Assembly (NCBI GenBank): GCA_027451885.1
Contig: DAIDHX010000177.1
Coordinates: 1 to 49,880 of the forward strand
Length of the DNA: 49,880 nt
Direction: 5' to 3'
From: Planctomycetales bacterium
GTDB taxonomy: Bacteria > Planctomycetota > Planctomycetia > Isosphaerales > Isosphaeraceae
Position 1 is the stretch's first letter. The number at the start of each line of letters is the position of its first letter. A program made the translations under genes and the position numbers. The notes under the pieces were generated by a model, which was given only the letters and a program-made list of their open reading frames with translations, searched no databases and was not told the origin of the DNA. This document shows positions 1 to 49,880 of this stretch, piece by piece.

Positions 1-2
1 CG

Positions 3-524
3 CGTTATTACGTCCGCCTCGTCCGGCTGGCGGGCACAAAGCTCCCCGCGCACGCGCGGCGGTCGTTCGATGAGGAGGACGTTGCGCTCGACGCGTTCCA
101 GAGCTTCTGTGGTGGAGCGACCCGGGGGCAGTTCTCGAATCTGAAGAATCGCAAGGAGTTATGGCGGCTGCTGGCAACTCTCACGGTGCGCAAGGCGATC
201 ATGATCGTGCGCAGGCAGTCGCGCAAGAAACGGGGAGGCGGGCTGGTGCTGGGGGAATCGGGCGTTGCCGGCGGTCGTGACGCTGCCCCCGCGCGGCTTT
301 CGGCGGTGGTGCGCAAGACGCCCGGGCCAGACGAACATGTCCTGTCCGCGGACGCTGTTGAGCGGCTCTTCGCCCAGGTTGAAGATCCGATCCTGAGGCA
401 GATCGCTCTGCGCAAGATCGAGGGCTATTCCTCCGTCGAAATTGCGGCCGAGCTGGGTGTGACCAGCCGGACTGTCGACCGTAAGCTTTTGCTTCTGCGA
501 GAGATCTGGCAAGGAGCGATCTGA
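3..524 (+). CDS. ECF-family RNA polymerase sigma factor (5' end outside window)
   Basis: The frame is open from the left edge, so the start lies upstream. The visible 173 residues hold the end of region 2, with an acidic [12 protein letters not shown] stretch and the [13 protein letters not shown] helix, a basic linker, and a region 4 helix-turn-helix near the C terminus ([24 protein letters not shown]) that reads the -35 element in this family. Planctomycete ECF factors of this layout are usually paired with a Ser/Thr kinase instead of an anti-sigma factor. Here the TGA stop overlaps the ATG of the kinase gene (ATGA at 523-526), so the pair is translationally coupled. The family is clear; its target promoters cannot be told. 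Confidence 0.9.
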
Positions 525-2683
525 TGGCGGGCGACCTCACGATGGCCGGGCGCGTGGGCAAGACGGGCCTCCTTGAAATCGACGCCGTCTGCGATCGCTT
601 CGAAAGCGCCTGGCGCGCGGGCGATGCGCCTGACGCCGGGCGCTATCTCGAGATGGTTGCGCCCAGGCATCAGGGCCTGCTCCTGAAAGAGCTGCTTCTG
701 CTCGAGCGCGACTACCGCGCGAAGCGCGGCGAGAGAATCGACGCCGAGCACTGTCGCGCCCGCTTCGCGCGCTGGCTTGAAATCGTCGACGGCGTCCTGG
801 GCAAGCCAGAATCAGACGACCCCGAAAGCACCATTTGCACCTCCGCAGGCGCGCAGGCGCACACGCCTGAAGACGCAAGCGGCGACCTGGTCGCCCGGCT
901 CAAAACCGCCGGCTACGACATCGGCGACGAGCTCGGGCGCGGCGGCATGGGCGTGGTCTACCGCGCGATTCAGGTGGCTCTGGGCCGCCAGGTTGCGCTC
1001 AAGGTCGTCCGCGCCGGCGAGCTGGCAAGCGAAGCCGAGCTGCTCCGCTTCCAGAACGAGGCCGAGGCCGTCGCCCGGCTCGACCATCCCCACATCGTGC
1101 CCCTTTATGAAATCGGCCGCGTGGGCGGATCCCCTTACTTCAGCATGAAGCTCGTACCAGGCGCCAGCCTCGACAGGGTGCTCGAAGGCTACGTCAAATC
1201 ACCCCGCTCGGCCGCCCAGACTATGGCCCTCGTCGCCCGCGCTGTCCACCACGCCCACATCCGAGGCGTGCTCCACCGCGACCTCAAGCCCGCCAATATC
1301 CTGATCGACGCCGACGGAACTCCCTTTGTCACCGACTTCGGACTCGCCAAACGGCTCGATGTACCCACCGACCTCTCCTCGACGGGCCTCTTGATCGGCA
1401 CACCATCGTACATGGCGCCCGAGCAGGTCTCGGCCAATACGCCCCTGACCACCGCGACCGATATCCATGGGCTGGGGACCATTCTCTATGCCATGCTTGC
1501 CGGCAAGGCCCCCTTCGCGGGAACCACGCTCGTCGACACGCTCGACAAGGTGCGCGCCGCTGCGCCCGAACCGCTCTCGGCTCTGAACCCCGGCGTCGAC
1601 CGCGACCTCGAAACCATTTGCCTCAAATGCCTGGAAAAGGCCCCTTCGGAGCGCTACGCAAGCGCCCTTGAGCTCGCGCTTGATCTCGAGCGTTATCTGG
1701 CGGGTGAGCCCATCCAGGCCCGGCCCGCAACCGCGGCGGTTCGAACCTGGAAGTGGTGCAGGCGCAACCCTGCCCTCGCCGCGGCGTTGCTCCTGACGGT
1801 CGGCTCCTTCCTGGCGGGGTTCGCCGGCGTCGCCTGGAAATGGCGCGAGGCCGAACACGAACGCGCCAGAACCACGTTCATCAACCAGTTCCTCAACGAT
1901 CGCCTGCTCGCCGCGGCATCACCCGAGCGCGACCCGCTCGGCAAGAATCTCACCGTGCGCGAACTGCTCGATCGCGCCTCGGCACAGCTCGGCGGGCTCG
2001 TCCAGGAACAGCCCGAGATCGAGTCCGCACTCCGCGAAACCGTGGGAGGCGCTTACCTGGCGCTCGGCGAGGTTGAAAAGGCCAGGGAACATCTCCAGAT
2101 CGCACGCAAACTGACGCTCGAACACGATGGCCATGCGTCCCCCGCCGCAATCCGCCTGACCAACCTGATCGGCCGCGCCCTCAGCGATTCCGGCCAGAAG
2201 ACCGAAGCAGTCAAGCTGTTACAAGAAAACGCCCAGCTTGCCCACGCGACGCTTGGTCCCGCCAACCCGATCCGTCTCGACGCGGATGAAACGCTGGGGC
2301 AAGCGCTTGCGGACGCGGGAGAACTGGAGGCCGCGGCCGCGGAATTCACGCGGAATGTGGCCGATCGCCGCCGCATTCTGGGGCCGGAACACCCCGACAC
2401 GCTCCGCGCTGTGTATCGCCAGGGCCGGGTGCTGCTTGCACTGGGACGGCTCCAGGACGCGCTTGAAACCGCCAACGACTACGCCCATCACGTGCAATGT
2501 TCCCGCGGCGGCAACCACCCGGATAACGTGCTTGCGCTCCTGAATCAGGCCGAGGTCTACGCAGCGCTTGGGAATCGCGGTCAGGCTGCAATCCACTACC
2601 GCCGCGCGGCGACCGAGGCCGAGCGCATCCTCGGCCCCGACCACCCCCGTGTCCAGATGGCGCTGCGAGGTCTCCAGCACTAG
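524..2683 (+). CDS. Membrane Ser/Thr protein kinase with C-terminal TPR repeats
   Basis: A 719-residue Hanks-type kinase. A short N-terminal region of about 125 residues precedes the kinase domain (about 130-400): glycine loop GRGGMGVVY near 138, VALKVV with catalytic Lys160, HRDLKPAN from 251, DFGLAK from 271 and an APE motif. One transmembrane helix follows (about 415-438, [17 protein letters not shown]). The outer part (about 440-719) is helical with TPR-like units ending in the GPxHPxT pattern (for example [10 protein letters not shown]). It is coupled to the upstream ECF sigma gene and probably phosphorylates that factor or a partner in response to a signal sensed by the extracytoplasmic TPRs. 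The kinase call is from sequence; the signalling role is inferred from known planctomycete ECF-kinase pairs. Confidence 0.95.
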
Positions 2684-2719
2684 CGCCGTCAACCGATCGC
2701 AGCCGCCTCGGGAACTCAA

Positions 2720-4816
2720 TCAGCCTCCGCTGAGGCCATTGTCATGAGGCGCAATCATCACCACGCCCGTTGCGCCGGCCATCCCCTGGTTGTTCCCATC
2801 CAGCAAGATCCCCGCGCTCGACTGAATTCCCGAAGGGGGTGACGCGATCAGCAGAATCACCCCGCCCCTGGGCAACGGCGGCCGCCCATGCACCGTGATC
2901 GATACCGTGTTCGTCGCCACCGAGAAATTCACGGCGAACGGCAGCGCATGATACCGGGGTGTCAGCTTGCGCTTGATCCGTACATACTGAATAGCCGCAA
3001 CCTGGTAGTTTCCAGGATACATCACGGTCGCGGCGTTCATCGCCTCGTTGAACGTGAAGTTGAAGCTCGTGGAAAGAATCGGCCCGATCGGCTTGCCCTT
3101 CTTGTTAAGCCGGCGGTTGAAGACGACCTGCTCGCTGATAATGATCGGCGGCGGCGGGGGCGGCGGTGCTGTCACGCTAAACGTGGAAGAATCCCCTGTC
3201 GTCAGCCCGTTCGCCGCGAATGACAGCACATACCCAGTCCCAGGCGAGGCGATCGAAATCCCCGTAAACCAGGCCAGCCCCCCCGAGACCGGGATCTGGG
3301 TCGCGCCCTGCAGAGTCGCACCGCTCGGATCCTGAGCCAGCCCAAGATCAACAGCGCCGCTGAAATTGGTCACGACATTACCGAATTGGTCCACCACCGC
3401 CACGCCCGTGTTGAAGGGCTGGCCTCCCTCAAGGGTGGTCGGCGGCTGCAAGATCGGAACCAACCGCGTCGCTGCGCCCGGGGTGATGGTGATCGGCGAA
3501 GGGTTGATCGCCGCGAAACCCGCAGACGTGATCTGAAGCTGGTTGTTCGCAACCGCCACGGGCAGGCCGATCGAGAAGCTCGCCACCCCGCCGCTCGCAT
3601 TCTTGGACGCGCCGCCCAGAATCGTCTGATAAGGGTTCGGGCTCTGTGTCACCTGGATCGTGACCGATCCCTGGAAGCCCGCGTTAACCACCCCCGTCGC
3701 GTACACATCACTGACCGCGACCGGGAAAAGATGGCCCGCAATCGCGCTCGAAGGCGGCGGAGTGGACAGGACCAGATTCTGCGTCAGCACAATCTGCCCG
3801 ATGTTGTTACCCGTGACCTCGGTAAAATACATGTTGCCGTCAGGCGCGGTCACAATCGAAAAAGGCTCCGAATTCGACGTGGGCACGGGGAGCGAATTAC
3901 CCACGACTGCCAGACTCGATGTACTAAAGGCTTCGATCGCGTTCCCCAGGAAGTCCGTCAAGTAGAGCAGCCCGTCCGGCCCAGCCACGATGCCGGAAGG
4001 CGTTGTCCCCGCGCCCGTCGCGTATTCCTTGATCTTGCCGGTCTGCAGGTTGTATTGCCCCAACTGGCTGGCGTTCTGCTCGGTGAACCAGATCTGGCCG
4101 TCTGGCCCAGGTGTGATCTGGAACGGCTCGGCATTCGAGGTCGGCAATGGCGTTTCCGGCATGATCGCCTTCGTGGCCAGATTATATTCGCCGATGCCGC
4201 TTGTGCCGTTGGTGTTGCTTTGCTGCTCCGTGAAATAGATATTCCCATCCGCGCCCGAGGTAATGCCATAGGGCTCGGCATTCGCGGCCAGGCCGCTCAG
4301 CTCGCTGATCGTGTTGTTGGTCGTGTTGAAAACGCCGATCTGATTCGCGGTCAACTCGGTGAAATACATGTTGCCGTCCGAGCCCTCGGTAATGAGCTCG
4401 GGCTTCGATCCCGTCGTCGGGGTCGGATACTGGTTGAACTGCCCCGTGGCTGGGTTGTAAGTTCCGATCTCGCTCAAATTCGGCTCGGTGAAGTAAATCA
4501 CCCCGCCTGGCCCCGTGGCCATGCCCAACGGATCCGCATTGGCCGTCGGAATCGGCACATCGGTCACCGTGAGCGTGGTGGGGTTCAGCACCCCAATTTT
4601 GCCGACATTCGCCTCGGCAATGTAAATGTCGCCGTTGGTGCCGAGGGCCAGCGTTTCTGGAGTGGCGCCGGCCGTGGGTATCACCGCCTTGTTGATGGTC
4701 GTGAGCAACGCACGCGTCTCGAGCCGCTCCAGATCAAGCCTTCTTCTCCTGCGGTTTCCCACATTCCGGCCCATTCCAGTACCAATCCCCGTCGTGCTCG
4801 TGCCAAAGGCTCGCAT
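2720..4816 (-). CDS. Secreted streptogramin-lyase-like (Vgb) beta-propeller protein with Ig-like domains
   Basis: A 698-residue protein. The N terminus carries an Arg-rich stretch then LDLERLETRALLT, the motif seen at the start of many large exported planctomycete proteins. Residues about 45-350 are repeated blades of about 43 residues, each ending like GPDGQIWFTEQNASQLGQYN, which is the virginiamycin B lyase / NHL propeller pattern. Two Ig-like stretches follow, then a polyproline linker (PPPPPPP) and a C-terminal domain with FNEAMNAATV, typical of SbsA-like Ig domains. An AGGGAG ribosome site lies before the ATG at 4816. Virginiamycin lyase activity is not implied: planctomycetes carry many such propellers and this one may simply bind or adhere. 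It converges on the kinase gene with 36 bp between stops. Confidence 0.8.
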   Translation of the reverse strand: MRAFGTSTTGIGTGMGRNVGNRRRRRLDLERLETRALLTTINKAVIPTAGATPETLALGTNGDIYIAEANVGKIGVLNPTTLTVTDVPIPTANADPLGMATGPGGVIYFTEPNLSEIGTYNPATGQFNQYPTPTTGSKPELITEGSDGNMYFTELTANQIGVFNTTNNTISELSGLAANAEPYGITSGADGNIYFTEQQSNTNGTSGIGEYNLATKAIMPETPLPTSNAEPFQITPGPDGQIWFTEQNASQLGQYNLQTGKIKEYATGAGTTPSGIVAGPDGLLYLTDFLGNAIEAFSTSSLAVVGNSLPVPTSNSEPFSIVTAPDGNMYFTEVTGNNIGQIVLTQNLVLSTPPPSSAIAGHLFPVAVSDVYATGVVNAGFQGSVTIQVTQSPNPYQTILGGASKNASGGVASFSIGLPVAVANNQLQITSAGFAAINPSPITITPGAATRLVPILQPPTTLEGGQPFNTGVAVVDQFGNVVTNFSGAVDLGLAQDPSGATLQGATQIPVSGGLAWFTGISIASPGTGYVLSFAANGLTTGDSSTFSVTAPPPPPPPIIISEQVVFNRRLNKKGKPIGPILSTSFNFTFNEAMNAATVMYPGNYQVAAIQYVRIKRKLTPRYHALPFAVNFSVATNTVSITVHGRPPLPRGGVILLIASPPSGIQSSAGILLDGNNQGMAGATGVVMIAPHDNGLSGG

Positions 4817-6122
4817 CGTGGTGCTCCCTGAGTTGCTCGATCAATCGACCCCCATCATCAATCCAACGCACCGCGCTCGTCTTGGTATCTCTTCGTTCGA
4901 TTACTACTCCGTGAAGTTCGCTATGTTAGGGAATCCACGCATGGATCGCAAGCCCCTCTCTGGCCTTCCTGGCAAGTCCGGATCCACGCTGCCCCAGCCC
5001 TCCCCTGGATCAGCCTGATTCCAGGGAAGCTGCCGCGAACGGAAACACCGAGTGTCCACGGCGTCACCACCCAATTGTGCCTCATCAATTCCAACTGTCA
5101 CCCGGACAGAGACAGCCAGGTACCCGCCCCGCGATTTCTCGAACTCCTTCACTGGCTTGGCGTTGATAAAACGCAACAGACGCGCGAAGCGAGATTCTGT
5201 GCACCATGATATCGTGCAATTGAGGAGATCCGTTGCTTTCAGCCAAGATAAGCGGATCGGTCTGATTTCCGAATCGACCCTGGCGATGCCCCTTCCATGA
5301 TCTTGCCGACTTGATGTAAGATTATTTCTCGTTTTGGGATACGATCACGCGGCGACTGGCCATGGAGAAGGATTCGGCGATTGCATGGAACCGGGCCGGG
5401 TCGTGTGTGATGCCGTGTTTCAACCAGCCGGTGCAGGGGTAGGCGAGATCGAGCACGCGGGTTCGATGAAGGAATGGTTCGCCAAATTGGTGCTGCGTGT
5501 GATTTTGGAGTGAGTTAGGGCTTTTTTGTTTGAATTGGAAGCGATGGGCCGCTACAAGAGGTGCACTGTAAAAGTCCAAGCTTGTTGCGGCCTTTGTCGC
5601 TTCCGAGCCCTCGGGGACGATGTTTCGAGGGGGGATGGCGAAATTCGTTTCGCCGGGGCAAACTTGTCCCGAATCCTCGTCACGAGTCTCAGGTCCAGGG
5701 ACTAACATCAGGGATCGCACAACCACGCGACTTTTGAGACCGATCTGGGCGTCGGTAAGTGTGAGTTGAAAGGTGGTTTCGGCGCTAGCCCAGGCGCCAG
5801 GCTGTAAACCGCTGTTGCTTTTCGCCCATTCCGGCTATGAGGAGTCAATCTCCAGGGCGCCGGTACGCGGAAAGTTCCCAGGGTTGGGGGATTTGACCTT
5901 GTACGATGCGGAGCGGAGGGCTGGATCGGCGAATAGGCCGGCCTATTCCGTTGGTTGCCAGCACGAGGCTGGTCTCTCCTGTCTGCCGCGATCGTTCGAG
6001 GGGGATTTACGGCGATCTCACGAATCCGAATAACAGCGAGCGTACTTGTCCGCCGTGCTACTCAAGGATGTCTCTCATCCGAAACTCAGTTTGAATTACG
6101 TCTTCTGGGAGGAAGTGTGCAC
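4817..6122. other. Gene-poor stretch of 1.3 kb
   Basis: I see no convincing gene here. Short open frames exist on both strands (the longest is 134 codons on the minus strand, 5322-5726) but they have no recognisable motif, no good ribosome site and mixed composition. Base composition is visibly less GC-rich than the flanking genes. The right part must contain the promoter and leader of the PEP-CTERM gene. Decayed mobile DNA is possible but I found no terminal repeats. Confidence 0.5.
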
Positions 6123-6833
6123 ATGCGTATTCGTTTGATTGCTATGGCCCTGGCTGCGACCTTTATGTTCGCCGGCCTGGGCGCGTCGGCGCAAGCCGGC
6201 TCGTTGACCGTTCAGGACCTGATTAACGCTGGTTCCACCGGAACCGACATCACCCTGAGCAACGGCGTTGTGGTCAACGTCTCGAACGTAAGCTATACCC
6301 TGTCGAACCTTCAGCCGGACTACGTTGCTCCGAACGCGAGCGGTGTGATCGTCACCCTTGCTCAGTCTGGCAGCAACTACGGCCTCGAGTTTGCCGGCGG
6401 CTATGCCGCGTACAACGGCGGCTCGGTCGATATGTCGCTCAACTTGACGGTCACTGTGGTCAGCTCTGGCGTGCAGATTAGCGACATCGTTGGCAAGGCC
6501 GTGCTCGCGAGCACCGGTACCACCGGTTTCGCGCAGCTTTCCGAAACGGTGTCGCAGACCAATGGCACGTCGCTCATCGCGACGCAGACCATGACCCCGA
6601 CCTCGCCGACGTTCGCTGCGATGTTCGCGCCGCAGAGCTCGATCGTCATCAACAAGGACCTGCTGCTCGCGGGCGGCACGGACCTTTCGAGCACCGCCTC
6701 GGCCTCGAACTTCCAGCAGCTCCTTTCGTTTCAGGGCGTGGTTCCTGAGCCCGCCTCGATGGCGCTCCTGGGCATCGGCATGACCGGTCTCCTGGCGTTC
6801 CGCCGCTTGTTCAAGCGGACCGCGGTCGCCTGA
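6123..6833 (+). CDS. PEP-CTERM sorting-domain exported protein
   Basis: 236 residues. The ATG at 6123 is chosen because GGGAGGAAG (6107-6115) sits 7 bases upstream and a signal peptide follows at once (MRIRLIAMALAATFMFAG...ASAQA). The body (about 25-205) is rich in Ser, Thr, Val and Asn, as in a beta-rich surface protein, with no catalytic motif. The C terminus is a textbook PEP-CTERM tail: VPEPASMALLGIGMTGLLAF followed by RRLFKR, that is PEP motif, membrane helix and basic end. Such tails are cleaved and sorted by exosortase in bacteria that make exopolysaccharide. Function beyond export is unknown. A strong terminator follows at 6927. Confidence 0.92.
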   Translation: MRIRLIAMALAATFMFAGLGASAQAGSLTVQDLINAGSTGTDITLSNGVVVNVSNVSYTLSNLQPDYVAPNASGVIVTLAQSGSNYGLEFAGGYAAYNGGSVDMSLNLTVTVVSSGVQISDIVGKAVLASTGTTGFAQLSETVSQTNGTSLIATQTMTPTSPTFAAMFAPQSSIVINKDLLLAGGTDLSSTASASNFQQLLSFQGVVPEPASMALLGIGMTGLLAFRRLFKRTAVA

Positions 6834-6926
6834 CCTGAAGCGCGGATTCGGCGGTGTTGAGCTGCCGGACCGCGTCGTCATCATCAGCTCACGTTTCGTA
6901 CCACCCGAGACAGGGGCTTGCATTAG

Positions 6927-6972
6927 AAAGCGGCGGGCGAGATCCTCGGATCTTGTCCGCCGCTTTTGCTTT
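6927..6972 (+). terminator. Rho-independent terminator
   Basis: A 19-bp stem (6927-6945 with 6948-6966) with a 2-base loop and only G-U wobbles as imperfections, built on AAAGCGGCGGGC / GTCCGCCGCTTTT and followed by GCTTTTT. It lies 93 bases after the PEP-CTERM stop and just before the carboxypeptidase start, so it separates the two transcripts. Confidence 0.85.
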
Positions 6973-6991
6973 TTCACGCGGAGCCGCCACC

Positions 6992-8524
6992 GTGACGCTC
7001 GATCCGCTCTCGGCCTTCGACAATCTCAAAACTCACGGCCGCAAGCTCGCGCTGCTCGGATCCTGTAGCGCTGTGCTGGGCTGGGATGAGCAAACGGGCT
7101 TGCCCCCCGCCGCGGCGAATTTGCGCGGCGACCAGCTTGCGCTCCTCGCCGGCCTGCGCCATGAACAGATCACCCAGCCAAACTATCGAGAATGGCTCGA
7201 GATCGCCCTCGATTCCCCGCTCAACCGCGATCCCGAAAGCGATTCCGCCGCGATCTTGCGCGCGCTCAAGCGCGACCTCGACCGCGCCCGCAAGCTGCCT
7301 CAAACGCTGGTCGAGGAACTCGCCCGCACAACCTCCATCGCCCAGTCCGAATGGGTCGCCGCCCGCGCGGAGAATCACTTCAATCGCTTCAAACCCTGGC
7401 TTGAAAAGATCTTCGAGCTCAAACGCCAGGAGTCAGCCTGCCTCAAAGAAGGTACGGACGCCGCCAGCCCTTACGATCCCTTGCTCGACGAATACGAGCC
7501 TGGGCTGACCACCCAGGCGCTCGAGCCGATGTTCTCCGCGCTCAAGGCCGAGCTCAAGCCGCTGGTCGACCAGGTGGCTGAGCACTGCCGTGGCAAGGAG
7601 TTCGAGCGCATCCTGAAGCGATCCTTCCCAACGGACCGTCAGCGCGTATTTTGCGAGGCCGCGGCGGCGGGCGTGGGTTTCGACTTTTCCGCCGGCCGGC
7701 TGGATATTGCCGCTCATCCGTTTTGCTCAGGATTCGGTCCAGGCGATTGCCGGATCACCACGCATTACCACGAGACCAGCCTGTCTGATGCGTTCTACGG
7801 CGTGCTCCATGAAGTCGGCCACGGGCTTTACGAGCAGGGCTTGCCAGCCGACGCGTTTGGCACCCCGCTGGGCGAGTCGGTGTCGCTTGGGGTTCACGAA
7901 TCGCAATCGCGACTCTGGGAAAACCTCGTCGGCCGCGACCGAGGGTTCTGGACTTACTGGCTCCCCATCGCCCGGGGTGTGTTTCACGAGGCGTTCGCGG
8001 ATGTCTCGCTCGACGCCATTTTGTCCGCGGTCAACGTGGTCGAGCCCTCGCTCATCCGCATTCGCGCGGACGAATCCACATATAATCAGCACATTATCGT
8101 ACGCTTCGAGCTCGAGCGTGATCTGATTCAGGGTGATCTGGCCGTGGCTGATGTTCCCGCCGCCTGGCGCGACAAGTACCAGGCGCTTCTGGGCGTGACG
8201 CCCAGCACGGACGCCGAGGGCTGCATGCAGGACATCCACTGGAGTGCGGGTCTCATCGGCTATTTTCCCACATATACGCTGGGCAATCTCTACGCCGCGC
8301 GGCTGTTCCAGCAGGCCGAGCACGATCTTGGCGATCTGCAAACCGCATTCTCACGCGGTGATTTCGCGGGACTTCTCGGCTGGCTCCGCGACAGGATCCA
8401 TCGCCACGGCAGGCGCTTCGCTCCCGCCGATCTCATCCGCCGCGCGGCGCCCTCGGCCCCCACCGGACACAAGCCCCTCATCGACATGCTGCGAGCGCGC
8501 TACCAGAGAATCCACGGCATCTAA
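6992..8524 (+). CDS. M32-family metallocarboxypeptidase (carboxypeptidase Taq type)
   Basis: 510 residues if the GTG at 6992 is the start, which matches the usual 500-residue length of the family; upstream codons overlap the terminator and are unlikely to be translated. The N-terminal signature GWDEQTGLPPAA is typical of M32. The zinc site HEVGH is at 273-277, and HESQSRLWEN just downstream supplies the third ligand glutamate. The C-terminal part contains IHWSAGLIGYFPTYTLGNL, another M32 hallmark. The enzyme removes C-terminal residues from peptides in the cytoplasm. No partner gene is evident. Confidence 0.95.
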   Translation: MTLDPLSAFDNLKTHGRKLALLGSCSAVLGWDEQTGLPPAAANLRGDQLALLAGLRHEQITQPNYREWLEIALDSPLNRDPESDSAAILRALKRDLDRARKLPQTLVEELARTTSIAQSEWVAARAENHFNRFKPWLEKIFELKRQESACLKEGTDAASPYDPLLDEYEPGLTTQALEPMFSALKAELKPLVDQVAEHCRGKEFERILKRSFPTDRQRVFCEAAAAGVGFDFSAGRLDIAAHPFCSGFGPGDCRITTHYHETSLSDAFYGVLHEVGHGLYEQGLPADAFGTPLGESVSLGVHESQSRLWENLVGRDRGFWTYWLPIARGVFHEAFADVSLDAILSAVNVVEPSLIRIRADESTYNQHIIVRFELERDLIQGDLAVADVPAAWRDKYQALLGVTPSTDAEGCMQDIHWSAGLIGYFPTYTLGNLYAARLFQQAEHDLGDLQTAFSRGDFAGLLGWLRDRIHRHGRRFAPADLIRRAAPSAPTGHKPLIDMLRARYQRIHGI

Positions 8525-8616
8525 TATCGTACGCGTATGCTCGAATCCACTCCCGCGCGGTGTTACCATCGACATTTGTCATGTCCTGGTCTCATATCCG
8601 CGCAGGGGGGTCTGTC

Positions 8617-9987
8617 ATGAAGCGCCTGGTTTGGTTTGGGCTCGCGGCGGCTGGGGTGCTGGGGATGTCCTGGGCCATGCGCACGCGGATCATGCGTGCC
8701 CCGGGCGCGCCCTGGTCGTCGGGCGTGATGATCATGGGGAATCCAATCGAGCAAGCGAGCGCATTGCCAGGCCCTTCCGCTCAAGGCACCGTGCGGCTTT
8801 TGCCAGGATCACAACGCGTGGAGGCCCTGATCACGGCCGCCAGCTCGGGCGGGCTCGGCTTCGTGAAGTCGTACGAGCTGAAAGCGCGACCCAGGTTGCT
8901 CGAGCTGAACCGCGCGGACTCCCGGATCACACAGCAATGGCTTGCCGGCGGCCGCTTGCCCAGGCCAGGTGAGGCGGAGGTTCTCGCCGGAGCGCATCTG
9001 CCCGCCTCGGATTCGATCGAGGTGGGTGATCGCAAACTGGCGGTCGTGGGTGTGCTCCGTCCGGATGTTGGACTTTTGCTCGAGAGCTACATTCTCTTCT
9101 CCGCGACGAATCCCGAGAACCGCACGGACACGCGAGAGGACGCGGAGCAGCATCGGATTCTCTTGATCGAATCCCCGCCAGGCCAGGCGATTCCGCGGCC
9201 GTTTCACGAAGCGATCGATCGTCTGTTTCCTCCCGACAAGTACAGGCGAACGGCGTCGCCGGATCCTCTCAACGCCGCCGCGTTCTGGCTCTATCTCGCG
9301 AGCCAGGCGCTTTTCCTGCTGGGCGGGTCGGGCGTTTTCCTCGCGGTTTATCGCGGGCTGAGCCGCACGTGGAAAAGTCGCTTGCTGGCCGCGCCCCTGA
9401 TGGAGATCGTGCGCAGGCCGCGCCTGTTCTGGGCCGTGCATGCCATCTATTTCGGCCTCGTGATCCTGGGGTCGGTGTTGATTCGATCCTCGCCGGCGTT
9501 TCAGTCGTTCATGCTCGCCGCGGTCGAGCAGCAACTGTCGAGCCCAGGCGTTCTCGGTATCGCTGGCAAGGCGTACGCCAGCCAGAACGTGCCTTACGCC
9601 GCGGCGGTGACCTTTGTGATCAACATGTTCCTCGGCGCGCTGGCGATGATCACGCTTCCCGCGATTCTCATCCCTGGGTCTGGACTGATCGTTCCGGTTG
9701 GGCGCGCGCTCCTGTGGGGCATCCTGCTCGCGCCAAACGAGGCAAGCCTTGCCGCGCGCATGATCGCGCATTCGGGGACGCTCCTGCTCGAAGGGGAAGG
9801 CTATATTCTGGCGGCGTTTTTCGGCCTGCTCATCCCGGTCATGATCTTCGATCGCGCGCACGGCGGCGGCGTGCTCGAGCGATTCTGGCGCGGAATCGTG
9901 CTCAATTTGAAGGCAATTCCGCTCCTGGCGCTGGTGCTCATGGTCGCGGCGTGGTATGAAGCGTTTGAGGTCATCGCCCAACCGTGA
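8617..9987 (+). CDS. Multi-pass membrane protein, SpoIIM-like C-terminal part
   Basis: 456 residues from the ATG at 8617, which has AGGGGGG upstream and a membrane helix at once (LVWFGLAAAGVLGMSW); an ATG at 8581 is the alternative. Residues about 40-215 are extracytoplasmic and contain GGRLPRPGEAEVLAG and GDRKLAVVGVL, like the periplasmic domain of MacB/FtsX-type permeases. Then come about six helices, including FWLYLASQALFLLGGSGVF, LFWAVHAIYFGLVILGSVL and VTFVINMFLGALAMITLP. The stretch HSGTLLLEGEGYILAAF resembles the conserved end of SpoIIM/DUF95 proteins. It could be an ABC-transporter-associated membrane protein, but no ATPase gene is adjacent. It probably shares a transcript with the next gene (32-bp gap). 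Confidence 0.6.
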   Translation: MKRLVWFGLAAAGVLGMSWAMRTRIMRAPGAPWSSGVMIMGNPIEQASALPGPSAQGTVRLLPGSQRVEALITAASSGGLGFVKSYELKARPRLLELNRADSRITQQWLAGGRLPRPGEAEVLAGAHLPASDSIEVGDRKLAVVGVLRPDVGLLLESYILFSATNPENRTDTREDAEQHRILLIESPPGQAIPRPFHEAIDRLFPPDKYRRTASPDPLNAAAFWLYLASQALFLLGGSGVFLAVYRGLSRTWKSRLLAAPLMEIVRRPRLFWAVHAIYFGLVILGSVLIRSSPAFQSFMLAAVEQQLSSPGVLGIAGKAYASQNVPYAAAVTFVINMFLGALAMITLPAILIPGSGLIVPVGRALLWGILLAPNEASLAARMIAHSGTLLLEGEGYILAAFFGLLIPVMIFDRAHGGGVLERFWRGIVLNLKAIPLLALVLMVAAWYEAFEVIAQP

Positions 9988-10019
9988 GCGCCTCGATCCC
10001 TGATACCTGAGCCCACCGC

Positions 10020-11249
10020 ATGACAAACCCCACGCCCACCCAGCCTGCCGAGGTCGTTCCCGAGCCCGCAAAACCCGCTTCGATTCGCCTGGCCTCGATC
10101 GACGTCTATCGCGGGCTCGTGATGTTTCTCCTGTTTGGCGAAGCATTTCATTTTTGCGAGGTCGCGCGCCACGCCCCCTCCCACCAATGGCTCTGGGAAC
10201 AGCTTTGCTATCATCAGTCGCACGTGGAGTGGACCGGCTGCTCACTGCACGACATGATCCAGCCCTCGTTTTCATTCCTCGTGGGCGCAGCCCTGCCGTT
10301 TTCGCTGGTGAATCGGCGTAAAAAAGGGCAATCAAACGCCAGGACCGTCGTCCACGCGCTCTGGCGCTCGTTCATGCTCGTCTTCCTGGGGGTGTTTCTA
10401 CGCTCGCGGCACGCCCATCAAACGTACTTCACCTTCGAGGATACGCTCTCGCAGATCGGGCTGGGATATTCATTCCTGTTCCTGCTCGCCCATTTCAGCA
10501 AGAAGGTGCAATGGTCCGCACTCGGCGTGATCGTGGTGGGATACTGGGCCGCCTTCGCGCTCTATCCCGCACCCGGGCCGAACTTCGATTTCGCCGCCGT
10601 CCATGTTCCCGCGGACTGGAATCATCATCCCACCGGCTTTGCCGCCCACTGGGACAAAAACAGCAACCTCGCCTGGGCGTTCGATGTCTGGTTTCTGAAC
10701 TTATTTCCACGTGAGCATCCTTACACGGCAAACAGCGGCGGCTATCAGACGCTGAGCTTCATCCCCACGCTGGGTACGATGATCCTGGGTCTCCTGGCCG
10801 GCGGCGAGCTCGCGAGCGATCGCAAGGGCCTTGCGCGGTTTGCGCGGCTGCTGGCGGCTGGGGTGGTTCTGTTCGCGCTCGGCTGGGGCGCGGGGGAGCT
10901 CGGCGTCTGCCCGGTCGTCAAGCGCATCTGGACCCCAAGCTGGGTGCTTTATAGCGGCGGAATCTGCGTGGCAACGCTCGGCGTTTTGCATCTGGTCCTC
11001 GACGTCTGGGGTGTACGCTTCTGGGCGTTCCCGCTGCGCGTGATCGGCATGAACTCGATCGCCGCCTACTGCATGGACGGGCTCATCACCGGTTTCATCG
11101 CGGACAATCTGACCATCCACCTGGGCTCGCGGATCTACGGCGTCTTCGGCGCAGCGTATGTGCCGCTGGTCCATGGCGCCCTTGTGGTGCTCGTGCTCTG
11201 GCTCATCCTCTTCTGGATGTATCGCCGCAAGATCTTCTTGCGCATTTAA
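10020..11249 (+). CDS. DUF5009 / heparan N-acetyltransferase-like membrane acyltransferase
   Basis: 409 residues, about ten membrane helices. The opening RLASIDVYRGLVMFLLFGEA matches the Sxxx-DxxRG start of the HGSNAT/NagX/DUF5009 group, in which an integral membrane protein moves an acetyl group from acetyl-CoA to a sugar. Other supporting segments are DMIQPSFSFLVGAALPFS in helix two, a conserved FIPTLGTMILGLLAGG block, and IGMNSIAAYCMDGL near the C terminus. The N-terminal 20 residues are Pro-rich and probably cytoplasmic. The substrate is unknown; a cell-surface or exopolysaccharide sugar is a reasonable guess. Confidence 0.85.
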   Translation: MTNPTPTQPAEVVPEPAKPASIRLASIDVYRGLVMFLLFGEAFHFCEVARHAPSHQWLWEQLCYHQSHVEWTGCSLHDMIQPSFSFLVGAALPFSLVNRRKKGQSNARTVVHALWRSFMLVFLGVFLRSRHAHQTYFTFEDTLSQIGLGYSFLFLLAHFSKKVQWSALGVIVVGYWAAFALYPAPGPNFDFAAVHVPADWNHHPTGFAAHWDKNSNLAWAFDVWFLNLFPREHPYTANSGGYQTLSFIPTLGTMILGLLAGGELASDRKGLARFARLLAAGVVLFALGWGAGELGVCPVVKRIWTPSWVLYSGGICVATLGVLHLVLDVWGVRFWAFPLRVIGMNSIAAYCMDGLITGFIADNLTIHLGSRIYGVFGAAYVPLVHGALVVLVLWLILFWMYRRKIFLRI

Positions 11250-11262
11250 GTGGAGGTGCGTT

Positions 11263-14139
11263 ATGACCACGCGGCCCGCGCGTGCTCTCGCGCGCGTGTG
11301 GATCACCGTTTTGGCGGCGTTCCATGGCACAAACCGCGCGAGCTGGGGGGAGACGATTCGGCTCGACGTCACGCGCGACGCCTGGGTGTCGGGCGTCGGG
11401 CGCGAGGCCGATGGCAACAACGGCGCAGCCCCACGGCTCAAGCTGAAAAGCTACCAGGAAATGACGCTCCTCGACGTCGATCCAGCGCCGCTGCGCGGGC
11501 GGATCGTGCGGCGCGCGCGGTTGCATCTCAAAACCGTCGGCGGCGAACGGCTCTGGCGCGTGACCGTGAGCAGCGTCTCGGCGGAATGGTTCGAAGGCAA
11601 CGGGACCGGTTACGCGATCGAGCCAGGAGCCGCAACCTTCAAAAGCCGCAGGCATAACGACCTTCCCTGGTCGATCTCGGGCGGCGACCTCTGCCACGTG
11701 GTGCTGGGCAGCGGCGGCAGCCTCTGGCGCATGGCCGATGCCTCGGCTCCAGACCGCGACGGCTGGCAAACAATCGCCGTAGACCCCCTTGTGCTCGCAG
11801 CCCGCGCCGCGGGTCTGTCGAGCGGCTTTCTCATCTTCGATGACACCGGCACCGAATGGAAACGAACCGGCGATCGCTTCGATAAACACATTTTCCCCAA
11901 TCGCTTCGTTTATAGCAGGGATCAGAACCGCGCAAGCGCTCCCTATTTCACCGTCGAGCTCGGCGACCGCGATCGAACGCCCCCGGGACCTCCAACCGAG
12001 CTCAGACTCGACGCCGAAACGGCTTCGCTGCCAGGTGGCGAGGCGCTCGTGTCCTGGACCACGCCGGCAGACGCGGGACCAGCCGGCGTGATCGGATTCC
12101 TGGCCGCGCTCGACGGCCGCGCGGTTGCACACGAACTCGTCCCGCTCGCCGCGGCCAAAGGTGAACGAGTGCAAATGCACTTGCATCATCTTAAACTTGA
12201 GCCTGGGTCGGACCACCTGCTCGCAATCCGCGCGATCGACGCCGCCGGCAATCCAGGCCGCGAGACGGCGCTCGGCATCCGGGTCTCGAATCGCGCGGGG
12301 GTGAAGCTCCCCCTCAAGCTCGATCGCGCCCGGCCGGCCAGCCCGCGGCCCGCCGATCGAGCAGGTCTCGTCGCGGGCGTGATCGACGAGCTCGACAAGA
12401 TCGACCCCCGCTCCGGCAAGGTCGAGCCCGCCGAGCCGGATGATTATCTTACGAATAATCATGTGTACAATGCCGCGCAGGGCGTGATTCGGCTTGCCGC
12501 CGCGCGGGGAGAAGCGGCCGCCTTCCAGGTCGTGCTCAGAAAAGGAGCGCAGGCGCCGCGGGCGGAGGTCGCGTTCGAGACAGCGGGCGCGTCCGGAATC
12601 ACGGCGAGTCTCGGCCGCCTGGCGCTGGTGAACACGCCCAGGGGCACGTTCCCTGATCCGGTGATCCCCTGGGGCCAGAATGATCCGCTCGCGGACGATC
12701 CCGCGATTCGCTACATCGGGCTTCACGTCGAATTTCAGATTCCCCACGGCATCCGCGCGGGGAAACGGCGGGCGACACTGCGGCTCACCGAGAGCCAAAC
12801 GCCGCCCGTCGAGCTTCCCATCGAGCTCGACGTGCTCGACTTCGACCTGCCCGACGCGCTCTCGTTCGTGCCGGAGATGAACTGCTACGGGTTGCCCGAA
12901 AACGAGCGCGACTACTATCGCCTGGCCCATCGCCATCGTACCGCCCTCAACCGTGTACCATACTCCCAGCGCGGGCAAGTGACGCCCGGGTGCGCGCCGG
13001 AGTGGAATCCCAAAACCCGCAAGCTCGACTGGACGCGCTGGGATCGCCGCTTTGGTCCGCTTCTCGACGGATCGGCCTTCGCGGACCTGCCGCGCAAGCA
13101 AGTCCCTGTCGACATCTTCTATCTGCCGCTGCATGAAAACTGGCCCACGCCGTTCGATTCAAACTACAAGGGGGGCGTCTGGGCCGACGAATGCTTGCCT
13201 CGATCCTACTTCGAAACATTCACGTATGTGACAAAAGCGATGGATGAGCACTTCGCCCGGCAAGGCTGGAATCGCACGCTGTTCGAGGGCTTTCTCAACA
13301 ACAAGAACAATTTCAAGGAGCCTGGCTGGTCGAGAGGATCGTCGATCTGGCTGCTGGACGAGCCGGGGGATTTCCAGGACTTCTGGGCACTTCGCGTCTT
13401 CGGCGGAGCGTTTCAGAACGGGATCGGCAAGGCTGGCGGCCGTGGCCCGCGGATGGTCTTCCGCGCGGATATCTCACGGCCGATGTGGCAGCGCGACGCG
13501 CTCGACGGCCTGCTCGACGTGCTCGTGGTCTCAAGCGCGATGCGCGAGTATCCTCAGCTTGTCTTCGAGCGCAAACGGCGCTATAACCAGATCGTCTTCG
13601 AATACGGCACCTCGGCCGCGGTGGAAGGCTCGGCGTATCAGCCCGTTGCCTGGTGTCTTGATGTGTTCACGCGAGGGGCTGATGGTGTGGTTCCCTGGCA
13701 GACGATCGGGACCGGCGAATCGTGGCAAAAAGGGGATACGCTTTCGCTTTTGTATCCACCGCGGCCGGGGGATCGGTCGCCGTTGCCTGTACCCTCGCTG
13801 AGACTCAAGGCGTACCGCCGCGGCCAGCAGGATGTGGAGTATCTCGCCCTGTTCGCCGCGGTTGGCCGCCATCCCCGCTGGGCGCTCCGTGAGGTCGTGG
13901 AATCCGCGCTCGGCGGCATGGGCAAACGCACAGGCACAGGCGCAGCCGGTGAGGACGCCGGCCGAATCGAATACGCCGCGGTACGGCCTGGCAACCTCCA
14001 TGCGCTGCGGCAAGCCCTGGCGGCCGAGCTTGCCGCAAAAACCCAGGCAACAGCCCGCCCCACCTCGGTCGTCGAGATCCAGAGTCGGCGAATCCCCGCA
14101 CGCCCCGCACGCGTCGGCGACCGCGATTTCCCCAGGTAA
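11263..14139 (+). CDS. Secreted DUF4091 domain protein (glycoside-hydrolase-like)
   Basis: 958 residues from the ATG at 11263, which has GGAGG (11252-11256) in front and a short hydrophobic export signal (ARVWITVLAAF). Residues about 30-240 look like a beta-sandwich (TRDAWVS...DGWQTIAVDPL), followed by an Fn3-like segment (GPPTELRLDAETASLPGG). The large C-terminal part (about 480-930) is DUF4091-like: DLPDALSFVPEMNCYGL, IWLLDEPGDFQDFW and RLKAYRRGQQDVEYLALFA. DUF4091 proteins are thought to be glycoside-hydrolase relatives. The acidic pair in LLDEPGD is the best candidate for an active site, but this is inference. Confidence 0.85.
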   Translation: MTTRPARALARVWITVLAAFHGTNRASWGETIRLDVTRDAWVSGVGREADGNNGAAPRLKLKSYQEMTLLDVDPAPLRGRIVRRARLHLKTVGGERLWRVTVSSVSAEWFEGNGTGYAIEPGAATFKSRRHNDLPWSISGGDLCHVVLGSGGSLWRMADASAPDRDGWQTIAVDPLVLAARAAGLSSGFLIFDDTGTEWKRTGDRFDKHIFPNRFVYSRDQNRASAPYFTVELGDRDRTPPGPPTELRLDAETASLPGGEALVSWTTPADAGPAGVIGFLAALDGRAVAHELVPLAAAKGERVQMHLHHLKLEPGSDHLLAIRAIDAAGNPGRETALGIRVSNRAGVKLPLKLDRARPASPRPADRAGLVAGVIDELDKIDPRSGKVEPAEPDDYLTNNHVYNAAQGVIRLAAARGEAAAFQVVLRKGAQAPRAEVAFETAGASGITASLGRLALVNTPRGTFPDPVIPWGQNDPLADDPAIRYIGLHVEFQIPHGIRAGKRRATLRLTESQTPPVELPIELDVLDFDLPDALSFVPEMNCYGLPENERDYYRLAHRHRTALNRVPYSQRGQVTPGCAPEWNPKTRKLDWTRWDRRFGPLLDGSAFADLPRKQVPVDIFYLPLHENWPTPFDSNYKGGVWADECLPRSYFETFTYVTKAMDEHFARQGWNRTLFEGFLNNKNNFKEPGWSRGSSIWLLDEPGDFQDFWALRVFGGAFQNGIGKAGGRGPRMVFRADISRPMWQRDALDGLLDVLVVSSAMREYPQLVFERKRRYNQIVFEYGTSAAVEGSAYQPVAWCLDVFTRGADGVVPWQTIGTGESWQKGDTLSLLYPPRPGDRSPLPVPSLRLKAYRRGQQDVEYLALFAAVGRHPRWALREVVESALGGMGKRTGTGAAGEDAGRIEYAAVRPGNLHALRQALAAELAAKTQATARPTSVVEIQSRRIPARPARVGDRDFPR

Positions 14140-14241
14140 AAAAAAGATCATGAAGTCCTGGTCGTCCCTTGCACGCTCGGTCGCTATCATAATCCCGTCT
14201 CGAGATTCTCAATCAGCCAGGTCCACCGAGGATTCCCATTC

Positions 14242-14889
14242 ATGAGTCGTGTTGTGAACGCATGTTCTAGATTAGGTTGCCTTGCCGCTGGGCTGTTGCT
14301 CTTTGCGGCAGGCTGTGCGGAAGAGGCTGACAATCCCAACCCCGGTCCGGCGGCGAAAGCCGGTCCTGCCGGCCCCGGTCCTGGTGGACCTGGCATGGGC
14401 GGGCCTGGCGGCGGACGGGCGCGGTCGCCGATGCGTGAAGCAATGGAGAAGATTGGGCGCGGGCCAACCGCGCTCACACCGACCATCGGCAAGGCACTCG
14501 AGGCGGCAAGCCCCGACTGGGCGTCGATCCAGGGCCAGACCAAGGAATACGCCAGGCTGGCCGCGACGCTCGGCGAGTCCAAGCCGCCGCGCGGGGATGA
14601 ACAATCGTGGACCAGGCTCTCGGCGGCGTTTCTGGCCTCCGCCCAGGCACTCGACAAGGCCGCGGTCGCCAAGGACAAGGCCGCGGCACTCGAGGCCCAT
14701 GGCAAGCTCGCCGGATCCTGCAAGGAATGCCATGGCCAGCACCGAATGATGGGTCGCGGTCCCGGCGGCCCTCAGCGCGGGGGCCGCGCTGCTCCACCGC
14801 CCGGCGTGCTTCCCCCCGATGGACCTGCACCCAGCGGACCTGCCGGAGCCGCAGCACCACAGCCTGGCGGTCCCGCACCCAAGGGCTAA
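14242..14889 (+). CDS. Lipoprotein with cytochrome c'-like domain
   Basis: 215 residues. A lipoprotein signal ends at FAAGC with acylated Cys25, then a Gly/Pro/Ala-rich linker (about 35-65). The helical domain (about 70-170) ends with the single haem-binding motif CKECH at 160-164, the C-terminal position found in cytochrome c'. A second Gly/Pro-rich tail follows (about 170-215, PPPGVLPPDGPAPSGP). The protein is probably anchored to a membrane outside the cytoplasm and carries one covalent haem; electron transfer or gas binding is likely. The low-complexity arms on both sides of the domain are unusual. A hairpin terminator candidate follows at 14959. Confidence 0.8.
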   Translation: MSRVVNACSRLGCLAAGLLLFAAGCAEEADNPNPGPAAKAGPAGPGPGGPGMGGPGGGRARSPMREAMEKIGRGPTALTPTIGKALEAASPDWASIQGQTKEYARLAATLGESKPPRGDEQSWTRLSAAFLASAQALDKAAVAKDKAAALEAHGKLAGSCKECHGQHRMMGRGPGGPQRGGRAAPPPGVLPPDGPAPSGPAGAAAPQPGGPAPKG

Positions 14890-14958
14890 GAGGCGGCTGT
14901 TTCTTCTCATAAACGGCACGACATGGCAGGGCCAGATCGGCTAAAGTAGGGGCGTTCA

Positions 14959-14990
14959 GGGCCCGGCACACGCGGGCCCGTTTCCTGTTG
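14959..14990 (+). terminator. Hairpin with short T-rich tail
   Basis: GGGCCCG and CGGGCCC (14959-14965 and 14973-14979) form a perfect 7-bp stem with a 7-base loop, followed by GTTTCCTGTT. It lies between the cytochrome gene and the redox-protein gene and could terminate the former. The T tail is weak, so an attenuator-like leader for the latter is also possible. Confidence 0.45.
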
Positions 14991-15013
14991 TTCGCTGCAA
15001 GAGGAGCCCGATC

Positions 15014-15592
15014 ATGGCCCTGACCCCATCCACCATGCTCCCGCTCGGCACGCCCGCGCCTGACTTCACACTGCCTGAGGTCTCCACGGGCGAGCCTGTC
15101 TCGCTCGATGCCGCCGCGAACGCACCTGCAACGCTTGTTATGTTCATCTGTAATCATTGTCCATATGTTAAGCACGTGCGGGCGGAAATCGCCCGGCTGG
15201 GGCGCGACTACCAGCAGAAGGGAGTGGCCGTGTTCGCCATCAGCGCGAACGACGTGATCACCCATCCCGATGACAGCCCTGAAAAGATGAAGCTCGAAAA
15301 GGCTTCGGCCGGCTATACGTTCCCGTATCTGTACGACGAGACTCAGGAAGTCGCCCGCGCGTATCACGCGGCCTGCACGCCCGACTTTTTCGTGTTTGAT
15401 GGCAACCGGTTGCTCGTGTATCGCGGCCAGCTTGATTCCAGCCGGCCCGGCAACGGCCTGGTTGTTGACGGCAAGGATCTCCGCGCTGCGCTTGATGCGG
15501 TGCTCGAGGGCAAGGCCCCCGCGATCGATCAGCGCCCGAGCATCGGTTGCAACATCAAATGGAAGCCGGGCCGGGCGCCTGCACATACCTGA
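15014..15592 (+). CDS. Thioredoxin-fold redox protein (AhpC/TSA-redoxin type)
   Basis: 192 residues, with GAGGAG 7 bases before the ATG. The opening LGTPAPDFTLPEVSTGE is the standard AhpC/TSA-redoxin start; the active-site motif ICNHCPYVK gives Cys46 and Cys49 at the end of the first central strand. Later CTPDFFVFDGNRLLVYRGQLD carries the cis-Pro loop. No signal peptide is present, so it is cytoplasmic. It is probably a thiol-disulfide exchange protein or peroxiredoxin relative. Its stop codon lies 9 bp from the stop of the first gene of the phage block on the other strand. Confidence 0.9.
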   Translation: MALTPSTMLPLGTPAPDFTLPEVSTGEPVSLDAAANAPATLVMFICNHCPYVKHVRAEIARLGRDYQQKGVAVFAISANDVITHPDDSPEKMKLEKASAGYTFPYLYDETQEVARAYHAACTPDFFVFDGNRLLVYRGQLDSSRPGNGLVVDGKDLRAALDAVLEGKAPAIDQRPSIGCNIKWKPGRAPAHT

Positions 15593-15601
15593 GCGCCTGG
15601 C

Positions 15602-17683
15602 TCAGCCGTGCTCGGCATCGGGATCCGGATCGAGCGGGGTCCGCAGCCGCAGCCCCTGGTAAAGGCGCACGCGGCCTTCCGGCGTGCGCGGGCGCGTGGT
15701 GACAAGGCCCGGAATCGCGGCGTGCAGGTCGCGCCCGAAGGAATGCTCGTCGCCCACGGCGTCGCGCCCGTGCTCGTGGCACCACGACCGCCAGGCTTCA
15801 TAGAGCGAGGCAACCGCGCACGACGCGTCAGGTTCTTGCACGCAGCGCTCGCGCAGGAAGGCCGCGATCGGGCTCGCCAGCTCGTCCATCGTGGCCACCA
15901 GCTCCCTCGCCGATCTGGGCTGGGTAAATCGCCCGCGGCGGTTCAGCCGCTCCCAACCCGCGATCGCCCACCGCAAGATGCCGGGGAGCTCGGCATGCAG
16001 CCGATCGAGCAACCCCAGGTCCTCACGCCCGTAAAATGATTGCGTAAATCGTAATATGATCAAACGTCCGGCAAGTGCGCCCGAGACGTCGCGCAGCCGC
16101 GGCAGCTCGTTCGAGATCAAGACGAAGCGAGTAGGGAGCTTGCCGGTCCAGGCGGGAAGGTGCTTGCGGTCGATCGTCTGGTCGTCCTCGCCCGAAATCG
16201 AGAGCAGGCATTCCACGATCGCGGCGTTATCCGGCCGGCTGGAGAGCCGGGCGTCGGGAAACACCGCGATCGGCTTGCCAATCAAAGGGGCAAGGCCGAA
16301 TGGCCGGGCCAGTGTTCCGAGCGTGGGGTTGACCACCGTGCTCTCACCCGCGAGCGCCTTGAGAATCCGCGCGATCGTGCCGCGCCCCGAACGCTTGGGA
16401 CCCACCATCATCAGGATCTTCTGCTGCCGCGTATCGGGCGTGAGCAGGTAGCCGAACCACTCCTGCAAACACTGGACGCTTTCGGAATCGTTGGGCCAGA
16501 TCTGCGCGAGAAAGTTCAGCCATGCGGCGGGCTCGGGGGCGTGGTCGTCAAAATCGTAGTCGAGTGCGAAGGCGTTGAAGAAGTTGGGCGTCGGCGGCTG
16601 GCGGCGGATTGTGCCAGCCATGAGCGAGGGCAAGTGGATGAGCGCATTCCGCGCGGGGAGAACATCAACCGCGGCCCAGCCAGGTGAGTCGTTCTCAAAA
16701 GCGCCTGCCGCCAGGTCGGGGCGTGCGGCCAGCCAGGCTGGTTGCGACGGCACCTCACGCACCGAGACCATCACCAGGCTCGCAAGTGCCTGAATCACAT
16801 CGCTCACGAGCCGCGCGGAAACCGGGATCGGGCGCGGCGGCGGCCCCGGCTTCGGTCGCGCGGCGGCGTCTTCCAGCGCACGGCGATACACACGATCAAA
16901 TTCCCGCGCAAGCGCGCGTGTGGCCCGAGCCCGAATCTCGCCGGAGGGAACCGCGTGATACGCCGCGCCATCCCATACATGAAATTCATCCCGCCAGTAA
17001 CGGAGCCCAAGCGATCCCGTAAACAGGAATTCCTGTTCCAGGATCAGTGCCGCGAGCCGGTGTGGATTGGTTTCCGCGCCGGGGGGGATATCCGGCTGGG
17101 TCGGGGCGCGTGCCGCATCCTCGGTTCCTGAAGGCTGACCAGCCTCGCCAGGACGCTCGGACCGAGCCTTTGGCGCGTCCGCTTGCCCCGCCTGGAGCAA
17201 CCACCCCCTCGGCTTGCGACCGGGATCGCGCGCTGCGTCCGCCAGCTTGTGTTCGAGCTCCGCCTTCGACCACGGTGGTTGGCAGGCCTGATTCCAGTCC
17301 TCCAAAATCGGGCGGGCCTCATCGATCGAAAGATCAAATCCCTGCACCAGGATGCAGGCCGCCTGATAGGTGCGATTGTGCCCGCGCTCGCCGGAAACCG
17401 CCGGCGGCAGCTTGGCGAGATACGCCGCCGCGCGCCGCGCCCGGTCCGTGCCTCGCTCGTGATCAGACCCGGTCCGACTTCGGTGCCGCGCGACTCGATT
17501 GCGCGGTTCGGGCGGCTGGACGCCAGGTCCCCGGCTGCGATCCGCGGTGGGTGCGAAGCTCGAGTCTCCAGCTCGCGGCCTGTGCTCCAGCCAGGAGTGC
17601 AAATCGACACCGGGCGGAAATCCATCAGGTTGCAGGCTGGATCCAGGCACGAGTGAATCCGGATCCATGGGCGAGTATTCCAT
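15602..17683 (-). CDS. D5-like SF3 helicase / phage primase-associated ATPase
   Basis: 693 residues from the ATG at 17683 (a GTG at 17725 would add 14). Residues about 95-175 resemble a primase C-terminal (PriCT) helical domain, DLSIDEARPILEDWNQ. The ATPase domain covers about 390-600: P-loop GPKRSGRGTIARIL around 427, IAVFPDARL as Walker B-like strand, and FVLISNELPRLRD as the polar sensor strand typical of D5 helicases. A C-terminal winged-helix segment follows (FLRERCVQEPDASCAVASLY). The usual Walker A lysine is Arg434, seen directly in the codon CGC. It would unwind DNA at the phage replication fork, working with the separate primase-polymerase encoded just upstream. Confidence 0.88.
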   Translation of the reverse strand: MEYSPMDPDSLVPGSSLQPDGFPPGVDLHSWLEHRPRAGDSSFAPTADRSRGPGVQPPEPRNRVARHRSRTGSDHERGTDRARRAAAYLAKLPPAVSGERGHNRTYQAACILVQGFDLSIDEARPILEDWNQACQPPWSKAELEHKLADAARDPGRKPRGWLLQAGQADAPKARSERPGEAGQPSGTEDAARAPTQPDIPPGAETNPHRLAALILEQEFLFTGSLGLRYWRDEFHVWDGAAYHAVPSGEIRARATRALAREFDRVYRRALEDAAARPKPGPPPRPIPVSARLVSDVIQALASLVMVSVREVPSQPAWLAARPDLAAGAFENDSPGWAAVDVLPARNALIHLPSLMAGTIRRQPPTPNFFNAFALDYDFDDHAPEPAAWLNFLAQIWPNDSESVQCLQEWFGYLLTPDTRQQKILMMVGPKRSGRGTIARILKALAGESTVVNPTLGTLARPFGLAPLIGKPIAVFPDARLSSRPDNAAIVECLLSISGEDDQTIDRKHLPAWTGKLPTRFVLISNELPRLRDVSGALAGRLIILRFTQSFYGREDLGLLDRLHAELPGILRWAIAGWERLNRRGRFTQPRSARELVATMDELASPIAAFLRERCVQEPDASCAVASLYEAWRSWCHEHGRDAVGDEHSFGRDLHAAIPGLVTTRPRTPEGRVRLYQGLRLRTPLDPDPDAEHG

Positions 17684-17783
17684 GATCCAGATTCCGCCCC
17701 TTGATCGCTCTGACGCGCGGCTCACGAGAGGCGAGCCTGCGCTTGGAGTCCACCGATCACCGACCGAGCGACCCGCTCATCGA

Positions 17784-18626
17784 TCAACCACGGGAAGCAA
17801 CGAGCTCCTCGCGGCTGCTGGCATGGCTTCTGGCCAGCGATCGCTCCAACTTCGCCCCGATCCCCAGCAAGGTCGCCCTGCGCCAGGGACGCTCCGGCCG
17901 ATTCGATCCCTTCGCCTTCCAGCATCCCGGCAAGCCAATCAAACGCGCAGGATTGGCTGTGGCTACGTCCACCCGAACGGTGTTGTCGCTGTAGAGGCTC
18001 GCGAATTCGCTTGTGGTCCTGCGCACGAGCTCGCGATGGCTTGCATCATTGGGATAGTCCGGCAGGCGGACGAGAATCCAGGATCCGTTGCCGGAGCTTC
18101 CCCACGCGGCCCAGTTTGTAAAAAGGGGATGGTCGTGCAAAATGGCGTCGCGGCGGCTGGCGGCGGCCTCGGCCTCGGCGTCGGTCGCGCTTGTGTCCGG
18201 CGGGCGCTCGGGATCGATGTCGAGGTAGAGCCAGGAAATGGCCTCCACATCGTCATCGCGGGTCGCGTGCCGGGTTCGCGCAAGCGCGTTGTACGACCGG
18301 GCGAGCAGGTCCCGTTTGATGGGATTGATGCTCACATAGGCGGATACTCCCTCGAGCCGGCGCACTTCCGTGAGCAGGGGCGTTGCGTCGTCGAACCAGC
18401 CGGCGAGCGTTGCTCCCTCGAATCCCGGCCCGAGGCCCAGGTCACGGCCGCGGCGTATCCGCCCCTTGCGGTCGCACGCCGCCTTCAGCACCCGCAGCTC
18501 GACACAGCCGCTGCCTGCACCAAGGAGCAGGTCGAGAAACCGCCGCACGGTCGCGTGATCGACCGGGTACTCCACCCCAGGCGCTTGGATCTCACGCGCA
18601 TCGCTTGCACCAGTGCCGGGTCGCAT
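17784..18626 (-). CDS. Primase-polymerase (AEP) domain protein
   Basis: 280 residues from the ATG at 18626 with GGGAG upstream. The archaeo-eukaryotic primase pattern is visible: SWLYLDIDP with metal-binding Asp136 and Asp138, a GSSGNGSW segment at about 177-183 where the nucleotide-binding motif normally reads GNGxH, and RVDVATANPARLIGLPG, which holds the third acidic residue and the conserved NPxR stretch. The expected histidine is Trp183. Prim-pol domains are often fused to the D5 helicase; here the two are separate genes 100 bp apart. Its likely job is primer synthesis for phage DNA replication, if the altered active site still works. Confidence 0.75.
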   Translation of the reverse strand: MRPGTGASDAREIQAPGVEYPVDHATVRRFLDLLLGAGSGCVELRVLKAACDRKGRIRRGRDLGLGPGFEGATLAGWFDDATPLLTEVRRLEGVSAYVSINPIKRDLLARSYNALARTRHATRDDDVEAISWLYLDIDPERPPDTSATDAEAEAAASRRDAILHDHPLFTNWAAWGSSGNGSWILVRLPDYPNDASHRELVRRTTSEFASLYSDNTVRVDVATANPARLIGLPGCWKAKGSNRPERPWRRATLLGIGAKLERSLARSHASSREELVASRG

Positions 18627-18680
18627 CACACGGTCTCCCGTAAAAGCAGGAACCCTTTCTCAGAATCCCATGCGAGAGTG

Positions 18681-19781
18681 CTAACCTTTGCGCCCGTCGA
18701 TGCGGACCGTTTTCTCGGCGTTGCGAATGGTGGCCTTGCGCGTTGCGGGCATGGGCTCGGCAATCGGCTCGAGGCAGCCCCGGAGCTTTGCCATCGCCTT
18801 TTTCTCGATGTGCCGCAGGCGTGGCACGGGCAGTCCGCAGTCGAGACTGAGCTGTTTGAGCGTACGAACCGGGCCGCTGGATATTTTCCGCGGCGCGGCC
18901 TGGGCTGCGCCTGGGGAACAGCCGTCGGATTCCATTGGCACGGGGAGGCTCGCCGGGGTTTTGAGATCGAGCTCGATCTGGTAACGGGAGCAGACGATCC
19001 AGGCCTCGAACGGAGTCAGCATGGCCAGGGCTTTTTGCACAGCGGCCCGATTTTCCTCGTCCATGAGCGGGCGGTCGACGGCGCTTGCCTCGTGGCAGAA
19101 GTTGCGATCAAAATCCATGGGGTAGACACGATCCAGGAGCGCCTGGCGGAGGACGCGGAGTTTTTTGACGGGCACGTCGAGGCGGCGCGCGACATCGGCC
19201 GGATCGATCTGCGCCAGGAGATCGCGGCAGGCAGGGAACTCATCGCTGTCTCCGACCTCGACCGCGAGCTTCAAGTAACGCGTGCGCATCAGCCGAGCAT
19301 ATTCCGGCAAGCGCACGATCGACGTGTCTTCTCCCAATGCGCGGTGGATGAACGCGCGGATCCAGTAGGTTGCGTAAGTGCCGAATCTCACGATGTGGGC
19401 GGTTGGATCGAAGAGCTCGGCCGCCCTGATAAGGCCCAGGTTGCCCTCCTGGACGAGATCATCGACGGGCACCCTGGATTGAGAGTAGAACCGCGCCACG
19501 TAGCCCACGAGCCGAAGATTCGCCAGCACGAGCCTGTCACGCGCCTCCATGTCGCCTGCCTTGATCCGCGCGGCGAGTTCGCGTTCTTGCTCGGCTGTCA
19601 GCAGGTCGTCGTCCGGGGTCTCGTGATTGCGTTGCCTGTCCAACCAGGGCTGGCCGGCGAAGGCGCGTTTGCGCCCCTTGGTCCGCGGCTCCTGGGATGC
19701 ATCCTTGCGCAGGCGTCTGGCTGGCCGTTCCGTGCTCGAAGTCGCCGCCCGTTTCGCTTGATCGATCATGGCTATGCTCAT
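18681..19781 (-). CDS. Phage-encoded sigma-70 family RNA polymerase sigma factor
   Basis: 366 residues with a basic N-terminal extension (about 1-50). Region 1.2: LTAEQERELAARIKAGDMEA (about 61-80). Region 2: NLRLVGYVARFYSQ, VDDLVQEGNLGLIRAAELFD and FGTYATYWIRAFIHRAL (about 88-155), which are the core-binding and -10 recognition helices. Region 3: DPADVARRLDVPVKKLRVL. Region 4: LTPFEAWIVCSRYQI and LKQLSLDCGLPVPRLRHIEKKAM. About 33 residues separate 4.1 from 4.2, roughly 20 more than usual. Region 1.1 is absent. It has the architecture of a primary/group 2-3 factor, not an ECF factor, and could redirect host RNA polymerase to phage promoters. The start has only a weak ribosome site; ATG at 19769 is an alternative. 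Confidence 0.92.
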   Translation of the reverse strand: MSIAMIDQAKRAATSSTERPARRLRKDASQEPRTKGRKRAFAGQPWLDRQRNHETPDDDLLTAEQERELAARIKAGDMEARDRLVLANLRLVGYVARFYSQSRVPVDDLVQEGNLGLIRAAELFDPTAHIVRFGTYATYWIRAFIHRALGEDTSIVRLPEYARLMRTRYLKLAVEVGDSDEFPACRDLLAQIDPADVARRLDVPVKKLRVLRQALLDRVYPMDFDRNFCHEASAVDRPLMDEENRAAVQKALAMLTPFEAWIVCSRYQIELDLKTPASLPVPMESDGCSPGAAQAAPRKISSGPVRTLKQLSLDCGLPVPRLRHIEKKAMAKLRGCLEPIAEPMPATRKATIRNAEKTVRIDGRKG

Positions 19782-19808
19782 TTCATCAATAATCTAGAAA
19801 TGAAGGGA

Positions 19809-20261
19809 TCAGGGCATGCGATAGATAACGCGGGTACGGCGGGGGGCTGGCCTTGAGGCTGAAGGAGGATCAAGCCGCCAGCGTGCCTGCTCGACGGCCT
19901 CGACCGCGGCCTTGGCCGTGGGGAAGGAGCGGCTCAGCGGGCGGGCGCCCACGGCCGCCACGGGGCGGATGTACCACCGCGCCGCCTCGTGTCCTTCCTG
20001 GAACTGAACATTGAAACGCGGCGTGTAGACGCTCACGCGGTCGCCGGTCACGGGATCGCGCACCACCAGCGAGCCGTCGACCCGCCTGGGCTCGATGCGC
20101 GGGCCCTGAGACCAGGGCTGGTTCGCCGCCTCGAGCGCCCGAGCCCGGGCCGCGGCCGATCCTGGATGAATCGGCAGCCGCGAACGTGCCGAGAGCCGTA
20201 CAGGCTGGCTCGATTCCTGGGAAGCGCCGCGGTCCCGGTCAGAAAACCGATGCGTGTTCAT
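19809..20261 (-). CDS. Hypothetical phage protein
   Basis: 150 residues from the ATG at 20261, chosen for the AAGGA upstream; longer open frame exists but would run into the pentapeptide gene. N-terminal third is Arg/Ser/Ala-rich and probably disordered (RLSARSRLPIHPGSAAARAR). The C-terminal half has SLVVRDPVTGDRVSVYTPRF, FQEGHEAARWYIRPV and an FPTAKAAVEAVEQARWRL helix, compact enough to be a small folded domain. I do not recognise the family. It sits directly upstream of the sigma factor with 27 bp between and is probably co-transcribed. Confidence 0.65.
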   Translation of the reverse strand: MNTHRFSDRDRGASQESSQPVRLSARSRLPIHPGSAAARARALEAANQPWSQGPRIEPRRVDGSLVVRDPVTGDRVSVYTPRFNVQFQEGHEAARWYIRPVAAVGARPLSRSFPTAKAAVEAVEQARWRLDPPSASRPAPRRTRVIYRMP

Positions 20262-20376
20262 ACTCAAGTCCTTGGACGGATCGCGCGAGCCGCGAAGCGC
20301 GTGGAACGCCCCGGGACCCAGGCGGCTGGGCCGTTTGGTTTCGTGAACGGGAACGATGCGGGAAACCGCGGCGGGG

Positions 20377-21087
20377 CTAGGCCCGCGCGGCCTGCACGCG
20401 AACCGGTGGGGGATCCGCGTGGAAGGGGGCTTGCGCGCGGGCAAGCCGTGCGCTTGAGGCACGGAGGAACGCTGGGGCGTTGTCGCCTTCGCGGACGTGC
20501 CGCGCGAGCGCATCGATCGCGCGATCGGCCAGCGAGCCCATGCCGATCAAACGCCTGAGCCAGTCGAACGGCTTGCCCTCGTCGTGGAAGACCAGATCGA
20601 GAATCAACCGCTCCTTGTGCTCGAGCGGCAGCTTGTTGCCAAGCAGAAGAAGCGGGATTTCGATCCAGCGCCACTCGAGGATCGCGCCTTCAAGCTGTGC
20701 TTGATCGAGCTGAGCGCCGGCGAGCTGAGCACCCGACAGCAAGGCGCCGCGGAGATCCGCCCGCGAAAGATCCGCCCCGCGCAGATCCGCGCTGCGCAGG
20801 TCCGCGCCCTGCAAAAACGCCTGATTCAAGCGAGCGAAACGCAAATCCGCGCCCCGCAGATCGGTTTCTCGCAGGTAAGCGCCGCGGAGATCCGCCCCGG
20901 CGAACGAGGAGGCCCGAAAGTCGACGCGATAAAAAAAGCCGCTGGTCAGCGTGCGCCCGGCAAGATCGACGCCGGCAAGCCGCTCGCCGCGGCGGGCGGC
21001 CTGTTCCAGGCCCCGAGACAGCGACGATCCCCGCACGACCAGGACCACGCTTCCCGTCCCGCGCTCGGTAATGCAGTACGCACCCAT
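20377..21087 (-). CDS. Pentapeptide-repeat protein
   Basis: 236 residues from the ATG at 21087 with GAGGGA upstream. Residues about 55-135 are uninterrupted pentapeptide repeats with the A(D/N)LxX pattern (GADLRGAYLRETDLRGADLR, GADLSRADLRGALLSG), which fold as a right-handed four-sided helix. Before them is a short domain with SVVLVVRGSSLSRGLEQA; after them a helical C-terminal domain (LPLEHKERLILDLVFHDEG, LIGMGSLADRAIDALA). Some pentapeptide proteins mimic DNA and protect or inhibit gyrase; a role in the phage replication module is possible but not shown. Confidence 0.88.
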   Translation of the reverse strand: MGAYCITERGTGSVVLVVRGSSLSRGLEQAARRGERLAGVDLAGRTLTSGFFYRVDFRASSFAGADLRGAYLRETDLRGADLRFARLNQAFLQGADLRSADLRGADLSRADLRGALLSGAQLAGAQLDQAQLEGAILEWRWIEIPLLLLGNKLPLEHKERLILDLVFHDEGKPFDWLRRLIGMGSLADRAIDALARHVREGDNAPAFLRASSARLARAQAPFHADPPPVRVQAARA

Positions 21088-21199
21088 GGCCAGTCCCTCA
21101 ACCGCTAAGGCTCGGATCCAGAGAACTCGAAAAGACGCGGGCGCGAAGCGCCCCAGGGACGCCCCGCGCCCGCCCGCGAGCATGTCACGAGGCCGCGAA

Positions 21200-21460
21200 T
21201 CACGCCGGACCGATCGGGCTGGTCGGCGGGAACGTGGGCTCGTCCGTCGGTGGGCACTCCGGAGGAGTCGACGGCGGAGGTTCCGGACAGGGGGGAGGAT
21301 CAATCGGATCATCCGGATCATCGGGGTCGCTGACGCTCCCGCCATCGGAGACAGACGCGTAGGCCACGTCCGCCGTCGCGGCGACCATCACCGCCGCCGT
21401 CGAGGGGAAGAGCTTCAGCTCGAGGAGCTCGAGCCCAAGGCTCGCAACCTTCTTGCGCAT
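21200..21460 (-). CDS. Small Asp/Pro-rich hypothetical protein
   Basis: 86 residues. A basic start (MRKKVASLGLELLELKLF) and a hydrophobic stretch (STAAVMVAATADVAYASVS) are followed by a low-complexity tail: DPDDPDDPIDPPP, then Pro/Glu/Thr-rich to the end. The first half could be a weak membrane or signal segment. AAGGA lies 9 bases before the ATG. No family is recognised. Confidence 0.55.
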   Translation of the reverse strand: MRKKVASLGLELLELKLFPSTAAVMVAATADVAYASVSDGGSVSDPDDPDDPIDPPPCPEPPPSTPPECPPTDEPTFPPTSPIGPA

Positions 21461-21562
21461 GGTTCACCAGTCCTTGCAAAATGAGAAAGGCGTAAGACCG
21501 TTACAAACCGTCCGCCGAGAAAGGCCCCCAAGAATTCGCTCGCCCTTCCCGTCCGCTCAACC

Positions 21563-21591
21563 AGATAAGATCCCCGTATCGGGGAGATAAG
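21563..21591. promoter_or_regulatory. Operator-like hairpin flanked by direct heptamers
   Basis: CCCCG TAT CGGGG (21572-21584) is bracketed by two identical AGATAAG heptamers (21563-21569 and 21585-21591). It lies in the 212-bp gap upstream of the Asp/Pro-rich gene, a likely place for a promoter of the accessory and replication operon. Binding by a regulator is inference. Confidence 0.3.
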
Positions 21592-21672
21592 TTGCATAAA
21601 AAGGAGAAAACTTTTCGCGGGCGCAAGGATGTGCGGTCTCGGAGTCTGCGCCCTTGAGGAAAGCTCTCGGGG

Positions 21673-21981
21673 CTAGCGTTTGGGGATGGCGGGGAGATCG
21701 GAGCTGAGAATGCGGGCGACGCGTTCGCAGGCGGCGATGTACATGAAGTCGAGGGCGAGCTGAACGCGGCCCGAGGGGTCGGAATCGCGTGCTCGGAGCT
21801 GAAGAAGCGGAGTGATCGCGCGGAGCCAAAGCCGCTTTTCGACCTCTTCGTCCAGCACTGCGTCCAGGAATTGCTGGGCGGCCTCGTCATCGAAAACGGG
21901 TTGTTCCTTCGAGCTGCCGCTGCCGGGATGAGGTTTGCCTGAATTGCCAGGAGTTTTGCCTGAATTGCTGGGTTGCGGCAT
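21673..21981 (-). CDS. Hypothetical phage protein
   Basis: 102 residues. The N-terminal 25 are Ser/Gly/Pro-rich with a short repeat (SGKTPGNSGKP) and likely disordered. The rest is amphipathic helix: DEAAQQFLDAVLDEEVEKRLWLRA, trimmed here to its key acidic and Leu residues, then LALDFMYIAACERVARIL. GAGG precedes the ATG. Not recognised; the size and position suit a small accessory or DNA-binding protein. Confidence 0.55.
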   Translation of the reverse strand: MPQPSNSGKTPGNSGKPHPGSGSSKEQPVFDDEAAQQFLDAVLDEEVEKRLWLRAITPLLQLRARDSDPSGRVQLALDFMYIAACERVARILSSDLPAIPKR

Positions 21982-22064
21982 GGTCGACCTCAGGGGTTGG
22001 AGGAAACGAGGAGAGATGAAGCGCGAGGGGAGAAGAAGCGCGTGGCCGGGTGCTCGAGAGGCAT

Positions 22065-22129
22065 GTCTTGCGTATGCGGGAGAGCGTGTGACGGTGCGTC
22101 TGTCTGATGGGCGTCTTGCGTATGTGGGA
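22065..22129. repeat. Pair of 17-bp direct repeats
   Basis: GTCTTGCGTATGCGGGA at 22065-22081 recurs with one change (C to T at the thirteenth base) at 22113-22129, exactly 48 bp apart. The bases in between are only loosely similar. The pair lies in the gap upstream of the gene at 21673-21981 and could be a repressor or iteron site. Confidence 0.45.
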
Positions 22130-22167
22130 TGGTGTGGAACGGGCCGTGCGTGGGACGCGCGGGAGGC

Positions 22168-22491
22168 TCAAGAACGGGCGTGGGCTGGTTGGGTCGAGGC
22201 GACGCAGGCCAGGCATTCAGCCAGGGCCACAAGCGTGTTCATCTTTCGCCCGCAGCGCGCGCCTGAGCAGGCGCAATCGCCGATCTGGGTTCGATCGGGG
22301 CAGGCATCGACCTGGGCGCGGTGGGCGAGGACGTGGGCAAGTGCCGGGGCCGCGGAGGATTCCGGCTCGTGCTCGAGGCGGGATCGGTTCACGATGTGCG
22401 CCAGGCGGTTTGGATCGCCAGTGCGTGCCCACTCACAGAAGAGCGGCCACGCGAGGCAGATTCCTGGGCACGGGCACGCTGGGCAGCTCAT
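22168..22491 (-). CDS. Small cysteine-rich phage protein
   Basis: 107 residues with 11 cysteines. The start is MSCPACPCPGICLAWPLFC, giving Cys3, 6, 8, 12 and 19; a second cluster lies about 64-79 (ACPDRTQIGDCACSGARC) and a CxxC (ECLAC) near the end. The ATG overlaps the stop of the upstream tail gene as ATGA, so translation is coupled. The spacing suggests a zinc or iron-sulfur site. It may be a tail-associated or DNA-binding protein; no family assigned. Note that a longer frame continues upstream but only overlaps the tail gene out of frame. Confidence 0.7.
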   Translation of the reverse strand: MSCPACPCPGICLAWPLFCEWARTGDPNRLAHIVNRSRLEHEPESSAAPALAHVLAHRAQVDACPDRTQIGDCACSGARCGRKMNTLVALAECLACVASTQPAHARS

Positions 22492-23630
22492 GAGGTCACC
22501 GTAACAGTCTGGCCTGCGCACGGCAGGGCGTATGGGGTGAGATCGTCGACACAGCTTGCAGGCACGACCGACGGCATCACTCCCGTGAGCGAGATGGTCT
22601 CGCCGATCGTTCCCGTAAGCTGGATGGACGTGGTGCGGCAGGAGTTCGTCGGTGCGCAACTGGAGGGGGATAGCGTGAAGCCGTCGTAGCCGCCGGTCGC
22701 GGCGTTGTAGCGTCCCAGCGCGCTTGTGCTGATCAGCCCGGTCATGGACGTGGTGCTTGTAGGGCAGGCGAGGCCGATACTCCAGATGGTTGTTCCGGTG
22801 ACGGTGTTGGGGAATCCCGACCAGTTGCACGTGCCTGAATCTTCAGCCACGCCGGCGGTTTGGATGATCGAGGGCAGCGTGTTGTAGACGGCCGGCGAGC
22901 CTGAGCTGCCGGTCGCATTGAGCGTGTAGGTCTGGTTGCAGACGGTTAGATAGAGCTTTGACTGGAGCGGAAAGCTCATGGTGGAGCAGCAGTAATAGCC
23001 TGAAATGGGGCCGGGGGCGACAACCGTCAGGCCAGCGGTGAGGTAAAGATACTTGCTCCCCCACGCGTAGCGGTTGAGTGGGAAACCACCGTTGTAGGAG
23101 GTGCCGACCCAGTAAACTCCCGCCGAGGCGATGTTGAAATCCACCATGCCGTTCGAGTTGGTGGATCCGGAGAAGAACGGCGTGCTGGTTGGCGACGAGG
23201 AGATCGTCACGGCGATGCCGGCGATTGGGCCGGAGCAGCCGACGATCTGCAGCGATGCTGAAGGGACAGGCGTTGCTCCGCGATACGCGACCCAGCGGCC
23301 GGCGACGGCATGGGCGGTGAGCAGGTCGCCGGCGAGCGGTGCGTGACCCAGCACGATGACTGGGAGCGACTGCGAGGAATCCGCGGTCGGCGTTGCCGCG
23401 CCCCCGGAAAGTTCCACGCCGTCGAGCTCCACCGGATGCGCAAGATAAACGTGGTTCGGCTGCGACGGCATCGATCCGCCGTTGTAGATCTGAACCAGCC
23501 TGCGCGGGGTCGCGCGCGGCTGGGGATCTGGGATTCGGCCGACGGTCGATTCCAGGTCGTTCCTGCGGTTGCGCGCGGCCCTCTGGTCGCGAGCGACCGA
23601 GTGATGAACGTGCTTATGATCATCCATCAT
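22488..23630 (-). CDS. Phage tail/fibre-associated protein with an Ig-like segment
   Basis: 380 residues. A His/Arg-rich N terminus (about 1-50) is followed by a small beta domain (about 55-118: VELDGVELSGGAATPTADSS, ending AVAGRWVAYRG) that is clearly related to the whole C-terminal part of the next protein upstream. Then a carboxypeptidase-regulatory/Ig-like segment (PIAGIAVTISSSPTSTPF, NSNGMVDFNIASAGVYWV) and a Ser/Thr/Cys-rich beta region to the end. Such domain strings are usual in receptor-binding or fibre proteins. Position at the distal end of the tail module supports this. Confidence 0.65.
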   Translation of the reverse strand: MMDDHKHVHHSVARDQRAARNRRNDLESTVGRIPDPQPRATPRRLVQIYNGGSMPSQPNHVYLAHPVELDGVELSGGAATPTADSSQSLPVIVLGHAPLAGDLLTAHAVAGRWVAYRGATPVPSASLQIVGCSGPIAGIAVTISSSPTSTPFFSGSTNSNGMVDFNIASAGVYWVGTSYNGGFPLNRYAWGSKYLYLTAGLTVVAPGPISGYYCCSTMSFPLQSKLYLTVCNQTYTLNATGSSGSPAVYNTLPSIIQTAGVAEDSGTCNWSGFPNTVTGTTIWSIGLACPTSTTSMTGLISTSALGRYNAATGGYDGFTLSPSSCAPTNSCRTTSIQLTGTIGETISLTGVMPSVVPASCVDDLTPYALPCAGQTVTVTS

Positions 23631-23949
23631 AGCGAAACACCCAGCGCCCGCCGACGGCGGATGCGATCACGTATGTTCCCTGGGGCGGCACGGCCGTTCC
23701 AAGATTGAGCAGGTAGAGGACCTGAGTCGTGTCGGCGGTGAAGGTCGCGGTTTGCCCCTCGGCCTCGACGGCGTCGATCTCGAGCGGGTTTGCGGCGTAG
23801 AACGCGGCGGCGGTGGTCGGATAGGAGGAGACGGCGGTCGTTGCGGCGAGGACCGATGCCCCTGGAGATGGACCGGAAGCGGGCAGTCGATCCGAGTCGA
23901 TCGCCAGCGACTGGTGGCGATTGCGTTCGATTCTGGCGTCCTGGCTCAT
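23620..23949 (-). CDS. Small phage tail protein, paralogous domain
   Basis: 109 residues. After a short charged start, residues about 48-109 (AFYAANPLEIDAVEAEGQ, ending AVGGRWVFRYDG) align along their length with residues about 57-118 of the downstream protein, including the shared ADTTQ/ADSSQ and GRWV positions. The gene end overlaps the next start by 11 bp. It is probably a structural component that interacts with or substitutes for the same site as its larger neighbour. Confidence 0.65.
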   Translation of the reverse strand: MSQDARIERNRHQSLAIDSDRLPASGPSPGASVLAATTAVSSYPTTAAAFYAANPLEIDAVEAEGQTATFTADTTQVLYLLNLGTAVPPQGTYVIASAVGGRWVFRYDG

Positions 23950-23976
23950 GGCGGTTGGTTCCTGGGATTGGATCGA

Positions 23977-26181
23977 TCAGAGCGCGCGTGCGTGCGCCTC
24001 GAGCCGCCGATCCGCAAGCTGGAGCGTGGTCGACTGGCGATTCCCCGCGAGATCCCAGGTCAGCGCGACCACGTAGGGATAGCTCGTGGCCTCGAGCTGC
24101 TCGCCGGCTGCATTCACCTGGAAGGAAGCGTTGCGCCCCAGCACGCCATCGACGCGGTCGCCCACCTTGAGGTAGTCAAGCAGCATCGGGAATGTGCAGG
24201 CGGCGGAGAGCGGCGGCAGCTCGTGGGCGCTTCGAAGCTGCGCGGCGTGGGTGAAAGCCGCGTCGGTGTCGTCCTCGACGATGACGTCGCTCGAGGTGGG
24301 ATTGAATGCGCTCGCGGCCTTGACGGTCTCGCGGCGGAAATGGTCGCGGGCGTCGATCCTGCGCGCAACCACCTGCTGTGTCGGCGACGCGTCGCGGCGG
24401 GGGGCGATCACGCCCAGGTCGTAATCGGCCTCGACCACGGTGGTCAAGCGCAGGTAGAAGCGCGACTCCGAAATCCCGCTTTGGGGATTGGCGATCGAGG
24501 TCACGCCGTGAAGCACGCCGGTCGGCTCCTGCGCCTTCGACACATAGCCACCGGGCGAGGGCAGCCCGATGTTCCAGAGCTCGGGATCATCCGCCGTGAC
24601 CAGAATCCCCAGCCGGTCGTCGAGCAGCCGCCAGTCTCCCTGGATTGGCTGCCAGGTGCCCGTGCCGTTCCACACGCAAGGGGGATTGGGGCCGGCATAA
24701 TCACGTGAAACCGCGAGCTGAGCCCTGCGCTTGCGGTTATTGGGATCGGTGGAGATGAGCGTGTTCGAGCCCGGCCGATAGCGGTTGACGTACGATTGAG
24801 TGCCATCCTGCGCGGGGGGAAAGATGGGAGAAAAATCGATCGGGGTGCTTGCCCAGGCCGACTGCGAAAAGCTCCAGTGGCCGTCGCCGCATTCGTCCGC
24901 CAGGTAGAGCCGGTACATGTCGCGCAGGGTTGGGCCCTGGCCGGCGAGAACCTGGTCGGCGATCTCGATGAACGAGCGGCGGAACTTGACGCGGTTGGCC
25001 GCGAGCGCGTCTGTGGGGCTGGGCGTAAACCCTGGGGCAAGCACGACGCTGATCTCGAGCCGGTCGGGGTGGCTTTCCACCTCGAACTGGTTCGCCAGCC
25101 CCTGGAAATCGAAGACGCCGTGGAACGATCCCAGATTCACAGGCGCTTCGCCCAGCGGTGATCCCGCATTAGGGAGATAGACGGCCTTGGGGTTGACAGG
25201 TCCCGCGGCGTCCTTGCGATAGATCTCGAGCATGTCGTAGGGCTCGCCCGAGGGGGTGGTCTCGCAGTGAAACCGCAGGCCGAAGCCGTAGAAGCCCAGG
25301 AGCTCGCCAACCGCTTCGGGCCAGGGTTTGTTGGTGGCGTCGTAGTCGCGGATGAGGTTGAAATCCTGGGTGTAGGTCGCGGGATTGGTGGGGTCGTAGA
25401 ACTGTGCGCCTGGGAGCGGCCTGCGGTTCTGGAGCAGGGCGTCGAGCGCGGAGAAGTCGGGATTGTCGACCAGGGACCCTGGCGGATTGCAGGTTGCCAG
25501 GATCATGCGGACGGCCTTGGAAAGATCCCAGAAGGTGCGCGGGTCGGGGGTGCGGTCGAGCCTGGGTTCAAGAAAGACGGGGTAGGGAGCGCTTCCAGCC
25601 TCGTCGATGTCGTACCCGGCGGGGGTGCAGTTGGGCAAAAAGCCGCCGATCGATCGCGGGCCGTTATCGGCGGGATTGAACCGCGTCGGCAGCGCAGTGG
25701 ATACGACAGCGCCCGCCTGGGGATCGTCGGCGTTGCGCTCAAGCCGGCCGCCGATCGGCGCGTTCCAGCACTGGATCGCCACACCCACGGCCACGAAAGT
25801 CACCCCCTGGCGGCCGGGCTCGAGATCGGTTTGCGGCAGCCGTGAAAATCCGTGGAAGAGCACGCGCACGCTACCGTCCGGCATCCCCGCCAGAACCACG
25901 AGCTCGTCATCTTCCGCAACCTGGTACGCCGAGCCGACCGAGGCGATCGGCCAGAGCTGCTCGAACTGCGTCGGCCAGCCGAGCGCAGCGGCCTCCTGGT
26001 CCAGGATGTAGCGGAATCGAGCGGATGGCGGCGTTGGGCCTTCCTTGTACTGGATCTGCTCGCAAACGACGTTCGGCAAATGGGCGTACCCTGCGCCTGC
26101 GTCGTACAGGAACACTCCCACGGGGGTTGCGTCGAACGCCAGGGGCGGCGCGATCGGCGTGTAGTCAAACGAGCCGGGCAT
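23977..26181 (-). CDS. Large phage tail/baseplate protein
   Basis: 734 residues. No signal peptide or enzyme motif. Beginning with IAPPLAFDATPVGVFLYDAG and VVCEQIQYKEGPTPPSARF, it reads like a baseplate-hub protein that first forms a tail-ring beta domain. The middle has FWDLSKAVRMILATCNP and PWPEAVGELLGFYGFGLRF, similar in feel to late-control (gpD-like) hub domains; the C-terminal part (GDRVDGVLGRNASFQVNAAGE) has a hub-type beta-barrel look. It lies downstream of the distal tail genes. Hub is the best guess from size and order, not from a firm motif. Confidence 0.55.
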   Translation of the reverse strand: MPGSFDYTPIAPPLAFDATPVGVFLYDAGAGYAHLPNVVCEQIQYKEGPTPPSARFRYILDQEAAALGWPTQFEQLWPIASVGSAYQVAEDDELVVLAGMPDGSVRVLFHGFSRLPQTDLEPGRQGVTFVAVGVAIQCWNAPIGGRLERNADDPQAGAVVSTALPTRFNPADNGPRSIGGFLPNCTPAGYDIDEAGSAPYPVFLEPRLDRTPDPRTFWDLSKAVRMILATCNPPGSLVDNPDFSALDALLQNRRPLPGAQFYDPTNPATYTQDFNLIRDYDATNKPWPEAVGELLGFYGFGLRFHCETTPSGEPYDMLEIYRKDAAGPVNPKAVYLPNAGSPLGEAPVNLGSFHGVFDFQGLANQFEVESHPDRLEISVVLAPGFTPSPTDALAANRVKFRRSFIEIADQVLAGQGPTLRDMYRLYLADECGDGHWSFSQSAWASTPIDFSPIFPPAQDGTQSYVNRYRPGSNTLISTDPNNRKRRAQLAVSRDYAGPNPPCVWNGTGTWQPIQGDWRLLDDRLGILVTADDPELWNIGLPSPGGYVSKAQEPTGVLHGVTSIANPQSGISESRFYLRLTTVVEADYDLGVIAPRRDASPTQQVVARRIDARDHFRRETVKAASAFNPTSSDVIVEDDTDAAFTHAAQLRSAHELPPLSAACTFPMLLDYLKVGDRVDGVLGRNASFQVNAAGEQLEATSYPYVVALTWDLAGNRQSTTLQLADRRLEAHARAL

Positions 26182-26520
26182 GTGAGATTCCGATGTGAAA
26201 TGAGATTGCGGATTTCCAGCTTCAGGCTTCGTCCGCGCGACCGGGTACGCGACCGGGGCTCAGGAGAAACAGAATCACCGAGCGAATACGCACAATCTGG
26301 AGGGGTCTGGCGAAACCGCGGTCGAACTTATGGTAGCCCAGGCGCGCTTAGGCTTCTCGATTGCGATTGGACAGCGCGAGCGAGCCGGGTTTTCTAACGG
26401 CAGGTCACGGACGAGCGGGAGTTAGCCCAGGTGAATATGCCATGGAGCAGGCTGCAAAACGCGGTCGGGATGATGGGAAGAAAATGAACTGGCCAGTGAT
26501 GTAAGACGTCAGTCGTTGTG
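26182..26520. other. Intergenic stretch between hub candidate and glycosyltransferase
   Basis: 339 bases with no gene I can support. Composition is mixed, less GC-rich than the hub gene to its left. It holds the upstream region of the hub gene and the 3' flank of the glycosyltransferase gene. No hairpin with a T tail was noticed. Confidence 0.5.
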
Positions 26521-27810
26521 TCATGCCGTGGCGTGCGAAGAGTCGTCAGCCCTGGAGATGGAGTGGTCTGCGGATGACAGCAGCGTCTGCAAAAGAACCC
26601 AGCGTTTACGGTGCATTTCCCTGTGAGTATGTTCGTGGGCGATTCGTAGACCTTCATACCCCATGCGGCGAAGGGATGGGTGGTCATCGTGGACTTCCAA
26701 GATGAGCCGAGCCAGCGCTTCCGGGTCATTGACGGCCATTGTGCGACCGTTGACTCCATCGGTGACGACTTGCTGGTTGCCGTCAGTGGCGGTGCACAGC
26801 ACGGGCACGGCCTGTGCATTGGCATCGTAAAGAATGCGAGGCTGTTCAGTCGCCAGGCCAGGCACGATTACAGCATGGTACTGCCTAAGCACTTCGAAAA
26901 AAGCCGGGCCGTAGGCAACTTCACCACGCATCGTAATCTGGTTTGGCCAAAGGCGAGCGGCTTCCTTACAAGTCGCCTCAAGACTCCCCGCGCCATAGAT
27001 GTCGAGGGTGACCGCCTTGCCATCCTTGAGTACTCGCCCCATGGCATCAAGTAAGACCTTAACCCCTTTTTGTTCGACCAGGCGGCCGAAGAAGGCAAGC
27101 TTGAGGCCCACCTTCGGCTTGTCGGACCAGGCCGCATCAGCCTGGGGCTGCGTGAGTATGATTTCCTCATCGATCCACGACGCCGGAATCACGTGGCCTA
27201 ATGACGGATCACGCGGCGGGTAATCCATCATGTATTGCTTTTGAGTGTAGATGGCGAGATCAGCCCAGCGCGCAAGTTTGGGAGCAATCCATTCGTTGAT
27301 CGCATTGTACATTCTTGCCCGCAGTTTTCTCGTGGGTATGGTCCAATCAGCCGACTCGAAAATTACGACGAGTTTCTTGCGTCTGAGTTTTGCGATCGGG
27401 CCTGCAAACCAACCCATCGGAATCGGCCAGCCGCCTGGACCGACATGCACAATGCTTGCGAGTCCGACCGCGGACCAAATTCGCAAGACGTCCGAGGCGA
27501 GAAATAAGATATGATGCCTCACGGTACGCGTCGCGGAAAGATCGACGAATTTGAAGGAATGTCCCTTGGGTGGGGGCTTGATAGGTCCCGTTTGCGGCGG
27601 TGGTGTGCCGCGACTCAAAGGGTTGGCGATTGTCAGGTCGCACAGGTAGCGAAGGTGTTCTTCCAGATCCTTGCTCCAGAGCCGGTCTGTGTACCGCTCC
27701 AGTCCTTGTTTGTAGGACCCGATGTGTGTGACAAGCAAGTAAGGGACCGTGATTGGTTGCAGCGCGTCGCCGGCAGAATGGATATCGTTATTGGACTGGT
27801 CCCAATTCAT
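26521..27810 (-). CDS. GT4-like glycosyltransferase embedded in the tail module
   Basis: 429 residues from the ATG at 27810 (a TTG at 27894 would give 457; neither has a good ribosome site). The C-terminal GT-B half is clear: KLAFFGRLVEQKGVKVLLDA, LDIYGAGSLEATCKEAA, MRGEVAYGPAFFEVLRQY, then PGLATEQPRILYDANAQAVP where GT4 enzymes carry the EX7E motif, and the DGVNGRTMAVNDPEALARLI tail. The N-terminal half has VHVGPGGWPIPMGWF. It would move a sugar from a nucleotide sugar onto an acceptor, perhaps host surface glycan or a virion protein. Composition is visibly less GC-rich than surrounding structural genes and about 465 bp of non-coding DNA precedes it, so it looks like an inserted cargo gene. 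Confidence 0.85.
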   Translation of the reverse strand: MNWDQSNNDIHSAGDALQPITVPYLLVTHIGSYKQGLERYTDRLWSKDLEEHLRYLCDLTIANPLSRGTPPPQTGPIKPPPKGHSFKFVDLSATRTVRHHILFLASDVLRIWSAVGLASIVHVGPGGWPIPMGWFAGPIAKLRRKKLVVIFESADWTIPTRKLRARMYNAINEWIAPKLARWADLAIYTQKQYMMDYPPRDPSLGHVIPASWIDEEIILTQPQADAAWSDKPKVGLKLAFFGRLVEQKGVKVLLDAMGRVLKDGKAVTLDIYGAGSLEATCKEAARLWPNQITMRGEVAYGPAFFEVLRQYHAVIVPGLATEQPRILYDANAQAVPVLCTATDGNQQVVTDGVNGRTMAVNDPEALARLILEVHDDHPSLRRMGYEGLRIAHEHTHREMHRKRWVLLQTLLSSADHSISRADDSSHATA

Positions 27811-28275
27811 CTTTGTGCTCGCAGATTGACTTCCATGGAAAAGAATCGAGATTGTCCCGGCGAAGCAAGTTTTTTCCAAACAGGGCGGGAACAAGCCGCC
27901 AAAAGGATCGAATGAGTTCGGAGGATTCCGTTTTGGCGGGAAGCAGAATCTCTGTATTGGCGGTCCTGGGGATCATCTCGATGTTTGATCAGGGCGAGCA
28001 TCACAAGAGATGTAGATAGAAGAACGCTTAATTTGACCCCGAGTTTTCGGCACCCCAACCACTTTAGTGCGCTCGTTGGAAGCATGCAAGTCAACAACGG
28101 GAATCTCGCGGACTTCGCTTTACCAACGACGATCATTGCAGCGGTCTGGGCTGTTCCAGGCCGACTTCGGATGGACAGGACAATTGTCAGTCTGTTTGTC
28201 TATTCACGATGAGGAGATGTTGAAGAAACGATCGCTCTGCGCCCGGAATCGCAAAGCACGCAACCACTTGTCGGG
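27811..28275. other. AT-richer non-coding stretch upstream of the glycosyltransferase
   Basis: About 465 bases without a supportable gene. It includes the long inverted repeat at 27896-27940 and presumably an own promoter for the glycosyltransferase; I could not fix -35/-10 boxes. Confidence 0.5.
27896..27940. repeat. Imperfect inverted repeat
   Basis: CCGCCAAAAGGATC (27896-27909) pairs with GATTCCGTTTTGGCGG (27924-27939) across a 14-base loop, with single-base bulges. There is no T run next to it on the minus strand, so it is less like a terminator than like a regulatory hairpin or protein site; it is about 90 bp upstream of the glycosyltransferase ATG. Confidence 0.5.
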
Positions 28276-28899
28276 CTAGCTCCCCAGCCCCAGGTTGCGG
28301 ACGGCGTTGTAAACGTTCTGGAGCATCGCCTGCTCGTTGGCGGTGTAGCTCGAGCCCGCGGTCGCAGCGCCCATCGCCGGCTGCACGATTGGAGTCTTGC
28401 CGAAGAACGCCAGCTTCTGGTTGGCCGCGGTGCCGATCTGGGTGCCCACGCTGGTGCCAAACGTGAGATTCACACCGTCCGCGAACGCACCCAGCACCTG
28501 AAACGCGACCCGGGCGTCGGTGATCGACTGGATCGAGGATGCCGCGGTTGTGACCGTCGCGAGCCGCACATGCGGCGTGGCCGGGAAGCCGCTGGTGGAT
28601 GTCGCAAGCGCGCCTGAGTTCGTGAGATCGAGATAGAGATAGACCGTCGCGGCAGCGGTCAGGGTCGAAAGCGCGGAGCCGGCGTAAACGGCGATCGTGC
28701 CGTCCTGGCGCATGTAGGCGCCGGGGGCGACGCGGACGTTCAGCGTGGCCGACGGGACCTCGGTCGTCGTCACCGCGAGCGCACCCAAAGGTGCAAGCGC
28801 ATCCAGGACCGCTGCGTTGCCGTTGACGGCGACATTCCAGTTGCGATCGCCCGCCGCGGGCATGGCGAGCTGCGTGTTGGGCGTGTACGTGTTGCTCAT
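28276..28899 (-). CDS. Phage tail fibre-like protein
   Basis: 207 residues. The opening YTPNTQLAMPAAGDRNWNVA is typical of short tail-fibre or baseplate-attachment proteins. The middle repeats small beta segments (VAPGAYMRQDGTIAVYAG, LYLDLTNSGALATS). The C-terminal QKLAFFGKTPIVQPAMG motif is a recurrent feature of phage tail proteins. The ATG overlaps the stop of the upstream gene (ATGA), so translation is coupled. A larger overlapping frame covering 28187-29050 is rejected because it reads as Arg/His-rich shadow. Confidence 0.75.
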   Translation of the reverse strand: MSNTYTPNTQLAMPAAGDRNWNVAVNGNAAVLDALAPLGALAVTTTEVPSATLNVRVAPGAYMRQDGTIAVYAGSALSTLTAAATVYLYLDLTNSGALATSTSGFPATPHVRLATVTTAASSIQSITDARVAFQVLGAFADGVNLTFGTSVGTQIGTAANQKLAFFGKTPIVQPAMGAATAGSSYTANEQAMLQNVYNAVRNLGLGS

Positions 28900-29573
28900 G
28901 CGCTCGGATTCCAGGAAAGAACAGCCTGACGTGTGGACGAATGATACACATATTCAAGCCGTTGTCCGTTTGGAAACGGCGCGGGCGGGCCGGGAGGCGC
29001 CTGGATCGTAACCGCGATGGTCTGTGCGGGGCCCTCGTTGCCGGCGGCATCGAACGGTTGCACGGCCCAGTGCCAGGTTCCTCCCGTAAGCGGGGGAGAG
29101 CTCCAGGAATACCATCCCGCGGCCTGGCCGAAGCCTCCCTGGCCGAACCCTCCCGAGCCGAAGCCGTCGGTCACGATGCCTGCCGTGTAAGCGGGGACCT
29201 GGGCGACGGCTGCGCTGAAGTTGATCCCGGCCCCTGGGCTCGATTCGCCGTAGATGTTGAAACCGGCGAGATTCGCGGAAAGATAGGTGCCGCCCAGCCA
29301 GGAAAGATTCGCGTGCCGTTGATAACGCGGCGGCAGGCTCGAGGCGAAATTCACCTGGCGTTCGCCGGGGCCGACGGTGCCGATGTCGATATGTGCCACG
29401 GCCGGAGGCAGCGGCACAGCGCAGCGCGTGCCGAGCCCGGCGTACGAAAGCCGGCCGTCGACATAGACCTGATACACCGTGCCGGCAGCCGCGCTTGACG
29501 TCCACGAGAGCAGGAGCTCGCTCCCGTGCACGACCGGGGGATTCACACTGAGGATGGAAGCCTGGCTGAACAT
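28896..29573 (-). CDS. Phage distal-tail protein with Fn3-like domains
   Basis: 225 residues. Beta-rich throughout, with two Fn3-like units: VVHGSELLLSWTSSAAAGTV then VYVDGRLSYAG, and later GGTWHWAVQPFDAAGNEGPA, a classic Fn3 end. A glycine-rich FGSGGFGQGGFGQ loop lies between. Likely part of the tail tip or fibre base, next to the fibre-like gene to which it is coupled. Confidence 0.65.
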   Translation of the reverse strand: MFSQASILSVNPPVVHGSELLLSWTSSAAAGTVYQVYVDGRLSYAGLGTRCAVPLPPAVAHIDIGTVGPGERQVNFASSLPPRYQRHANLSWLGGTYLSANLAGFNIYGESSPGAGINFSAAVAQVPAYTAGIVTDGFGSGGFGQGGFGQAAGWYSWSSPPLTGGTWHWAVQPFDAAGNEGPAQTIAVTIQAPPGPPAPFPNGQRLEYVYHSSTRQAVLSWNPSA

Positions 29574-29591
29574 GGTTGAAGGTGCGTCTCG

Positions 29592-29966
29592 TTAGATGAG
29601 GCCTTCGAGTGTGAGGCGATACGGCAGGCACCAGCCGCCGCCGGCGAGCAGTCGAGGACCAAGCGGCGATGCGCTGAAGTCGCCCGGGAAAACCACGTTC
29701 GTCCAGGTGCGGCCGCGGTTGTCGATCAGGGTATGCGGCAGGCCGTCGGCGAACGAGAGGAGCTCGGCTTCAAACGCGTTCAGCGTGGGCAAATCAGGCG
29801 CGGTGAGCACCCCGGAGACGTGGAAAACACGCCCTCGCGAGCCGCCGTAGAGTGTTTGTTTGCCATTGAGGCCGAAGTATTCATTCATCTGAAGCGCGAG
29901 CGGATGTGGGCTCTGGCTCACATGCACCGCGACGCCGAAGATGTTGTTGCCGTCGAGAGTCGTCAT
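29592..29966 (-). CDS. Small phage distal-tail protein
   Basis: 124 residues. Begins MTTLDGNNIFGVAVHVSQSP and contains FHVSGVLTAPDLPTLNAFEAE, WTNVVFPGDFSASPLGPRLL and WCLPYRLTLEGLI. The pattern (short beta protein that frames a local change then returns to a strand) is like small distal-tail or tail-tip-joining proteins. I do not know the family with certainty; assignment rests on position between the tape-measure candidate and the Fn3 protein. Confidence 0.6.
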   Translation of the reverse strand: MTTLDGNNIFGVAVHVSQSPHPLALQMNEYFGLNGKQTLYGGSRGRVFHVSGVLTAPDLPTLNAFEAELLSFADGLPHTLIDNRGRTWTNVVFPGDFSASPLGPRLLAGGGWCLPYRLTLEGLI

Positions 29967-29985
29967 GGCCTGGCTCGTGCGTGAT

Positions 29986-30870
29986 TTAGATTCGGAATGA
30001 GCCGCGGTTGCCTGGTGTAGCGGGAAGCGGCGGCGCCACGGGTCCCTTGATGTTCGCCAGCTCGTGCGCCGCTTTGCGGGCGGCGGACCTGAGCTTCTCG
30101 AGCTCTTCGAGCAGGCTCGTGAGCTCAGCGCCCGGATTTGCGGATGGGGTCACGCGAACTCCCGCATCGGGGCCGCGCAGACTCCCCAGGGGCGATTCCC
30201 CAAGCGCTGGCCAGGGTTCGATCGCAAGCTGTGGGCCGCCGGCAAGCGAGGCGGGCGCAGGCCTCGAGCCGGCGGTTGAGCCCAGCAGACCGCCGGGAAT
30301 CCAGGCCGCGGGCGAGTCTTCCGGCGAGCCTGGAATCGAGGGCGTGATGAATGGATCGGGCGTGGCGGCACGCACGCCGAGATCCTGGATCCTGGCTCGA
30401 TCGCCCCATGCGCTCGCGCTGCCCAGGCTCGTCGCGAGCGCACCCCTCGACTCGAGATTCGTCATCCCCTCCGATGCCTCAGACGCGCTCGGCGCGAAAC
30501 CCGCGTTCCCATCGCGCCAGAGCGCTGCGTCCGACGTTTCCGGAAGGTACGCAAAGGGGCATCCCGTTTGAGCAAGATCCGCGATCCCATCAGGTGTTTG
30601 AGCCACGCCTGGCGGAAGAGCCGCGTTCGTATCAAGATGCGCCTGTGCATCAAGAACTGCCTGCGCGTCGGATGTTTCAGGCAGGCTCGCCGGGAGACGC
30701 ATTGTTGCATCAGCACGCGCGGTCCCGGGCGGGACCGCCGCGAGAGGAAGATTCACAAGCGCTGCCTGTGCGGCGACCGCCTGTGCGATGGCTGCGAGCA
30801 CGCGGTCGAGCAGCTCGGCCGACGCCTTGTTCGCGAGGTCGTTCACGGTGGTTTGGGCCTGCTCTTGCAT
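29986..30870 (-). CDS. Tape-measure-position protein (unusually short)
   Basis: 294 residues in the slot where a tape measure is expected, directly after the tail-chaperone frameshift region. N terminus: hydrophobic helix (LLDRVLAAIAQAVAAQAALV). Middle: low-complexity Ala/Pro/Asp-rich segment with LPETSDA occurring twice about 47 residues apart, which suggests internal duplication. C terminus: coiled coil (LEELEKLRSAARKAAHELAN). Siphovirus tape measures usually exceed 600 residues. It may be a true tape measure of a very short tail, or another tail protein. No peptidase or muramidase motif is present. Confidence 0.5.
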   Translation of the reverse strand: MQEQAQTTVNDLANKASAELLDRVLAAIAQAVAAQAALVNLPLAAVPPGTARADATMRLPASLPETSDAQAVLDAQAHLDTNAALPPGVAQTPDGIADLAQTGCPFAYLPETSDAALWRDGNAGFAPSASEASEGMTNLESRGALATSLGSASAWGDRARIQDLGVRAATPDPFITPSIPGSPEDSPAAWIPGGLLGSTAGSRPAPASLAGGPQLAIEPWPALGESPLGSLRGPDAGVRVTPSANPGAELTSLLEELEKLRSAARKAAHELANIKGPVAPPLPATPGNRGSFRI

Positions 30871-30883
30871 GCAAGATCAAGGG

Positions 30884-31036
30884 TTAAAAGAAGCCTTCAA
30901 CGAGCTCTTCCTGGCGGGCCAGCATGAGCCCGTCGACCCACTCCGACGCGGGGGGCACGCGGCCGGCGGCAACCATGAGACCGGCCAGGTCAAGGGCGTC
31001 TTCGAAGGTCATGGAGGAATCGGTTACGCCCGCCAT
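30884..31036 (-). CDS. Tail assembly chaperone, -1 frame extension (gpT-like part)
   Basis: 50 codons from an internal ATG at 31036 to TAA at 30884, beginning MAGVTDSSMTFEDALDLAGL. The frame is open further upstream, through TLARYLRLVAR, back to the slippery site at 31069-31075, so it is most simply read as the downstream part of a frameshift fusion with the gene at 31051-31449. The fused product would be 188 residues. Whether the internal ATG is also used is unknown. Confidence 0.65.
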   Translation of the reverse strand: MAGVTDSSMTFEDALDLAGLMVAAGRVPPASEWVDGLMLARQEELVEGFF

Positions 31037-31075
31037 CCGAGCCACGAGCCTCAGATAGCGGGCGAGGGTTTTGGG
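31027..31075 (-). promoter_or_regulatory. Programmed -1 frameshift signal (slippery heptamer plus stem)
   Basis: On the minus strand the zero-frame codons are GCC CCA AAA CCC, so C CCA AAA (31075 down to 31069) fits X XXY YYZ. Four bases later CGCCCGC (31064-31058) pairs perfectly with GCGGGCG (31033-31027) around a 24-base loop. Slipping back one base gives ACC CTC GCC CGC TAT CTG, which stays open for 61 codons, while the zero frame stops at 31051. Confidence 0.7.
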
Positions 31076-31449
31076 GCCTGGCCGGCGATCGCCTCTCCGA
31101 TTTCATTCCAGCGATTTTCGCTTGCGGGATCACCCGGTTCAAGAATGAGCAAGCTTGCAAAGTCGTCTGGCTTGAGGTCGTAATTGGCGGCCAGGAGCTG
31201 GACGACGATTTCGAAGCGAGCGCGCAGGCGTTCGACTGGATCGGCGGGGACGACGCCCCAGAGGATGTCGAGCAGGTGATCGGCCTCGGGTCCGAAGCCG
31301 AGCTTGCTTTCGACTGTAACGCCCGCGGGCGTGACCCTGGGGTTGAAGCGAAGACGTGGCCTGGGCAGGGTCCATTCCTGGCCGTCGGCGAGGCGGACCC
31401 GCGTCCCCAGGCTGAATTCCGGCTTGCGGAGCGCCTTTTCGTCAAGCAT
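31051..31449 (-). CDS. Tail assembly chaperone, zero-frame product (gpG-like)
   Basis: 132 residues from the ATG at 31449. Sequence features: LGTRVRLADGQEWTLPRPRL near the start, then a helical region (DHLLDILWGVVPADPVERLR, FEIVVQLLAANYDLKPDDFA) and an acidic segment before APKPSPAI at the end. Size and position between tail tube and tape-measure candidate match chaperones that coat the tape measure during tail assembly. The last ten codons overlap the -1 frame. A fraction of ribosomes probably shifts at CCAAAA to make the long form. Confidence 0.7.
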   Translation of the reverse strand: MLDEKALRKPEFSLGTRVRLADGQEWTLPRPRLRFNPRVTPAGVTVESKLGFGPEADHLLDILWGVVPADPVERLRARFEIVVQLLAANYDLKPDDFASLLILEPGDPASENRWNEIGEAIAGQAPKPSPAI

Positions 31450-31744
31450 CACCGGCCTCCGGCTTGAGATAGCCAAGCTCGACGCCGTCCGCGCTCAGGA
31501 TCCAGTTGTACCGCGGGGCGCCGGCACAGGGGTGATCCACGGGAAAGAGCAAGGTGTCGCTGGGCGACCTGGTGACGAACAGGCGGCCGTGGGGCTGGAT
31601 CCGGATATAGCCCCGCTCGCCGCGGTCGCGGTCGACGCCGAGGAGCGGTTCAGCGATCTCCAGGATGGAGTTCGCCCGGTCGATCATGCGTGCGCCTGTC
31701 TTCCGGTTTTCGGGAATCAAGAGCGCGTCTGGCGTCCCGGTCAC
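31442..31744 (-). CDS. Small hypothetical tail-module protein
   Basis: 100 residues from a GTG at 31744, with GAGAGGA upstream; the frame is open further but has no better start. Contains RANSILEIAEPLLGVDRDRG, GYIRIQPHGRLFVTRSPSD and YNWILSADGVELGYLKPE. It looks like a small beta/alpha protein. The 3' end overlaps the chaperone start by 8 bp. No family recognised. Confidence 0.55.
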   Translation of the reverse strand: MTGTPDALLIPENRKTGARMIDRANSILEIAEPLLGVDRDRGERGYIRIQPHGRLFVTRSPSDTLLFPVDHPCAGAPRYNWILSADGVELGYLKPEAGDA

Positions 31745-31866
31745 AGGAAGTCCTCTCAAAAGCAGGAGTGAAGATCGAACGCGTGGATGGGAGGACAAAT
31801 GAAGGCTGAGCGGAGGGACCTTGCATCTGCCTCCCACCCCCGCGCCGCGCGGTCGGGTGCCGAGGC

Positions 31867-32283
31867 TTATTGCCGGGTGAAGGACAGCGGATTCGTCACT
31901 CCGTCGGCAGAGAACGCCTGCCAGGTGCCGGTGACGGAGCCGAACTGGCCGTGCCGGCCCTGAGTCTCGGCGTTTTCGAAGACGGCGTTGATCATGGTGA
32001 AAACGACTGCGCCTCCCGTCGCTCCCCTGGCGTCGTTCAGGGTTGCGGTCAGAGTACCGGTGGCGCCTGGGGAAAAGCCCATCATCGTACCCACGTCGGC
32101 GGTCGTGAAGCTGGCGTGGGGCTCGTTGGTCACATTGGCGACGACCGTGTTGTAGAGGTCGACGTCCCCCTTGAAGGTCGCAAGCTTACCCCCCTGGCCG
32201 AATGCGCCCGAGGTGATGCGTGTGATGGCGGTCGAGGCGAAGTTCACCGCCGCCCAGTTGATGTTCGCGCGAGTCGCGGCCAT
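31867..32283 (-). CDS. Major tail (tube) protein candidate
   Basis: 138 residues from the ATG at 32283, which has GGGAG upstream. Beta-rich: INWAAVNFASTAITRITSGA, KLATFKGDVDLYNTVVANV, ending GTWQAFSADGVTNPLSF. Small beta proteins of this size directly upstream of the tail chaperones and downstream of the tail terminator are normally the tube subunit. Assigned by position and composition. Confidence 0.65.
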   Translation of the reverse strand: MAATRANINWAAVNFASTAITRITSGAFGQGGKLATFKGDVDLYNTVVANVTNEPHASFTTADVGTMMGFSPGATGTLTATLNDARGATGGAVVFTMINAVFENAETQGRHGQFGSVTGTWQAFSADGVTNPLSFTRQ

Positions 32284-32299
32284 GAAAAGCTCCCGTGGA

Positions 32300-32749
32300 C
32301 TAGGGGTTGGTGTCGTACGAATTCCAGAGAGGAACGAGGTACTGGTAACGGAAGAGGGCCTCGATGGTGCGCTCCGGCGGAATGGGATTCTGCCAGCGCC
32401 AGGAGGCCATGCGTGTGAGCTCGGGCAGAGTGAAGCCGGCGAGAGATTGTCCGTTGAGTGCGTTGGCGGCGAGGTCGAGCAGGAGCTCAGCGCTTTCGTC
32501 GCGGAGCTGCGGATCCTCATTGCGTGCGACGAGCGAGATCTTCACGGTGCTGGTGACGACGAGCGAGCCAGTGACGGCGGAGTCGAAGGGATCGTCCTGC
32601 TCGCTCGAGACGGGCTCGATGAGTGCGATGGCGGCGAGCGACGAATTCGCGCCTCGGACCTCGGGAGCACCCCAGAGATAGACGCCGTCAAATGCGCCCG
32701 TGGCGAGCAGGGCGGTCTGGATGGCATCGCGAACGTCGCGGTCTCGCAT
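32300..32749 (-). CDS. Tail terminator / head-tail joining protein candidate
   Basis: 149 residues. Opens MRDRDVRDAIQTALLATGAF, then GVYLWGAPEVRGANSSLAAI and a long variable middle (VVTSTVKISLVARNEDPQLR), ending with a Trp-rich RMASWRWQNPIPPERTIEA and FRYQYLVPLWN. The alpha-start, beta-end layout is that of tail terminator proteins that cap the tube. Next gene in order is the tube, which fits. Confidence 0.6.
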   Translation of the reverse strand: MRDRDVRDAIQTALLATGAFDGVYLWGAPEVRGANSSLAAIALIEPVSSEQDDPFDSAVTGSLVVTSTVKISLVARNEDPQLRDESAELLLDLAANALNGQSLAGFTLPELTRMASWRWQNPIPPERTIEALFRYQYLVPLWNSYDTNP

Positions 32750-32813
32750 GGGATGAAGAGAGCTCCAGAATCAATATAACATACATTCCATGAACACGCA
32801 CTGGCATGAATGA

Positions 32814-35800
32814 TTAACGGCCTCGAGGTCGAATCGCGCCCCGGTAGAATGACGAGAGTTGAGGAAACCAACGCCGTTTCGGAGACGACTGAGGGGGCGG
32901 AGCGGGCAAGGGATTCGCGGCCTGCGCCCAGTCTCGCCAGCCCTGGAGCTTGACCGAAACATTGGGATAGTGCTCGCTCTTGTTCGTCACGAGGGCGAAC
33001 TGGTTCACGGCTTTACCGTCCGAACCATCACCCGCGCCCCACTGCTGGCCGACCCACGCGCAGTCGCCCCAGATCTGCCAGCCCCAGACACCAGGGGCCA
33101 TTCCGAACGGCGGATCGCAGAAACTGAACTCGTTCTGAAGCGCAACGCCAGACAACTGAATCGCGGTGTAATACGCGTTTTGAAGGTCTCGCATTGAGGG
33201 ATCATAAAGCATGTCATGGGTAAGGATGGCATGCAGCGATCCTGTCTGATTGGCGTCGTTGGTTCCAACTGAAGTAGGAACAATTGCTCCAATGCTCCCC
33301 TCGTAACCGACGATTTCTGGAACGAAGTTCGCCGGCTGAGAGCCAACGGGGATGTAATTTGACGCCAGGCCGCCAACCGTGACGCCACTGCTCAAATAGT
33401 TCCCATAAACCAGGTAATGCCGGAAAATGTCCGCAAGCTGGCCTCTGGTCCAGGGCGTCCATGATGCACCATAGACGATGCTATTCGGGTTTGTGCTGGC
33501 GATTGAGGCCGCTCCAAGCTTGAATGACCAGATCGCGCTATGGGCTGGTGGAGCAGTTCCAGTGACAGGATTTGCCGCTTTAAGCGGGACCGTCGTCGAA
33601 CTCCCAGTCGGTGGAACCGGGTTTCCCGTCAAGTATTGAACCTCTGATCCAGAAGCTCCATTCACGGGCGTGAGATACACGTTGACCGCCGAGGCCCACT
33701 GTGGGACGCCAGATGTCGCGTTGGGGAGGCTGATCGTCGCCACCGGGATGTCGCCAGCCGCGACTGTGAATTGTGCGGACTGGCTCGACCCGGCCGAACT
33801 CTCGAGTTTGGTTAACGAATCAACCCATGTGTATTTAAGATAATAGGTACCAGCGGCCAGCAAGCCGCCAGTCGTGCCGCCAGCGGTCGGATTGACTGTG
33901 GCGGCGATTGTGGGATCAGCGCGCTGATCCATTGGCACGTTCATGTAAGGCGCTACCGCGATCGCATCAATCTGAATCGGAGTCGCTGGCGACGTGGCAT
34001 TGTACGAGTTGGCGAACGCGACCACATCAGATTTCCACTGTGCTCCTGTAAACTGGCACCCATACACACGCACGATTTCGTTGGACCGACCGGCCGCCGC
34101 ATAGACCTGGGTGAAGATCGCATGAATCTGGGATGCTCGAAGCGCATAGGCGGCAGGCGACAGTTTAAGATTGTCTCCGTCGGTTGTTGGGTTGCCACCC
34201 CAGTAACCCAGAGAACCCAGGGCGTTGAAGAAGCCGATACCCGGCTTCAGCATGTTCCAGGGTTCGTTGTAATATTCGACATAGGTCTTGCGGCCGGCCT
34301 GGGTGCCCGCGAGCGTTTTTTGCGCGATCGCTTTCACAGTCGCATCCGTGGCGGCTGGCGGGACGTTAATCCAGAGGTTTGTATTGGGGAAACTCGACAC
34401 GAGGGCGCAGGCGAACTCCACTGGATACGATTGAGAATTGGTTCCGGAAACAGTTCCAGTGACGTTGACTGTGGTGGGGACGGAGACGTTATTGATCTGA
34501 CCCGGCATCGATGCGCCAGATCCAGCGTGAGTGCTGTTGCCGTAATACGCAAATGCAAATGTGTTCGCTCCCGTAACGAAGACTGTCACGTTTGCATTAT
34601 GGAAAGCACTCCAGTTCACCGTGTTGGTTGGGCCATCAGTGGCTGGCACACTAATCGAGCCGAAACCGAAGTGTAGCTGTTGCCCTGTGCGAAGCCCATG
34701 CGCCGCACTTGTAACAGCTTCGCCCATGCAGATATTGTCTCCAGCCGCCTGACCGCCAAATGCCAGATACATTGGCTCTGATGTGGTCCACGCTGGAAGC
34801 GTGATTGCGTAAGACCCTGGCGACCCTGGCGCCGTGGGCGTTCCCCATTGCTGAGTGTAGAGGTACGGCGAATTCGTGAGACTGTAGGGCCTGATCTCGG
34901 TGATCGTGACCGTGATATCCGTACTCGGATAAAACCAGGAAAAAGCCTCCGGATTCGGGAGGTCCGTTGGATCGACCGTCGAGCAGTCTCCACCGTAGCC
35001 CCAAAGTGAGTCCATGAAACGGATGCAGGCGGGTCCGTTCCCGTTCGGAGTTGTCAGCGCGTTGATCACGTTCGGATCAGGTGACCATTGAACGGGACGC
35101 GTGAAGCTTGTTGGCTGAGCACCAGTCGTTACAGGCGCGAAAAGATATTCGTTCTTAAGTGTCCAGTTGCCGGGGCTCGCGTTGTTGTATGCCGTTACGT
35201 TGATTTGCAAGTACTGGGAATATGCAACTGGGTTTGATACGTACGAGACATTCCATTGCCACATCTTCCCGACCTCGACGCCCTGGGAGTTTATCACTCC
35301 ATGAGTGATGGTCGGCCCAGAGATCGTGAGCGAACCAATTTCGTAGCTCTGTGAGAGGCTGACCGTCATGGGAGCCGATGGGTTCTGTTCATCGGCGACT
35401 AGAGTCCAGACACCTGTGACTGACGGATAGCATGTGCTGTCGACATAGTTTGTCGCGGTAATTTCCACGAAGGCCGCGCTTGCGGTTCCTAGCACTGAGG
35501 TAGGCTTGTAGTCTCCTGGTACAGTCGTATAAGCTCCCGTCCATCCGGCTGTCCTGTGAAGCCAGTTTCCCTCGTATCCTGCCGGGGCAGTCATCCCGGC
35601 AGTTGGGCCTGCCACATTCGTGCCGAGGAGCATCGTCTTTTGCGTGCTTGGCATCGTGAAACCGACTGAGGCCCCAACCGGGGGCTCGATCTGCCCTAGA
35701 TAGTTCGGAATTGGTGTCGGCGTGGCCGCGCCGCCGACGCCACCTGCAGCAGTTGTCGCCCAAAAATCGGCAGCAGTGTAAGTCAATACGTCCGAAGGTG

Positions 35801-36821
35801 TGAGAACCGTATCCAGAGAATACGCAACCCACGCGGTGTTTTGCTCTACCATAGTCCAAAAGGGACCGTTCGCCGTTACACTGACACCGTTGACCTGGAT
35901 TGCCGGCGTGCCTGGCACAGCGCTCACATATGCCGGTGCCTGACCTGGGTTGTTCTGGATCATGTTGAAGAACACAAGCCCGTTCTTCGAAACGTAAGGC
36001 TCACAGATGACGGGGGGCGAATAGACGAGCTGCGTTCCGTACGTCAACGAGCCATCGTTGGTGGCCGGAGTGCCAGGCAAAGGTCCGGTCAAGAGGTGTC
36101 CAAAAGTATTGCCGTTTCCAGAAAGGTCAGCGACGCCCGCGCCCGCGAGGCCGACGGGGGCGCTCAGCGATCCACCAAAGGCCCAGTACGCAGACGCTGG
36201 CGTGCTGGTCTGCATGGGGGTGATTGTCTGGTTTCTGAGCCCAATTGCGTCGTTCCGGCTCAGCGCATACCCATTCCAGACGGCGAGGTTGCCAATCTGA
36301 TAATCAAATGTCGTCGCGCCGCCGTTCATCTGGCCCGCATATAATGCCCCGTTCTCGTTCCAGGTATTAGAATTTACCGACGCGCTCGCAAAAGGAGCGC
36401 CATTCACATAAAGGGTTTGTGTTGCGTATGTCCAGGAGATCGCGAAATGGGTAGGGACGCCGATCGGAATTGGCACACTCCAGGTGATCTGAGCGCCGGT
36501 TCCGTAGTGCAAATGGATGTTGACGCTGAGCGGACCTGTTCCGATGTAGACAATAATAGGCGCGTTGGTAATTCCATTTTTGACCAGGATCTGCGGCGCG
36601 GTTGTGGCCGCGTTGATCTGGAGCATGAACGCGAACGAGGCGTTCGCCTGGTTGACGAAGAGCGCATTGGAGGCTGTTGCTACGCTAAGCGTGCCATTCG
36701 AGCGCAGGCTGGCCGCGCCGAGGGGCGGCATGTAGCGGGCAGAGTTGGAAGCGCCGCGGCGTGGCAGCGCGATGACCCTGGTGATCGGGAGAGTGGAGTG
36801 AGCGTGTGCTGGAGCGAACAT
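32814..36821 (-). CDS. Giant virion protein with LamG-like and glycoside-hydrolase-like domains
   Basis: 1335 residues from the ATG at 36821 with GGAATC upstream. N-terminal region about 40-210 is LamG/concanavalin-like (THFAISWTYATQTLYVNGAP, FDYQIGNLAVWNGYALS). Residues about 210-560 hold further beta repeats. The region about 800-1300 is glycoside-hydrolase-like: YVEYYNEPWN with candidate acid Glu853, and FVPEIVGYEG with candidate nucleophile Glu1169. Between them an Ig-like module of about 110 residues (about 975-1088, SAQFTVAAGDIPVA and VYLTPVNGASGSEV) is inserted; the same module occurs in the protein at 39151-39894. GC is visibly lower than in neighbours. It is probably a virion-bound depolymerase acting on host surface polysaccharide; position between head and tail genes instead of with the fibres is odd. 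Confidence 0.65.
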   Translation of the reverse strand: MFAPAHAHSTLPITRVIALPRRGASNSARYMPPLGAASLRSNGTLSVATASNALFVNQANASFAFMLQINAATTAPQILVKNGITNAPIIVYIGTGPLSVNIHLHYGTGAQITWSVPIPIGVPTHFAISWTYATQTLYVNGAPFASASVNSNTWNENGALYAGQMNGGATTFDYQIGNLAVWNGYALSRNDAIGLRNQTITPMQTSTPASAYWAFGGSLSAPVGLAGAGVADLSGNGNTFGHLLTGPLPGTPATNDGSLTYGTQLVYSPPVICEPYVSKNGLVFFNMIQNNPGQAPAYVSAVPGTPAIQVNGVSVTANGPFWTMVEQNTAWVAYSLDTVLTPSDVLTYTAADFWATTAAGGVGGAATPTPIPNYLGQIEPPVGASVGFTMPSTQKTMLLGTNVAGPTAGMTAPAGYEGNWLHRTAGWTGAYTTVPGDYKPTSVLGTASAAFVEITATNYVDSTCYPSVTGVWTLVADEQNPSAPMTVSLSQSYEIGSLTISGPTITHGVINSQGVEVGKMWQWNVSYVSNPVAYSQYLQINVTAYNNASPGNWTLKNEYLFAPVTTGAQPTSFTRPVQWSPDPNVINALTTPNGNGPACIRFMDSLWGYGGDCSTVDPTDLPNPEAFSWFYPSTDITVTITEIRPYSLTNSPYLYTQQWGTPTAPGSPGSYAITLPAWTTSEPMYLAFGGQAAGDNICMGEAVTSAAHGLRTGQQLHFGFGSISVPATDGPTNTVNWSAFHNANVTVFVTGANTFAFAYYGNSTHAGSGASMPGQINNVSVPTTVNVTGTVSGTNSQSYPVEFACALVSSFPNTNLWINVPPAATDATVKAIAQKTLAGTQAGRKTYVEYYNEPWNMLKPGIGFFNALGSLGYWGGNPTTDGDNLKLSPAAYALRASQIHAIFTQVYAAAGRSNEIVRVYGCQFTGAQWKSDVVAFANSYNATSPATPIQIDAIAVAPYMNVPMDQRADPTIAATVNPTAGGTTGGLLAAGTYYLKYTWVDSLTKLESSAGSSQSAQFTVAAGDIPVATISLPNATSGVPQWASAVNVYLTPVNGASGSEVQYLTGNPVPPTGSSTTVPLKAANPVTGTAPPAHSAIWSFKLGAASIASTNPNSIVYGASWTPWTRGQLADIFRHYLVYGNYLSSGVTVGGLASNYIPVGSQPANFVPEIVGYEGSIGAIVPTSVGTNDANQTGSLHAILTHDMLYDPSMRDLQNAYYTAIQLSGVALQNEFSFCDPPFGMAPGVWGWQIWGDCAWVGQQWGAGDGSDGKAVNQFALVTNKSEHYPNVSVKLQGWRDWAQAANPLPAPPPQSSPKRRWFPQLSSFYRGAIRPRGR

Positions 36822-36839
36822 GATCGATTCCGTTTGCCG

Positions 36840-37577
36840 TTAGGAGGCGGTTGCGGCCAGGGCGTCGACGGGGCTGGGGCCTGTCGTGGTGAGGCTCGCA
36901 GTCGCGGTATTCGTGTTCGATTCCTCGGCGACGGCGTTATACGCACGCACGCCCACTGTGTAGAGTCCGCCGCCGGTCGGGCCGGCCAGAATAGTGGAGT
37001 AGGCACACTGGCCGGCGGCGTAAGGAACCGTTGCCGCGGGCGTCTGATACTGCGGAGTGGTGCCGGCCTGGGCGTAAACGCGAAAGCCGAGGGGGCTGGT
37101 TGCGCGATTCGCCGCCAGATAGGCCCATTGGACGAGAATCGAGCCGCCGGCGAGGGGCACGATTCGGAGTCCTGTCGGCTGGTTCGGCTGGAGCGAGATA
37201 TCCGCGCCAGTGGGACCGAGCACAATCGCCAGGGCACAGTCGACGTTGGTTTCGACGAGCCCGGTCGCAACCGCCTGCGCCCGCACTGCGAACGCATACG
37301 AGCCACCGGGACTCAGAGGATAGGTCTGCCAGGAAAGCCCGGGCAGAACCGCCACGGGCGCTGCGTAGTTGATCGGATCTCCGAGCCCGGAGTTGGCGTA
37401 GACCAGGTAGACGACGCTCGGCGCGGGGAGTCGAGCTCCCCAGACGCGCCCGGGACCGGGCGCGCGCCTGGGCCGAACCGGCTGAGTGCGGGTCATCGTG
37501 AAGGTGAGCCCCGCGGGCGTCGCCGCCGCAAGCCCATTCCACGAATCCAGGCCGCCGAGCACGTGTTCCGCGTCCAT
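36840..37577 (-). CDS. Fn3-domain phage structural protein
   Basis: 245 residues from the ATG at 37577; the longer frame upstream has no better start. Contains Fn3-like units, for example PTGLRIVPLAGGSILVQWAY followed by NRATSPLGFRVYAQAG, and a last one ending GLYTVGVRAYNAVAEES. Arg/Pro-rich linker near residue 40. Likely a head-decoration or head fibre protein; it is 18 bp upstream of the giant hydrolase-like gene. Confidence 0.6.
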   Translation of the reverse strand: MDAEHVLGGLDSWNGLAAATPAGLTFTMTRTQPVRPRRAPGPGRVWGARLPAPSVVYLVYANSGLGDPINYAAPVAVLPGLSWQTYPLSPGGSYAFAVRAQAVATGLVETNVDCALAIVLGPTGADISLQPNQPTGLRIVPLAGGSILVQWAYLAANRATSPLGFRVYAQAGTTPQYQTPAATVPYAAGQCAYSTILAGPTGGGLYTVGVRAYNAVAEESNTNTATASLTTTGPSPVDALAATAS

Positions 37578-37587
37578 GATCGGATGA

Positions 37588-38040
37588 TCACTCCTCGATC
37601 TTGACATAACCGCGCACGTTGACGCCAAGCTGCGCGGTGATCTGGAAGCCGAGAATCCCGCCGCCGCCGATGATGTCTTCCTGGCCCTGGGGCGCCAGGT
37701 ATTCGTAGCCGAGCTGGGGATGGACCGTGAAGGTCTTGAGCACGGGAGTGGAGTAGGTGGGCTCAGCGGTGTAGTTGATGCCGCCCGTGGTCTGGACCGC
37801 CTCAGGGAGCTCGGGCTCCACGAGCTGGAGCACCTCGGCGGTCGAGGTGCCGTCGGTGCTGATGCGGCCCACGGTGATCTGCACCGGCGTTGCGCTATTC
37901 ACTGTGCCGTCGAAATAGAAGCCGTAGGCGAGCACCTTGACCCGCTGCTTGGCGGGGGCTGTGAGCCGGGCGACCGTTTTGGGCACGCCGGCGTTGAGCG
38001 GGGTCATGGGGATGTCCAGGTAGCCTTGAAGCGCGGCCAT
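37588..38040 (-). CDS. Small phage structural protein
   Basis: 150 residues from the ATG at 38040 (GAGGAG upstream). All-beta appearance: VPKTVARLTAPAKQRVKVLA, ITVGRISTDGTSTAEVLQLV, LGYEYLAPQGQEDIIGGGG, ending QLGVNVRGYVKIEE. No known family is recognised. Order suggests a decoration or head-completion protein. Fits a head-fibre base for the neighbouring Fn3 protein. Confidence 0.55.
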   Translation of the reverse strand: MAALQGYLDIPMTPLNAGVPKTVARLTAPAKQRVKVLAYGFYFDGTVNSATPVQITVGRISTDGTSTAEVLQLVEPELPEAVQTTGGINYTAEPTYSTPVLKTFTVHPQLGYEYLAPQGQEDIIGGGGILGFQITAQLGVNVRGYVKIEE

Positions 38041-38093
38041 GGGGGAATTGCTCCTCGGTGCGATTAAGGGAAAAAGCTGTGGAATTGGGCGCG

Positions 38094-38777
38094 TTAGCGT
38101 GTCACCCGGCAGTCGAAGACAGTGGATGGAGAGGCGGAATTGCCCAGCGGTCCCCAGCGAATTTGGACGCGGGAAATCACGTCGGTGAGCTGGGAGCGAA
38201 GCCTCTCGAGCTTGAGAGCGAAATCGCCTTGATCGGTGCGAGTCTCGGCGGTGTAACGATCGACGAGAACCTGCAAAACGGTGGCGGAGCGCAGGTCTCG
38301 GAGGTCGTAGAGCCACTGGCTCGAGCGGTCAAAGATGTTTTCGTCGATCCCGAAGCGGCGTTTGAGGTCGAAGGAGGCTTCCTCGAGCTGGGGATAGAGG
38401 GTGTTGACGGTGAAGGCCACGCCAGCCAGCCCCGCGGCGGGTGCGGGAGGTTGGCCGACGTTCAGCCCCTGGTGCAGCCGCCGCAGGACGACCGAATTCC
38501 CACTTACGGAATCGATCGCGAGAAGCATCCCTGTTCCGGGATATTGGCTTTTGGGTTGCGTCAGCCAGGCGACCTGATTGGGCTGGACGCCGTTGGCCTG
38601 GAAGTTGACCGAGGCCGAGGTGAGAATCCAGGGGGAACCGGCCGCGAAGACGCCGTCGGTCCCCTGCGCGGATTGCTGCCAGGGGGGGCAGAGCACCACG
38701 AAGTCGCCGCCGGCGCGGACGGCGACGTCCTCGTCGGTTGCGTACACTGGAGAGGTTTGCTCGGGAAGGCTGCTCAT
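38094..38777 (-). CDS. Head-tail connector candidate
   Basis: 227 residues. After a beta N-terminal half (GGDFVVLCPPWQQSAQGTDG, SASVNFQANGVQPNQVAWL), the C-terminal half is helical: LEEASFDLKRRFGIDENIFD, WLYDLRDLRSATVLQVLVDR, DFALKLERLRSQLTDVISRV. The helical part resembles adaptor/gp6-like connector proteins that dock under the portal. Assigned by position after capsid genes and by composition. Confidence 0.5.
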   Translation of the reverse strand: MSSLPEQTSPVYATDEDVAVRAGGDFVVLCPPWQQSAQGTDGVFAAGSPWILTSASVNFQANGVQPNQVAWLTQPKSQYPGTGMLLAIDSVSGNSVVLRRLHQGLNVGQPPAPAAGLAGVAFTVNTLYPQLEEASFDLKRRFGIDENIFDRSSQWLYDLRDLRSATVLQVLVDRYTAETRTDQGDFALKLERLRSQLTDVISRVQIRWGPLGNSASPSTVFDCRVTR

Positions 38778-38819
38778 GTGGCGTCCCGGATTCGAAAAGG
38801 TCTAGGGGAAGGGTAACGC

Positions 38820-39095
38820 CTACCTGGCTGGCCGAAACGGCACAGGCTCGGGAATCACCGGGCCGCGATCGAAGTCGATCGGGATGGCTCCCTTGCCTGG
38901 CTCGACCGCGGCCGGCGGCTGGGGCATCCTGGAATCCTGGGCGTGGAAGCGAACCATCGGCTCGGCGATCTGCGGTGGTTCCTTGTGGCGGGGACCCTGG
39001 GGTTCGACATGAAGCGGCTGCAGAGGGCTGGGCTGCTTGTGCCTGGGACCTTGCGGGCCAACCCCCAGGATCGGTTCAGGGCGATGCTTGGACAT
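38820..39095 (-). CDS. Small proline-rich phage protein
   Basis: 91 residues from the ATG at 39095 with GAGG upstream. Proline-rich and basic, with an internal repeat: GPQGPRHKQPSPLQPLH then EPQGPRHKEPPQIAEP. Probably disordered; could be a linker or scaffold-like accessory protein. No family recognised. Confidence 0.5.
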   Translation of the reverse strand: MSKHRPEPILGVGPQGPRHKQPSPLQPLHVEPQGPRHKEPPQIAEPMVRFHAQDSRMPQPPAAVEPGKGAIPIDFDRGPVIPEPVPFRPAR

Positions 39096-39150
39096 GGATG
39101 AGCCTCGATGAGAGAAAGAGATCGGAGGAGGACGGACTGAGGCTGCCGGC

Positions 39151-39894
39151 TCAGGGCCAGGTGCGCCTGGGCGTGACGCCGCCGATGCTCGTGGTGGTGG
39201 GGTTGATGTGGCCGGGGTTGGCGTCCATGAGTGTGCCGATTTCCTTGCAAAGCTGGTCGAGCAAGGCGAAGAGGCCGTGCATGGCGCGGAAATTGGCGAT
39301 CTCCTGGGCGTGGACCATCGGCCGTCCCTCGTTGAAGTCAACCACGATCTGCCGCAGCCTGGCGAAGGCCCGATCGAGCTTCATCCGCCTGGGAGCGCGC
39401 ACCAGGTCGAAGTTGAGCGCGGTGAAGATGGTGGTATTCACGAGCGGCGGAGGCGAGGCGTAATTCGACCCCGGGGCAGCCGCGGCGAGAGCGAAGGTAT
39501 TTGTGGTCACATCCCGGGCGTAGAGCACCTCGGTTCCCGATGCGCCCCCGGCCGGCGTGAGATACACCGAACGCGCCACGTTCCCCGCCTGAAGTGCGGG
39601 AAATGTGAGCACCGGGATGTCGCCCGCCGCGACGGTGAACTGAGCCGATTCGGGCGAGGCCGTGGTCTCGCCGAAGCCGTTGGTCTCGGTGAACGTGGCG
39701 TAGTACGTGCCGGCCGCGAGAATGCCGCCGGTGGCGCCGCCGCCGGTTGCGGAGACGGTGGGAGCGGCCGTCGGGCTAGACGTACCCCCCTGGTTTGCCT
39801 GGATCAATAAATCGAGCTGGCCCGCCGCGCCGGCGGCCTGGAACTGGGCGAACGTCGCGCCCGAAGGCGCCACACTGGGACTAGCATATGCCAT
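39151..39894 (-). CDS. Phage head-associated protein carrying the Ig-like module
   Basis: 247 residues from the ATG at 39894. Residues about 46-150 are the Ig-like module also found in the giant hydrolase-like protein: GGILAAGTYYATFTETNGFG, SAQFTVAAGDIPVL, VYLTPAGGASGTEV. The C-terminal part is helical (RRMKLDRAFARLRQIVVDFN, IANFRAMHGLFALLDQLCKE), perhaps the part that attaches to the capsid. Probably a capsid decoration or head fibre. Confidence 0.65.
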   Translation of the reverse strand: MAYASPSVAPSGATFAQFQAAGAAGQLDLLIQANQGGTSSPTAAPTVSATGGGATGGILAAGTYYATFTETNGFGETTASPESAQFTVAAGDIPVLTFPALQAGNVARSVYLTPAGGASGTEVLYARDVTTNTFALAAAAPGSNYASPPPLVNTTIFTALNFDLVRAPRRMKLDRAFARLRQIVVDFNEGRPMVHAQEIANFRAMHGLFALLDQLCKEIGTLMDANPGHINPTTTSIGGVTPRRTWP

Positions 39895-39896
39895 TA

Positions 39897-40310
39897 TTAA
39901 GACCCTTTTTTGTTTTCGACCCTGGGTCCCTTGCGGGAAGAATCCGCGGCGGGACCCGGGGGATCGAAGTCGCACAGGACTGCGAAACGACGCTGGGGCG
40001 GCGCAAGACCAAATGCTTCCCACGCCTCGTCGCACATGGCCGCCGCCGTACCGGCCAGGGCGTGCAGCTTGTCGAGCTCCGCCTCGCACTGCCTGAGCGT
40101 TCCCTGCACGTATTCGAGCTCGATCGGTGTGAAGACCGGCTTATCCCGTTCCTTGCGGGCTCGGTGCCAGCGTTCGCAGAGCTGGCCCAGGAGCGTGGAG
40201 ATCTCGTGGATCTCGCGGTTGTGCCGCGCCTTGTGGGTAAGGAGCCTGGGCAGGCGCAACCGCTCTCCTTGCCGGTCCAGGTAGAAGGGAGTGCCCCGGT
40301 AATGCCACAC
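39897..40310 (-). CDS. Small hypothetical head-module protein
   Basis: 137 residues from a GTG at 40310 preceded by GCGAGG; the frame is open further upstream into the capsid gene but I see no better start. Helical: LTHKARHNREIHEISTLLGQ, FTPIELEYVQGTLRQCEAEL, AAAMCDEAWEAFGLAPPQRR; starts VWHYRGTPFYLDRQGERLRL. Charged, possibly coiled-coil. No family recognised; the real start is uncertain. Confidence 0.5.
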   Translation of the reverse strand: MWHYRGTPFYLDRQGERLRLPRLLTHKARHNREIHEISTLLGQLCERWHRARKERDKPVFTPIELEYVQGTLRQCEAELDKLHALAGTAAAMCDEAWEAFGLAPPQRRFAVLCDFDPPGPAADSSRKGPRVENKKGS

Positions 40311-40386
40311 GGAAAGACCTCGCTCGAGTGCAGGTGAAAGAAGAGGACAGGCGTCCGTGCCCGCCCGAACGACCAGTGGGAGCCGA

Positions 40387-41580
40387 TCAGACGGCCGAGA
40401 AGGCGGTGATGCCCTCGACCCAGGCGTGATGGCTTTCGTTGACGACCTCGATCGCCAGTTCCGCGATCCAGTCCCCTTCGACCATGTCGCCGCGGTTGCC
40501 GCGCAGGTTCCAGTAAGGGTTCCGCTTGTTGCGGATGTAGACCTCGGAGCTTGTGAGCGCGATCGCGGTGAAGGGACGGAGCAGGGGCGCCTCGACGATG
40601 GTGACGCCGTGGAGGAACGGGGCCTCGAGCACATGGATCGGTGTGCCGAAGATGGTCTCGCCCGCCGGCACGCGCTGAACTGCCTGTCCCCAGGTGGCGA
40701 AGGCGCTCATGAAGTTGGTTGAGACGAGCATGAAGTCAGGCTCGCCGCCGCCGGCGCGTGCGGCCTGGAGCGTGTCACGGATGAGATCCGTCGAGCCGTA
40801 GGCCGCGGCGTTGATCGGCGTCGAGCTGTTGACAGGAGAAATATTGTTGGTATGAAAGATTGAGCGCAGGCCGTTCATCTTGGCGGTGACCGGCACGCCC
40901 CCGTTGTTCACCGCGTCGACCGGGGCCTGTTCCACGCCGTAATAGCAGGACGTCTCGATGTCGTCCACCATGTTCTGGAGCTGGACGGTCATGTTGAAGT
41001 CGAACGGCGACTGGATGCCCCCGGGCATGACCTGAGACCGCGCCGACTGCGCCGAGCCGCCGATCTGAACCGGGAACTGGAACGTCTGGCAGTACTGCGT
41101 GCGAACCGTGCCGATCGTGGTCAGACCGGTCTGCTGCACCTCAGCACCCGTACGCGAGTTGCCGATCAGGTTCACGGTCGAGGAGTTCGCCGCGCTTGCC
41201 AGGACGTTCGTGCCCGACACGCCGCGGATCACGTTGACCGTGGTCGAGGACGTGGGATCGCCGCTCACCTGCACGCGCTCGGGAGTTCCCGTCGCCGAGT
41301 CGACGATCTCGAGCACGTCGTGGTTCATGAGGAACGTGGCGTCGGCGAGCGTGAGGCTGGTCTGGGTATTCGACGTCACGGCCGCCCCCAGGGTGGTGCC
41401 GCGGGCGCGATACTTGTGTGTATACATCTGGAAGTCAACGCGCTCGACGGGCACATAGGGGAGCCGCGTGACGAGCGGATTGCGGTTGGCGAACCAGTTA
41501 CGGATTGCCACCGTGATGTCATTACGAGCCTCGATGCCCGCCTGCTGCGAGCCGAGGAATCCTTGCAGGAAGTCAGCCAT
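40387..41580 (-). CDS. Major capsid protein (DUF5309 / SU10-type)
   Basis: 397 residues, HK97-fold capsid by features. The N-terminal arm IRNWFANRNPLVTRLPYVPV is typical of the DUF5309 group, followed by an inserted beta region (about 60-140, VLEIVDSATGTPERVQVSGD) and the main alpha/beta part: QLQNMVDDIETSCYYGVEQ, RDTLQAARAGGGEPDFMLVS, and the C-terminal VYIRNKRNPYWNLRGNRGDM. In-frame ATG at 41580. The preceding gene is the scaffold candidate, the standard order. Confidence 0.85.
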   Translation of the reverse strand: MADFLQGFLGSQQAGIEARNDITVAIRNWFANRNPLVTRLPYVPVERVDFQMYTHKYRARGTTLGAAVTSNTQTSLTLADATFLMNHDVLEIVDSATGTPERVQVSGDPTSSTTVNVIRGVSGTNVLASAANSSTVNLIGNSRTGAEVQQTGLTTIGTVRTQYCQTFQFPVQIGGSAQSARSQVMPGGIQSPFDFNMTVQLQNMVDDIETSCYYGVEQAPVDAVNNGGVPVTAKMNGLRSIFHTNNISPVNSSTPINAAAYGSTDLIRDTLQAARAGGGEPDFMLVSTNFMSAFATWGQAVQRVPAGETIFGTPIHVLEAPFLHGVTIVEAPLLRPFTAIALTSSEVYIRNKRNPYWNLRGNRGDMVEGDWIAELAIEVVNESHHAWVEGITAFSAV

Positions 41581-41725
41581 GGAACAGGGTCCTTAAAGGG
41601 TGCGGCGTTCGCGGTTCTCGTGGCGCCGCGGACCACGGCCGGCTGCCCAGAGCGGGCGGTCGAGAGAGCACGGAAGGAAACACGCGCGCCCGGAGCCAGC
41701 CTCCGGGCGTCCCGTGAGTTGGGGG

Positions 41726-42397
41726 CTAGCGCCCGCCAGCGCGCAGGCCGAACGACTGGCCGAGGTTGAGCCTGGGATCGGGCTCTTCCTTGCGCGTTTT
41801 TTGCATCTGAAGGATCACGGCCTCGCCCAGCGTCCTGGGCGTGGGCGTGGGCGTGGCGGCCGCGGGAGGCGTTGGGCTCGTCTGGTGCGCGCCCATTGTG
41901 CCGGCCACGCCCCCTTGATTCTGCGATCGCACGAAGTGGGCGAATTCCGGCTTCGCGAGCTGCGTCGACACGAATTCTCCCACGGACTGGAAGGTCGGCG
42001 TGCGCACGCTGAAGGAATCGCCCTGGGTTTCCACCATGAACTCGTGGCGGAACAGCCTGGTGAGCTGCTCAGCGCCGCCAGGCACGAGCGGCTGGGACGA
42101 CAGGGCCCGGGAAAGCTCCCCCTCGAGTGCGTAGCGTTTGGCGCGATCCTCGATCGCCGCGATCCGAGCCCGCTCCGCCTGGAGCTCGCGCTCCGATTGA
42201 TCGCGGAGCATCTTGAGCGCGTTTTCCACCTCGCCCTTCTGGGCCAGGATCTTGGCTTGCTCCTCGCGTACCGAGGCTTCGCGCCCCCGCTGCTCAACCT
42301 CGACCTGCCGCAGCCGCTCCTGCGCGGCCGTGAGCGTCTGCAAATGATCGAGCGGAATCGTCACTGTCGGTGTCTGCGGAATCGGTTCATCTGCCAT
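41726..42397 (-). CDS. Coiled-coil scaffold protein candidate
   Basis: 223 residues from the ATG at 42397, with GAGGAG six bases before. Residues about 15-95 are a long charged coiled coil (QTLTAAQERLRQVEVEQRG, LKMLRDQSERELQAERARIA). The middle is FQSVGEFVSTQLAKPEFAHF, and a Thr/Pro-rich stretch (SPTPPAAATPTPTPRT) follows. Located between portal and major capsid, the normal scaffold slot. No protease motif (no Ser-His pair pattern) is visible, so head maturation may rely on another enzyme. Confidence 0.7.
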   Translation of the reverse strand: MADEPIPQTPTVTIPLDHLQTLTAAQERLRQVEVEQRGREASVREEQAKILAQKGEVENALKMLRDQSERELQAERARIAAIEDRAKRYALEGELSRALSSQPLVPGGAEQLTRLFRHEFMVETQGDSFSVRTPTFQSVGEFVSTQLAKPEFAHFVRSQNQGGVAGTMGAHQTSPTPPAAATPTPTPRTLGEAVILQMQKTRKEEPDPRLNLGQSFGLRAGGR

Positions 42398-42437
42398 GAG
42401 AAACTCCTCTAGGAACAAAGGCGCTCCGCCCAGGTGG

Positions 42438-44282
42438 TCAGAACGCCGTCGGCACCATGTTCGAAACCTGGGTCGCACCCGACACGCCCGTCGGATCATC
42501 CCCGGCGTCGAGCTCATCCGAGCCCGGGCCCTCGAGCGCCTCGGTCGAATCGCTTATTCCCGGAACCGGGAGATCCGTCTGAGGCTCGCGGATCTTCGCC
42601 TTGTAGGCGAGCGCTGCTTCGATCTCGCGGTCGAGCCGGGCGTAATCCGCGTCTGAAAGACCGACAAGCGCCTGCCGGGTGATCGCTTGCAAAAGCTCGC
42701 GTTCCACCTCGGGTGCAAGCCCTGCTCCCGCCAAAACGCGCTGGATGAGCAAGGTCGCCTGCGCCAGATCTTCCGCTCCCTGGAGCTCGAATCGCGCGGG
42801 GTAGATCACCCTGAGCGAATCACGATCCTCGGGATCGATCGCCTTGCCGCGGAGCACAAGCAGGGCGTATTCAGCGAGCATCCGCTCGGCCTTGGCAAGG
42901 CTCTTGGCGATCGCGCCCAGCAGCTTGTGGCCGGTCGTCGCGTCGATCTGCTTCGATACCCCCGACTGCACGACCACCCCCGCGCCGTGGTATCCCGCCG
43001 GCTTCGTGAGGCACGCCCGGCGGTCCTTGGCGTCGAGGATGTCCAGCTTGTTGCGGCGGATCGACTCGGCGGGATCCTTGGAGGGTGAAACGAATTCCCA
43101 TCCCTCGTAACTCCCGTTTTCGGGATTTTTCTTTTTGGGAAGAATGTATCCGGGACCGACAGAAACGGTATTGTCGGCCTTGCAAAAGTCTTCCGCGCCC
43201 GAGAGAAATGGGTGCGCCTGGAGGGTGTCTGACAGAATGAGCTCGCTGTCTCGGTTGTAGAATTCGCGCTGGAGCTCCGCGATGCCCTCATAACGGCTCT
43301 TGCCCACGTGGGGCGCCCGGTGCTTGGGCTGGTCGACGAGGCGCACGATGGGAACTCGGCCGTAGACGTGGGGATTGCGGGCGAGAATTGTGCCGCCGTC
43401 GAAGCTGAAGAGAATCGACTCCTGGCTGTTCCAGTAACGGAAGCGGACATAATCCCTGCGCCAGGCGGTGGCGACGTCGTTATCCTCATCGGGGTCGATG
43501 GCGCGGCCGTCATCATGATGGTCGACGCGCTCCGCGGGATCGACGTATTCACGCACCAGGCACTCGGTGTAGCGGCCGGCGGGGTCGACTTTCCACCAGA
43601 GCATGTTCTGGGGCAGGATGAACGAGGCCACGCAACGATCGAGACCGAGCCGCAGTTCGTCCGCGCGGGTGACGACGCGCTCGCCGGGCGGGGCCTGGGG
43701 ATGGTCCATGCAGACGTCGAGGCAGCCGAGCAAGAGCAACAAGGGTGCGACGTTGTCGCGCATCCAGTCGTCGACCGGTGTGCCGCGGCCGTCCACGTCG
43801 CGCCACCAGGCGACCAGATCGTCCGGGCCGTCTCTGCGCACTTCCTGGTCGTAAATCTTGGAGAGGTGGGCCTCAATCGCCTCGGCCACGAACTCGGGGA
43901 CCGGAGTGCGGCTGCGCCTGAGCTCGTAATCATCATCGAGCGCCGTGGCCGCTGGATCCGCACCTACCATGCCAGGGTAGGGGCCGTAGCCCACGTCCTG
44001 CGTGATGGCGTCGATCATCCCCGTGCCGCCGGCGTATCCCTGGTAAATCGAGGGAAATTGCTGCGGATCGGGATACTCGCGGCGATGCCGAAACAGGTTG
44101 CGGCAAGGAAGCCCGCGGCGGTCCGGGCCGTAGACCGCGTTGCGATACCGCTCGCCCCCTTCGAATGAATCGAGCAACCAGCGCCAGCGCACCTGGTGCT
44201 CGAGCCACTCCACGTGGCGGCGGTTCACCAGATTGCGGCCTTCGATCTGGGCGATCGTGTTCCGCTCAGCTTTTGCAGCCAT
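42438..44282 (-). CDS. Portal protein
   Basis: 614 residues. Located between terminase and scaffold/capsid. Features: long helical N-terminal part (NRRHVEWLEHQVRWRWLLDS), a region with VPEFVAEAIEAHLSKIYDQE, a DNWMRDNVAPLL-like stem helix (DDWMRDNVAPLLLLLGCLDV), RFRYWNSQESILFSFDGG wing, then LQREFYNRDSELILSDTLQA and the C-terminal crown region (ARFELQGAEDLAQATLLIQR, VERELLQAITRQALVGLSD). This is the order of elements in phage portals. The C terminus is acidic. Confidence 0.8.
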   Translation of the reverse strand: MAAKAERNTIAQIEGRNLVNRRHVEWLEHQVRWRWLLDSFEGGERYRNAVYGPDRRGLPCRNLFRHRREYPDPQQFPSIYQGYAGGTGMIDAITQDVGYGPYPGMVGADPAATALDDDYELRRSRTPVPEFVAEAIEAHLSKIYDQEVRRDGPDDLVAWWRDVDGRGTPVDDWMRDNVAPLLLLLGCLDVCMDHPQAPPGERVVTRADELRLGLDRCVASFILPQNMLWWKVDPAGRYTECLVREYVDPAERVDHHDDGRAIDPDEDNDVATAWRRDYVRFRYWNSQESILFSFDGGTILARNPHVYGRVPIVRLVDQPKHRAPHVGKSRYEGIAELQREFYNRDSELILSDTLQAHPFLSGAEDFCKADNTVSVGPGYILPKKKNPENGSYEGWEFVSPSKDPAESIRRNKLDILDAKDRRACLTKPAGYHGAGVVVQSGVSKQIDATTGHKLLGAIAKSLAKAERMLAEYALLVLRGKAIDPEDRDSLRVIYPARFELQGAEDLAQATLLIQRVLAGAGLAPEVERELLQAITRQALVGLSDADYARLDREIEAALAYKAKIREPQTDLPVPGISDSTEALEGPGSDELDAGDDPTGVSGATQVSNMVPTAF

Positions 44283-44336
44283 GAAAAAAGCCTCTTGACT
44301 TGCCCGCGGAGCGTACGCCCCATTTGAGATTGCGTG

Positions 44337-44450
44337 CTAGTTCATGCCTTGAAATGTAACGAAGACCGATTCCACAAGCTGCATCGACAGCGGGATCAGA
44401 ATCGCGATCGCGAGCAGCAAGAGGATGAGGTCAATCCAAGAATAACGCAT
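44337..44450 (-). CDS. Tiny single-span membrane protein
   Basis: 37 residues: MRYSWIDLILLLLAIAILI then PLSMQLVESVFVTFQG. One transmembrane helix. A longer reading from 44531 gives 64 residues. It sits between terminase and portal and has no known match; small hydrophobic proteins in phages are often lysis or superinfection accessories. The gene call is weak because the ribosome site is poor. Confidence 0.35.
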   Translation of the reverse strand: MRYSWIDLILLLLAIAILIPLSMQLVESVFVTFQGMN

Positions 44451-44478
44451 AAAACCAACTTTCGTGAAAAAATTTGGA

Positions 44479-44658
44479 TTAGTGCCTGGTAAACGAAGGG
44501 GCGAAATATTCGATTGTGCGGATGATTTCACAGGCGCGGAGGACGGCCTGGCGGATGATGGCGAAGCGGAGATAGGGTTCGGCGGCGTGGACCGCGAGCG
44601 GCCCGAATAGTGCGGCGAGCATGGCCGCGATCAGGAGTCCGATGGCGAAGGGTCGCAC
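44479..44658 (-). CDS. Small membrane protein
   Basis: 59 residues from a GTG at 44658: VRPFAIGLLIAAMLAALFGP then LAVHAAEPYLRF and a basic C-terminal helix (IIRQAVLRACEIIRTIEYF). Looks like a signal peptide with an AxA site (HAA) or an N-terminal membrane anchor. It begins 23 bp after the terminase stop. No strong ribosome site. Confidence 0.4.
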   Translation of the reverse strand: MRPFAIGLLIAAMLAALFGPLAVHAAEPYLRFAIIRQAVLRACEIIRTIEYFAPSFTRH

Positions 44659-44681
44659 GGGTGGAAATGGAGTTTGAGGGC

Positions 44682-46238
44682 CTAGAACAGGGAGCCGGCG
44701 CGAACTCTTCGGAATGCCGGCTGTGGCCGCCGACCCTCGGGGAATTCGAGCTTGAGACCGCCGCACAGGGGGTCGATCAGGTCTTCGTAGGGGTGTTGGG
44801 GATCGGCGGGGTGGTCGATCCACTGGGTGCCTTGCCTCGCCCGGAGGTAGGAGGAGAAGGCGGTGGTCAGGTGCTTGCAGCGCGGGTGAATGGTGAGGTG
44901 GACGGAGCCATCGGCTGAGCGTAAGAGGGCCTCGACGAGCTGGAGTCCGTCGTTTTTCTTGCCCATCGGCCAGCTTTCGAGCCCTGCGCGTCCGCGCAGG
45001 CCCGCGCGTTCGAATTCACCGCGCACCGTGGGGCCGACCGCCGTCCGCTGGTTGCCGGCTGGGTCGATCGACACCCGCTGGTTTTCCACGCCGATCCCGC
45101 ACAGCGAGGCCGATCGCGCCACGATGGCTCTGGCGTTCGCCTCGGCCGACATGCCTTCTGAGTAATAATCTGCAAACACATTCACATGATAGCCAGTGCC
45201 ATCGAGGCGAGGGCGGGTTTGAAACCAGACTGCGCCGGTGTGCACGCCGGGATCGACGGCCAGGTGATAGGGCCGTCCGGGGTTGTATTCGGCGGAGAAG
45301 TTCACGTGCAAGGGTTCGTCGAACGCGGTGAACCAGACGCCCGCGGCGCGGGGGCGGAGGCAGAGATAATCGCTTTCGAAGACGCGCTGGCTGACCGACT
45401 TTGATTTCTGGATCAGGCTGTCGATGGAGTAGTGCCCCGCCGACCGTTTGGCCCTGGGAAGGCCAGAGGGGTGGGAGTCGCGGTCGGCGTGGCACCAGGA
45501 ATGGATCGGGCATTGCGGGCAGTTCTCGAGCTTTGGGCCGCTCCGCTCCTCGGGGCAGCGCTCGAGGGTCTCGAACACGCAGAAGGTGTCGACCGGAAAT
45601 GCACCCGCTCGGCCGCGATCCATCAGTTCCGCCATCGGCCCGGCGGTGCGGTGCCAGGTCGATGTCATGAGAATGGACGATTTGACGCCGCGGATTTCCA
45701 TGGCCATGCCGATTGCGCTTTCGCGGATGTCGGGATCGATCTCGTCGACCTCGTCGAGCTTGAGCGAGGGCACGTGCGGACCGCGGACGGAGGTAGGGCT
45801 GGCAGCGAGCATGGAAACCGAGCTGCCGTTTTTGTAGATGATCTCGTGGCGTAGGAGGCGTTCGATGGTATCCGCATCGCCGCCGAGCGACCCCGCGCCG
45901 TGAGAGACGGCGTCCTTCATCGCCTGGTAGATCTGCTCGGACTGGGCGAGCGAGCCGCCCAGGATGCGGGTCTGGTGCCGGGGGATGAAGCGGCTGGCAA
46001 GGTGGGTGTCGATGGCGGAGAGAAACGACTTGCCGCTGCCGCGCGGTCCGTGCCAAAGCGCGAGCGAGGGGCGCTCGAGCACCTGGCGCGCGAAGAGATC
46101 GAAGGGCGAGGCATGCCCCTGGCAGACCGCCGCGCGGGGGATTCGGATCCCCAGGTAGCGCTCGACCCAGAGCCAGAGATGATGCCTGGTCGCGGGGGGA
46201 AGCTCCCGCGCCCATTTATTCTCCGGTGTTCGATTCAT
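44682..46238 (-). CDS. Terminase large subunit
   Basis: 518 residues. Walker A GPRGSGKS at 64-71, Walker B LKLDEVDE with Asp162 and Glu163, and a coupling motif MTSTWHR soon after. A Cys-rich insert between ATPase and nuclease (about 217-250: CPEERSGPKLENCPQCPIHS then WCHAD) may bind zinc. The nuclease domain starts at HLAVDPGVHTGAVWF (about 327), with an RNase H-like Asp. It cuts and pumps DNA into the prohead. The start overlaps the small terminase candidate by 23 bp. Confidence 0.92.
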   Translation of the reverse strand: MNRTPENKWARELPPATRHHLWLWVERYLGIRIPRAAVCQGHASPFDLFARQVLERPSLALWHGPRGSGKSFLSAIDTHLASRFIPRHQTRILGGSLAQSEQIYQAMKDAVSHGAGSLGGDADTIERLLRHEIIYKNGSSVSMLAASPTSVRGPHVPSLKLDEVDEIDPDIRESAIGMAMEIRGVKSSILMTSTWHRTAGPMAELMDRGRAGAFPVDTFCVFETLERCPEERSGPKLENCPQCPIHSWCHADRDSHPSGLPRAKRSAGHYSIDSLIQKSKSVSQRVFESDYLCLRPRAAGVWFTAFDEPLHVNFSAEYNPGRPYHLAVDPGVHTGAVWFQTRPRLDGTGYHVNVFADYYSEGMSAEANARAIVARSASLCGIGVENQRVSIDPAGNQRTAVGPTVRGEFERAGLRGRAGLESWPMGKKNDGLQLVEALLRSADGSVHLTIHPRCKHLTTAFSSYLRARQGTQWIDHPADPQHPYEDLIDPLCGGLKLEFPEGRRPQPAFRRVRAGSLF

Positions 46239-46623
46239 GTTCGCCGCTCGATTCCAGATAGCGCACGGCCGCGTTGTGATCGTAGCCGTGTGGAGGCCCG
46301 GCCTCGCGTGCGAGGCTCAAATCCGTGCGATTGAGGATCTCTTGCAGGGCCCGGAAATTGCCGCCGATCGCGGCGCCGATCAGGCTTTTGACGATGCGCT
46401 CCGCGTTCGTTTCGCCGGAATCTGTGTCGACGACGGCGAGCTCGAGCTCGAGCAGCTTTGCGAAATCGACGGGCTGCTCTCCGAGCAGAGTGCGCTGGGG
46501 CACGCGCTGTACCGCGTCGTGCTGCTCGGCTGCATAAATGGGAGCCGTTTCCCGAGACCCGTTCAATGCGGGAAGACCGGGTTTGCAAACATGCAGAGTT
46601 CTTGAGTCGTTGAGTTCGAGCAT
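46216..46623 (-). CDS. Terminase small subunit candidate
   Basis: 135 residues, with GGGAGA upstream. The C-terminal part contains ETNAERIVKSLIGAAIGGNF then RALQEILNRTD, a pattern found in small terminase-like or DUF5681 proteins. It overlaps the start of the large subunit and is coupled to it. Would recognise the phage packaging site. Confidence 0.65.
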   Translation of the reverse strand: MLELNDSRTLHVCKPGLPALNGSRETAPIYAAEQHDAVQRVPQRTLLGEQPVDFAKLLELELAVVDTDSGETNAERIVKSLIGAAIGGNFRALQEILNRTDLSLAREAGPPHGYDHNAAVRYLESSGEHESNTGE

Positions 46624-46707
46624 GGAGATCTCCCCGATTGGGAGGGCGCGAGGCCCGGTGCGCCCGCCCCGAAGAGCAAGCGCACGGGCCCGGAACGAAC
46701 GCGGTGT

Positions 46708-46944
46708 CTAGCTCTGCCTGGCCGCGCTTTCGAGCACGCCGGTCGGCACCTTGGCCACGGCATGCCGCAGCCCCGCCACGCTGGCGCCGCCGAAGAGCAG
46801 GGTGAGCGCCTGGAAGATCGTCGAGATCCCCTCGCTGTAGTTCTTCGAGAGCAACATGCCGATCCCCGAAACCACGGTGAGGATCACCGCGGAGTAGGTT
46901 TTGTAGCCGTTGATCACATCCAGCAAAATGGTCACGATGGACAT
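46708..46944 (-). CDS. Holin-like membrane protein
   Basis: 78 residues from the ATG at 46944 with AAGGGA upstream. Two hydrophobic helices: YKTYSAVILTVVSGIGMLLS and IFQALTLLFGGASVAGLRHA, a short loop between them, and a basic/polar C terminus. This matches class-II-like holins. Lies next to the membrane/coiled-coil genes and the peptidase, so a lysis role is likely. Confidence 0.65.
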   Translation of the reverse strand: MSIVTILLDVINGYKTYSAVILTVVSGIGMLLSKNYSEGISTIFQALTLLFGGASVAGLRHAVAKVPTGVLESAARQS

Positions 46945-46988
46945 CGTATTTCCCTTCACGTAAAGGTTCGCCCGCCGACGCCGGCGGT

Positions 46989-47312
46989 TCAGGGTTTCTC
47001 CGCGGAGTAGTTCCGCGGATCCGGTTGGCCCTTGAACAGAGTCTCGAGCCGCTCGAGGGACTCGAGGATCGACTTCTGGGCTCGGTCGGCTTCTTCTTCC
47101 TGGGCCTTCAGACGCACGAGATCATTCCTGCGCTCGCGGAGGCGGTCGGTCTCGCTATCCCGGATCATCAAGTGGAGTGATCGCTGGCCGTCAAGGACTG
47201 CCTGCGAGTCCTCGTCCTTGCGGGACTGTCGGACGAGCGAAGCGGTCACGGCGATGGTGAGGAGGACCGCCGCGGCCACAAGTAAAACGCGCCCACGATT
47301 GGCCATGGTCAT
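46989..47312 (-). CDS. Membrane-anchored coiled-coil protein, spanin-like
   Basis: 107 residues; one N-terminal membrane helix (VLLVAAAVLLTIAVTASLV) then a long charged coiled coil (about 45-95: SETDRLRERRNDLVRLKAQE, KSILESLERLETLFKG). The ATG overlaps the stop of the next upstream gene (ATGA). This is the layout of an inner-membrane spanin (i-spanin), but no partner lipoprotein with a lipobox is seen in the window. Confidence 0.5.
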   Translation of the reverse strand: MTMANRGRVLLVAAAVLLTIAVTASLVRQSRKDEDSQAVLDGQRSLHLMIRDSETDRLRERRNDLVRLKAQEEEADRAQKSILESLERLETLFKGQPDPRNYSAEKP

Positions 47313-47803
47313 GGCGAATCACCCTCGGAGCGCCGTTGCGGCACCGCATTGGCGCGTTCATGATTGCTCTTGAGGACGGCATCCAGGGCTCGCAGGGCCA
47401 TGCGAAGCGTGTCCAGGGTCGTCTCGATCCCCCCGATCGTGAACCTCGACCCTTCGAGCGACTTTTCGATCGTCTTCATGGTTGCGACGGCTTCCTTGAG
47501 CATCGCGTTCTGAGTTTCGGTAAGGTGAAGGACCTGTTCGCGGAATTGAGCGAGGGCATGCTCTCTGCGCTCGGCGAGCCGGTCGATCTCGTTCTGGTAT
47601 GTGTTTTGCGACAGCGCATGGAACGAGCGAAATTCGCTGAGGACGCGTTTTTGGTCGTCACCGTGGTCGCGGAGAAACGCGAGGAAGTAATACGTGACGA
47701 CGACAGCCGCACCCGCGGCCGACAGCGAGCTCACGAGACTTGAGAGCGGGAGCTCGAGGCCCATGTCGGCGCCGGCTTGAGCAAAAATGAGGGCGATCAC
47801 CAT
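47309..47803 (-). CDS. Membrane/coiled-coil protein, paralogue A
   Basis: 164 residues, with GGGAGG before the ATG. Opening MVIALIFAQAGADMG, then a membrane helix SSLSAAGAAVVVTYYFLAFL, and a coiled coil (about 50-150) with LAERREHALAQFREQVLHL and LDTLRMALRALDAVL. It is the same length and plan as the gene at 47888-48382: the membrane segment differs in only a few places (AAGAAV-VTYYFL), so the two arose by tandem duplication. Function unknown; host-envelope control is a reasonable guess. Confidence 0.7.
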   Translation of the reverse strand: MVIALIFAQAGADMGLELPLSSLVSSLSAAGAAVVVTYYFLAFLRDHGDDQKRVLSEFRSFHALSQNTYQNEIDRLAERREHALAQFREQVLHLTETQNAMLKEAVATMKTIEKSLEGSRFTIGGIETTLDTLRMALRALDAVLKSNHERANAVPQRRSEGDSP

Positions 47804-47887
47804 GAGCCTCCCTTCGAGCCGGGGGAACGCCCTGATCGCTCCTGCCGACGAATCCCGTATAGAAAACCTCTCTTGTTGCGGCCGATC

Positions 47888-48382
47888 TCATTCGTGCAAG
47901 CGAGGCGTTGTACCGCGCTTCCGCTTGGTGGAGATCCGGCCAACCACCTGTTCGATGCTCCCCATCGCCGCCCCCAGATTGTTCATGGTTTTCTCGATTC
48001 CGCGGATGGTTTCAGTCGAGGCGTCAAGCGTGCGCTCGACTGACTTCATTGCTGTTGAGGCGTCGCGCAAAAGCGCGCCCTGCGATTCGGTGATCCTTCC
48101 CACCTGGTCCTGAAACGCGCGCTGGGATTGCTCCTGGCGGTCGGTCAGGCGGTCGAGCTGCTCCTGGAATTTGCGTTGGGATTCCGCGTGATAGTCCTTG
48201 AAATCCTGGAAGAGCCGTCCCTGCTTTTCCGCCTGGTCCTTGAGAAAACCGAGGAAATAGTAAGTGACCGCAACCGCTGCGCCGGCTGCGCCCAGCGAAC
48301 CCACCAGGCTCGTGATCGACGCCGACACATTGGCTGCGTCGGGCGTTTGAGCCTGGGCGAAAAGGAGCAGGGGTTCGATCAT
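47888..48382 (-). CDS. Membrane/coiled-coil protein, paralogue B
   Basis: 164 residues. Opening MIEPLLLFAQAQTPDAANVS, then membrane helix SLGAAGAAVAVTYYFLGFL, then long coiled coil including QEQLDRLTDRQEQSQRAFQD and GIEKTMNNLGAAMGSIEQVV. Paralogue of the gene at 47309-47803, 84 bp further along. The coiled coils have diverged much more than the membrane helices, so the membrane segment is under stronger constraint. Confidence 0.7.
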   Translation of the reverse strand: MIEPLLLFAQAQTPDAANVSASITSLVGSLGAAGAAVAVTYYFLGFLKDQAEKQGRLFQDFKDYHAESQRKFQEQLDRLTDRQEQSQRAFQDQVGRITESQGALLRDASTAMKSVERTLDASTETIRGIEKTMNNLGAAMGSIEQVVGRISTKRKRGTTPRLHE

Positions 48383-48436
48383 GGTGAAAGGCCGAGGTAC
48401 GAGGAAAACGGGCGGAACAAGGCGGACGACGTGAGC

Positions 48437-49336
48437 TCAGGCGGCGGAATCGTATTTCCACGCGGGAGGGAGCGCGCGTTTTTCGAATCCGGGAGTGCGT
48501 GAGAGCGCCCAGGAATCTCCCTCGGCGAGCATGGCCTCGACGGTTTTCTGGTCGACCCAGAAGGAGTAGGAGGGCTGAGCGAGCACGGTTGGTCCATCGG
48601 GCACGTTGGGGCCCCAGCTCTGGAGCACGCAGGCGCCGGGCCGGTCAAACCGCATGCCCACGAAGACCATGCAATGCCCCCAGGTGCCCTGCTGATCGCA
48701 GAAGCCCTGGGCGTCGCGGGTCATCGTGAAGCCCTGGTTGCAGCAAACCGTGGTGGGATAGCCGTTCGCGAGCGCTGCCTGAAGCTCGTCCCAGGTCGAC
48801 ACGGCGGCCGCGCCGCCAAGCTTGAAGGGAGCCGCCTCGGCAACCACTGCGCTCGGCGGCCCCGTGAGTCCCCATTCCTTGGCGCGCTGGCCTGAGTAAA
48901 CGCCCTCCGGCCCGAGCATCTTGCGGCTCACCATGCCCATCGTGGTCATGGCCTTCACCGCGGCCGAACCGTATGATCCATCGCTCCTGCCCAGGATTCC
49001 GGCCACCTCGCGGGACGCCGCGTAAATGAACTCGGTGTCGGTCTCCTGGTAGACATACGGCTGCCCCAGGCTGATCTCAATGCACTGGAGCAAGTCGTTG
49101 CCGTGGCCGTGCCCGAAGCCGACGCAGTCGCCGATTCGTTGCGCGGGATACTGCGGGTCGCTGCCGAGCACCTCGCGATACGCCTTGTAGGGGAGGATCG
49201 GCTCGGTGGGCGCGGGTCCCTCGAACAAATGAGGCGCAAGGGCGCGCAGGCTGGGGAAATCGGCGGCGTGCCGTTTCTGCGTTTCATCCGCACCCAGCCA
49301 GCCGCAGAGAGGAACATGAAACAAAGGATCGCTCAT
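48437..49336 (-). CDS. Papain-like cysteine peptidase, lysis or entry protein candidate
   Basis: 299 residues from the ATG at 49336 with AGGTGA upstream. Papain-type layout: QRIGDCVGFGHGHGN with Gln66 and Cys71 as oxyanion/nucleophile pair, GTWGHCMVFVGMRF with His221, then CVLQSWGP where papains usually have NSWG. No signal peptide. Likely cleaves peptide bonds in host cell-wall or in phage proteins; its place next to the holin-like gene suggests endolysin, but planctomycetes have a thin or unusual wall, so entry or maturation is possible. Confidence 0.65.
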   Translation of the reverse strand: MSDPLFHVPLCGWLGADETQKRHAADFPSLRALAPHLFEGPAPTEPILPYKAYREVLGSDPQYPAQRIGDCVGFGHGHGNDLLQCIEISLGQPYVYQETDTEFIYAASREVAGILGRSDGSYGSAAVKAMTTMGMVSRKMLGPEGVYSGQRAKEWGLTGPPSAVVAEAAPFKLGGAAAVSTWDELQAALANGYPTTVCCNQGFTMTRDAQGFCDQQGTWGHCMVFVGMRFDRPGACVLQSWGPNVPDGPTVLAQPSYSFWVDQKTVEAMLAEGDSWALSRTPGFEKRALPPAWKYDSAA

Positions 49337-49475
49337 GGTGTCACCTGAAGAAGTGAATCGTGATCGATGCATCCTGGGCGTGCGATGCGAATCCCCATGC
49401 GCTCGAGCATTCTGGGGAGCGAGAGCGGCGGTTCAGGAAGTGGGGGGGGTCTGCCTGCGCCCGGGCGGGCGTGTC

Positions 49476-49880
49476 CTAGTACTTCTTGAATCCAGCGGCC
49501 AGCCCGCGCCAGGCTTCGGCCAGGGCTGCTCGCTCGGCGGGAGTGACGGCGGAATCGGGGGTGTTCTCCGGCAAGATCCTGGCGAGCGCGGGCGTGATGG
49601 TCTGGTCGTAGAGGGCCACGCGGCCTGCATCCCAGGTCTTGGCGACCTGCGCGAGCGCGGCGGTGACTGCCTGCCCTGAATCGAGCGCCTGGGCGCCCGA
49701 TTCCCAGGCAGCGGCGTAGGCGACCGCAAGCTTCGGCATATAGGCATGCGCAACGGGGACGAATTTTGGGTCGTAAGGCGGCCCGGGATTCGCGGGCGCA
49801 TGAAGCTTGATCAAGTAAACAACACCAAGCGCGACACCAGCGCCGAAGACCGCGGAGAAGACCATGGCCAGCAAGGTCTT
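49476..49880 (-). CDS. Small membrane-anchored protein, start at or beyond window edge
   Basis: 132 or more residues; the frame is open to the edge, with ATG at 49865 as an internal candidate start. A membrane helix (MVFSAVFGAGVALGVVYLI) is followed by helical VAHAYMPKLAVAYAAAWESG and PAERAALAEAWRGLAAGFKK. Not recognised. Confidence 0.45.
   Translation of the reverse strand, partial: KTLLAMVFSAVFGAGVALGVVYLIKLHAPANPGPPYDPKFVPVAHAYMPKLAVAYAAAWESGAQALDSGQAVTAALAQVAKTWDAGRVALYDQTITPALARILPENTPDSAVTPAERAALAEAWRGLAAGFKKY

Follow-up and report, generated by a model that had tools for sequence, protein, structure and literature searches.

The stretch of DNA analysed here (hereafter the window; 49,880 nucleotides from a 6.2-Mb draft genome of an Isosphaeraceae planctomycete) carries a prophage on the evidence of its sequence, and we consider it highly probable that the tail-assembly-chaperone gene of this prophage is subject to -1 programmed ribosomal frameshifting. 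Such frameshifting had been proposed in a first-pass annotation made from the letters of the window, and it was supported by comparative evidence, with the heptamer and both reading frames, and in most cases a structure after the heptamer, found to be conserved among related loci. The positions of the main features discussed below are collected in Table 1.

On the minus strand, the zero frame of the gene reads GGC CAG GCC CCA AAA CCC TCG CCC GCT ATC TGA. The perfect X XXY YYZ site that had been claimed for GCC CCA AAA CCC was confirmed, with CCCAAAA placed 22 nt ahead of the TGA (31053-31051) that ends the zero frame. The -1 frame reads ACC CTC GCC CGC TAT from position 31069. Reading of the open reading frames likewise bore out the short form, the open -1 frame of 61 codons and the fusion at the lengths given for them, meaning that a short (132 aa) and a long (188 aa) form with a common N-terminal domain are encoded. 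In-frame XXXYYYZ heptamers were found 26 times in the 21 genes of the window (7708 codons), eight of them with Y = A or T, and CCCAAAA was the sole one of the 26 that lay less than 40 nt from its own stop codon. Very probably, judging from these elements, the slip site and the hairpin behind it make some ribosomes step back by one base, which would yield both a short and a long product.

Table 1. Features of the window considered in this study, with the evidence for each.
Feature	Position in window	Strand	Basis
Slippery heptamer C CCA AAA, X XXY YYZ register	31075-31069	minus	Sequence and conservation
Putative stimulatory hairpin, 15 contiguous bp, 4 nt 3' of heptamer	31027..31064	minus	RNAfold, shuffles
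Short form (gpG-like), zero frame, 132 aa	ATG 31449 to TGA 31053-31051	minus	ORF reading, homologues
-1 extension (T-like domain), 61 codons and TAA (30886-30884)	30884..31069	minus	Homology, dN/dS
Terminase large subunit	44682..46238	minus	phrog_2, E 2.4e-15
Portal protein	42438..44282	minus	phrog_145, E 6e-29
Major capsid protein, SU10-like	40387..41580	minus	Pfam SU10_MCP, E 1.4e-30; phrog_1328
Putative tail tube protein, 138 aa	31867..32283	minus	Gene order: directly upstream in 24 related loci
Conserved protein of ~100 aa between putative tube and chaperone	31442..31753	minus	Homologues in 21 loci
Tape-measure candidate, 294 aa	29986..30870	minus	Position; not conserved, length variable in relatives
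Tail-module protein, 124 aa, conserved	29592..29966	minus	Homologues in 21 loci
Tail-module protein, 225 aa, conserved	28896..29573	minus	Homologues in 20 loci
Tail-module protein, 207 aa, conserved	28276..28899	minus	Homologues in 19 loci
Large tail-module protein, 734 aa, conserved; module tree built on it	23977..26181	minus	Homologues in 21 loci

Homologues were searched for in 45 genomes of the family, in 397 genomes of the class and in IMG/VR. Homologues of the short form were present in 31 of the 45 family genomes, some of these matches being N-domain-only proteins. Outside the family, the several hundred class genomes searched gave two weak matches, and the homologues are essentially confined to the family. 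No match was obtained when annotated phage records were searched at the protein level. The initial scans had yielded no locus from IMG/VR and one from genome contigs. The final collection comprised 23 distinct loci in which the N domain is followed by a C domain in the -1 frame and the two are joined at CCCAAAA. Nineteen of these loci came from 17 Isosphaeraceae genomes (the window included, and with a second, divergent copy in two of the genomes) and four came from IMG/VR contigs (L092, L095, L101 and L102); one further locus, L099, was a repeat of L079. Conservation of the heptamer and of the -1 extension had been named beforehand by the first-pass annotation as the test on which its claim could fail, and both were kept: an in-frame CCCAAAA and a homologous -1 extension were found in 23 out of 23 distinct loci with the window-type two-frame layout.

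The distance from CCCAAAA to the zero-frame stop varied from 10 to 49 nt among the 23 loci, and the position of the stop is therefore not what is conserved. In a codon alignment of 19 loci CCA AAA was invariant, and outside the heptamer the same genes used CCA for 14 of 205 Pro codons (6.8%) and AAA for eight of 46 Lys codons (17%). Other invariant residues varied synonymously among the 19 loci, with the exceptions of Trp, which has a single codon, and of one Tyr (TAC in 19/19). Extension residues just past the heptamer were also conserved, with R131 retained in 17 and L133 in 18 of 19 loci. For the extension we obtained dN/dS values of 0.10-0.40 (nine pairs), and the values in the other two frames exceeded 1. 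By these codon comparisons the -1 extension evolves as a protein under purifying selection, and coding constraint acts in both frames.

With regard to RNA structure, a 7-bp stem had been described that starts four bases past the heptamer and spans the zero-frame stop. This stem is indeed present, but it turned out to be merely the base of a hairpin of 15 bp, with the zero-frame TGA in its 5' arm. The predicted folding energy of the window hairpin was -32.3 kcal/mol, which corresponds to z = -6.3 when RNAfold was run against dinucleotide shuffles (0/200 shuffles as stable) and to z = -4.5 against shuffles that preserve the amino acids of the -1 frame. We scanned the folding energy of 12 loci at different offsets with segments of 47 nt, and observed a mean MFE of -25.3 kcal/mol directly 3' of the heptamer and of about -11 to -19 kcal/mol at the other offsets tested. 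Local structure begins 4-6 nt past the heptamer, and the energy minimum falls exactly at that offset. Nine of the 12 loci beat synonymous shuffles at p < 0.03; L075, L076 and L078 did not, with the folding of L076 becoming good once a few extra bases were added. By at least one test, weak or no strong local structure was seen for L075, L076, L078, L095 and L101, and a clear structure after the heptamer was not found in L101.

A different arrangement was seen in the g7/g14 clade (seven loci: L062-L066, L068 and L070), which has the same heptamer and lacks the window-type hairpin. Here a 9-bp stem (GCCGATGGC/GCCATCGGC, with a G-U pair in one locus) lies 6 nt past the heptamer and closes a branched structure with z values of -1.6 to -3.4. 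When a consensus fold of 12 loci in one register was used to search for a single common hairpin, column-wise covariation was not significant, because the stems of two groups of loci (the group of the window versus the group of L072, L075, L077 and L092) pair one base apart. Double changes were found at pairs 16/45 and 21/40 between the window and L071, and at pair 14/48 in the other register group. As far as predicted folding goes, most loci thus keep a structure just 3' of the heptamer, and no single helix is shared by them.

We propose the following course of events. Most ribosomes would terminate at the TGA and release the 132-residue short form. A minority would pause at the hairpin 4 nt past C CCA AAA, where the tRNAs for Pro (on CCA) and Lys (on AAA) would slip back in tandem onto CCC AAA. 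These ribosomes would then read on through ACC CTC GCC and complete the 188-residue form with its 61-residue C-terminal domain. If the two products acted like gpG and gpGT of lambda, the tape measure would be bound by the common N domain, and subunits of the tail tube would be brought in through the C domain. We infer the shifting on the ribosome, its mechanism and efficiency, and the roles of the two products. Concerning the tRNAs involved, 41 tRNA matches were obtained in the genome of the window (loci L106-L145), including a tRNA-Lys CTT, for AAG. A tRNA-Lys TTT, needed for AAA codons, was not found among the tRNA matches of this draft, probably as a result of an assembly gap. The exclusive use of AAA may reflect the presence of a separate tRNA-Lys for AAG.

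In phage lambda the slippery heptamer is G GGA AAG. The window gene resembles lambda G/GT, for which a gpG/gpGT ratio of 30:1 was reported (PMC5009743), in encoding a short and a -1-extended form with the shift close to where the short frame ends, in its canonical X XXY YYZ heptamer, and in its probable place between a putative tail-tube gene and a tape-measure candidate. It differs from the lambda system in the CCCAAAA heptamer, the strong hairpin 4 nt downstream and the planctomycete host, and also in that its protein has no sequence match to any lambda-type chaperone family. Another known site is C_CCA_AAG, which is highly shift-prone in E. coli (PMC5009743); it has the same first six bases and the same tandem slip from CCA AAR to CCC AAA as proposed here, although the last base in the window is A instead of G.

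Several other explanations of the two-frame layout have to be weighed against this mechanism. If the -1 frame were a separate gene, with translation starting internally or by coupled reinitiation close to the TGA, the outcome would be two proteins without a fusion. The window does hold an in-frame ATG (MAGVTD...) a dozen codons into the extension, but the conserved extension residues start directly after AAA, upstream of this ATG, and the -1 frame of the window has no start codon from the previous stop to the conserved block. Since residues are conserved right past the heptamer and an earlier start codon is lacking, separate initiation is argued against; it would moreover leave the invariant CCA AAA and the hairpin unexplained, and we regard it as very unlikely. 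The frame could also be changed by transcriptional slippage, or at some other shift point in the overlap, instead of by tandem tRNA slippage at CCCAAAA. While a run of four As could in principle slip, this run is short, what is conserved is the entire heptamer in its reading frame, and the structure follows at a spacing that is usual for ribosomal shifting, all of which makes this possibility highly improbable in our view. Finally, the assembly is a draft of 316 contigs, in which a frame break might arise by sequencing error or mark a decayed gene in one prophage. However, an identical break with the same heptamer was present in 23 distinct loci, including loci on long contigs of near-complete assemblies (G025, G029 and G036), and purifying selection acts on both frames. 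On the strength of the conservation of the break across these 23 loci, error or decay was rejected, with a probability that we consider negligible.

Frameshifting at CCCAAAA would operate within the tail module of a prophage. The head genes for terminase, portal, scaffold and an SU10-like capsid protein lie upstream on the same strand, and the window also contains a D5-type primase. In about 20 loci the order of the module is syntenic: putative tube, ~100-aa protein, chaperone, a variable slot gene, and the 124-, 225-, 207- and 734-aa proteins. The TGA of the gene for the ~100-aa protein overlaps the start region of the chaperone gene. The putative tube protein had no Pfam, PHROG or credible PDB profile match and its AlphaFold model was of low confidence (pLDDT 36), so that its tail-tube identity, drawn from conserved gene order, is best called putative. 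For the tape-measure candidate in the variable slot the evidence is only suggestive; the N terminus of the slot gene in L080-L082 is tape-measure-like as judged by eye. The first-pass annotation had set the chaperone gene between the tail tube and a tape-measure candidate; the conserved order places it after the putative tube gene, and the tape-measure label is suggestive.

Other genes were noted in and around this module. Conserved tail genes flank an inserted group 1 glycosyltransferase gene (window 26521-27894, minus strand), where the GC content is lower (0.57); this is probably a cargo gene. A 1335-aa protein with an N-terminal LamG-like domain (window 32814-36821, minus strand), of which diverged relatives occur in other loci, is encoded between the head-tail and tail-tube genes. 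Just past the tail module, sigma-70 region 2 and pentapeptide-repeat proteins are encoded (window 18681-19781 and 20377-21345, both on the minus strand).

The assignment of the gene to the tail-assembly chaperones was supported by the prophage gene order and by the way the short form is predicted to fold, in agreement with what had been claimed for it; profile scans of the fusion gave no Pfam or PHROG match, and they gave nothing useful for the tail neighbours. An AF2 model of the short form, built from seven sequences, reached a fair pLDDT of 78.6 and consists of a beta-hairpin followed by helices. In a Foldseek search of BFVD, the only significant viral structural match of this model was A0A6J5LCU1, which bears the annotation 'Tail assembly chaperone' and comes from an uncultured Caudovirales phage (probability 1.0, E 7.5e-9; 131 aa, 29% identity). 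It is like the short form in predicted fold, with a TM-score of only 0.58. A PDB search with the same model returned nothing at Z 5 or more. It could be argued that the frameshift is real, yet that the gene encodes two forms of another structural protein, given the missing profile match, the unproven identities of tube and tape measure, and the loci L071, L075 and L078, in which no tube homologue was detected. The position in the tail module, the small size, the beta-hairpin followed by helices and the fold match to an annotated tail assembly chaperone all speak against this view, which we consider unlikely. The data thus support the window gene as a member of a new tail-chaperone family that uses a canonical -1 programmed frameshift.

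Relatives of this gene encode the two domains in other ways as well. In L080, L081 and L082 (G061:C177, G018:C17 and G006:C107) the C domain lies in the -1 frame and there is no CCCAAAA heptamer. The junction of these loci reads CGG TCT TTT CGC GAT GGC, without any XXXYYYZ heptamer; its 16-nt core is the same in all three and was found nowhere else in the 45 genomes, and it is followed by a hairpin with z values of -2.0 to -2.9 (50 nt). These loci probably contain a non-canonical -1 site, our best guess being that tRNA-Phe alone slips, in the P site, on U UUU C upstream of the hairpin. In L084-L089, of which L089 is clearly divergent, the long form is encoded in a single frame. An N-domain-like second gene directly follows the long form in L084, L085, L086 and L088, and no such gene is present at that place in L087 and L089. 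In a tree built on the 734-aa protein, the loci without frameshifting make up one side of a branch, and the UCUUUUC pair falls within the CCCAAAA loci. From this arrangement, frameshifting is most simply taken as ancestral, with the caveat that the root of the tree is not fixed. We lean slightly toward the view that this is one chaperone family with three ways to encode its short and long forms, i.e. slippage at CCCAAAA, a derived UCUUUUC clade, and a derived clade that has abandoned frameshifting.

Stand-alone N-domain proteins of ~130-160 aa with a LADGQxW motif were also observed in many Isosphaeraceae genomes. Examples are L090:4996-5451 (G010) and L083:6917-7372 (contig C151 of the window's own genome), as well as L014, L015, L021, L030 and L031. 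The N-domain genes of L090 and L091 lie among apparently ordinary chromosomal genes, and the stand-alone proteins are perhaps domesticated chaperone domains.

In a limited search of the open-access literature we found no paper on chaperone frameshifting in planctomycete prophages. The present findings would extend the range of lambda-type tail frameshifting to a family of Isosphaeraceae prophages with a well-supported recoding site and with tail proteins for which PHROG and Pfam have no matching family. In such prophages, annotation pipelines would probably report the short gene alone and overlook the long form. The variants among the relatives are of greater interest than the window locus itself; they form a comparative series of a canonical site, a non-canonical site and two genes, and raise the question of why frameshifting is kept if a duplicated gene would do. 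If our view of these loci is true, the three encodings would document, in nature, how a recoding device was first retuned and later gave way to gene duplication.
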